DNA of 35,481 nt from a virus, in IMG/VR virus record IMGVR_UViG_3300030385_002032, positions 1 to 35,481 of that record. One strand, written 5' to 3'. Positions 1 to 35,481 of the stretch are shown piece by piece. The notes under the pieces were generated by a model. That model was not told the origin of the DNA. It worked only from the letters and a program-made list of their open reading frames with translations, and made no database searches. Each line of letters opens with the position of its first letter. Within the stretch, counting starts at the first letter, position 1. The position numbers and the translations under genes were made by a program.

Positions 1-1368
1 CACCAAGGAACGAATAGTCATACCCTCAGTGATAGAGAAACTAACAGGAGCAGTAGCTGCATCTGACGGAGTGATGACGACACTAGTGGCTTTGCCAGAA
101 GCACCAACAACCTCCATTGGACATGTAAGTACATGAAAAACAATATTGGCACCCACAGAGGGCACAGCAGACAAAGCAGGAGTAACAGTCAATGCAGTAG
201 AAGCAGAAAGAGCAACAGCAACAGTTACATCCTCACCAGCAACAGTTATTTTCTCACCAGCAGCCGCAGTATGTGTGGAATCCAAAACAATAGAAGTTGT
301 CGTGTTAGCTCCACTGGCCACAGTTCTCGTGGCCGGGGCCGGAGAAGACTTAACACCATTGTAATGGACCTTGAGAAACTCAGAGCCACCCATAGCTGCT
401 GAAGTCTGACTGACTCCTTCAAAAGAAACATCCGAAGCAAAACCAGAGCCGCTGTCAAGAATATCAACAGCAAGACCATTTGCATGAAGACCATAGTCCG
501 TACTGGTTAGGTCAATGGCGTTGGCCATAATCTCACACCAAGCACCATCGGCAGCTACAAGAGCAGCGGGCAACGGACTGTCCAACGTGAGAACACCACC
601 CGTGGTGTTGCTAACAATTCGACGAACATAATAGACCGTCTCAGAAAACTGAATGTACAACCAACGATCTGCATGCTCATTAAGCGTCATGGTAGCGCCA
701 GTAGCAATCGTGACAACAGTGCTGCTTCCAACAACGACCGAAAACGCCGACACAATCTGATCCTCAAGAACTAAATAGTCCTCAGTGTTGGCGGGCAGAG
801 CCGTCACAGCAGGAGCAAACGTAAATTTAGTAAGAGACTTACTCCAATCCGTAATATGACTTACTTCAACTGTGGTCGTAAACGGACGAATCACCACCCA
901 CATACCATTGTATGTGTCGTCTTCTACAGCTGAAAGAGTCCCATCAATTAGAGTCGTCGTAGACCCTCCTGTGTCTGCTTCAGCAGGAGCTGCCAACGTC
1001 TGAGTCAGCTCAGAAGAAAGACCAGCGTTACCGAGAGGAAAACTCAGGGAAGCTTGGGTCGAGGCATTCGTCTTATAGCAAAGAACCTTCGATGCGCCGC
1101 TAGGCACATCCGGGTCGTTGGAAGACTGGAAAGCGAGACGACAGGCGTCTGCCAAAGGACCAGAGCGGAAAGCCTCAGTAATATCCGAAGGGCTCGCAAT
1201 TACTTGCACACCATCAGCACTCCCAGGAGCACCACCGTCTGCTTCACCGACAAGGGCCACAATACTGTTATCAGAAGCAGTAACTTGATTGAGAGCTTCT
1301 GCATTTACTTTGGTAATCCCACCAGGGAGGTAGCGAGTAATACCATTAAAGGTTACGTAGCGTGCCAT
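1..1368 (-). CDS. Tail sheath protein, N-terminal part (runs off window)
   Basis: The frame is open from an ATG at 1368 to position 1 without a stop, giving the first 456 residues of a longer protein. The start has a good ribosome binding site (AAGGA about ten bases upstream, overlapping the end of the preceding gene). The N-terminus has the pattern seen in contractile-tail sheath subunits: a short strand with a PGG turn, then IVALVGEADGG, then VIASPSDITEAF, GPLADA and a segment on which extra residues SKVLCYKTNAS follow. These resemble the known order 'PG..., A.VG.A..G, V.S..D...FG, ..A...F' of phage sheath proteins. The middle is rich in Thr, Ala and Val, as in surface-exposed sheath insertions. 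The sheath surrounds the tail tube and contracts at infection. The C-terminal assembly domain lies outside the window, so the call rests on the N-terminus and on position after neck genes. An adhesin-like structural protein is the main alternative. Confidence 0.7.
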   Translation of the reverse strand, partial: MARYVTFNGITRYLPGGITKVNAEALNQVTASDNSIVALVGEADGGAPGSADGVQVIASPSDITEAFRSGPLADACRLAFQSSNDPDVPSGASKVLCYKTNASTQASLSFPLGNAGLSSELTQTLAAPAEADTGGSTTTLIDGTLSAVEDDTYNGMWVVIRPFTTTVEVSHITDWSKSLTKFTFAPAVTALPANTEDYLVLEDQIVSAFSVVVGSSTVVTIATGATMTLNEHADRWLYIQFSETVYYVRRIVSNTTGGVLTLDSPLPAALVAADGAWCEIMANAIDLTSTDYGLHANGLAVDILDSGSGFASDVSFEGVSQTSAAMGGSEFLKVHYNGVKSSPAPATRTVASGANTTTSIVLDSTHTAAAGEKITVAGEDVTVAVALSASTALTVTPALSAVPSVGANIVFHVLTCPMEVVGASGKATSVVITPSDAATAPVSFSITEGMTIRSLV

Positions 1369-1380
1369 TTAAACTATTCC

Positions 1381-1614
1381 TTAGTAATCTTTAAAACAAG
1401 CGTCCCACTCGTCAAGAGTTCGTGGCGCATGAGGGTTTATACAAAAAGCCAAAAGACCACCACGATGATGGTTCTTTACAGATCTTACACTCGCCCATTG
1501 GTTGAAAGTGTGCCGACGCTGCAACGCGATCTGTGCCACTGCTACGACTGGAGCCGCTGAAGCAACTTCTGTAGCCGCTTTTTTTACTGTTCTAGTTGTT
1601 TTTTTGCGAACCAT
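1381..1614 (-). CDS. Small basic protein between neck gene and sheath gene
   Basis: This encodes 77 residues. The N-terminus is Lys/Arg-rich (MVRKKTTRTVKKAA), followed by an Ala/Val stretch and a C-terminal part with RSVKNHHRGG and TLDEWDACFKDY. It starts at an ATG six bases after the stop of the 340-residue gene and ends twelve bases before the sheath start. No clear ribosome binding site precedes it, so translation is probably coupled. The close fit in the operon and the lack of a better frame support it as a real gene. I do not recognise the family; a small virion or neck-associated protein is inferred only from location. Confidence 0.55.
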   Translation of the reverse strand: MVRKKTTRTVKKAATEVASAAPVVAVAQIALQRRHTFNQWASVRSVKNHHRGGLLAFCINPHAPRTLDEWDACFKDY

Positions 1615-1620
1615 ATGTGG

Positions 1621-2643
1621 TTATTCTAAAGTAAAGCTAAAGCAGATTTCATCCGCAGAAGCTAACGTGCCTGAATCTCTAGGAGTCAAACACAGTTGTA
1701 TTTGTGTAGCCAGATCTTCTAGTTCCACAAGGAAAGAGAAGGGATAAGTGAATTGGAGTGTCATCACTCGCTGGAACACTTCACTGGGTAGGTATTCTGT
1801 TCGTGGCGCAAAATCTGAGCCACTAATTTTGAGGGCAATTAAACCTTGCGCCTCTAACGTCCGTCTTTGTGATAAAAGAATCGCCTTAAGAACAGAATAG
1901 AGGTAAATTACCTCATCTTGATGCCCTGCAATAACAGAGAGTTGATACTGCGTGGAGTAGTTAGAACCTATCCTTTGTAGATTGGATGCGTCTGCATCAT
2001 ACACGCGAGAAGGTTCACCAAGGGCCAAGATAGGATCATCCACTTTACGGATGTCCACCACACTTGTGGTGTCTAATTGTGGATCGAAAGTACCTACAAT
2101 GTCAAGAGAATAACTAGAAATCAGCTTGATCAAATAAGTTTTGCCTTGTCCTGAGCCAGACACAACATGCAGTCTTCGACAACCAAGTTGCGGGTCTTCC
2201 ATAAGATACGTTAGAGCACCCGATTCAAACGTTAATGAGGACGCGGTACTCTGCAAGATAGTCAACGGGCCTGCATCTTTTTTAGGTAATCCACTAGAAG
2301 TAGAAATCGACGCAGAGTTACCACCCAATGTGTCATATGTAAGAGAAGGCTCAGGCGTATGACCACTTCCGTCCAGAGAAGTACCCATCACATCGCCCAA
2401 GAAAGACTCACTCTCTGCTTCCCTACTGAGCGTCAGTACAATGGCAGGAACTTTTAGCTCTGTCTTCTTCGGGTAATTTACCGAAAAGTCTATAGGCGTT
2501 TCCGTGATGAATTTCTTAATTTGAACGAGAGAACGCTGCGACATGTTCTTGAACAGAGCATCTAACAATCTCTGATCTTTACGAACCGCCTGGAAGCCAC
2601 TTATAATGACTCGCTGTATCAATATTTCAGGGATTACGGACAT
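1621..2643 (-). CDS. Probable neck or tail-completion structural protein
   Basis: This encodes 340 residues of mixed composition with no membrane segments. It starts at an ATG two bases after the TAG of the upstream gene. The N-terminus (SVIPEILIQRVIISGFQAVR) and the body, with alternating strands and short Ser/Thr/Gly-rich turns (about residues 80-120), look like a folded virion protein rather than an enzyme; no catalytic motif is visible. It lies between two small putative connectors and the sheath gene, which in contractile-tail phages is where head-tail joining, tail terminator and neck proteins are encoded. I infer a neck or tail-terminator role from this order alone and do not recognise a named family. 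Confidence 0.5.
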   Translation of the reverse strand: MSVIPEILIQRVIISGFQAVRKDQRLLDALFKNMSQRSLVQIKKFITETPIDFSVNYPKKTELKVPAIVLTLSREAESESFLGDVMGTSLDGSGHTPEPSLTYDTLGGNSASISTSSGLPKKDAGPLTILQSTASSLTFESGALTYLMEDPQLGCRRLHVVSGSGQGKTYLIKLISSYSLDIVGTFDPQLDTTSVVDIRKVDDPILALGEPSRVYDADASNLQRIGSNYSTQYQLSVIAGHQDEVIYLYSVLKAILLSQRRTLEAQGLIALKISGSDFAPRTEYLPSEVFQRVMTLQFTYPFSFLVELEDLATQIQLCLTPRDSGTLASADEICFSFTLE

Positions 2644-2645
2644 AA

Positions 2646-3110
2646 CTATTCAAACAACAAATGCGTAAGCCTAGGAATGATATCTGTTTGCAAGGCTTCT
2701 ACAACTTCACCACGCAAGTTTAGCCCTTCTTTGCCTGGGTGAATCCAAGACGAAGGAGGAGAGTTCACAGACACTGTGCGGAACGTAGGCATCGCCTCTA
2801 CGCCTACCGGGATAACCCTGCGTAGATGTCTACCGTGCCCCAGAAGTCCAGGCTTCATGTCAAAACGCATAAAACCAACCTCCAACCGCACTTCCTCATT
2901 CCCTAACAGATAGATAATCGAAGAGGATTCTCCAATCACCTCCTGAATAGCAACCTGATACAGCTCCCGATTTTTGGTAATACGCTTACCAACAAGAGTT
3001 CGCCAAAAATCCACAGCCTCTAAGGTTATGCCACGAACAAACTTCTCCACATCCAAAGCAGACGTAAGCATCTCAGGTAACTCTAAAATATTCAAACGAA
3101 TGACAGTCAA
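2646..3110 (-). CDS. Probable head-tail joining / tail completion protein
   Basis: This encodes 154 residues. The apparent start is TTG at 3110, one base after the stop of the upstream gene, giving coupled translation; an internal ATG at MLTSALDV is an alternative. Residues 15-60 form a helical region (ALDVEKFVRGITLEAVDFW). This is followed by a strand-rich part with VRLEVGFMRF and a C-terminal helix ending in RLTHLLFE. The size and helix-then-strand layout resemble small tail-completion proteins of phages, but there is no decisive motif. Its position between a zinc-binding connector candidate and the 340-residue neck candidate supports a head-tail interface role. Confidence 0.45.
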   Translation of the reverse strand: MTVIRLNILELPEMLTSALDVEKFVRGITLEAVDFWRTLVGKRITKNRELYQVAIQEVIGESSSIIYLLGNEEVRLEVGFMRFDMKPGLLGHGRHLRRVIPVGVEAMPTFRTVSVNSPPSSWIHPGKEGLNLRGEVVEALQTDIIPRLTHLLFE

Positions 3111-3111
3111 A

Positions 3112-3903
3112 TTAAATCTTCGTCCTAGTTGTCAACTCGTCCTGTTCGTCTACGCGCTTTGCAGGAGTATCCGCTAGGCTACCATTTGTGAACATCACGT
3201 GCTTTTTACGAATAAGAACGCGAGGCGACAAATCTCGATCTCTATCAAATCGATCTAGTGGAGTATGGTACACAAGCCACTCATGGTATCCTTCATACTT
3301 TAACACGTATAAAGTACCATCATCAGGAGTGTTTTCTACCCACTGCACCTTTTTGTCGTCGAAAACAAAGTCTGTACCGTGCGTGTAAATAATACCATTT
3401 TCGTCTTCACACCAAATCGCAGCAGCCGGTGAATACCACAGCCGGTCTTCACTTGAGGACAAATCCGTCCTAACAAGCTTATTATCAGACATATTTGCTG
3501 CATTGCGTAAGATCACTTGTCCTTCATGAAGAGGTTCAGGAAACAAAAAAGTGATCTTATCAAAATCTGTCAAATTGCCTGCGTTGAACGACGGAGAAAA
3601 GACCGCATCTCCTGGGACAGCGTAACCCACATTGATCAAACTACGAGAAGGCCCTGAGCTGACGCCAGAAATAAGCCCCTTGATAACACGAGCATTCCGA
3701 TAAATATACCCATCCCCTGCGCAAAGGTAACAGTTGAGCCTCCGAAGAGAGGCAGGCATGCCATCACGCTCAATCATAGACGCAAACGTATCCTGATTCC
3801 GACAAGTGCACGCAACACCAGTCTCGTGGATTACGTATGACCCTCTGGCTTCAATCAGTTCTTCGAGCTTGGCATAATCCCAGTCTGTGTTTATCAGGGA
3901 CAT
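3112..3903 (-). CDS. Putative zinc-binding connector protein
   Basis: This encodes 263 residues, starting at an ATG directly abutting the TAA of the upstream gene. Near the N-terminus there is a CxC pair (Cys32, Cys34) and a CxxC pair followed by GDGYIYRN (Cys58, Cys61), which together could bind one zinc ion. The rest is strand-rich with many Trp, Tyr and Phe residues (for example the stretch around YHEWLVYHTPLDRF) and ends in a charged tail. The layout, a small zinc knuckle then a beta-rich body, and its place after two tail or neck genes suggest a virion connector or hub component. I do not recognise an enzyme signature, and the structural role is inferred from context. Confidence 0.45.
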   Translation of the reverse strand: MSLINTDWDYAKLEELIEARGSYVIHETGVACTCRNQDTFASMIERDGMPASLRRLNCYLCAGDGYIYRNARVIKGLISGVSSGPSRSLINVGYAVPGDAVFSPSFNAGNLTDFDKITFLFPEPLHEGQVILRNAANMSDNKLVRTDLSSSEDRLWYSPAAAIWCEDENGIIYTHGTDFVFDDKKVQWVENTPDDGTLYVLKYEGYHEWLVYHTPLDRFDRDRDLSPRVLIRKKHVMFTNGSLADTPAKRVDEQDELTTRTKI

Positions 3904-5709
3904 TTAGACAACCACCAAAGTCGGACCTCTGTACTTACCCTTGAACTCATTGAGGTGGTTATCAATCCAGTCTTTGTACGCAGAGATGGTACCCGTGTAA
4001 ATACCGTATTGTGCCTGAGAGGTGTAGGAAACCGACTCACTTACACCGTCACGACTAAGAGACAAGGAACCCACGCCAGGGCGCAGCGCCATACCAGCAA
4101 CAACCAAGGCATTTATAGCAGCCTTCTTGGCAATCAACTCTTGCAGCGAAGCGGCACAGTCACGTAATCCCACGATCATATTGAAACGCCAAAAGTTGGG
4201 CAACTCAACAGCACCACGAAGCGCATTAACCCACATAAGGCCAACAAAGTTAAAAGCAATTTCTTGATTGAACGGTACGAGCTGTATGAGTCCGCCTACT
4301 TGAGACTGCTCAATCCAGTTCAAATCAATGTCAATAATTCGTGTGTTAGCAATGGCACCATACAAGTTGTCCACACGAAGCAGCTGAGGGTATGGAGTCT
4401 GAATCTGTACCCAAGAGCCCGTACCTCTAGGCACAAAGTACGTTAGAGGACTCACAATAGCGTCGTAATCTGTATCTGTAAAAATCGGCGTAGGGGCTCC
4501 CACACCAGCAGCAAACTGGACTACGGTTGGATCCCTCTCCGTAACTACATTCGTAGGCTCAACATGCACAGCCAGGGCATCCTGCTCTACCCAATCCACT
4601 GCCTCTCTGAGGTACCGTGCCAATGTCTCGTCGTCTAAGATCTTCTTGTCGATCAGCAGCTCTTCCGTCACAGAGGACGTAGGGAGTAACAACAAACTGG
4701 AAACACGAGCACACGCATATTCATTGGACGCAGGAGCCAACGAAGCAGCAGGACCAGGCAATCCAGCACGCAAAATAAACGTACCAGCCGCATTGATCGC
4801 GACAGACGGACCATCTAGCCAAGACAACAAACGAACTGTGTTACTTTGTCCCCCAGAAAACTGGGTCGGCCCAGACGCAACAGACAGAGAAGCTGCACCT
4901 GTGCCACTTGCAACTGCTGTGAAATCAGACAGGGCAGAAATAGCAACCGCGATCAAAGTAGCAGTGTTGTCTGCCGTCTGTGCAACCCCAGAGGCCACAG
5001 ACAACGCAACAGTTATAGTAGTGCCAGATAACGTAGCAGACAACGCTGACGTACCTGCGGGAACTGTCACAGAAATAACATAACTATTTCCAGAGTCACC
5101 AGCCAACGCCGTGTCAGCAGTCGTAGTTACTGTCCCGTTTGCACCAGAACCAATAGCCACAGTAGCGTTCGCTGTGTGATCCTTGTTGTACACGTAATTC
5201 AGAGCGCCAAAACCCAAGGGATGCGTAGCAGACAACTCTGTCAACGTCACACCTGTGATCAACTGTGGTTGCTGCTTTGGCGCTTTTACCTCAGTGGCCT
5301 TTAGATCTATCCCGAACAGATAGTCCGTTTTCAATCGGGCAACAGTGACAATACGTATGTCAAAGTCTCCGCTCTCTGCGGACACAGAGGAGCTTGTAAC
5401 GCTCGTAGCTTTTACAAAATACTTACCATGCCTAACAAGACTGATAAGGTCTGCATCTACAATGTCTGGCAGGGCAAACTCCGCTGTTTGCGACTGCGGA
5501 TCTGCGGAAGCCGTAAACGTCAAGGTCGCCGTGGACACAACAGCATCCCGACTGCGACGGGCCTTGGTCAGCTCAACTGTTATTTTTTCTGTGGTGTACG
5601 GAGCACCACCAGAGACAACAACAGTAGCTGTGATCGTGTCACGACCACTTTCGTAACGTGAGTATTCTGTCTCATCCACAGAAACTTCTATTGCAGTAGG
5701 AGCACCCAC
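3904..5709 (-). CDS. Large tail/neck structural protein with duplicated Thr/Ala-rich domain
   Basis: This encodes 601 residues, starting at GTG 5709 with GAGGG a few bases upstream. The first 130 residues have an immunoglobulin-like strand pattern (ITATVVVSGGAPYTTEKITV). Residues about 185-290 are a Gly/Ser/Thr/Ala-rich domain (IGSGANGTVT, NTATLIAVAI, SGPTQFSGG) that is clearly paralogous to residues 63-165 of the next gene upstream in the operon. After it come helices and strands with a C-terminal conserved-looking part (NFVGLMWVNALRG, ELPNFWRFNMIVG, KDWIDNHLNEFKG). The composition fits a virion surface or tail-proximal protein. The exact role is not recognised: connector, fibre-like protein, or a sheath-like protein are possible. 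Confidence 0.5.
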   Translation of the reverse strand: MGAPTAIEVSVDETEYSRYESGRDTITATVVVSGGAPYTTEKITVELTKARRSRDAVVSTATLTFTASADPQSQTAEFALPDIVDADLISLVRHGKYFVKATSVTSSSVSAESGDFDIRIVTVARLKTDYLFGIDLKATEVKAPKQQPQLITGVTLTELSATHPLGFGALNYVYNKDHTANATVAIGSGANGTVTTTADTALAGDSGNSYVISVTVPAGTSALSATLSGTTITVALSVASGVAQTADNTATLIAVAISALSDFTAVASGTGAASLSVASGPTQFSGGQSNTVRLLSWLDGPSVAINAAGTFILRAGLPGPAASLAPASNEYACARVSSLLLLPTSSVTEELLIDKKILDDETLARYLREAVDWVEQDALAVHVEPTNVVTERDPTVVQFAAGVGAPTPIFTDTDYDAIVSPLTYFVPRGTGSWVQIQTPYPQLLRVDNLYGAIANTRIIDIDLNWIEQSQVGGLIQLVPFNQEIAFNFVGLMWVNALRGAVELPNFWRFNMIVGLRDCAASLQELIAKKAAINALVVAGMALRPGVGSLSLSRDGVSESVSYTSQAQYGIYTGTISAYKDWIDNHLNEFKGKYRGPTLVVV

Positions 5710-5720
5710 AAAGCCCTCAC

Positions 5721-6662
5721 TCAGGGAAGATCAAAAACATTGATAGTCGAACTTGGAACAGTCACAGTTCGTCTGTAATTCATAGAAGGGATAAAGAAAT
5801 CTACCTGTGCTCCAGCAATAAGAGACAAACTGAAAAACCCTGCGGAGTCTGACTTCGCAGTTACAAGGTCTGTCACAAGACCAATGCCGTCCTCTCCAGG
5901 ATGCAATACCGTAGGAGATGAAAGAATCCTTGCAGAAACAGACACGCCCGCAGAAGGGTCACCAGCAGCGTCGTATAAATACCCAAACAATGCAGTTTTA
6001 GTAGGTGCAGTCGTCGAACTAGACGACACAGCTGCGCTAGCGACTACATATGCATTTACAAGAGCCTCGCGCAATTCAGAACCGCGCACACGGATAAACA
6101 GGTTACCCAACGCATTGGTGTCTGTGGTAGTAAGGTCTAGCTCGTAAAAACCAGACCCAAGATGCGTAAACGTACCATCCACACCACCACTAAGCGACGT
6201 AGGGCCTTCTGCGGAAGAGATAGAATCAGCACCAGTACCACTGGCAGTAGCAGAAACCTCAGAGCCAAGGACATTCACAGCAGCAGCAATCAGAGTTGCT
6301 GTGTTAGAAGAGCCCACTGCCACACCACTCGCAGTAGCAAGGTTTACGGTGATTGCAGTTCCAACAACGGTCACCGCCAAGGCGTTATCACCAGACGGAA
6401 CCGTCACCGAGACAGTGTATGAGTTTCCGGCAGTGCCAGGCACAGACACAGTCACAGTGCCATTAGCACCAGACCCAATGTCAGCAGTCGCAGCAACAGG
6501 AGCACTTAGACTCTTATTCGCAAAAAACGAGTCAGAAGACTTCTTTAGGTCAACAGTAACGCTGCTGGCAGATAACCCTGTTGCAGAAGAACCGTTAACA
6601 TCCTGAAGGTAGAGAGTAATACTACCAGTGGCAGACTGTAGCAAAACAGGATATGAAGACAT
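5721..6662 (-). CDS. Structural protein with shared repeat domain and carboxypeptidase-regulatory-like end
   Basis: This encodes 313 residues, starting at an ATG with AAAGGA nine bases upstream, and is the first gene after a predicted promoter. Residues 1-60 are strand-rich (GSITLYLQDVNGS). Residues 63-165 are the domain shared with the following 601-residue protein (IGSGANGTVT, NTATLIAAAV, EGPTSLSGG). Residues 210-313 contain ALFGYLYDAAGDPSAGVSVSA, cut here, and DSAGFFSLSLIAGAQVDF, a pattern typical of carboxypeptidase-regulatory/Ig-like folds ('G.V.D..G.P..G..V', then 'D..G.F...L'). Such folds decorate phage virions and may bind carbohydrates. It has no signal peptide or membrane segment. 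A virion surface role is inferred. Confidence 0.5.
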   Translation of the reverse strand: MSSYPVLLQSATGSITLYLQDVNGSSATGLSASSVTVDLKKSSDSFFANKSLSAPVAATADIGSGANGTVTVSVPGTAGNSYTVSVTVPSGDNALAVTVVGTAITVNLATASGVAVGSSNTATLIAAAVNVLGSEVSATASGTGADSISSAEGPTSLSGGVDGTFTHLGSGFYELDLTTTDTNALGNLFIRVRGSELREALVNAYVVASAAVSSSSTTAPTKTALFGYLYDAAGDPSAGVSVSARILSSPTVLHPGEDGIGLVTDLVTAKSDSAGFFSLSLIAGAQVDFFIPSMNYRRTVTVPSSTINVFDLP

Positions 6663-6722
6663 TTGCTACTGTTCCTTTCTTACAGCAGGATACAACTAAA
6701 GTCACAGAATATAATAGTCCCC

Positions 6723-6751
6723 ACAATAAAAGACAGCATAGCATGTTTCAA
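6723..6751 (-). promoter_or_regulatory. Predicted sigma70-like promoter for the tail/neck genes
   Basis: Read on the minus strand, TTGAAA (6746-6751) is followed after exactly 17 bases by TATTGT (6723-6728). Transcription would start near 6716, leaving a leader of about 55 bases before the ATG at 6662, which contains the ribosome binding site. The -35 box overlaps a small inverted repeat, GTTTC / GAAAC, at 6745-6757. Confidence 0.5.
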
Positions 6752-6806
6752 GGAAACGCGCCATACTGCCTTTATTAGTAAGCCGTAAATCGTTTAGAAT
6801 TAACGA

Positions 6807-7112
6807 CTAGAATTTGTCAGCAGCAGCCATGCTACGAAGAGCGCCACGAGGATGACGAGGATGTAGAGGAGTAGGCTTGGTACCCACCAACTCGACATTA
6901 GTCGCCACTACGTTCGCAATAGCAGCCGGATTGCTGTCCACACCGACAGCAATTCCGTCAGCCCATGCATTCAACACATCTTCAGCGTCAGCGCCTGCCG
7001 TAAGACTGGCTTCCGCGCCTTCGATCATAAGCAAAAGAGCATTCATGGTTCTACGGATCTGGTCAAGCTCTGCACTGTGCTGATCTGCAACAATAAGTCT
7101 TGCTTTAGCCAT
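6807..7112 (-). CDS. Small helical protein downstream of capsid genes
   Basis: This encodes 101 residues. The ATG lies three bases after the TAA of the previous gene, whose last codons supply a ribosome binding site (AAGGAAAG). The first 75 residues are predicted helical (SAELDQIRRTMNALLLMIEG, then DAEDVLNAWADGIAVG); the C-terminus is basic and Pro/His-rich (PLHPRHPRGALRS). It has no recognisable motif. It lies between a zinc-ribbon protein and the promoter of the tail genes, so it is the last gene of the capsid transcript. A virion or assembly role is inferred only from position. Confidence 0.45.
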   Translation of the reverse strand: MAKARLIVADQHSAELDQIRRTMNALLLMIEGAEASLTAGADAEDVLNAWADGIAVGVDSNPAAIANVVATNVELVGTKPTPLHPRHPRGALRSMAAADKF

Positions 7113-7115
7113 TCT

Positions 7116-7595
7116 TTACTTTCCTTCCTTTTTCTTAAAAAAAGACTTCTTTTCGGGTTTGTTCTTGCTCTTGTCAACCTTCGCAGGCGCAGGCTCTGCA
7201 ACAGGAGCTGCCTTCTTGACCGTCGCGGTAGCAGGAGCTGCTTCCACAACAAAACTAAAACGACCTGGTCGCACGCGCATAATCTCTTCAAATGCGTACT
7301 TCATAGACTCAGGAACCTCTGCAACTCCATTCTCATCGAACAGAACAGGGGAACCAGCAATGTCTATCCAGCGCTCTCTAGCGTAGTTACACTTTACTTT
7401 CATCATAATATCCATGACTCTCAGTATATACGAGGTATCAATGGGGGTTGCTTCAAATAGCTTCTCTTGTACAGCAACTAAGGATTTTGTTTTAAGACCC
7501 TTCGTCTCTGTAAATACACAAGATCCGCAAACTAAAGAGTTTGAGACAATCTCATGTCGTGCATAAATTACCTTTTCACAGATGGAACAATACAC
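7116..7595 (-). CDS. Zinc-ribbon protein after the major capsid gene
   Basis: This encodes 159 residues, starting at GTG 7595. The N-terminus has two CxxC knuckles (Cys3/Cys6 and Cys23/Cys26), a classic zinc ribbon. The middle is a folded domain (residues 40-115, with YILRVMDIMMKVK and MKYAFEEIMRVRPGRF). The last 45 residues are a low-complexity Ala/Pro/Lys tail ending in KKSFFKKKEGK that would bind nucleic acid or acidic protein. No ribosome binding site is obvious; the gene begins 15 bases after a very stable hairpin that follows the capsid gene, which may hold its expression below that of capsid. Function is unknown. Confidence 0.5.
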   Translation of the reverse strand: MYCSICEKVIYARHEIVSNSLVCGSCVFTETKGLKTKSLVAVQEKLFEATPIDTSYILRVMDIMMKVKCNYARERWIDIAGSPVLFDENGVAEVPESMKYAFEEIMRVRPGRFSFVVEAAPATATVKKAAPVAEPAPAKVDKSKNKPEKKSFFKKKEGK

Positions 7596-7609
7596 GAGAA
7601 GCTAAAGGT

Positions 7610-7645
7610 GTTGAGGGGCTAGGCCAAACCACCTAGCCCCTCAAC
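7610..7645 (-). terminator. Strong 14-bp hairpin after the major capsid gene
   Basis: GTTGAGGGGCTAGG (7610-7623) pairs perfectly with CCTAGCCCCTCAAC (7632-7645) around an eight-base loop, starting 12 bases after the capsid stop codon. On the minus strand the following bases are ACCTTTAGC rather than a clean T-run, so it may be a partial terminator or an RNA 3'-end stabiliser that lets capsid be made in excess over later genes. Confidence 0.6.
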
Positions 7646-7656
7646 CAAGCAACCAA

Positions 7657-9114
7657 CTAACGCGCAGACATTGTGCCTACATTTATAAGTCTAATCCACT
7701 TCTTAGGAGCGAATAGGATGGGAGTCCCGTAGAGCAAGACCATCCACCTGTAAGCTGGCGACAACACAGCTAAATCCATCTTCATGAGTGGCATGAGTTG
7801 TCTAAAAGTCATAACCGAGGGGGTAAGCTCACCCACATATGCCGACGAAGTAAACGGAAGCGTCAAGTTCACATCATCCACAGTGGTCACCCCACTAGCA
7901 GTCTGCGAAGAAGCAGGAACCTTCAGAATCAAAGAGTGCAAAGCAGCAGCTGGCACAGAAACTGTAGAACTAGATCCTGCCATAGCAGCACTTCGATAGA
8001 TCTTGAAAAACTCAGGAGGATAAGAACCTATAGTCCCAGCATTCGTAATCGTAAGCCGCTGACAGTTGCCAGCAAGCACCTGAGCAGCACCCAAATCCGA
8101 CACAGCAACATTTGTCATCGGAGCCGACTCACCAAAGCGATTACAAGCAGTAACTATGTAACTATGACAAATGGCACCAACTGGAGCACCCTTAGCATGG
8201 TCACCAGTTGCCGTAGCAGTGGAATTACCAATAATAGAAGCAACAGCAGCTGGGGCACTAGCCGACGTAGCAGCAGCAGGAGGAGTCGGTCCCTGACGAA
8301 TAAACACGTCCGGGTTGAACTCAAGCACACCAGCCTGGGTGGCAATCGTCTGCACCGCGCTACCAATCTGACCGTTCACAGGAGCAGGCAGCTGAATACG
8401 CTCACGAGGATACAGAGTCTTGACTAGGTCACTCATCGAGCGAGTTCCAAGGAACACGTCGGTGGGAAAACCATAGTTCTCAATAACCTCATTAGCAGCT
8501 TCCTCAAGATCCGCCTCTTGAAGACTATTGCCTTCAAGGTCAATGATCATCGTGGAATCCACTAGAGCATCAAGACCGTCCCATTGCTCAGCCTCGCCGT
8601 CAAAGGCAAGAGAAGAGTCACCTTCAAAAAGATTACGCTCAACTTGCTCAAGCAACCAGAGAATACCATTCTGGTTCTCAAGCGCGATGAGGTCGCCATG
8701 CGCTGGATGCACAAGCGAAGCCTGATGGGTGACCTCACGGGTAGTTCCAAGGAACTTGACCAGCTGGGTACGACGAACATAACTACTATCCGATGAAGCA
8801 GGTAACTCACCTTCTTGAAGGAAGGGAGAATTCTGTCCACCATAATCACTAAGTTGATTGTACTCTTCGACAGTACTGTAAGCTGGGCTCTTAGGTACTT
8901 TCTTCCAAAACTTAATGTGTGACGCAGAGTAGGTTAGCACCTTAAGAGAAGCTTCTAAACTCTCCACTCTGAGTGCGGAACCACCCGTCTGGCTGCTGAC
9001 TTGATAGCCAGCCTCCAGAGCTTTGGACAGCTCTGCGATGTCCGATTCGGAACCAACACCAAACCCAGAAAGGCCGTTGTTGCTCCCTTGAAATGCGTTA
9101 AGACCAATTGTCAT
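7657..9114 (-). CDS. Major capsid protein, HK97 fold with Ig/FN3-like insertion
   Basis: This encodes 485 residues with an excellent ribosome binding site (AAGGAG, eight bases from ATG). The N-terminal 275 residues show the layout of a large-phage major capsid protein: STVEEYNQLSDYGG with FLQEGELPASSDSSYVRR (residues 80-114), LGTTREVTH (122-130), then an alpha-rich part with LLEQVERNLFEGD and FDGLDALVD-like spacing, and a P-domain-like segment with FLGTRSMSDL. Residues about 278-425 are an Ala/Ser/Thr-rich insertion with FN3-like motifs (YIVTACNRFGESAP, FFKIYRSA). The HK97-like sequence resumes at VGELTPSVMTF and ends with a short C-terminal arm. It directly follows scaffold and protease genes, as usual. 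The inserted domain would sit on the capsid surface. Confidence 0.85.
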   Translation of the reverse strand: MTIGLNAFQGSNNGLSGFGVGSESDIAELSKALEAGYQVSSQTGGSALRVESLEASLKVLTYSASHIKFWKKVPKSPAYSTVEEYNQLSDYGGQNSPFLQEGELPASSDSSYVRRTQLVKFLGTTREVTHQASLVHPAHGDLIALENQNGILWLLEQVERNLFEGDSSLAFDGEAEQWDGLDALVDSTMIIDLEGNSLQEADLEEAANEVIENYGFPTDVFLGTRSMSDLVKTLYPRERIQLPAPVNGQIGSAVQTIATQAGVLEFNPDVFIRQGPTPPAAATSASAPAAVASIIGNSTATATGDHAKGAPVGAICHSYIVTACNRFGESAPMTNVAVSDLGAAQVLAGNCQRLTITNAGTIGSYPPEFFKIYRSAAMAGSSSTVSVPAAALHSLILKVPASSQTASGVTTVDDVNLTLPFTSSAYVGELTPSVMTFRQLMPLMKMDLAVLSPAYRWMVLLYGTPILFAPKKWIRLINVGTMSAR

Positions 9115-9136
9115 TTCTATAACTCCTTAAACTCTT

Positions 9137-10006
9137 CTAACGACCGTTTCTGTGAGCCACCATCTTGTCACGCAGCGGCGCGGGAAGATGACTCGTGGTT
9201 TCGTAACGGACAACTTCGGTAGCAGAACACAAACCCTTCTGCACCATGTCCACTAGCGTGTCGGAAATCTGGCTCTTACTGAGCTGATCGCCCGAATCAC
9301 CAGAGAACGACTTTTCAAGTGCACGCATATGGCTCTTAGGCCCACGTGCGGGTGACGACTCAACCTGCTCAATACGCTGAGCTTGAAGGGTAGTAACCTC
9401 TGCAAAGTTGGAAAGCGCAGACGCAAGGGACTTCTGGAAGTCTCCCTGGGACTCAGTTTCCTTGGAGAGAGCACTAAGGACACGCGACACAACGCGAGAT
9501 TCACTAGACGTAATGGCTTTACTCACTACATCTGCAAAATTCGTAAGAAAATCTGATACTTCAAATCCCTTACGAACAGCTTCGTTATCCTTAGCATGGT
9601 CGAAAAGAGACTTCATAGCCTCTTCCTCTACCTCTTCTTCCTCGTCATCCTCGTCATCGCCCTTACACATGCCAGCAGCCTTAGCCAACACCATCTCTTC
9701 AGCAGTGAGGGCTTCACCCTTCGCTAGCTTCGTAAACACAGACTTTGCCATCGCCGCAGCGCCGTTATAGTCCGTGCCATTCTCTTCGATGTTATCGCCG
9801 CCTGCGGCTTCTTGCTTACCACCTGGCCACTCGCCCCGTGCCGAGTCGCCTCCTACACACACTTGCGAAGCAGCAGCTTCACCAGCATCTTCTTCGACCT
9901 TAGTCGTAGAAGTACCGCGTGAAGAATGCCCCTTGGCAAGCTCCTGGATATCTGCCAACGCTTTCGCAAGCGCATCCGGCTCAATCATCTTGCTATTTTC
10001 ACTCAT
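9137..10006 (-). CDS. Probable scaffolding protein
   Basis: This encodes 289 residues with AAGGAG six bases before the ATG. It is very acidic and Ala/Lys/Glu-rich, with a low-complexity acidic run (residues about 110-130, DDEDDEEEEVEEEA), helical segments with coiled-coil character (residues 130-240) and a basic C-terminus with PAPLRDKMVAHRNGR. Length, composition and its place between the prohead protease and the major capsid gene match phage capsid scaffolds, which line the inside of the procapsid and are cleaved out by the protease. No sequence motif alone proves it; an internal virion protein is the alternative. Confidence 0.65.
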   Translation of the reverse strand: MSENSKMIEPDALAKALADIQELAKGHSSRGTSTTKVEEDAGEAAASQVCVGGDSARGEWPGGKQEAAGGDNIEENGTDYNGAAAMAKSVFTKLAKGEALTAEEMVLAKAAGMCKGDDEDDEEEEVEEEAMKSLFDHAKDNEAVRKGFEVSDFLTNFADVVSKAITSSESRVVSRVLSALSKETESQGDFQKSLASALSNFAEVTTLQAQRIEQVESSPARGPKSHMRALEKSFSGDSGDQLSKSQISDTLVDMVQKGLCSATEVVRYETTSHLPAPLRDKMVAHRNGR

Positions 10007-10015
10007 GAGTTCTCC

Positions 10016-10771
10016 TTATGAACCATACAAACAAAATGCAGCTTTAGCGAATGCCTCAGCCATTTCTTTCGTTAGTGACGCCTCTTGCAGAAGCGCAACA
10101 GTTTCGTCGAAGGTCAAACTCTTAGAAGTTCGATCTTCAATCTCTTCAGTGTGCAAGCTTTCCGCAACAAGCGGGCTTCCACTGGCCTGGAGGGCCTTCT
10201 CTTCATCCTCTTCTTCCATGTCATCACAATCGTCGTGGTCTTTCTTTAAATCCCACTCTTCAGTAGACAAAGACTTAGCAATTTGTGCCCAAGTCGAAGT
10301 ATTCACAGGGGATGGCGTAATCGCAACATCCTGAATCCAACACTCTTTAATAGTAGATCCCGCACGCCGCTTAACTTTACCTTGAATAGAGAAACCAATG
10401 CGACGACTAGAACTAGAGGAATCCAATGAATTCAACAATTCCCAAATGCTATCAGCTGTCTTGTGGTTTTTAAAAAGGAAACCCTTAACCCAAAGACCAT
10501 TAGCGGTAAGACGACACTCAGTAGGTTGTCCTACTTTGTTTGAAAATCCATCCTTATGGTCATTATTAAAGTACCCATTTTTCATAAAGTATGAAAAATC
10601 AATACCTTTTTGAGACACAACCTCGCCTTGAAGATCACGGGCATCCGTAGAAGCCACGCCCTGAATCCAGCGTTTTCCAGAATCAGACGCACCATCGTCA
10701 TCACCCTTAGTGACACGGAGCGCCTGTGCAGGCAGCCAAAAATTAAAGGTATCTTTATCTATCCAAGACAT
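10016..10771 (-). CDS. Prohead maturation protease (S78-like)
   Basis: This encodes 251 residues. The core has the pattern of caudoviral prohead proteases: WIQGVASTDARDLQGEVV (residues 35-52), FNNDHKDG with candidate catalytic His72, a strand with GLWVKGFLF, and RRIGFSIQGK with candidate nucleophile Ser128, then IQDVAITPSPVN. The C-terminal 90 residues are acidic and helical and may be a delivery or scaffold-like tail. The enzyme cleaves scaffold and capsid during maturation. The ATG follows a run of seven T residues and a terminator-like hairpin, with no visible ribosome binding site, so expression is probably controlled. It lies immediately before the scaffold candidate, as expected. Confidence 0.82.
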   Translation of the reverse strand: MSWIDKDTFNFWLPAQALRVTKGDDDGASDSGKRWIQGVASTDARDLQGEVVSQKGIDFSYFMKNGYFNNDHKDGFSNKVGQPTECRLTANGLWVKGFLFKNHKTADSIWELLNSLDSSSSSRRIGFSIQGKVKRRAGSTIKECWIQDVAITPSPVNTSTWAQIAKSLSTEEWDLKKDHDDCDDMEEEDEEKALQASGSPLVAESLHTEEIEDRTSKSLTFDETVALLQEASLTKEMAEAFAKAAFCLYGS

Positions 10772-10802
10772 AAAAAAAGAGCAGACACGTACTCTGTGCC
10801 TG
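10772..10802 (-). terminator. Terminator-like hairpin abutting the protease start codon
   Basis: On the minus strand CAGGCAC (10796-10802) pairs with GTGTCTG (10782-10788; one G-U pair) around a seven-base loop, followed by CTC and seven T residues (10772-10778) that touch the ATG at 10771. The element lies within the leader made from the promoter at 10852-10880, so it would act as an attenuator rather than as an end-of-operon signal unless the protease has another promoter. Confidence 0.55.
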
Positions 10803-10851
10803 ACTCCCTATTTGGAGAACAAAAGTGGTTGAACCGTGCAGTCCAGAAAGT

Positions 10852-10880
10852 AGTTTACTTTAGTAATAGTGTAAAGTCAA
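10852..10880 (-). promoter_or_regulatory. Predicted promoter of the capsid operon
   Basis: On the minus strand TTGACT (10875-10880), 17 bases, then TAAACT (10852-10857). The same two boxes with the same spacing occur at 28190-28218. The predicted start near 10845 gives a leader of about 75 bases before the prohead protease. Confidence 0.6.
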
Positions 10881-10896
10881 GATATATGTTGACTTT
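10873..10896. promoter_or_regulatory. Inverted repeat covering the -35 box (possible operator)
   Basis: AAAGTCAA (10873-10880) and TTGACTTT (10889-10896) form a perfect 8-bp dyad with an eight-base AT-rich centre. It contains the -35 hexamer of the capsid promoter and begins right at the stop codon of the upstream gene. It could be a regulator binding site or an RNA hairpin at the end of the previous transcript. Confidence 0.45.
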
Positions 10897-11121
10897 TTAT
10901 TTCAAGTATAACAGGGGTGAGACACTCTCAGAGAGCGCTTTTGCTACTTTCATATCAAGCTTTAGGGGCACAGGCAGCTCCGTATTACACCCTTTGCACA
11001 CAACGAACGCCTGTTGATCCTTAAACAACACCACTTTTCCGCGCAGCTTCACCACGCCATTAATGCTCTTCAACACCACCTCGTGACACCGAGCACACAC
11101 CAATGAAGAAGAATGAAACAC
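10897..11121 (-). CDS. Small zinc-ribbon protein
   Basis: This encodes 74 residues, starting at GTG 11121, three bases after the TAG of the upstream gene. Two CxxC pairs (Cys9/Cys12 and Cys42/Cys45) flank a strand-rich segment (GVVKLRGKVVLF), a typical compact zinc ribbon. The C-terminal 25 residues are helical (KVAKALSESVSPLL). Proteins of this kind often bind nucleic acids or protein partners, but no specific function can be read. It is the last gene before the capsid promoter, and its stop codon touches the promoter's inverted repeat. Confidence 0.5.
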   Translation of the reverse strand: MFHSSSLVCARCHEVVLKSINGVVKLRGKVVLFKDQQAFVVCKGCNTELPVPLKLDMKVAKALSESVSPLLYLK

Positions 11122-11124
11122 GAG

Positions 11125-12219
11125 CTAATGTATTTGCACTTGAATCACACCATCTTCGGAGTGAACAACATGCTTTCTTGAAGACGAAATATCTGAGGTA
11201 TCATCCGAAACATCAGAAAACCCAGGAGTTGCTTCCCCCGCTGCCACTGGCGTGAGCCCATCATTCACATACGCCTGATAAACACTTTTATTGAACTCAG
11301 TATACAAAGACAGAAAGTTAACCAGGAGGCTAGGGTGAACATTACCTCCCTTAATCAAATCAAACGACGTATACAAACGATCATAAAACTGCAACGAAGC
11401 CGGTGCTCCACCACGGTCAAAAAAATCAACACGGTCTGACTTCACCACAGCGTATATTTCCTCAGTAGTATCCGTAATCATAGGGATAACACTACTTGGG
11501 GGAGGCAGATGTACTTTAACAGCTTCATAAACATCCGCATGAAACGCTTCTGAAGGGACCAACTGGCTCTGCAATGCAGAGGGCACAGGAAACGTATACG
11601 CTTTCTGTACAGCTAGTGGAGAACCTACCTTGGCCATAGCTGCGGAAATCTTAGTATTTCGAGAAGCAAAATAAGTATCAGAAATGAGTTCCCAACGGTA
11701 TGCTTTCTTGTTTTTGGTGTCAACAACCAAGTTCTTCTCAGGAGACACTTTGTATACCGTGTCATTCTCTGACACGTACATAGACTTGTTTATGTCCTGA
11801 ACAACCTCAGCTACTCTTTGAAAGTACGCCGTTACTGACGTATGTGGAAAACCTTTTTCAATGTCACCTTCATCCGACAACTCACCAAAACTAGCACAAC
11901 AAGACGCATTAGAAGGATGCTCTAACTCTTCTGTATGATCAGAAGTCAAAAAAGGATCCACAAAAAACCAATGGTAAGGAGCAACATGAAACCTTGGGTT
12001 CACGTAACCCAACAAAAAATGCAAGTTACCTTCCACAGTACCCAGCGTATGTGAGCAACCAGCACACGCAGGGTGCATGCATGTGTAAGACAACGATTTT
12101 GTGGAAACATCACCCAGATGCTTAACCAGGACATGAAGTTTGTCCCATTGTGAGACATCCACGACACCCCGCGAACGCAAGACAGACTCCAACCCAGACA
12201 GACATTCAGGAAACCTCAT
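11125..12219 (-). CDS. Unknown protein with Cys cluster, head-module location
   Basis: This encodes 364 residues, overlapping the previous stop by ATGA, so translation is coupled. A Cys cluster near residues 47-55 (Cys47, Cys52, Cys55) with His49 and a later Cys-Cys pair near 107 may bind metal. There is a C-terminal low-complexity Asp/Ser stretch (FSDVSDDTSDISSS) and an acidic end. No signal peptide or transmembrane segment and no recognised enzyme motif are visible. It is cotranscribed with the 391-residue gene before it. I do not recognise the family; a virion-associated or assembly role is possible by neighbourhood only. Confidence 0.45.
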   Translation of the reverse strand: MRFPECLSGLESVLRSRGVVDVSQWDKLHVLVKHLGDVSTKSLSYTCMHPACAGCSHTLGTVEGNLHFLLGYVNPRFHVAPYHWFFVDPFLTSDHTEELEHPSNASCCASFGELSDEGDIEKGFPHTSVTAYFQRVAEVVQDINKSMYVSENDTVYKVSPEKNLVVDTKNKKAYRWELISDTYFASRNTKISAAMAKVGSPLAVQKAYTFPVPSALQSQLVPSEAFHADVYEAVKVHLPPPSSVIPMITDTTEEIYAVVKSDRVDFFDRGGAPASLQFYDRLYTSFDLIKGGNVHPSLLVNFLSLYTEFNKSVYQAYVNDGLTPVAAGEATPGFSDVSDDTSDISSSRKHVVHSEDGVIQVQIH

Positions 12220-13391
12220 TGGGACAACTCCAGACGCATAGCTTCCTCCACCTGTCTCTCTTCTGCTGGAGTCAAATCATGCAAAGGCTCTGCGTGCAAC
12301 CAAGCCGAAAATTCTGCTTCCTCCACTTTCTTACTATCTAAATCACTAAGAACTGTGGGGACACCCATACGATCCGGTTTTTTTGCAATAAAAGACTTCT
12401 CAACCTGCGCGAAACGACGCCCATACGAAGCCAACAAGATTTCTCGAAGTTTATTGTCTACAAAAAAATGGATATTCTCTGAGGTCGCAAAAGCATCCTT
12501 CAACTCTTGGTTAGCCAACTTCTCTACAGAATCAGGGTGTTTTCCCAACACAAAAAGCTTATTCACAATACGTGAGTATGTGTGAGAAATGTGCCACGCC
12601 AGTAGGTATTTAGGCTGGATCTTCAACGCCTGTAAAACAGCATTCACATAAGCCAAACCAAATGGCTTACGACCATGCACCGTCTGCATGGAGAACAAGG
12701 GACTAGAGTTACTTCTGTTACGCGACTGTTCTAAAAGAAAATCAAAGAACAACGGGTCACAGTTGAACTTACGATTCAACAGGACAACCGTGTTATCCAT
12801 AAAACTGATGTCAGCAACTGTCGCGGAGATTAAATCAGGGACCAGAAAAAACGCTTGGTCTGCCAACATCAAAATGCCTGCTAGACACTTGTCTTTGTCG
12901 GATTCACTCAAAAACAATTTCGTGGCGTATTTTCTGTACGCAGTCAACTTTGAGTCACACACCCTAAGTTGGTGAGATACCCACAACGCCACATTCTCTT
13001 TCACGTCTGCGTCGAGATATACATACTTTGTAGTATCTCCCACAGAAAACCTCTCGTACCAAATACGACGAAGATTTTTAGAGTCGTACCTAGTGTTTCT
13101 AATAGTGTTTGTTTCGGCAGGAACCGCGATGTGGCGTTTCTTACCATCTTTAGTAAAAAACGATGGGTGCAGATGCGGCAGAGGTTGGTCAGGGCACATC
13201 AGTATCTCCCCTGCGTGCCTATCATAGTCTCTATTATTCTTAGGCGCATTGGTGTAACACCAGTAGTTGTGAGACTCATCCACATACCAGTACAAATACA
13301 TCCCATAATCACCACTACGAAACACATAGTCATGATCCGTCGAGACAGACTCAGGCAAACCAATAGCTTTTTTCACATCAGCAGTTGTCAT
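12216..13391 (-). CDS. Unknown 391-residue protein
   Basis: I place the start at ATG 13391 (MTTADVKKAIG); a GTG two codons earlier is also possible. It overlaps the end of the small basic gene by 14 bases and the start of the following gene by ATGA. The N-terminal 60 residues are rich in Tyr and Trp (YGMYLYWYVDESHNYWCYTN). The central part is helical with many Lys/Arg (KLTAYRKYATKLFLSESDKD). The C-terminal 50 residues are acidic helices (LTPAEERQVEEAMRLELSQ). There is a faint resemblance in residue order to topoisomerase IB or tyrosine-recombinase catalytic domains (AVLQALKIQPKYLLAWHISH), but the catalytic set is not evident, so no function is assigned. Confidence 0.45.
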   Translation of the reverse strand: MTTADVKKAIGLPESVSTDHDYVFRSGDYGMYLYWYVDESHNYWCYTNAPKNNRDYDRHAGEILMCPDQPLPHLHPSFFTKDGKKRHIAVPAETNTIRNTRYDSKNLRRIWYERFSVGDTTKYVYLDADVKENVALWVSHQLRVCDSKLTAYRKYATKLFLSESDKDKCLAGILMLADQAFFLVPDLISATVADISFMDNTVVLLNRKFNCDPLFFDFLLEQSRNRSNSSPLFSMQTVHGRKPFGLAYVNAVLQALKIQPKYLLAWHISHTYSRIVNKLFVLGKHPDSVEKLANQELKDAFATSENIHFFVDNKLREILLASYGRRFAQVEKSFIAKKPDRMGVPTVLSDLDSKKVEEAEFSAWLHAEPLHDLTPAEERQVEEAMRLELSQ

Positions 13392-13584
13392 AACCACCCA
13401 GTTTGTACGCAGGAAGACCAGTCCACGGATCTTTAGTAGGAACCAATTCTCCCAATTTAACTAACTGCTTTATTTTGGCAGAAGAAACACCAAAGCGCAA
13501 AAGGCTCAGTTTATTCACCAAGCCTTTCTTACCAGCGAACCGCAAAAATGTCCGGGTGGGACTAGACAGCCTTGTCTTCTTCAT
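13378..13584 (-). CDS. Small basic protein, possible helix-turn-helix
   Basis: This encodes 68 residues, strongly basic at the N-terminus (MKKTRLSSPTRTFLRF). The middle (LSLLRFGVSSAKIKQLVKLG) has the helix-turn-helix-like spacing of a small DNA-binding domain, followed by a wing-like ELVPTKDPWTGLPAYKLG. It overlaps the preceding gene by 23 bases and the following one by 14, consistent with a compact operon. It may bind DNA, but this rests only on secondary-structure reading. Confidence 0.4.
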   Translation of the reverse strand: MKKTRLSSPTRTFLRFAGKKGLVNKLSLLRFGVSSAKIKQLVKLGELVPTKDPWTGLPAYKLGGYDNC

Positions 13585-13867
13585 TGAGATAATCCAACAA
13601 ATATCCCCTAATGTGCGACCTAAGCATCTTTACCGTGTGCGGAGAATCCTTCTTATGATCAGGCCATATCTCTAAAGCTACATCTTTAACTAAGTCGTCT
13701 TTCAATATTGGCAAAGCCGCAAGAAGACGCAACACGCCATCTTTATTGTCTAAATCAAAATTGTACAGCTGCGCCGACTTCTTTAGGTCTGGAGAAGAGG
13801 CAGACAACATAACAGACGACAAATCGTCATCAAAGAAAGAATCTAAGTTAAGTTTAAATTCAGACAT
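13562..13867 (-). CDS. Small acidic helical protein
   Basis: I place the start at ATG 13867 (MSEFKLNLDSFFDDDL), giving 101 residues; a TTG three codons earlier overlaps the previous stop codon. The N-terminus is acidic, and the rest is helical with HTVKMLRSHIRGYLLDYLNEED at the end (shown in part). No motif is recognised. It directly follows the trypsin-like protease gene, and translation is probably coupled to it. Function unknown. Confidence 0.4.
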   Translation of the reverse strand: MSEFKLNLDSFFDDDLSSVMLSASSPDLKKSAQLYNFDLDNKDGVLRLLAALPILKDDLVKDVALEIWPDHKKDSPHTVKMLRSHIRGYLLDYLNEEDKAV

Positions 13868-13872
13868 GGTAC

Positions 13873-14607
13873 TCAACCAAACACAGACTGTATTCTATAA
13901 TGCAAAATAAACTCTCGCACAACGTCTAAATGAATACTCAAACCTATATGCCACGGACCAGCTCTAGACACAACCCCAACAAGCTCGTTACGACTGTTCA
14001 GAACAGGACCACCTGAATTTCCAAAATACACTTGTGCGGAATGTTGCACATACAACACACCCCCACCCGCTCCTGCGTGTGACCGACGGGCCGCATTAGA
14101 CACAACGCCAGCAGTCAGACTCCAACCCATGCCTGCGGGGTGCCCCATTACCACAACATTCTCTCCAGGTAACGCAGCCACTGGAGACAAGTCTATTGAA
14201 GCATGCAAAAACACAGGAAATTCCCCAGGAGCAAGCGTAAGCAACGCCAAATCATTCTGTATGTCTAAAGCAGACACCACAAACATGTGCCAACGTGCGT
14301 TAGAAAAATCACCAGCAGTATCCACGTAATCTTGAAACGTGCCGATACGAACCTCTGTATTTGCTTCACCGATTTCCGTGCGGTGCGTCACACAATGTGC
14401 AGCCGTGAGAACTTCAGATCTAGATATAAAAGAACCAGTACAATAGATGCGATGCGCATCCGTAGGCGACCCAGGCACAGGAGCAACAAGAGCAGCAACC
14501 GAATGACTTAGGTATTCAACTGCTCTGGGAGTTCTAGTAAACTGGGGAGGGTTGCTTAGACAACCCGAAAAAAACAAAAAGAGGCAAAAAAATCCTAGCT
14601 TTTTCAA
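13873..14607 (-). CDS. Trypsin-like serine protease with lipoprotein signal
   Basis: This encodes 244 residues, starting at TTG 14607 with GGGAG six bases upstream. The N-terminus is MKKLGFFCLFLFFSGC: two Lys, a hydrophobic run and a near-lipobox (FSG-Cys16), indicating export and lipid attachment. The catalytic triad of the chymotrypsin/trypsin (S1) fold is complete: LTAAHC (His71), NDLALL (Asp119) and FGNSGGPV (Ser198). Cys56 and Cys72 flank the His as the usual disulfide pair. A typical C-terminal NELVGVVS strand follows. It probably acts outside the cytoplasm on a periplasmic or surface protein. Such an exported protease within a head operon is unusual; a lysis, superinfection or host-envelope role is possible. 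It has no known phage-specific signature. Confidence 0.8.
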   Translation of the reverse strand: MKKLGFFCLFLFFSGCLSNPPQFTRTPRAVEYLSHSVAALVAPVPGSPTDAHRIYCTGSFISRSEVLTAAHCVTHRTEIGEANTEVRIGTFQDYVDTAGDFSNARWHMFVVSALDIQNDLALLTLAPGEFPVFLHASIDLSPVAALPGENVVVMGHPAGMGWSLTAGVVSNAARRSHAGAGGGVLYVQHSAQVYFGNSGGPVLNSRNELVGVVSRAGPWHIGLSIHLDVVREFILHYRIQSVFG

Positions 14608-14691
14608 GGGACACTCCCAAATGTGCGTATGTTAGATGATGCTCTATCTCATAAAGTAACAGTAATAAACGAAACCATTGACTTCGTAAAA

Positions 14692-15192
14692 CTAAGAAAT
14701 AGTTTTGGAGCGACCAGGAACGCTGCTACCGCCAAAACCGGCATTATAATTAAGTTCCTCAGCCATCTGGGCACGAACTATTTTAGACACCAAAGCAGCC
14801 TCATCGTCCGTAACCTTAAGCAACGTACTTCTGACATGTGCCAACATGCCACCATCAACAAAAGCAAACTGCGTCGGGAACAGCACGCTAAGGATTGCCT
14901 CCTCCTGCGATGTCAGACCAACTCCTGTCTTCGCTTTTCTAATAGCATCCAGAACACAATGTTTGGCATAATCAAAGTCCAAACGCCCGTCAGGATACCT
15001 ACGAAATATTAGATTACCAGAAACACGATCATGCGGGGTACGATACTGCTGTACCGGAACATTGGGCAAATGCCCCTCTGCATGCTCTGTTAACTTATAG
15101 TCAGTTGTTCCCTTTTCTTCTGACTTGCTAAGGAGTTCTTTGTTGCGCTCAATGAACCTAACAGGCACACGAGGCAGATTTCCACTATTCAT
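14692..15192 (-). CDS. Unknown 166-residue protein
   Basis: The ATG overlaps the stop of the previous gene (ATGA). The N-terminal 70 residues are polar and look disordered (NSGNLPRVPVRFIERNKELL). Residues 75-150 are helical with DYAKHCVLDAIRKAK, TSQEEAILSVLFP and DDEAALVSKIVRAQMAEELN. The C-terminus is Gly/Ser-rich and basic. No motif is recognised. It belongs to the gene run that begins after the portal and ends before the exported protease, so a virion or assembly role is a guess. Confidence 0.4.
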   Translation of the reverse strand: MNSGNLPRVPVRFIERNKELLSKSEEKGTTDYKLTEHAEGHLPNVPVQQYRTPHDRVSGNLIFRRYPDGRLDFDYAKHCVLDAIRKAKTGVGLTSQEEAILSVLFPTQFAFVDGGMLAHVRSTLLKVTDDEAALVSKIVRAQMAEELNYNAGFGGSSVPGRSKTIS

Positions 15193-15587
15193 TCTTTATT
15201 CTCCAAATACAATCCAGTCTCTAACGACTTACGCGTTTGTTTGTCCTTTCTGGGAACAAACAAAGACCGAGAGCCAATACCACCAGCTGCTGGCCTAGTT
15301 TTCTTACTTTCTTTAGAAGTTTTGCCAGAAAGAGCCTCACCCTTCTTCTTTCCCGCTTCTGATTCTTTCTTTCCGCTACCTTTACTGTCTAGGTATGACT
15401 TGTACTCTTCATTAGTTTTAAAATAACGATACTGTGGAGACCCATCTTTGTCAGTACCCGTAACAACACGAGCTACAAAACTTCCACCGCGCATCTCACC
15501 GCGTGTTTTTTGACGAACCAGATGAACACTACGACGCTCAACAGCTCCAGCTTTCCGCACAGATTCTTGTTTTATAAACAGTTTCAT
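15189..15587 (-). CDS. Small basic Lys-rich protein
   Basis: I place the start at ATG 15587, overlapping the previous stop as ATGA; a TTG three codons further upstream is less likely. It encodes 132 residues, highly basic, with Lys/Ser/Gly-rich linker-like sequence (SGKKESEAGKKKGEALSGK, residues about 69-87) between a strand-rich N-terminal half (VVTGTDKDGSPQYRYFKTNE) and a basic C-terminal end. DNA-binding or internal virion packing is plausible from composition. No family is recognised. Confidence 0.4.
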   Translation of the reverse strand: MKLFIKQESVRKAGAVERRSVHLVRQKTRGEMRGGSFVARVVTGTDKDGSPQYRYFKTNEEYKSYLDSKGSGKKESEAGKKKGEALSGKTSKESKKTRPAAGGIGSRSLFVPRKDKQTRKSLETGLYLENKE

Positions 15588-16021
15588 CGGTTCCAAAGTT
15601 CCTTAGCTTCCTTATCTACAGAAGTTACTGTGCGAGCAACGGGTTCTTCGTAATCTCGCAGAGACACAGGAGACGTAAAAGCATGAATTCTACGAACAGG
15701 TACGGGCACAGTCTCGTGAGGTCGTGGAGGATGCTTATATCCAATCGACCCAACAGCTGCTTCATATGAAGCAGCCTGCGCAGCTTGTGCCGCCTGTGTC
15801 TTCTTCATCGAATTCAAGACGCCCTGTGTTTGAGCACACATTTGTTGCAATGTAACTACCGCTGCACTTTTTGACTTTGCCACAGATTGATCACCTTTCA
15901 TCTTCTTGAAGATCCCAACAATATAAGCGTAATCTTCTTCTCTACCTTGCTTAGAAGCTTGTTGCTTAGCCAAAGACCACAGTTTTTCGTCTCTTTGTGT
16001 AGTAACTAAATTTACAGGCAT
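15584..16021 (-). CDS. Unknown protein with short conserved helical N-terminus
   Basis: This encodes 145 residues. The N-terminal 42 residues contain LWSLAKQQASKQG and DYAYIVGIFKKMKG, resembling a short helical motif found at the ends of various phage and plasmid proteins (Trp/Ala-Lys helix, then aromatic-ValGlyIle-Phe-Lys-x-Met). A long Ala/Gln helix follows (KKTQAAQAAQAASYEAA), then a Pro-rich stretch and an acidic end. It is the first gene after a predicted promoter at 16051-16079. Its function is not known; virion assembly is inferred from its place next to the portal. Confidence 0.45.
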   Translation of the reverse strand: MPVNLVTTQRDEKLWSLAKQQASKQGREEDYAYIVGIFKKMKGDQSVAKSKSAAVVTLQQMCAQTQGVLNSMKKTQAAQAAQAASYEAAVGSIGYKHPPRPHETVPVPVRRIHAFTSPVSLRDYEEPVARTVTSVDKEAKELWNR

Positions 16022-16050
16022 AGCAAGAAAAAGGTAGAGCTAGATAGTGG

Positions 16051-16079
16051 AGTTTAGCAGAAAAAGATTACTTGTTCAA
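16051..16079 (-). promoter_or_regulatory. Predicted promoter downstream of the portal
   Basis: On the minus strand TTGAAC (16074-16079), 17 bases, then TAAACT (16051-16056), between the portal stop and the 145-residue gene. The -10 box is identical to those at 10852-10857 and 28190-28195. Transcription would start near 16044, 23 bases before the ATG. Confidence 0.55.
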
Positions 16080-16086
16080 TAAAGGA

Positions 16087-17754
16087 TCACATAGTATCCG
16101 CATATTCTGGCTCCTCAGTTCCACCAGAATCCTGATCTTCCTCACCACCAGCTTGTTGTTGCTGCATCTGTTCCTGCTGCTGCTGCATAGCCTGTTGCTG
16201 CTTTTCTTGCATATCAATCTGGCGTTCTTGCAACTTGATCTGCTTAACCTGCATGTACGTCGGGTTCAATATATAATCCCCATCCGTCACATCGGGCAAA
16301 TCCTCCGCACGACGAATCTCGTTCAAGGTCATGTATGAGGCCACTTGCTCCTTACGCAGCTCGTGTTTCTCGTGCTCCGTGAGTTCATCCAACCCAACAA
16401 AGTCAAATACGAAGTGATCATCTATCTTAGAAATAACATTTTCATTGATCAGTTTCGCAATAAAACGCAGAAGAGGCTTTAAACCACGGTCTCTAGATGC
16501 CTTAAGCTTCCATTCAGCACTGCTTTCAAACAAAGGCTGCTGCTGAACACCACCCTTCAAATCAAAATTCACCTCAGCAGGGTCAATCAGAAACACGGCA
16601 GTAGTAATCTTAATCAAGTACTCCAACCACGCCCCATACTCCATCTCACGATTTGAAGGATGAAGATTTACCCAATCCAGTCCCTGATCAGCTTGGAATA
16701 TTGGAGTTTTCCAGGAGTTTTCAACCCCCTCAACATTAGCTCGCCACTGCCGACGAAGTCCTTCAAGTTGGTCTGGAGTTAGATTATCACCCCGAATATT
16801 CAAGATACCCTTGGGTGCACTCCCATTCACAAAGAATTTACGATTGTACTCCTCTGCGTATAAATGAGACGTAATAACAGTGATAAGCTGCTCTAGCTCA
16901 CTGTACCCATATCCCTGCACATAAATGTCTGTTCTAGGATTACGCACCCCAAAGCTTAATTCAGCCCTAGAATACACATTCTCAATTTGTCCATTCACTA
17001 CCTGCACGAACGCAGGCTTGTCCACACCCTTGCGATTGCATAAATCCAACAACTTAAATGGCGCGTCTCCCCTAGACCCTGAGTTAAACTCACGCCCATT
17101 CATAAGCGTAGAGCTATGCGAGTGCAGCCCAATATTGTTTAGTGTTTCTGGTACAGCAATACGCATTGTAGCAGCATCCACAGCCAAAAACTCAAAAGGA
17201 AGCCCACGGCGATCAGGTACAATTTCCACACACGCCTGGTCATAAATAAGACTATCTCTCACGATCTTTTTAAGAAACGTCTCAAAATCATCTCTAGGGA
17301 TATCACTGTGTTGGTTAGTTTCAGAAGATCCACAGCTGTAAATAAACTGCTCTAAATCCTGGATAAACTTGCGCTCGCCTTTAGTGGTCATGCGACCAGA
17401 GTCTTTATGCTTTACGGCATATCCAATAGACTTTGTTAGCCGGAACGGAGTGGAAAACTGTGCAACCTGATTGCACCTAGTATTAATAATCGCACCAACA
17501 ACACTCAACTGGTGAGGAATCTTCTTCAACGTATCATACGTCAAAGAAATATTTCTATCCTTGTAACCCATCGCGTATTGTATGGACAACGGATCTGTAT
17601 AAGCAGACCGTGGCGCATGCTTAGCCTTTACAGGGGAATACCTACCTTTAGCAATCTCATCCCGGACTACAACAGGCACTTGATACGTTTGGTTGTTCCA
17701 TTCAGTAACTTCGTCAACCCACTGATTAGAAGAATCATCTGACATCTTACTCAC
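16087..17754 (-). CDS. Portal protein (HK97-like)
   Basis: This encodes 555 residues, overlapping the preceding gene by eight bases. The order of motifs is that of HK97-type portals: a long N-terminal segment, NTRCNQVAQFSTPF (about residues 91-104), DDFETFLKKIVRDSLIYDQA, LPFEFLAVDAATMRI, GYGYSELEQLITVITSHLYA (about 284-303) leading to EEYNRKFFVNGSAPKGIL, LRRQWRANVEGVENSWKTPI, and EYLIKITTAVFLIDPAEVNF. It ends with a Gln-rich coiled-coil tail (EKQQQAMQQQQEQMQQQQ) and an acidic C-terminus. The portal forms the dodecameric DNA entry channel at one capsid vertex. The Gln-rich tail is longer than usual and may contact neighbours or scaffold. Confidence 0.88.
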   Translation of the reverse strand: MSKMSDDSSNQWVDEVTEWNNQTYQVPVVVRDEIAKGRYSPVKAKHAPRSAYTDPLSIQYAMGYKDRNISLTYDTLKKIPHQLSVVGAIINTRCNQVAQFSTPFRLTKSIGYAVKHKDSGRMTTKGERKFIQDLEQFIYSCGSSETNQHSDIPRDDFETFLKKIVRDSLIYDQACVEIVPDRRGLPFEFLAVDAATMRIAVPETLNNIGLHSHSSTLMNGREFNSGSRGDAPFKLLDLCNRKGVDKPAFVQVVNGQIENVYSRAELSFGVRNPRTDIYVQGYGYSELEQLITVITSHLYAEEYNRKFFVNGSAPKGILNIRGDNLTPDQLEGLRRQWRANVEGVENSWKTPIFQADQGLDWVNLHPSNREMEYGAWLEYLIKITTAVFLIDPAEVNFDLKGGVQQQPLFESSAEWKLKASRDRGLKPLLRFIAKLINENVISKIDDHFVFDFVGLDELTEHEKHELRKEQVASYMTLNEIRRAEDLPDVTDGDYILNPTYMQVKQIKLQERQIDMQEKQQQAMQQQQEQMQQQQAGGEEDQDSGGTEEPEYADTM

Positions 17755-18322
17755 CTAATTCCCGCACTGACTTTTGTAACTGTGTGCATAACCAATCATG
17801 AAACTTACCACGTTCTCTACCTGAGATACTCGCAAGGCCCTTCTTAATGTCTGTAACATCATATCCTAAGACCTCTGTCACGTACTGCTCTTCTGACGAC
17901 CTAGGTTTGTGTACTTCAGCTTGCTGTTCCAACTGTTGATTTAACGACTTCAAAAACTCTGTACACGCTGAATATACACTAACCTGAGAATCTACAACAT
18001 CAACAAGAAACGCCTTGTTTATCTCTTCTTCTTCCTCTTCATCTACCTCTTCCGTCTTTTTATCTTCCTTGGGAGTCACACCTCGGTCACGAGACAACTG
18101 CGCGTATTCTTTTCGCTCTTCCTCTAATTCATCATCTACAGCTTCTTCATTTCCACTATGCCACTCTTTGCCAACATCTTTACGGTCATACGCAGCACTA
18201 CCCCCAAGCACACCAATGGGTTGTTTTGCGTAGCTCTCAGCATACGAACGAGAACTGCGCCGTTCGTTAGGCGTTGTGACTCCAACAAACTGTGCTTTAT
18301 TTAAATCAATATACAAAAACAT
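17747..18322 (-). CDS. Acidic protein between MORN protein and portal
   Basis: This encodes 191 residues, overlapping the end of the giant MORN gene by 17 bases and the portal start by eight, so the three genes are one translational unit. It has a short strand-rich N-terminus (MFLYIDLNKAQFVGV), a highly acidic low-complexity middle (DDELEEERKEYAQL, EEVDEEEEEEINKAF) and a helical C-terminal half with coiled-coil character (CTEFLKSLNQQLEQQAEV) and a conserved-looking GRERGKFHDWLCTQLQK. The function is unknown; its tight coupling suggests a partner of the portal or of the MORN protein. Confidence 0.45.
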   Translation of the reverse strand: MFLYIDLNKAQFVGVTTPNERRSSRSYAESYAKQPIGVLGGSAAYDRKDVGKEWHSGNEEAVDDELEEERKEYAQLSRDRGVTPKEDKKTEEVDEEEEEEINKAFLVDVVDSQVSVYSACTEFLKSLNQQLEQQAEVHKPRSSEEQYVTEVLGYDVTDIKKGLASISGRERGKFHDWLCTQLQKSVRELGE

Positions 18323-21300
18323 GATGATTCCTATGGGGTAACTGCGAGGAGTCTAAGTACAACGACTGCGCCTTACTTACAGTTTTGTGGTGTGTGAAAG
18401 GATCTTTTGGCGATGCGACATATTTGCCCTTCTTGCCCTTCTCGCCTTTCGTCTTAACTGAAACTTTAGCATGAGCAGCAGCCAATGCTTCTTGTTTAGT
18501 GTTAAAGTGAGAAGCCTCTACCCTGCCAGCCTTGTTGTGTGCCCCGTGGTGTATCACAGCAGCATAATCACCGCTGGGGTCATTGGGTACGTGTACCACC
18601 GAAACGTAGTAGAACGCCGGATTACCACTATCATCCTTGCGGGTATGCGATTCCGCAAAAATACGATCTTTAGAAGACGAAATTGCCTTCGCATGCGCCT
18701 CTCGTACTGCATCAGAGGCCCGCATGAACCCCACCTTCTTCTTCGCAGCCTGTTGTTGCGTACCTTTTATCTTTGTGTCGCCCCACATAGTACTTTGGTC
18801 ATGCCACCGCTTGTCTTCAGTAAGACGGAAAACAGCACGCTTAGCTTTTTCGGCAGTGGGATAATACCCTTCTTTATACTTACCGCGAAAGGTTGTTCCT
18901 TTACCGTGCTTATTCTCTCCAACAACCTTATACCGGCGATTCTTTCCAGATCCAGAAGGAATAGCATGATATTGCAAAGTACTTCCAGCATGCTTCTTAT
19001 GATGCAAAACATCACCAGAAATAATACCACGCTTTTCTCGGGACGTAGAAAACGTATCACCAAGCTTACTAACTGCTTCCTTATACTGCTTGGTGTGTAC
19101 TCCTGCGTCTAGTTCTTTTTGGGTATGAGACTGTACTGTCAATTTCGCAGAAACATGGTGCTGCGCTAGCTCCTTATTTACTCTCGTATACCCTTCTTTA
19201 TCCTTCTTCTGTTTCACAATTTCAGACACACGCTTCTTAGCAGCTGTCTTAGTAGCATAGGGTGTGCTCTCTGTCTTAGACGTAGGACTCTCATCACCGT
19301 GATAACCAGAGTGCTCAGACACATACCAATGGTTACGAACTACATGAGCGTGCACATGATGGTACGAGGACTTACCACCCTTACCACTGGTAAGGTATGT
19401 ATGTTGCTCCGCTTTGGATTTGTCCGACGACAAGTGATCGCGATACCGCTGATGTAGTCCTTTTGTCTGATCGTCTGTTAACGCAGCAGGCTTAGAAGCC
19501 TTATTATCAGGAGCTTTAGTCTTAGCAGCAGCGGCATCAGGAGCAGAACGCTCTCCTGTTGGTGTTGGCTCGAACCTTCTGTCCTCAAAGTCAAAGGTTC
19601 CTTCAATACCGTCTTTAAATGTTACTTTATGCTTACCCTGAAAATTTCCGTTCTCGAACTTTCCTTCATACAGAGTGCCCTCTGTAGTTGTTAGCTTCCC
19701 TTGGCCGTGAAAATTTCCTTCCTCGAACTTTCCTTCATACAGAGTGCCATTAGTATGTGTTACCTTCCCCTCACCGTGGAGCTTTCCGTTCTCGAACTTT
19801 CCTTCACTCACGCCATCTGTAGTTGTACGCTTCCCCTCACCGTGGAGCTTTCCGTTCTCGAACTTTCCTTCATGCACGTCGCCAGCTGGATCTGTTAGCT
19901 TCCCCTCACGAAGCTTTCCGTTCTCGAACTTTCCTTCATACACATGGCCCTTGGACGACGTTACCTTCCCCTTGCCGTGAAGATCTCCTTCCTTAAACTT
20001 TCCTTCTCTCACAGCGCCCTTGGACGACGTTACCTTCCCATCACCGTGGAGCTTTCCTTCCTCAAACGCTCCTTCATACAGAGTGCCATTAGTATGTGTT
20101 ATCTTCCCTTGGCCGTGTAGCTTTCCTTCCTCAAACGCTCCTTCATGCACGTCGCCCTCTGGATCTGTTAGCTTCCCCTCACCATGAAGCTTTCCGTCCT
20201 TGAACTCCCCTTCTTCCACAACAATGCCCTTGGACGACGTTATCTTCCCCTCCTTACCATGAAGATACCCGTTCTCGAACTTTCCTTCCTCCACGGTGCC
20301 ATAATCCATTGTACGCTTCCCCTCACCGTGGAGCTTTCCGTTCTCGAACGCTCCTTCATACACATGGCCAGCTAGATATGTTTCCTTCCCTTGACCATGC
20401 AGCTTCCCGTCCTTGAAATCTCCTTCAGACACCACATAAGCTGTTGTTACCTTCCCCTCACCGTGGAGCTTTCCTTCCTCGAACTTTCCTTCATACAGAG
20501 TGCCCTCTGTTGGATCTGTTAGCTTCCCTTGGCCATGTAGCTTTCCTTCCTCGAACGTTCCTTCCATTGTCACAGTGCCCTTTGCATCTGTTATCGTCCC
20601 TTGACCGTGAAGCTTATCGTTCTCGAACTTTCCTTCATGCACCTCGCCATCAGGATGTGTTATCTTCCCTTGACCATGAAGAGATCCTCTCTTGAATTCC
20701 CCTTCATACACCTCGCCATTAAGATAGGTTCGCTTCCCCTCACCGTGGAGCTTTCCGTGCTCGAACGCTCCTTCATGCACGTCGCCAGCTTTAGTTGTTA
20801 TCGTCCCCTCACCCTGAAGCCATCCGTTCTTGAATTCCCCTTCATGCACAGTGCCATCTGTAGTTGTTATCGTCCCCTCACCGTGGAGCTTTGCGTTCTC
20901 GAACTTTCCTTCATACACAGTGCCCTCTGTAGCTGTTATCGTCCCCTCACGAAGCTTTCCGTTCTCGAACTTTCCTTCATAAGTGCCATCTGTAGCTGTT
21001 AGCTTCCCCTCACCGTGGAGCTTTCCGTTCTCGAACTTTCCTTCAGCCACAGTGCCATCAGCATCTGTTTTCTTCCCTGGACCGTGAGGCTGACCTTTGG
21101 CATTACGTTCTCCAACATGTGTCCCACCATCAGCCAGCTTATGTGTCTCGTCAGCAGCAGCGGCAGTAGGCTTAGCGGCAGTAGGCTTAGCGGCAGTAGG
21201 CTTAGCGGCAGTAGGCTTAGCAGCAGTAGGAGAAGCAGCAGGAGCAGCAGCGGCATCAGGAGCAGCAGAGGCATCAGGGGCAGCAGGAGCAGCAGCAGCG

Positions 21301-23510
21301 TCAGCAGGAGCAGCAGCTTGGGAAGCAGCAGGAGCAGCAGCGGCAGAAGCAGCATCAGGCTTAGTGTCAGCCGGTTCTAGCAACGGTTGCGTAGAAGTCG
21401 AGGAGTCAGGCACACCAGAAGCCGCAGGAGCAGGAGGCGTCGGAGCCCCCGTAGGCGTAACCTGTGCTGTATCCTCCTGCTCAGTACCAGGTGCTTGTGC
21501 TTCTGCATCCTTGTCCTGTTTAGAATCAGAATCCAATAGCGAGTGAAACTTTCGAGCTGCCGCACCAGCCACTACGCCCAAAGCACGCGCCCCACCTTCT
21601 GGTGACGCAATAGCAGCCCCAAACTGTTCGCCCACTCGCATAGCAGAGCTAAACGCAGCACGCCTACTCGCAGCCGACGGCGCAGCGGCAGCAGGAGCAT
21701 CTTCTGCAAATGGACTTTTGCCATGCTTGCCTGCCAACTTAGACAGTTGCCTAAGTTCGCTAACATGTTCCTTCGACGGAATAACAGATAGATCTGCATG
21801 TCCTCCAGAGTCAATCCCGTCAATAATACGATTTAATTGCGCTTTCTGCGCACTGGACAAACTAGCATCATTATCCAGATGACTCTTTATGTTGTCCACA
21901 AGTGTGGAAGCTCTGGTAGTGTGATCAGATAACTGTGCCTGCTCTATTGAAGTCTTCGGCTTAACACTCTCCCTAGCTTCTCTCTCCAACTGGTGTCTAG
22001 GCGCACCCAACGGACCACCAACACCCGAAAGAACGTCATCTATGCTAGGAGGAGCGTTCTTCTTATGTGCCGCAATAGCGCGTTTTGCCTCAAGAGCTGC
22101 ACCGTTGTGGGTCTTTACAGAAGCCTTAGCGTCAGCAAGTTTCTTTCCATCAGGAGAATCATCAAACGCTCTAAGCGCTGCCTCCTGCGCAATTGTTGCA
22201 GTATCCAAACTCATCGTACCGTCAGCAGACACCACCTTGCCCTTTTGAGCCTCTTTCAGCTGTGCTTCAAGTTTTGTTCTGTCGGAAGTCTGTTCATCGA
22301 GTTCTTTCGTGACAGACGCCACAGAACTATCCAATTTTTTCTTCCTGGCCTGTAGTTTGTCCCTCCTCCGCATTGCAGGTACGTCGTCACTTGCAGACAC
22401 GTTTTGCCTGAGTTTCTGTTTTACCTCAGCCTGCTGGGATACCAAGTCGTCTTTTTTATCCATCAAATCTTGATGTAAAGACGAATCTCGCAAACGAGAA
22501 TTTTCAGAGTCTAAAACTAACTGCACCTGTAACACGCGCTTTTTAGCGGCAGCAACATCCGCATCTTCTTTTTCAACCGCCGCAGAACGTGCTTTATCAC
22601 CAACACGTATTTCCTCTTTTGTAGCAGCAACAGTTTTCTTAGCCTCAGTATGAGCAGCCTCAAGAGCTTCCTGCTCCTCATCGTGAGCATCAGACAGAGC
22701 TTGTGCCGCTTGCACGGCTGCCTGCGTTTTCGCTTCATACGCCTCACCATGTTTTCGATATAAGTTATCAAGTTCGTTCTCATGTTCATGAAGTCGCGGA
22801 CCAAGCACTCGCTGAATATACGGATTACTGTCCTGTGAGATGTCCTGCAAGTTGGACACATGCTCATGCAGTGCGTTGAAACGCTCATCGCCAGACAACC
22901 CAGAAAGCTTATCTTCAAGCTTTTTGTTGGCTAACTGATGATGCATATCCGCTAACTTTGGGTTCTCCGGGTTGTCTGCGTCCGCGCCAGTATGGTGAGC
23001 AGCCAACAGCTCATGCAGCTCTGACTCCGCGTGCTCAAAATCCTCTTCACGAGGAGAATTTATATCAAACTTATCTTTGTTTGTCAGCTCCGACGCCAAC
23101 TGCGGATCTTTCACACTGTACAAATCAGCATACGCTGACCAGCCGCCTGACGTGGATAAAGCCGCTTTGCCTTCAGTTTCCTCCGACGAAAGAGACGGCG
23201 CAGCAGCAGCGACCATACGCATGCTCTTCAAACGACGATACCCGCCACCACTAGTTGGTTCCCAACCAACTCTGTTGGCCACAGAGGTTGATCCGTACTG
23301 TGCTGCACTTATGTAATCGTACATTTTCGACGATTGCGCAGGAGCACGAGCAGTCCCAACCTGCCCTGCACCTGAGCCACCACCAACCCCAGCAACGTTA
23401 GCCGAGCCACCACCCACAGGAGGCACAGTCGGGCCTCCATTCGCTTTACGCAAAAAATCCCTATATTTTAAGAATACAGGACGTAAATTAGGCGAGCACG
23501 GCTGGAGCAT
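18306..23510 (-). CDS. Giant MORN-repeat protein (1734 residues)
   Basis: The start ATG overlaps the previous stop (TAATG). By rough position: residues 1-110 Gly/Ala-rich; about 160-490 long coiled coil rich in Lys, Glu, Ala and Gln; 490-660 mixed helices; 660-790 an Ala/Pro/Ser low-complexity linker ending in KPTAA units; about 795-1315 some 22 MORN repeats of about 23 residues (typical unit YEGKFENGKLHGEGK); and 1345-1734 three related modules rich in His, Tyr and Lys (for example HAHVVRNHWYVSEHSG and YYVSVVHV). MORN repeats form extended beta rods that often bind lipids or proteins, mostly in eukaryotes and some bacteria. A virion-associated or host-membrane role is inferred from its placement next to the portal. 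No enzyme motif is seen, so a fibre-like, ejected or internal protein are all open. Confidence 0.75.
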   Translation of the reverse strand: MLQPCSPNLRPVFLKYRDFLRKANGGPTVPPVGGGSANVAGVGGGSGAGQVGTARAPAQSSKMYDYISAAQYGSTSVANRVGWEPTSGGGYRRLKSMRMVAAAAPSLSSEETEGKAALSTSGGWSAYADLYSVKDPQLASELTNKDKFDINSPREEDFEHAESELHELLAAHHTGADADNPENPKLADMHHQLANKKLEDKLSGLSGDERFNALHEHVSNLQDISQDSNPYIQRVLGPRLHEHENELDNLYRKHGEAYEAKTQAAVQAAQALSDAHDEEQEALEAAHTEAKKTVAATKEEIRVGDKARSAAVEKEDADVAAAKKRVLQVQLVLDSENSRLRDSSLHQDLMDKKDDLVSQQAEVKQKLRQNVSASDDVPAMRRRDKLQARKKKLDSSVASVTKELDEQTSDRTKLEAQLKEAQKGKVVSADGTMSLDTATIAQEAALRAFDDSPDGKKLADAKASVKTHNGAALEAKRAIAAHKKNAPPSIDDVLSGVGGPLGAPRHQLEREARESVKPKTSIEQAQLSDHTTRASTLVDNIKSHLDNDASLSSAQKAQLNRIIDGIDSGGHADLSVIPSKEHVSELRQLSKLAGKHGKSPFAEDAPAAAAPSAASRRAAFSSAMRVGEQFGAAIASPEGGARALGVVAGAAARKFHSLLDSDSKQDKDAEAQAPGTEQEDTAQVTPTGAPTPPAPAASGVPDSSTSTQPLLEPADTKPDAASAAAAPAASQAAAPADAAAAPAAPDASAAPDAAAAPAASPTAAKPTAAKPTAAKPTAAKPTAAAADETHKLADGGTHVGERNAKGQPHGPGKKTDADGTVAEGKFENGKLHGEGKLTATDGTYEGKFENGKLREGTITATEGTVYEGKFENAKLHGEGTITTTDGTVHEGEFKNGWLQGEGTITTKAGDVHEGAFEHGKLHGEGKRTYLNGEVYEGEFKRGSLHGQGKITHPDGEVHEGKFENDKLHGQGTITDAKGTVTMEGTFEEGKLHGQGKLTDPTEGTLYEGKFEEGKLHGEGKVTTAYVVSEGDFKDGKLHGQGKETYLAGHVYEGAFENGKLHGEGKRTMDYGTVEEGKFENGYLHGKEGKITSSKGIVVEEGEFKDGKLHGEGKLTDPEGDVHEGAFEEGKLHGQGKITHTNGTLYEGAFEEGKLHGDGKVTSSKGAVREGKFKEGDLHGKGKVTSSKGHVYEGKFENGKLREGKLTDPAGDVHEGKFENGKLHGEGKRTTTDGVSEGKFENGKLHGEGKVTHTNGTLYEGKFEEGNFHGQGKLTTTEGTLYEGKFENGNFQGKHKVTFKDGIEGTFDFEDRRFEPTPTGERSAPDAAAAKTKAPDNKASKPAALTDDQTKGLHQRYRDHLSSDKSKAEQHTYLTSGKGGKSSYHHVHAHVVRNHWYVSEHSGYHGDESPTSKTESTPYATKTAAKKRVSEIVKQKKDKEGYTRVNKELAQHHVSAKLTVQSHTQKELDAGVHTKQYKEAVSKLGDTFSTSREKRGIISGDVLHHKKHAGSTLQYHAIPSGSGKNRRYKVVGENKHGKGTTFRGKYKEGYYPTAEKAKRAVFRLTEDKRWHDQSTMWGDTKIKGTQQQAAKKKVGFMRASDAVREAHAKAISSSKDRIFAESHTRKDDSGNPAFYYVSVVHVPNDPSGDYAAVIHHGAHNKAGRVEASHFNTKQEALAAAHAKVSVKTKGEKGKKGKYVASPKDPFTHHKTVSKAQSLYLDSSQLPHRNHHVFVY
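19570..21125 (-). repeat. MORN-coding tandem repeat, about 69-bp period
   Basis: About 22 successive DNA units of near 69 bp encode the MORN array. On the plus strand a recurring core such as GAGCTTTCCGTTCTCGAACT is found in many units with small variations. Several units are shortened (around 19895-19925 and 20945-20970, lacking the second glycine step) and a few lengthened by one or two codons. The high DNA similarity implies recent duplication and loss of units. Confidence 0.8.
21161..21230 (-). repeat. 15-bp tandem repeat coding KPTAA linker
   Basis: The plus-strand unit CGGCAGTAGGCTTAG is repeated four times without a mismatch from 21161 to 21220, and a partial fifth copy follows. In the minus-strand gene it encodes a Lys-Pro-Thr-Ala-Ala linker just before the MORN rod. 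Its perfect copies suggest slippage-driven length variation. Confidence 0.85.
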
Positions 23511-24184
23511 TAACCAGCACCCTCGGTACTAAAGCGACCACCAGTAGGCCGTAGGTTTACACCTTCAGCAGCAGACGCCTCTTTGACCACAGCATCAGTC
23601 GCCACCGCTACAGTCTTAACCTTACGAGAAGCTCTCATGGCCGCAAGCTGCGTTCGTGCCTTCTGTGTTGACGCACGGCTACGCCTACCCTGTTGTGAAT
23701 AAGTCCTCGTTGTAACAGCTTGTAGCTCACTCTCAGGAACGACAGTCCCAATGCCAGGAGAAACCTCCTTTAAACGCGACTCATACTTAGCGTCCTGCGT
23801 AACACAGTATTCTAAAGTATCCTTCGATTTAGTAGAAATTTGGTATTTGGTGCCTGGAGAAAAATGAATCTCATCTCCTGGCAGAACAGAACGTTGGTAA
23901 GGCTCATCACAAGCAACACTAAGTTTAACCACACCGCTTCCTGCTAGAATGCGAATTACACGACTCTTAGCCCCATGCTTAACTACCGGCGTGCACGTAC
24001 CAGGTAACATAACTTCATAAAAAGTCTCAAAACCTTTACCAGAGTATCCCCGCACTCTGTACCCTGTGTCTGTCTTTTCACGTTCACCTACAACAATCAG
24101 CTCAGGTGCGTACTGACGCACAATATCCGAGTGCTTCTTAATTGTCCTAGGATTTGGCAGTATTCTTTGTCTTTTTCTTCGCAT
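23510..24184 (-). CDS. Cupin-fold protein with basic C-terminal tail
   Basis: This encodes 224 residues. A GGGGAT sequence lies about seven bases before the ATG. After a basic N-terminus (MRRKRQRILPNPRTIKK), residues 30-145 contain a small cupin-like beta-barrel (RVIRILAGSGVVKLSV, then VLPGDEIHFSPGTKYQIS and LEYCVTQDAKYESRL), lacking the canonical metal-binding His cluster. From residue 150 on the protein is low-complexity and basic (TRTYSQQGRRSRASTQKAR). The cupin probably acts structurally, as small cupins are found in phage decoration and assembly proteins. It is translationally coupled to the giant MORN gene by TAATG, so the two products may work together. Confidence 0.55.
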   Translation of the reverse strand: MRRKRQRILPNPRTIKKHSDIVRQYAPELIVVGEREKTDTGYRVRGYSGKGFETFYEVMLPGTCTPVVKHGAKSRVIRILAGSGVVKLSVACDEPYQRSVLPGDEIHFSPGTKYQISTKSKDTLEYCVTQDAKYESRLKEVSPGIGTVVPESELQAVTTRTYSQQGRRSRASTQKARTQLAAMRASRKVKTVAVATDAVVKEASAAEGVNLRPTGGRFSTEGAG

Positions 24185-24195
24185 TGGTTTATCCC

Positions 24196-24384
24196 CTATT
24201 TCTTACGATTTCGTCGGTTAGCGCGTTTACGCCGCTCAACATGTTCCCGATGCTCTCGCTCCCAAGCAACCTTAGATTCCTCGCAAGAACACGGCACAAA
24301 GACACCAGTCTGGTTCGCAAACACACTAGACGACTTTGTCTCACCGCAGTGAGAGCAAGTGAACGAAGGCACAAATGGTTGCAT
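24196..24384 (-). CDS. Small zinc-finger-like protein
   Basis: This encodes 62 residues. An AGG-containing ribosome binding site (CCAGGTAAG) precedes the ATG. Two Cys pairs (Cys10/Cys13 as CSHC and Cys32/Cys34 as CSC) could bind one zinc ion, followed by a charged helical, Arg/Glu/Lys-rich tail (WEREHREHVERRKRANRR). It is the first gene behind a predicted promoter and a leader hairpin, and stands before the cupin and MORN genes. A nucleic-acid-binding or regulatory role is possible, but it is not recognised. Confidence 0.5.
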   Translation of the reverse strand: MQPFVPSFTCSHCGETKSSSVFANQTGVFVPCSCEESKVAWEREHREHVERRKRANRRNRKK

Positions 24385-24405
24385 GAAACTTACCTGGAGA
24401 GTTGC

Positions 24406-24428
24406 ATTAGTACGCCAGACGCACTAAT
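24406..24428 (-). promoter_or_regulatory. Leader hairpin upstream of cupin/MORN operon
   Basis: On the minus strand ATTAGTGCG and CGTACTAAT-type arms pair over nine positions (one G-U) around the loop TCTGG. It lies between the predicted transcription start and the ribosome binding site of the small zinc protein and has no T-run, so it would be an RNA leader structure rather than a terminator. Confidence 0.45.
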
Positions 24429-24449
24429 CCACTATACTAATACCTAAAT

Positions 24450-24478
24450 ATAATAGCAGATTGCCTAGTATACAGCAA
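24450..24478 (-). promoter_or_regulatory. Predicted promoter of zinc/cupin/MORN/portal operon
   Basis: On the minus strand TTGCTG (24473-24478), 17 bases, then TATTAT (24450-24455). Start near 24443 gives a leader of about 58 bases that includes the hairpin at 24406-24428. It lies in the only gap of note between the TROVE-like gene and the cupin operon. Confidence 0.55.
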
Positions 24479-24493
24479 GAAAGATAAAACTTT

Positions 24494-25096
24494 TCAAGTC
24501 AAATCCAAGAGCTTTTTCACACAAACGGGTAACTTGTTGAAATCACAACGATTACTTCCGATAAGGTACGCAAAAAGAGCTTCTCTCTGTGGTGTTTGGG
24601 GTTTAGGATGCACCAACCTAATAACATCGACCAAACCAGGCACAGATCCAGTCGCAGCAACAAAGAGGTCTTCGTCTGACAAGTTCTCCAACCATTGTTT
24701 GACTAGTCGCTTAGGCGCAGAGCCCAAAGACTTACGTCCTGTTACACCGCTACGAAGGGTCAACACAAAGGACACCAACGTCTCTGCGGAATCTCCCACG
24801 CACTCTAAAAAGCACTTTTTAAATAAGTCCACATCCAAAGCAACAAGAACAGACAAAAAGAAACCCAACGTGCGAGGATCTTGGACTTCACAATATTTTG
24901 TCACCAGCACGTGCAGAAACTCAGGTGACACGTCTTTGCAATAAGACATTAGGAGAGCATGACAATCCAAAGGATTCTTAAACTCAACGTACTGAATTCT
25001 GTGGGTGGTCACATATAGAATTAACACCGTTTCCGCAGTGGAATAGTAGGAATCAGAACGCCGACGACGCACAACAAAGTTTGATTTATTCAACAT
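24494..25096 (-). CDS. Minimal TROVE/Ro60-like RNA-binding protein
   Basis: I choose ATG 25096 (MLNKSNFVV, 200 residues), since GGAA lies four bases upstream and a promoter just before it; a TTG start at 25174 would add 26 residues. The sequence follows the helical-repeat logic of the TROVE module. NFVVRRRRSDSYYS resembles the 'RFL..G...TYY' start. Near the end, SAPKRLVKQWLENLSDEDLF, then PGLVDVIRLVHPKP (residues 154-166) and ALFAYLIG, match the conserved 'R..W', 'DV.RL.HPKP' and 'L..Y..G' features. Ro60-family rings bind Y RNAs and misfolded RNAs in quality control. The protein is much shorter than the usual 500 residues and has no von Willebrand domain, so it is a core or truncated form. 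Confidence in family is moderate. Confidence 0.6.
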   Translation of the reverse strand: MLNKSNFVVRRRRSDSYYSTAETVLILYVTTHRIQYVEFKNPLDCHALLMSYCKDVSPEFLHVLVTKYCEVQDPRTLGFFLSVLVALDVDLFKKCFLECVGDSAETLVSFVLTLRSGVTGRKSLGSAPKRLVKQWLENLSDEDLFVAATGSVPGLVDVIRLVHPKPQTPQREALFAYLIGSNRCDFNKLPVCVKKLLDLT

Positions 25097-25108
25097 AGGG
25101 TTCCATAA

Positions 25109-25137
25109 ATAGTAAATGACCGACAATTTATTGTCAA
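25109..25137 (-). promoter_or_regulatory. Predicted promoter of the TROVE-like gene
   Basis: On the minus strand TTGACA (25132-25137, perfect), 17 bases, then TACTAT (25109-25114). The dyad GACAAT/ATTGTC overlaps the -35 box. The predicted start near 25103 would leave a leader of only about six bases before ATG 25096, so the mRNA may be nearly leaderless. If the longer TTG form is made, this element lies inside its coding sequence. Confidence 0.5.
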
Positions 25138-25183
25138 TCACCCAAAGGACAAATGACAACCCGCATTCGGTCAAAGATAAGTT

Positions 25184-25639
25184 TTAGTCTTTTGACGAGA
25201 TAACTTGATGCAAAGACTGCATCTGCACTCTCGTGTTTTCAATTCTATTAGCTAGACGACGAAATCCCTTCACCACAACCGAGGGAACAACATTTCCCTC
25301 AAGACCAGCAAAGGAATCAGCAATAGTTCGCAACATTGCAGGAGACGTAGCAAACGCCTTGTCTGCTAAAAACAAACAGGCCGCAGCTAACTCCCCATTA
25401 TACGCATCTATAAGGTTCTCCAGAACATTACAGTCAGGAACGTCAGGAACTACCGCTCCTTGATCACGAAACAAGTTATTCAAAGCTTGCGTGAACATAA
25501 TACAATCAATAGCCACATCAATTGCATCCTCATGTTCTGTGGAAGTTGTCTCAATAGCTTCTAATGCCGCAACAACATCATCAAACTTTATATTCATGTC
25601 TTCGGGCACTTTCTGGAATACCGTCGCCAGGCTCTCCAA
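25184..25639 (-). CDS. Unknown helical protein in repair-like cluster
   Basis: This encodes 151 residues, overlapping the SprT-like gene end by 46 bases. It is predicted mainly helical and acidic in the N-terminal half (DDVVAALEAIETTSTEHEDA) with a Cys near 46 and a later pair of Cys residues; the C-terminus is helical and basic (VVKGFRRLANRIENTRVQM). No signal peptide or motif is seen. Coupling to the peptidase suggests a partner, but this is inference. Confidence 0.4.
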   Translation of the reverse strand: MESLATVFQKVPEDMNIKFDDVVAALEAIETTSTEHEDAIDVAIDCIMFTQALNNLFRDQGAVVPDVPDCNVLENLIDAYNGELAAACLFLADKAFATSPAMLRTIADSFAGLEGNVVPSVVVKGFRRLANRIENTRVQMQSLHQVISSKD

Positions 25640-26028
25640 CGGTCAACAACTTTAAACAACGCCTCTTCTTCATAATCAATCGCCCTCTGATAATCTGCGT
25701 GTTTCATTTCTAAACAAGTGAATCTGTCACTATGGGGGTCTGACTTTCCTTCACGTGTAAACTGTTGAGGGCCTAAAAGTAAGTGAAGCATCTCATGATA
25801 AATAACAAAACGTAAAAACCAAACAGGAATCGCCACATCCTGGAGGACTGTGTTCACACGTATAAAACGTTCTGTCAGTTCACACACAGCCAATGTCACG
25901 CCAGATTTTCCACTAATAGACATGTGACGCCATCCAATACCACCACACACCATCCCACCAAAGTGTGTTTTGTTTATGCTATCGAACAAGCGTAATAAAT
26001 TCCGCTCCTTTACTTTTGGAGGTTTCAC
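25594..26028 (-). CDS. SprT-like zinc metallopeptidase
   Basis: This encodes 144 residues. The zinc signature HEMLH is at residues 78-82 (His78, Glu79, His82), preceded by a strand-like AIPVWFLRFVIY, and followed by GPQQFTREGKSDPHS with a candidate third ligand His99 and then the conserved-looking FTCLEMKHADYQRA. Length and order agree with SprT/Spartan-like peptidase cores, which in cellular forms degrade DNA-protein crosslinks. It overlaps the phosphoesterase gene by ATGA. A phage role in removing DNA-bound proteins is plausible, but a different substrate cannot be excluded. Confidence 0.78.
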   Translation of the reverse strand: MKPPKVKERNLLRLFDSINKTHFGGMVCGGIGWRHMSISGKSGVTLAVCELTERFIRVNTVLQDVAIPVWFLRFVIYHEMLHLLLGPQQFTREGKSDPHSDRFTCLEMKHADYQRAIDYEEEALFKVVDRWRAWRRYSRKCPKT

Positions 26029-26882
26029 GGTCTGTTGCCGTCATAAACCGTCCCTCTCCAAGAAAAATGCCCTTCGTCCATCACAATCAAATATGGAGTA
26101 GCAAAACAATTGTTAGGACCATACAACTCCAAAACAGTAAACCCACGCTGCCAATTGGGGTCTAATGAGTAGTCATGGTCTCCAGTCATGCACGGGTTAG
26201 CGATAGCAGTGGATGTCTTACCATTCACTGTATGACAAAAATACTGTGCTCTGTGGTGATGCCCAAAAATCTCACTCTGCCCCAAACTTTTAGCTAATTT
26301 ATTAGCTGCAACGTGTTTGCCCCCACCAAACCTCCCAGACTGTTTATGCCCATGTCTAAGGAGGAATGGACCACATTGGATACCACGCACCAACAGGTCT
26401 TCCCTGTGCCACGTCACCTCTTTTGAAAGACCTTGTAACCTACATTGGTCTTCTAAAGACAAACCCAAAGCACCACGGAACACGTGAGGCACAGCACCAA
26501 GAACCTTCTTCGCCCAACGCTCGTCGTGATTGCCCTCCAACACCAACAGCTCCCCCGTATGCTTAAGCAACTTGTTGGCTTCCTTAACAAAACACTTAAT
26601 CTGGGGAATCGCGTGAACAGGCTCATGGGCACCCTGCATGTACGCGCTCATCATGCCTAGATCAACAAAGTCACCCAAGACAATAGTCTTGCTTGGCTTA
26701 ACGTCGGCTTGCCACTTACAAAACGCACGCCAGGTTGGCTCATGATGCAAGTCAAAATGAATGTCACTCACAATCACAACCAACTCAGACTTTGAGTTTT
26801 TGCTGACCTGAGTGCGTCCTTTGCCCAAAACTACACCACTCTCAAAGGAGAGGAAGAATGGTTGCTTACCAACGCAACCCAC
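26025..26882 (-). CDS. Calcineurin-like metallophosphoesterase
   Basis: The open frame starts at GTG 26882 and overlaps the previous gene by 52 bases. TTG near 26828, just after that gene's stop, is an alternative start and would still keep all motifs. Metal-binding motifs occur in the family order: VSDIHFD (Asp40, His42), LGDFVDLG (Asp71), LEGNHDERW (Asn118, His119), LRHGHK (His177) and FGHHHRAQ (His208, His210). The family includes phage and host DNA/RNA phosphodiesterases and phosphatases. The exact substrate is unknown. It is coupled to the SprT-like peptidase, pointing to a shared nucleic-acid handling role. Confidence 0.82.
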   Translation of the reverse strand: MGCVGKQPFFLSFESGVVLGKGRTQVSKNSKSELVVIVSDIHFDLHHEPTWRAFCKWQADVKPSKTIVLGDFVDLGMMSAYMQGAHEPVHAIPQIKCFVKEANKLLKHTGELLVLEGNHDERWAKKVLGAVPHVFRGALGLSLEDQCRLQGLSKEVTWHREDLLVRGIQCGPFLLRHGHKQSGRFGGGKHVAANKLAKSLGQSEIFGHHHRAQYFCHTVNGKTSTAIANPCMTGDHDYSLDPNWQRGFTVLELYGPNNCFATPYLIVMDEGHFSWRGTVYDGNRP

Positions 26883-27160
26883 AAGTCATGAACCCTCTTC
26901 ACGTAAGGTGCAGGGAGTTCTTCAGGAAGGGGCAACACTGAGGACACTAAAGAGCTTGATATTGAATCAAGTTCTTCTGTCCCTCTCTTCGCCAACACCA
27001 CCCTAATGTAGCTAATTCCACCATTCATTCGTAAATCATTGTACGACAAATGTGGAGAGGTTTTCAGCACCTGTGTGCGCGTCAACATAAGCGCAGGGAT
27101 ACTAAGTGCCGCTGAAACGGCTTCAATTTCATCTAGAACAAATTCAAGAGGTCGTGCCAT
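26831..27160 (-). CDS. Small protein leading the phosphoesterase operon
   Basis: This encodes 109 residues. The ribosome binding site TAGGAG lies seven bases before the ATG. The sequence is mostly helical (LEFVLDEIEAVSAALSIPAL), with a segment resembling a small DNA-binding fold (SIPALMLTRTQVLKTSPHLS, then YNDLRMNGGISYIRVVLAKRG) as seen in short phage regulators. It is the first gene after a predicted promoter at 27184-27212 and overlaps the phosphoesterase. DNA binding is a guess. Confidence 0.5.
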   Translation of the reverse strand: MARPLEFVLDEIEAVSAALSIPALMLTRTQVLKTSPHLSYNDLRMNGGISYIRVVLAKRGTEELDSISSSLVSSVLPLPEELPAPYVKRVHDLWVALVSNHSSSPLRVV

Positions 27161-27166
27161 GCCATA

Positions 27167-27184
27167 CTCCTAAGTATATAGGAG
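27167..27184. promoter_or_regulatory. Inverted repeat covering ribosome binding site and -10 box
   Basis: CTCCTA (27167-27172) and TAGGAG (27179-27184) form a perfect 6-bp dyad with a six-base centre. The minus-strand copy nearest the gene is its ribosome binding site; the other reaches the -10 box. It may be an operator or, if transcription starts further upstream, a hairpin hiding the binding site. Confidence 0.4.
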
Positions 27185-27212
27185 ATATACTCTATGAATA
27201 GAAAAAAGTCAA
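27184..27212 (-). promoter_or_regulatory. Predicted promoter of the phosphoesterase/SprT genes
   Basis: On the minus strand TTGACT (27207-27212), 17 bases, then TATATC (27184-27189). It overlaps the stop codon of the coiled-coil membrane gene ending at 27209. Start near 27177, 17 bases before the ATG at 27160. Confidence 0.55.
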
Positions 27213-27586
27213 TTAGTGAAAAAAGACAGTAATCCTGGAATAGTCAAAGTAATTATTCCCGCGATCTTACCAATAGCAACCCAACGCGCCTTACCAGCCT
27301 CTGCACTTTTTTCTTGAACAGAGGCCGCAGAAGTACCATCCTCCTCAAGATCTTTAATACGAGCATTGAACTCAGCAATCTGCGCTAGCACAGACTTCTG
27401 GCCATTCCCTTCTGTCAACAGCTTACTAAGAAGTGCAGTCTTTTTATCCAGCACTTCAACTTTAGTAAGAACGATCGCAGTCTGCGTCATGACTTTGTCT
27501 AAAACAAAGTCGAGCGATTTTATGTCTTCTCTAAGGTTACTTAGAAGAGACCATACACTAGGCGTATCGTTTTCTGAGTCTGACAC
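27209..27586 (-). CDS. Coiled-coil protein with C-terminal membrane segment
   Basis: This encodes 125 residues, starting at GTG 27586. The first 90 residues are acidic helices with coiled-coil spacing (VLDKVMTQTAIVLTKVEVLD, AQIAEFNARIKDLEED); the last 20 are a hydrophobic helix (GKIAGIITLTIPGLLSFFTN) that could span a membrane. The plan, a cytoplasmic coiled coil then one C-terminal membrane helix, resembles small membrane-anchored phage proteins such as accessory lysis proteins of the XhlA type. No holin or endolysin motif is present, so the lysis role is a hypothesis. Confidence 0.5.
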   Translation of the reverse strand: MSDSENDTPSVWSLLSNLREDIKSLDFVLDKVMTQTAIVLTKVEVLDKKTALLSKLLTEGNGQKSVLAQIAEFNARIKDLEEDGTSAASVQEKSAEAGKARWVAIGKIAGIITLTIPGLLSFFTN

Positions 27587-27599
27587 CAGTCAGTCGAGA

Positions 27600-28127
27600 C
27601 TAAGAGGACAACGCAGCCGCTACCGAAAGCGACCCAGCTGTTCCACCCCCAAGTTCACGATAAACAACGTGGCACCATCGCCAAGGCTGCATTTCAAACG
27701 CAACAGCAAGACGAATCTTGTCTGACGTAGTATCCGACGCAATTGATTGCAAGATGCTACCACGCACCTTCACCTTGCCAAACTCAGGAGCCACCGACCA
27801 ATCTGCACCTGTTGGAACGGTACCAGTAAGAACAGCATCTGTTGGCGAGGCATCGAGAACTGACAGGAAATACCAGATATCGGCATCCGCAGCAGGCTGG
27901 TCTTTGGCGTTGCTCACAACAACACCCATTTCCACTTGTTGACCAGCCGCAGCCACATTGTAAGAAATTTCCAAACCTAAAGCGCTGGCACGACCCAAAG
28001 AAAACACATCGCTACGAGCCCAGTTAACCGCAAGGGTCGCTCCGTGAACAATAGCAAAGTTTTCACCTTTAGCTGCGGCAGAAAAGATAGGACGCTCTAT
28101 AGAGTGCCTGTGCGTGATGTTAGCCAT
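27600..28127 (-). CDS. Possible virion or tail surface protein
   Basis: This encodes 175 residues with an AGGAA ribosome binding site (TAGGAATTTTGAATG). The sequence is strand-rich with many Ala, Val, Ser and aromatic residues (ISYNVAAAGQQVEMGVVVSN, ADIWYFLSVLDASPTDA) and no membrane span. The composition and size match phage decoration or tail proteins, and the near-consensus promoter suggests strong expression. It lies alone behind that promoter and before the coiled-coil membrane protein. No family is recognised, so the structural role is inferred. Confidence 0.45.
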   Translation of the reverse strand: MANITHRHSIERPIFSAAAKGENFAIVHGATLAVNWARSDVFSLGRASALGLEISYNVAAAGQQVEMGVVVSNAKDQPAADADIWYFLSVLDASPTDAVLTGTVPTGADWSVAPEFGKVKVRGSILQSIASDTTSDKIRLAVAFEMQPWRWCHVVYRELGGGTAGSLSVAAALSS

Positions 28128-28189
28128 TCAAAATTCCTATAATCACATAAGTAGTGAAACAGTAAAGTAAGATGTACCCCTGCTGTCTT

Positions 28190-28218
28190 AGTTTACCTTA
28201 GTGTGCGAGATTAGTCAA
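28190..28218 (-). promoter_or_regulatory. Predicted promoter of the 175-residue virion candidate
   Basis: On the minus strand TTGACT (28213-28218), 17 bases, then TAAACT (28190-28195): identical boxes and spacing to the capsid promoter at 10852-10880. Start near 28183, so a leader of about 55 bases with a ribosome binding site. Confidence 0.65.
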
Positions 28219-28233
28219 GAATTGAAACATAGG

Positions 28234-30231
28234 CTACGCAGACAGCTTTTCAAGGGCAATTTCACAAGTGTCATTTGAACAAAACTTGTCTGTTTTCTCG
28301 TGAGCAATAGTTTTACCTGTCTCTGGCGTAATGGGCTGGATTTTAGAGAGCATCTCATTGTACACCTCTTCGCTAATTTCCTCATACGGAGCCTGCACAT
28401 AGCCGTGCTCACTGATCGGCAAAAACGACACACCCTTCAACCGAGTCTCATACAGTGAAAGAGCGTGTTTGATGTCCTTTTCCTCGTCCTTATTAAACGT
28501 CACTGTGATGGATACTTGGTTGTCCGCCCAATACTGTTGCATCTGTGCCGCCATCTCTAACTGCTCCCACATCGACACATCAAACTTAGAACGAGAAAAA
28601 TGAGTCTCTTTCACAGGAAAACTAGCCACCACAGTGTTAGGACTGTATTGATCTTTCTCTACATGATAGCCAGAGTACTTCAACAACCCCACCAAGCTGC
28701 TATCTTGTTGAAAACGGATACGACGAATATAATGCTCTGAGTGCGGAAAGTGTATCCCTGGCGTCACTTGCGGTAGCAATGACACAGAACCACTAGGCTT
28801 AACAGACGTGATCTTCCGACTTTTCGGAACACACAACCAGTCTGAATACTGTTGGTCCATGCTCTTTAAGTACGTATACCCCGCATCACAAAACTCACTA
28901 AGAAACCTACGACGACCAAACTTCTCTACCGCTTGCACAATACCTGACATGGAAGCGCCAATACGTCGATTGCGACCCATCACCATGTTCGTCGCCTCGT
29001 CATGTGTAGGAATCAAAGTCACAGACTTAGCGTATAAGTACGCATACTTAAGAGTAACTAGGTAGTCTTCTGATGTCTCGTGACGTGCAGGGAACGTTTC
29101 AACAAGCGTGCACAATTCTTTGTGAAAAAGGGATTGTTCCGAGCAGGGGTTAGCACCCTCCACTCCCTGATCGGAATAATCAGGCTCCACACCCATGCGT
29201 GAATAGTCCTGCGCATTCTTAAGCCACTGGTAACCAGGCTCACCATTTTTTGCAGTACGCTCTGCGACTTCTTCGTAGTTCATCCCCACTTCGGCAAAGA
29301 TGCTGTTGTTACTAGACCAACGGTGACTCATGAGCGCTTCTCCCGCCGTGTCCGGGTCTTTTAACGCCAAAAACTCCTTGTCGTTAGGATCTCCAAAGCT
29401 AATCTCAGCACTACGCCGAACGTTGCCAGCCACCACACACCGACCCACCAAATTGCACACATCCACGATAGCAGAGCTAGTCAACGGCTTGTCTACCCCA
29501 GTGTCTAAAGTCTTCCGAACATCCACAATGAGGTCTTTCAGAGGACCAGGACCACTCGCAGTACCACCAAAACCCTTGATAGGACTGCCGTAAGGACGGA
29601 CCTCCGAGTAATCAATAGAGGCAGGAAGCGTACCAAAACCAGAGTAAGCCAACAACACACGGCGCAATAAAGCTACCCAACCCTCACGGCTGTCACCCAC
29701 CACGTACACGTCATCACCCTGCTTAGGCTGACAGACTTTCACTTTACCAGCGCCCTTAGTGTCAAAACCAACCCCCACACCCAGCATAAGCTTGTCCATC
29801 AGCCAACAAAAAGGGTCTGCGAAGTCCACGTGCACGTTCTTAGTGCTCGTAAACCCACAGGAATTCAACGCAGCTCCACCAATCTTGTCCACAATTGGAG
29901 AACCCATCACCCACAACCCACGACCAGGAGGAAGCCACTTGAACTCCCACATACGTTTATACATCTCCTGAGCAGACTGTTGCGCCTTCACGTTGTTCCA
30001 AGGCAACCGCAAGTTGAAGCAATGCTTCTTCTGAAACGTGTAAACACCCTCTACCACTCTACGACACGTATGCCAAAACTCCTCTGTTTCACCGTTCATC
30101 GTGTCTGGAAGCAACCTAGAGTACGTTCTCTTGTATGTAATGTAGCCTAAAGGCCCCCACTCAGGTTGTTCATCAACATACGTATCAATAAAAGACGGGG
30201 ACAGTTTGAACGGATGAAAAACTTCGGCCAC
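28234..30231 (-). CDS. nrdJ: Adenosylcobalamin-dependent ribonucleotide reductase (class II)
   Basis: This encodes 665 residues. It starts at GTG 30231 with a strong AAGGAG five bases upstream. The cysteines match the monomeric class II enzyme: Cys125 (LNSCGF), the radical Cys363 with Asn361 and Glu365 (NPCSEQ), its partner Cys374 eleven residues on, and the C-terminal re-reducing pair Cys651/Cys656 (FCSNDTCE). The SVKPSGSVSLLPQVTPG loop is also present. The class II enzyme of Lactobacillus leichmannii (739 residues) has the same spacing. It makes deoxyribonucleotides for phage DNA using cobalamin supplied by the host. It works without a separate radical subunit and in aerobic or anaerobic cells. 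Expression is probably gated by the terminator just upstream. Confidence 0.93.
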   Translation of the reverse strand: MAEVFHPFKLSPSFIDTYVDEQPEWGPLGYITYKRTYSRLLPDTMNGETEEFWHTCRRVVEGVYTFQKKHCFNLRLPWNNVKAQQSAQEMYKRMWEFKWLPPGRGLWVMGSPIVDKIGGAALNSCGFTSTKNVHVDFADPFCWLMDKLMLGVGVGFDTKGAGKVKVCQPKQGDDVYVVGDSREGWVALLRRVLLAYSGFGTLPASIDYSEVRPYGSPIKGFGGTASGPGPLKDLIVDVRKTLDTGVDKPLTSSAIVDVCNLVGRCVVAGNVRRSAEISFGDPNDKEFLALKDPDTAGEALMSHRWSSNNSIFAEVGMNYEEVAERTAKNGEPGYQWLKNAQDYSRMGVEPDYSDQGVEGANPCSEQSLFHKELCTLVETFPARHETSEDYLVTLKYAYLYAKSVTLIPTHDEATNMVMGRNRRIGASMSGIVQAVEKFGRRRFLSEFCDAGYTYLKSMDQQYSDWLCVPKSRKITSVKPSGSVSLLPQVTPGIHFPHSEHYIRRIRFQQDSSLVGLLKYSGYHVEKDQYSPNTVVASFPVKETHFSRSKFDVSMWEQLEMAAQMQQYWADNQVSITVTFNKDEEKDIKHALSLYETRLKGVSFLPISEHGYVQAPYEEISEEVYNEMLSKIQPITPETGKTIAHEKTDKFCSNDTCEIALEKLSA

Positions 30232-30251
30232 TGCAACTCCTTGATAGTGAG

Positions 30252-30279
30252 CAAAAAAAAAGGGCAGCGTTACACTGCC
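30252..30279 (-). terminator. Intrinsic terminator directly before nrdJ
   Basis: On the minus strand GGCAGTG and CGCTGCC form a 7-bp stem (one T-G pair) with a three-base loop, followed by C and nine T residues (30253-30261). It ends the transcript of the two small genes upstream, but lies only about ten bases before the ribosome binding site of nrdJ, so any promoter further upstream would have to read through it. Confidence 0.7.
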
Positions 30280-30385
30280 GGAAGCGTTTAGTCTAGCTTA
30301 CTTGCATTCCCTACGCACGAACTAATATACAAGAAAACAACTTATATTGGTCTAAACAATCACACCGAAAAAATCAAGTACTAAA

Positions 30386-30574
30386 TCATGCATAAATTTG
30401 ATTTTCTACTGCGTCGATGGCAGCACGCAGCGCACGCACACCTTGCTCAAATACTTCGGAGTTCTCGGTGTCTTGTGCGAACACATCTTGACGATCCAAT
30501 AGAGAACTGAGCATGTACTTCAAGGTAGACAGTACTTCTTTGTGATTATCGAACACACAATAAGTGTAGCACAA
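30386..30574 (-). CDS. Small helical protein upstream of nrdJ
   Basis: This encodes 62 residues, apparent start TTG 30574, four bases after the previous stop; an internal GTG (VFDNHKEV) is an alternative. The sequence is helical and acidic (DNHKEVLSTLKYMLSSLLDR, then GVRALRAAIDAVENQIYA). No motif is recognised. It is cotranscribed with the 135-residue membrane protein before it and ends before the nrdJ terminator. Confidence 0.4.
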   Translation of the reverse strand: MCYTYCVFDNHKEVLSTLKYMLSSLLDRQDVFAQDTENSEVFEQGVRALRAAIDAVENQIYA

Positions 30575-30578
30575 ATCT

Positions 30579-30986
30579 TCAATTCACATCACGAGTCGGA
30601 GCTGCTTTTAGCATCTTCAAGTTAGGTGAACCGTTGGCTGCGTGGCCTCTAACCGCCTGTACAAGGGCTGATTCCAGCTTAGGGCGATCTATCAAACTAG
30701 TAGAGATCACAAAATCACGCGCTGCCTTCACAACACGCAGTGTAGATCCGTCTATGATCGACTCCGAATACTCCTTGATAAGACGGTAGATCTTTCGCTG
30801 AGACTGCTTCTCTAACTTATCGCACCCAACACGAAACATCTCCTCTGCCTGAGCAATTAGCTCAGCACGACGATCGTGATAAGCACGAACAGTCTCTAGC
30901 CCCTTAACACGCCAGTGGTAACCCATAAAGGTGCCCACCAACCAACCAAAAAATAACCCTATAAGCAAAAATACAAACGCAAACAT
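30579..30986 (-). CDS. Membrane-anchored helical protein
   Basis: This encodes 135 residues. Residues 2-24 are one hydrophobic helix (FAFVFLLIGLFFGWLVGTFM) that acts as a signal anchor. The rest is a basic, helical cytoplasmic or periplasmic domain (YHDRRAELIAQAEEMFRVG, SQRKIYRLIKEYSESI). It has no enzyme motif. Its size and plan resemble many small phage inner-membrane proteins. Function is unknown. Confidence 0.45.
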   Translation of the reverse strand: MFAFVFLLIGLFFGWLVGTFMGYHWRVKGLETVRAYHDRRAELIAQAEEMFRVGCDKLEKQSQRKIYRLIKEYSESIIDGSTLRVVKAARDFVISTSLIDRPKLESALVQAVRGHAANGSPNLKMLKAAPTRDVN

Positions 30987-31196
30987 ATCACAGTCCCACT
31001 AAGAGAGCACTGAAGGACACTAAGCTATGCAATTATTGCGTAGTAGCTAAAAAGGGTAGAATTCGCTATAAAAAACAGAATCAGGAGTTCTTCGCCCTGA
31101 TACAGTATGTGTAGAATTCAAGGGATATACTAAGCACCCATGTTCTACACATAGGGATAGCTAATTATCTGTGACTTAGATAATCTAAAGATCTAC

Positions 31197-31291
31197 TATA
31201 AGTATCTATAATTATAGAGAATTTAAGAAGTTAATTAAATTCAGAGATCTTATGAATTTAATTTAATTAATTAAAGATACAGATACTTATA
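31197..31291. repeat. Nested AT-rich palindrome
   Basis: TATAAGTATCT (31197-31207) pairs perfectly with AGATACTTATA (31281-31291), and inside it AATTAAATTC (31233-31242) pairs with GAATTTAATT (31254-31263). Together they make a 95-base cruciform or hairpin-prone element in the AT-rich gap. Confidence 0.55.
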
Positions 31292-31314
31292 TTTAGTATT
31301 AATAATTAATTCAA
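31286..31314 (-). promoter_or_regulatory. Predicted leftward promoter at palindrome edge
   Basis: On the minus strand TTGAAT (31309-31314), 17 bases, then TATAAG (31286-31291). The -10 box is the outer arm of the palindrome. It would drive the membrane protein and the small gene before nrdJ. Confidence 0.4.
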
Positions 31315-31510
31315 GAATTTAATTTATAGAATCTAATTTAATTCTCTAAACAACCAATTCTTAGTTTAATTACTATAACCCATTGTTTTAGTCAGGCCCT
31401 ACGTAAAATTTTAAATTTACCTTGTCAAGTAGCAAATGACATAACCCTTAATTTTTGTGTCGTTTTCGTTGCTGTCCTAGTTGTCAAAGAGCGAAGATCA
31501 ACAGCTACTT

Positions 31511-31858
31511 TTAATCAAAATCGCTGTAAAATTCACTAGTTAGTTTAGCTGGGCACCCAACTACGAGAGAATTGCATGTAATTTTAGAAAAGCGATCTAA
31601 AATGCAGTTTGAGTACGATTCCCATTCGTCGTCTTGTCCAAGGTTCTCAATACGCGTGAGGTACATATCTACGTTGTATGGAAACTGGGTAGCTTTATAC
31701 CGACCGCATAGCTCATCATCCCGATATACGGCTATAGTCACTTTTGAAACGTAGTCGTAGTTCACCCTAGTGCGTGTGAGTTCTTCTAAAGCAAACTCGT
31801 ATGGTCCTAGGATATAGCGGAACACAGGAGAGCTATACTGCGTGCTGGCGTAGTTCAT
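31511..31858 (-). CDS. Unknown protein in early-type gene group
   Basis: This encodes 115 residues. It is rich in Tyr and Asp with a strand-rich start (SPVFRYILGPYEFALEELTR) and a Cys-containing end (NCILDRFSKITCNSLVVGCP). Several strands and helices are plausible, but there is no motif. It sits to the right of the AT-rich gap with small neighbours and no strong ribosome binding site. The function is unknown. Confidence 0.4.
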   Translation of the reverse strand: MNYASTQYSSPVFRYILGPYEFALEELTRTRVNYDYVSKVTIAVYRDDELCGRYKATQFPYNVDMYLTRIENLGQDDEWESYSNCILDRFSKITCNSLVVGCPAKLTSEFYSDFD

Positions 31859-31914
31859 ATGCGGATCATACTACTATCATAATAAAATACACAAGGACTA
31901 AACACAGGATAGCG

Positions 31915-32238
31915 TTACTTCTGCTCTGTTTCGTCAGTCAGCGGAGAAGGCACCCAGGAGGGCCGCAGATTCTCAGAAGGTAGTCTGTGTCGTTTAGCAT
32001 GCCAGATGTCTTCTACGACTGTTCTGAGGCGCTCAGAGAACGCTGCGTTGGTCCAACGGGGAGAGCAATCGCTCAAAATCACACCGTTGGTCTGCGTAAA
32101 TCCTCTAAAGTTGAACTGTTCTTTATTTTGCCAGCAGAGGGTCGCGTCAAAGCCACTGAACGCGGTGAGAATGAGTTTGAGTGACCAGCCGTCAAGTCCG
32201 AGCGGACTTTCTACCTCTGTGACCAAAAATAATTCCAC
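31915..32238 (-). CDS. Unknown 107-residue protein
   Basis: The start is GTG 32238; AAGGAA lies seven bases upstream, an excellent ribosome binding site that decides the start. The sequence has strand-like segments (MELFLVTEVESPLGLDGWSL) and a helical middle (FSERLRTVVEDIWHAKRHRL) with a Pro/Glu-rich end. No motif is recognised. It is preceded by a predicted promoter at 32293-32321. Confidence 0.5.
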   Translation of the reverse strand: MELFLVTEVESPLGLDGWSLKLILTAFSGFDATLCWQNKEQFNFRGFTQTNGVILSDCSPRWTNAAFSERLRTVVEDIWHAKRHRLPSENLRPSWVPSPLTDETEQK

Positions 32239-32292
32239 AGAAAGTTCCTTTCGTGGACAAACAGTTCAAAATTTATGTAAATGTACATGTTT

Positions 32293-32321
32293 AGTATACC
32301 AATTTTGCCGTATTCCAACAA
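32293..32321 (-). promoter_or_regulatory. Predicted leftward promoter of the 107-residue gene
   Basis: On the minus strand TTGTTG (32316-32321), 17 bases, then TATACT (32293-32298). Start near 32286, leader about 48 bases with the AAGGAA site. It forms the leftward half of a divergent promoter region with 32395-32423. Confidence 0.5.
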
Positions 32322-32394
32322 GGCGAAATCTAACCAATTATTCTATACTTTGAAGCAGCCTAACTACCGTTTTCTATAAAAGACGTAATACCTA

Positions 32395-32423
32395 TTGACA
32401 ACTATCTGATACTTCAGTATTGC
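32395..32423 (+). promoter_or_regulatory. Predicted rightward promoter
   Basis: TTGACA (32395-32400, perfect), 17 bases, then TATTGC (32418-32423). A start at +1 near 32430 coincides with the ATG at 32431, so this gene may be translated from a leaderless mRNA. A short dyad ATACT/AGTAT covers the end of the spacer and the -10 box. Confidence 0.45.
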
Positions 32424-32430
32424 TTTTTAT

Positions 32431-32757
32431 ATGGGAAACAGTATTGACATTGAGACCCACAAAGCTGCTGAGTGTGTATTGTGGTGGGCAGCGACTAAGG
32501 CACGGGATAAGGGCATGTCGCTTTTCGTCGCACAAAACGGAGAAGTCACAGAACGAGCAGATTGCTTCAGCAGCGGGTATCCAGACACGTTTTGTCCCTT
32601 TGATAAGCAAGAAATACGAACCGATAGTTATCTTTCGGCGTGGAACGCCACACACACGAGCTTTGTGCCTGGTGACAAAGAGTTTACTAAGAAAACCATT
32701 TCACACGGAGAAGATAAAGTAGTCTTTTATCTTGAAAATACACATGGGTCGTCTTGA
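32431..32757 (+). CDS. Unknown protein, first rightward gene
   Basis: This encodes 108 residues. No ribosome binding site precedes the ATG; the bases upstream are T-rich and a promoter -10 box is 8 bases away. The sequence has a helical N-terminal part (ETHKAAECVLWWAATKARDK) and a strand-rich C-terminal half with several Cys and Trp (RADCFSSGYPDTFCPF, SYLSAWNATHTSF). A folded small protein is likely, but no family is recognised. The frame is supported over the overlapping reverse and shifted frames by its codon pattern and its position before the next rightward gene. Confidence 0.5.
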   Translation: MGNSIDIETHKAAECVLWWAATKARDKGMSLFVAQNGEVTERADCFSSGYPDTFCPFDKQEIRTDSYLSAWNATHTSFVPGDKEFTKKTISHGEDKVVFYLENTHGSS

Positions 32758-32787
32758 CACTGCCTAAAAGCAGCAGGAATTAGTATA

Positions 32788-33246
32788 ATGAGAAAGTTTA
32801 TCTTCTCTGACGAGCATAAAACGGGTGGGGTAACTGTTGTGACTGTTACCTCCGCAGAAGCAGTTGCGTATGCCTTGGAGAATGGCTTGGTCACTGCGGA
32901 AGAGACACCTGAGAACGCGGTGGAAGCGTTCTGCTGCGCGTTTGACGCGGAAGAAGTCTTAGATCCACCCTATAAAGAGTCGGAACACCTCTCCGCTCAG
33001 ATACTTATGCGTGTTCCAGGAGACTTGCTCACTGGGTCTATGCTAAGTTCCATAGATAAGTATCTTCTGGATAAAGATGCCTCTTACTGCGCCCCGGCAT
33101 TGGCCATACAGGCTGTTTCTCTGCTAAGAGCCGCCTGCAACGAGGCCAGGTACCGTTTGGACCACATAAAACAGGGGCTGTCTGTGGTTATTGACGAAGA
33201 CTGCTCAGGAACAGCAGACACCATACCTGTGCTTACCTCACAATGA
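32788..33246 (+). CDS. Unknown 152-residue protein
   Basis: The ATG is preceded by AGGA nine bases upstream. The sequence starts with a short strand (MRKFIFSDEHKTGGVTVVTV), then helices with a Cys pair (ENAVEAFCCAFDAEEV), followed by amphipathic helices (SMLSSIDKYLLDKDASYCAP, AVSLLRAACNEARYRLDHIK) and an acidic end. No motif is recognised. It overlaps the next gene by ATGA, so they form one operon. Confidence 0.5.
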   Translation: MRKFIFSDEHKTGGVTVVTVTSAEAVAYALENGLVTAEETPENAVEAFCCAFDAEEVLDPPYKESEHLSAQILMRVPGDLLTGSMLSSIDKYLLDKDASYCAPALAIQAVSLLRAACNEARYRLDHIKQGLSVVIDEDCSGTADTIPVLTSQ

Positions 33247-33488
33247 GCAAGTCAAAGAAATCCAAGTGTCTCGTGCCGCCTGCCTCCCACAGCAGGGATG
33301 AAGAGTCCGATGCGATCAACGAGCTAACCACGTTTATACTCAAATACGGAAGAGATGTCTTGTTGGATCTGCTCCCCAAGGTGTTTATCCCCAGCATGAT
33401 CGCAGCAGCGTACACAGATCCACGTTCTCTAGAAGCACACCACTTTCTTACCGAAGCCAGGCGCGTGTATAGAGGCGACGTACCCTAA
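33243..33488 (+). CDS. Unknown 81-residue protein
   Basis: The ATG overlaps the previous stop (ATGA), so translation is coupled. The first ten residues are basic (MSKSKKSKCL). The rest is helical with YGRDVLLDLLPKVFIPSMIA and LEAHHFLTEARRVYRG. No motif is found. It overlaps the next small membrane gene by TAATG. Confidence 0.45.
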   Translation: MSKSKKSKCLVPPASHSRDEESDAINELTTFILKYGRDVLLDLLPKVFIPSMIAAAYTDPRSLEAHHFLTEARRVYRGDVP

Positions 33489-33586
33489 TGTACCCCATGC
33501 CCATGCCGTTGGAGATAATTACCAAAACTATAATAATAGTAAGCCTCATGCTGCTCATAATTGCACACACAGGACCCAAAGCGTAA
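33488..33586 (+). CDS. Tiny membrane protein (32 residues)
   Basis: ATG 33488 overlaps the TAA of the previous gene (TAATG). The protein starts MYPMPMPLEI and has one hydrophobic helix (IIIVSLMLLIIAH) followed by a short polar tail (TGPKA). Its coupled start and single membrane span suggest a real small membrane protein rather than chance, but the short length limits confidence. Confidence 0.4.
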   Translation: MYPMPMPLEIITKTIIIVSLMLLIIAHTGPKA

Positions 33587-33730
33587 AGCACTACTTTACA
33601 CAAACAACACGTACCACACAGATACGTATCCGTTATTAACAACAAAGTGACTTTGGTTTTATGTCAATGTTTTAAATAACTTCAACGTTAGAGCGAAGCT
33701 CCCTTGCCCCATATAAAAAATACATACACT

Positions 33731-34129
33731 ATGAACAACACATCTACCCAGTTATCCCGCCGCGCCACAGCCAGCCCCCATTGGAAGTGGCTCCCCGGCA
33801 TGCGCGCCGAAGGCATCATCACCGATCCCTCCCTTTTCGGCAGCCCCACTGCGCGCTCCCAGTTCGTCGTGGTGGATGTCCTACCCACAGGCATCCCCCT
33901 GTGCCGCTGGAACAGCCAGCCCATACAAGAAGCCCTCCCGGTCCTCACTGATCCGGCTACGCTAGGGGCACTGCTTAGCCTAGTCAGAAAGGTCAAGGCC
34001 AACGAGCACTACCTCCTCAGCACAGTTAACCTAGGCCACCAAGGCCGCAGATGGGTAAGCGGTACCTACGAGGAAGGCATGGATCAGACTGAAGGCGAAG
34101 CGCTCGTCACAGCCCTAGAGAGCATATGA
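33731..34129 (+). CDS. Unknown protein before methyltransferase
   Basis: I place the start at ATG 33731 (MNNTSTQLSRRAT, 132 residues); the longer TTG start nine codons upstream would lie in the AT-rich leader. There is no clear ribosome binding site; a TATAAA sequence at 33713-33718 could be a -10 box. The sequence has a strand-rich middle (QFVVVDVLPTGIPLCRWNSQ) and a helical end (LGALLSLVRKVKANEHYLLS). The codons are C-ending, unlike the genes to the left, but like the methyltransferase that follows and overlaps it as ATGA. Confidence 0.45.
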   Translation: MNNTSTQLSRRATASPHWKWLPGMRAEGIITDPSLFGSPTARSQFVVVDVLPTGIPLCRWNSQPIQEALPVLTDPATLGALLSLVRKVKANEHYLLSTVNLGHQGRRWVSGTYEEGMDQTEGEALVTALESI

Positions 34130-34860
34130 TTCCAAGTTGCAAGATATATGCAGAAGACAACATCAAGATGCTCTGGCATTTTGATGACGCCAGCTTCCGC
34201 CTAGCCTACATCGATCCCCCGTTTAACACTGGGCGCAAACAAAAGCGCAATGAGCTATCCTTTAGCGACAGCTACGCCAACTACGAAGAGTTCCTATATC
34301 CCAGGCTGGACCAAGCATACCGCATCCTCACCGACGACGGCTCCCTCTTCGTACACCTCGACTACCGCGAAGTCCACTACGTCAAGATCATGCTAGACAA
34401 GCTCTTCGGCAGAGCCTGCTTCATGAACGAGATAATCTGGGCCTACGACTACGGTGCCCGCAGCAAGAAGCGCTGGTCCACCAAACACGACAGCATCCTC
34501 TGGTACGTAAAGGATCCTGACAACTACTGCTTCAACTACGAAGCCATGGATCGCATCCCCTACATGGCCCCCGGCCTAGTCGGCAAGGAGAAAGCTGCCA
34601 GAGGCAAAACCCCCACCGACGTGTGGTGGCACACTATCGTCAGCCCAAACAGCAAAGAAAAGACTGGCTACCCAACCCAGAAGCCCCTGGGCATCCTTCG
34701 ACGCATCGTCAACGTTCACTCCAACGAAGGCGACGAGCTGATAGATTTCTTCGCTGGTTCCGGCAGCTTCGGCAAGGCTGCCATAGAGCTAAAGCGCAAC
34801 GTTACTTTGATTGACCAGAACCCAGACGCCCTGGACGTGATGCGTAAGCGCCTATTGTGA
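34126..34860 (+). CDS. Site-specific DNA methyltransferase (beta-type amino-MTase)
   Basis: This encodes 244 residues. The catalytic motif DPPFN (residues 30-34) is near the N-terminus, and the cofactor motif DFFAGSGSFG (207-216) near the C-terminus: the order of the beta class of adenine-N6 or cytosine-N4 methyltransferases. Motifs IVF-like DYREVHYVKIMLDKLFG, YPTQKP and TLIDQNPD complete the fold. A target-recognition region lies between (about 90-170). No restriction enzyme is visible nearby, so it is likely a solitary phage methylase that protects phage DNA or marks control sites. It overlaps both neighbours, so three genes form one unit. Confidence 0.88.
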   Translation: MIPSCKIYAEDNIKMLWHFDDASFRLAYIDPPFNTGRKQKRNELSFSDSYANYEEFLYPRLDQAYRILTDDGSLFVHLDYREVHYVKIMLDKLFGRACFMNEIIWAYDYGARSKKRWSTKHDSILWYVKDPDNYCFNYEAMDRIPYMAPGLVGKEKAARGKTPTDVWWHTIVSPNSKEKTGYPTQKPLGILRRIVNVHSNEGDELIDFFAGSGSFGKAAIELKRNVTLIDQNPDALDVMRKRLL

Positions 34861-35009
34861 CCAAAGATCTAACAGCCTTGCAGCGCTTTGTCTCATTGCT
34901 CTACGAGCACGTCGTGGTCAATGGCCATAAGACCCTGAATACTGAGATACTAGACACCCTGTGTTTGCTTAGGATCGGTACGAACAACGCAGACGCGCCT
35001 GAACCATAG
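34857..35009 (+). CDS. Small protein coupled to methyltransferase
   Basis: A GTG at 34857 overlaps the methyltransferase stop (GTGA) and opens a frame of 50 codons to TAG at 35007. The product begins MTKDLTALQRFVSLLYEHVV and continues as a mostly helical sequence with an acidic end (NADAPEP). The overlap, codon pattern and end just before a terminator support it. Function unknown. Confidence 0.45.
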   Translation: MTKDLTALQRFVSLLYEHVVVNGHKTLNTEILDTLCLLRIGTNNADAPEP

Positions 35010-35044
35010 ACCTTCAGCGTCAATAATGTCGCTAAGCTCCTCGA

Positions 35045-35090
35045 CCCCTACTCAATCTGTCCATATTAGTTGAGTAGGGGTTATTTATTT
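35045..35090 (+). terminator. Intrinsic terminator of the rightward operon
   Basis: CCCCTACTCAA (35045-35055) pairs perfectly with TTGAGTAGGGG (35070-35080) around a 14-base loop, followed by TTATTTATTT. It ends the methyltransferase transcript and lies directly before the G/T-rich repeat array. Confidence 0.85.
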
Positions 35091-35124
35091 GGCGCGGTTC
35101 GCGTTGGCTGAGAGCTGGTGCGGA

Positions 35125-35277
35125 GTGCGCTTGGTGTGTAGTGGTGCGCTTGGTGTGCTTGGGATCGTAGGGTTTGAGTGGGATCGTGTTGTTTGAGTGG
35201 GATCGTAGGGTTTGAGTGGGATCGCTTTGGATCGTAGGGTTTGATTTGGATCGCTTTGGATCCTAATGTTTGGGTAG
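35125..35277 (+). repeat. G/T-rich 19-bp repeat array with phased GATC sites
   Basis: Two copies of GTGCGCTTGGTGTG (35125 and 35144) are followed by units starting with GATC at 35163, 35182, 35201, 35220, 35230, 35249 and 35259, with typical unit GATCGTAGGGTTTGAGTGG. Spacings are 19, 19, 19, 10, 19 and 10 bp, so all sites lie on about the same DNA face. The plus strand is almost free of C outside GATC, and GGG runs recur, so G-quadruplex formation is possible. Confidence 0.75.
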
Positions 35278-35481
35278 TACCTTTATGGCCTTTATCTATG
35301 TTTGTTGGATAAGTGTATTTTTGTAATTATAATTTAATCATTAGGGGATGATTAATGTACAAATTGATATGAAAATTGGAGCGAAACAGTCAATTTTGGG
35401 CATGTGCAAGTTTCATGCCATGAGAAGGGGGGTCAATTCCGCTATGATTCCGGTGACTTAGCGCTAGGGCCTTGGGCCTTG
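35278..35481. other. Non-coding right end with inverted repeats
   Basis: No gene is supported. There are two small inverted repeats: AAAATTG (35372-35378) with CAATTTT (35391-35397), and GGCATG (35399-35404) with CATGCC (35414-35419). A leftward TTGACT lies at about 35388-35393. The window ends in GGGCCTT repeated twice (35467-35480). Confidence 0.4.

Follow-up and report, generated by a model that had tools for sequence, protein, structure and literature searches.

The window analysed here, a 35,481-base fragment of an IMG/VR virus, has on its minus strand a head module of SPO1 type (Table 1). The gene that concerns us in this module is a real open reading frame of 1734 codons, which begins with an ATG, has a GAGG upstream and is translationally coupled to both neighbours: in TAATG, the stop codon of a cupin-like gene runs into its start, and its last 17 nt are shared with an acidic gene. 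A sequence-only reading of the same DNA had described a protein of this size next to a phage portal, coupled to a cupin gene on one side and to an acidic gene on the other. The ORF call, the profile searches and the two overlaps agree with this description, the portal assignment included, but the cupin identity of the neighbour found no backing in Pfam or PHROG, and the coiled coil of that reading is likewise a less firm point. A search for relatives of the portal among 84,980 bacterial and archaeal genomes found none.

Table 1. Features of the MORN protein and its head module (positions in the window; a slash marks a proposed cleavage site)
Feature	Residues	Position	Strand	Basis
Cupin-like gene, conserved upstream neighbour of the MORN protein		23510..24184	(-)	alignment; no Pfam match
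MORN protein gene	1734 aa	18306..23510	(-)	Pfam MORN 203 bits
N-terminal propeptide (..VFLKYRDFLRK/A), proposed site K22/A23	1-22	23445..23510	(-)	motif statistics
Small GWEPTSGGGYRR module	62-100	23211..23327	(-)	also in relatives' long proteins and L001 MuF-kinase protein
Ala/Glu/Lys-rich, probably helical region	150-515	21966..23063	(-)	composition alone
Conserved helical module	516-600	21711..21965	(-)	common to relatives, 1-2 copies there
Gly-zipper segment (GEQFGAAIASPEGGARALGVVAGAAARKFHSLL)	615-662	21525..21668	(-)	kept in relatives (..GHHLL)
Ala/Pro-rich linker with KPTAA tandem repeat	666-790	21141..21515	(-)	repeat analysis
MORN array	796-1323	19542..21125	(-)	Pfam, unit counts, periodicity
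C-terminal module A, WGR-like predicted fold	1344-1455	19146..19481	(-)	AF2 and Foldseek
C-terminal module B	1456-1591	18738..19145	(-)	low-confidence model
C-terminal module C, WGR-like	1592-1713	18372..18737	(-)	Pfam WGR below cutoff and Foldseek
C-terminal propeptide (K/AQSLYLDSS..), proposed site K1713/A1714	1714-1734	18309..18371	(-)	motif/tag statistics; resembles relatives' MuF tails
Acidic protein, N-terminal tag LYIDLNK/A		17747..18322	(-)	fused to long protein in at least 7 relatives
Portal protein		16087..17754	(-)	Pfam, phrog_12 180 bits, 43% to SPO1 gp3.1
135-aa protein; family has N- and C-terminal LY tags		15189..15596	(-)	tag/motif statistics
Head maturation protease, proposed cutter		10016..10771	(-)	phrog_1028 185.6 bits
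Scaffold, 7 motif sites (expected 1.1)		9137..10006	(-)	phrog_15087
Major capsid protein, site LSK31/A32		7657..9114	(-)	profile searches and motif scan

That the protein carries a MORN array is certain. The Pfam profile PF02493 matches it with 203.3 bits (E=2.9e-62, cutoff 22.5) and recognizes 18 units individually; periodicity analysis delimits 21 regular units of 21-25 amino acids each between residues 821 and 1300, plus degenerate units on the flanks. With such tandem units of about 23 residues scoring above the cutoff, the protein belongs to the MORN repeat proteins. The earlier estimate of about 22 repeats thus holds, the count being 18-22 according to the counting method, and the profile search that had been proposed for the array gave matches well above the Pfam threshold. 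Since the units reach 95% identity at the DNA level, with a higher-order period of 486 nt, the array has expanded recently. As a separate remark, the number of repeats could be collapsed or expanded even in a native gene. The array is acidic (charge -23). It is preceded by the long Ala/Pro linker already seen in the sequence-only reading and, further upstream, by the Gly-zipper segment, which is weak (maximum 19-residue hydropathy of 0.96).

The region that follows the array is basic (charge +33) and contains three modules, which had been announced as related to one another. The modules are there, but BLAST detected no relatedness among them; what can be said is that a likeness to the WGR fold emerged for A and for C separately. 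These two were modelled separately, and PARP WGR domains came out at the top of the Foldseek ranking in both cases (PARP1 with a probability of 1.00 for module A; PARP1/2/3 with 0.9-0.99 for module C), in models of low confidence (model pLDDT 44-55, Foldseek E 0.03-0.5). Local pLDDT reaches 70-84 in module A and, because it is good only there in the model, we infer that the stretch matched by Foldseek is module A. A dsRNA-binding fold, hinted at by the order of helices and strands in module A, received a lower probability than WGR. At the profile level, module C scored 19.0 bits (E=0.0015) against Pfam WGR (PF05406), under the gathering cutoff of 22, modules A and B gave no match and the W-G-R motif is lost; the modules are thus not standard WGR domains. 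A small home-made WGR profile placed module C second only to the true WGR gene, at a score short of significance. We see about an even chance that the C-terminal end binds DNA in the manner of WGR domains.

Portal similarity was used to collect related viruses from IMG/VR, and at least 21 of them keep the arrangement of the window, in which a cupin-like gene is followed by a long variable protein, an acidic gene and the portal. The long proteins of these viruses, of about 330 to 1015 amino acids, are related or syntenic to the MORN protein and have in common with it the N-terminal peptide, the helical module and the Gly-zipper segment ending in GHHLL; several also possess the GW..GG(W/Y)RR module. 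The similarity is strongest at up to 2.7e-13 by blastp for the helical module (against L002) and up to 3.9e-20 by phmmer for the N-terminal 690 residues (against L047). This homologous core, together with the conserved gene order, makes the protein with certainty a member of a family of long proteins encoded upstream of the portal. The long protein is fused to the acidic one in a single polypeptide in L002, L003, L007, L008, L018, L046/L048 and L051, and for this reason the two probably act together.

No MORN repeat was found in 50 related virus records, no Pfam domain in the 21 related long proteins except for one weak match of coiled-coil type, and no relative in IMG/VR scans with the MORN array or with the C-terminal modules. 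The array and the modules lie precisely at the passage, in the relatives, between Gly-zipper and acidic part, and the combination of MORN repeats with predicted WGR-like modules is absent from all sequenced relatives; the opinion that such an architecture is unusual for a phage is borne out (0/50). Among the described phages of INPHARED, the cupin-like and acidic genes had no match, so that the trio beside the portal was not found there, and phages with related portals have other neighbours upstream. The head modules of relatives encode a protein in which a PI3/PI4-kinase-like domain (up to 39.6 bits against a cutoff of 27.1) is joined to a MuF part, recognized as such mainly by eye (Pfam Phage_Mu_F is weak, with 17.8 bits in L006). 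The corresponding place in the window has no MuF-kinase gene. The MuF-kinase protein of L001 has a GWE.TS.GGYR module like that of the MORN protein (a weak match, E=0.036), and this match and the fusions themselves support the idea of swappable cargo in the head operon.

The chief new evidence comes from the probable cleavage motif of the head maturation protease, [LIVMF]xK/[SAG]; in procapsids of this type, the protease cuts the proteins that go inside. It is enriched 9.5-fold in 28 scaffolds (256 sites versus 27 expected, z=46, counted with S or A after the lysine), where P1 is essentially Lys only, bar rare counts of Cys and Trp, and is followed by S, G or A; the SPO1 scaffold gp3.3 has 11 sites versus about 1.2 expected. 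Enrichment of 2.5-6x was also found in the protease, acidic, 364, 166, 104, 393 and 135 families, and none in tail proteins, the cupin-like gene or the metallophosphoesterase, with trypsin marginal (1.6x, z=1.1). All 18 major capsid proteins tested have a site within their first 40 residues (LSK31/A in the window, LNK/A in SPO1). In the PDB, the mature capsid chain 9row_B (439 aa) equals 5lii_P (463 aa) minus its first 24 residues, and for this reason its start fits cleavage at VVK24/S25, with the caveat that depositors choose the chain sequence. A search of the open literature gave no paper on the cleavage sites or tags of SPO1-type phages.

In 21 out of 21 long proteins a site lies among the first 45 residues (4.0 expected); this set includes distant proteins picked partly by gene position. 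In the MORN protein, just two sites are present in 1734 residues where 8.7 are expected (P(<=2)=0.006), and they lie at the two termini, K22/A23 and K1713/A1714, as judged with predicted start codons and with a motif so short that an average protein has one or two chance sites. The protein thus bears, at both ends, the site expected of a prohead-protease substrate of SPO1-like phages. It should be noted that a terminal site alone is compatible with a location in the shell or at a vertex, mature capsid shell proteins being cut as well.

A short element of LY type (LYL, LYI, LFV) lies in the ends that cleavage would take away. At the N-terminus this tag is found in 77% of long proteins, 75% of the 135 family and 55% of acidic proteins, as compared with 4% of other + strand ORFs and 1/702 antisense ORFs; at the C-terminus it is found in 46% of the 135 family and in 6 of the 7 MuF proteins having a C-terminal site. 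The MORN protein is LY-positive at both ends, with VSK/AQSLYLDSS at the C-terminus and VFL..FLRK/A, a loose match, at the N-terminus. When SPO1 was scanned, only two of its scanned proteins had the tag, the ParB-like gp2.12 (MDLHIDLNK/S) and gp5.3 (LLVIDIEK/G); they adjoin terminase and portal, gp5.3 lying directly upstream of the latter.

Since each of its ends bears what are probably tags for cutting and packaging, the MORN protein is probably packed inside the head, and we regard a location within the procapsid as quite likely. Internal, in this sense, does not imply ejected. As a complete explanation, we think it somewhat better than even that the protein is an internal head cargo of an uncultured SPO1-like phage, trimmed twice and most likely ejected with the DNA. 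Guided by the LY-type element of its short terminal peptides, the protein would enter the procapsid core, where the head maturation protease would trim both ends, leaving a mature protein of about 1690 residues. The helical region and Gly-zipper core would constitute the portal-proximal internal protein of the lineage, partner of the acidic protein; in this virus, the core would also carry the flexible linker, the acidic MORN rod and the basic WGR-like modules as cargo. Lying near the portal with its acidic partner, the protein may exit with the DNA, after which the WGR-like end may bind nucleic acid and the MORN rod a host partner, surface or membrane. An ejected membrane-binding protein was among the options proposed at the outset, and ejection is, through the sites and tags at both ends, the best supported of these, but it is a step that we infer. 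For membrane binding the one lead is the weak Gly-zipper segment.

Another possibility is that the protein is a structural or core component of the procapsid which helps assembly around the portal, for instance in setting head size or organizing DNA, and which is then retained or largely lost, having no effector role. Its invariant position next to the portal, the fusion to the acidic portal neighbour in relatives, the low-complexity helical core and the existence of a separate scaffold gene are all in line with this. However, scaffold and core proteins of the lineage have many cleavage sites and the MORN protein two, both terminal; moreover, relatives assemble without MORN and WGR-like domains, since these are absent from all of them. 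We therefore hold a purely structural role to be unlikely, if still the most serious competitor. An external protein with the repeats as its rod, be it a decoration protein or the head fibre of the original proposals, is a further option: MORN arrays do form extended rods, the gene is in the head module and in such phages the outer shell proteins are also cleaved. But the terminal tag is common to head-module proteins of internal type, trimming at the N- and C-termini recalls T4 Alt, no head-binding domain was recognized and the core is of Gly-zipper type; processing of the scaffold/internal-protein kind thus disfavours a fibre, which we consider improbable.

Two readings have very little probability. 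Some MORN proteins bind membranes, and this together with the size and low-complexity regions of the protein could suit a factor working inside the host cell during infection, either membrane-scaffolding or, as had been suggested, nucleus- or shell-like, but no support for such a factor was found: the gene lies in the head operon, no known phage-nucleus gene was seen in the window, and a protein of this kind would have no need of prohead-protease sites at its two ends. Just as improbable is an assembly chimera or decayed insertion, an idea favoured by the uniqueness of the MORN/WGR part among the relatives and by the proneness of repeats to misassembly (PMC9238414), but opposed by a single intact frame of 1734 codons that overlaps its neighbours at start and stop and by a C-terminal tag of the lineage type after the WGR-like modules.

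The closest parallel to an internal, double-trimmed cargo is in T4, where core proteins are cut many times and packaged proteins lose short terminal propeptides, which for the internal proteins are capsid-targeting sequences (CTS) that target them into the head; Alt, an enzyme that is packaged and ejected, is trimmed at each end (PMC9026906). As in IPI-III and Alt, the MORN protein has short terminal propeptides with a targeting-like element beside the prohead-protease site, the bulk being spared; its cut pattern at both termini is that of Alt, and like T4 internal proteins it would be a variable, host-facing cargo. The likeness is in the layout, with no sequence homology seen: T4 gp21 recognizes LxE sites, whereas the motif here is [LIVMF]xK/[SAG] and tags also occur at C-termini, and the cargo is made of MORN repeats and WGR-like modules. 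Ejection proteins of phiKZ and SPN3US (AxE sites) are likewise large head-internal proteins processed by a prohead protease, as predicted here for the MORN protein, but they belong to another lineage, have mostly long propeptides and are not reported to contain MORN repeats (PMC10052503). In MuF polymorphic toxin/effector fusions, too, a portal-proximal head protein bears a C-terminal cargo that varies; Pfam found no Phage_Mu_F domain in the MORN ORF, so it was not assigned to the MuF group. SPO1 gp2.12 and gp5.3 are similar in their N-terminal tag but are much smaller and without MORN repeats. MORN repeats themselves do occur in other phage genomes, namely in phrog_7324 and the Helicobacter equorum prophage BK070118, where the protein has 399 aa and is encoded in a non-structural region, outside any head-module context.

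Taken more generally, and with a likelihood that we would put just short of even, SPO1-lineage phages may load varied cargo into the head by means of a dedicated capsid-targeting tag, an LY-type element plus cleavage at [LIVMF]xK/[SAG], placed at either end. This cargo would include proteins of ParB type, fusions of MuF and kinase and, in the present virus, a MORN rod joined to three WGR-like DNA-binding modules and delivered into the host along with the genome. If this is true, the MORN protein would be one legible case of a packaging code at work in the large SPO1-like group, which includes therapy phages of Staphylococcus and Listeria, a code comparable to the capsid-targeting system of T4 and directly testable in SPO1 with Bacillus subtilis. 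Head-internal or ejected proteins would then be predictable from sequence in many uncultured phages, and a head-borne cargo of MORN repeats and WGR-like modules would represent a new type of phage-delivered protein.

The head modules of related uncultured phages (IMG/VR records, L-numbers) were found to encode a MuF-like head protein and a PI3/PI4-kinase-like domain as one fused polypeptide; the kinase domain carries the motif HxDRHxxN..IDHGxAF, and its best Pfam score is 39.6 bits versus a cutoff of 27.1. Within the head module of the window lies a trypsin-like protease, distinct from the maturation protease and bearing a lipoprotein-type signal peptide (LFFSGC), which is kept in relatives, where the corresponding stretches read LALGC and LVLCSC. 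The portals of L065, L066 and L068 are, like that of L017, longer, and possibly contain the same kind of intein-like insertion.

The SprT-like metalloprotease gene of the window is located upstream of the head module. Stand-alone WGR genes that score above the Pfam cutoff occur in L101, L102 and L103, related virus records of large size, where they lie outside the head module.

Features in the window, related records and SPO1 (|, proposed cut position)
Record	Feature	Coordinates	Remark
Window	226-aa gene	24494-25174	related to the L006 protein
L006	536-aa Ro60-like (TROVE + vWA) protein	2613-4223	
Window	SprT-like metalloprotease	25594-26028	21.5 bits, slightly below cutoff
Window	trypsin-like protease	13873-14607	Pfam Trypsin_2, 80 bits
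L018	MuF-like/PI3/PI4-kinase-like fusion	16550-19330	
L001	same fusion	14218-16509	
L003	same fusion	10664-13987	
L044	same fusion	14420-17149	
L017	portal	8528-11512	intein-like insertion, about 440 aa
SPO1 (NC_011421.1)	gp2.12	24642-25265	N-terminal candidate capsid-targeting tag MDLHIDLNK|S
SPO1 (NC_011421.1)	gp5.3	39026-39442	N-terminal candidate capsid-targeting tag LLVIDIEK|G
L061	2348-aa ORF	2-7048	ends in the lineage's C-terminal tag (KKSLWLYVTC)

Candidate capsid-targeting tags are present in two SPO1 proteins, and proteins of ∼450 amino acids in L087, L090 and L091, gp5.3-like as judged by eye, start with MELYIDLGK|A. The tagged L061 ORF could possibly represent another giant packaged protein.
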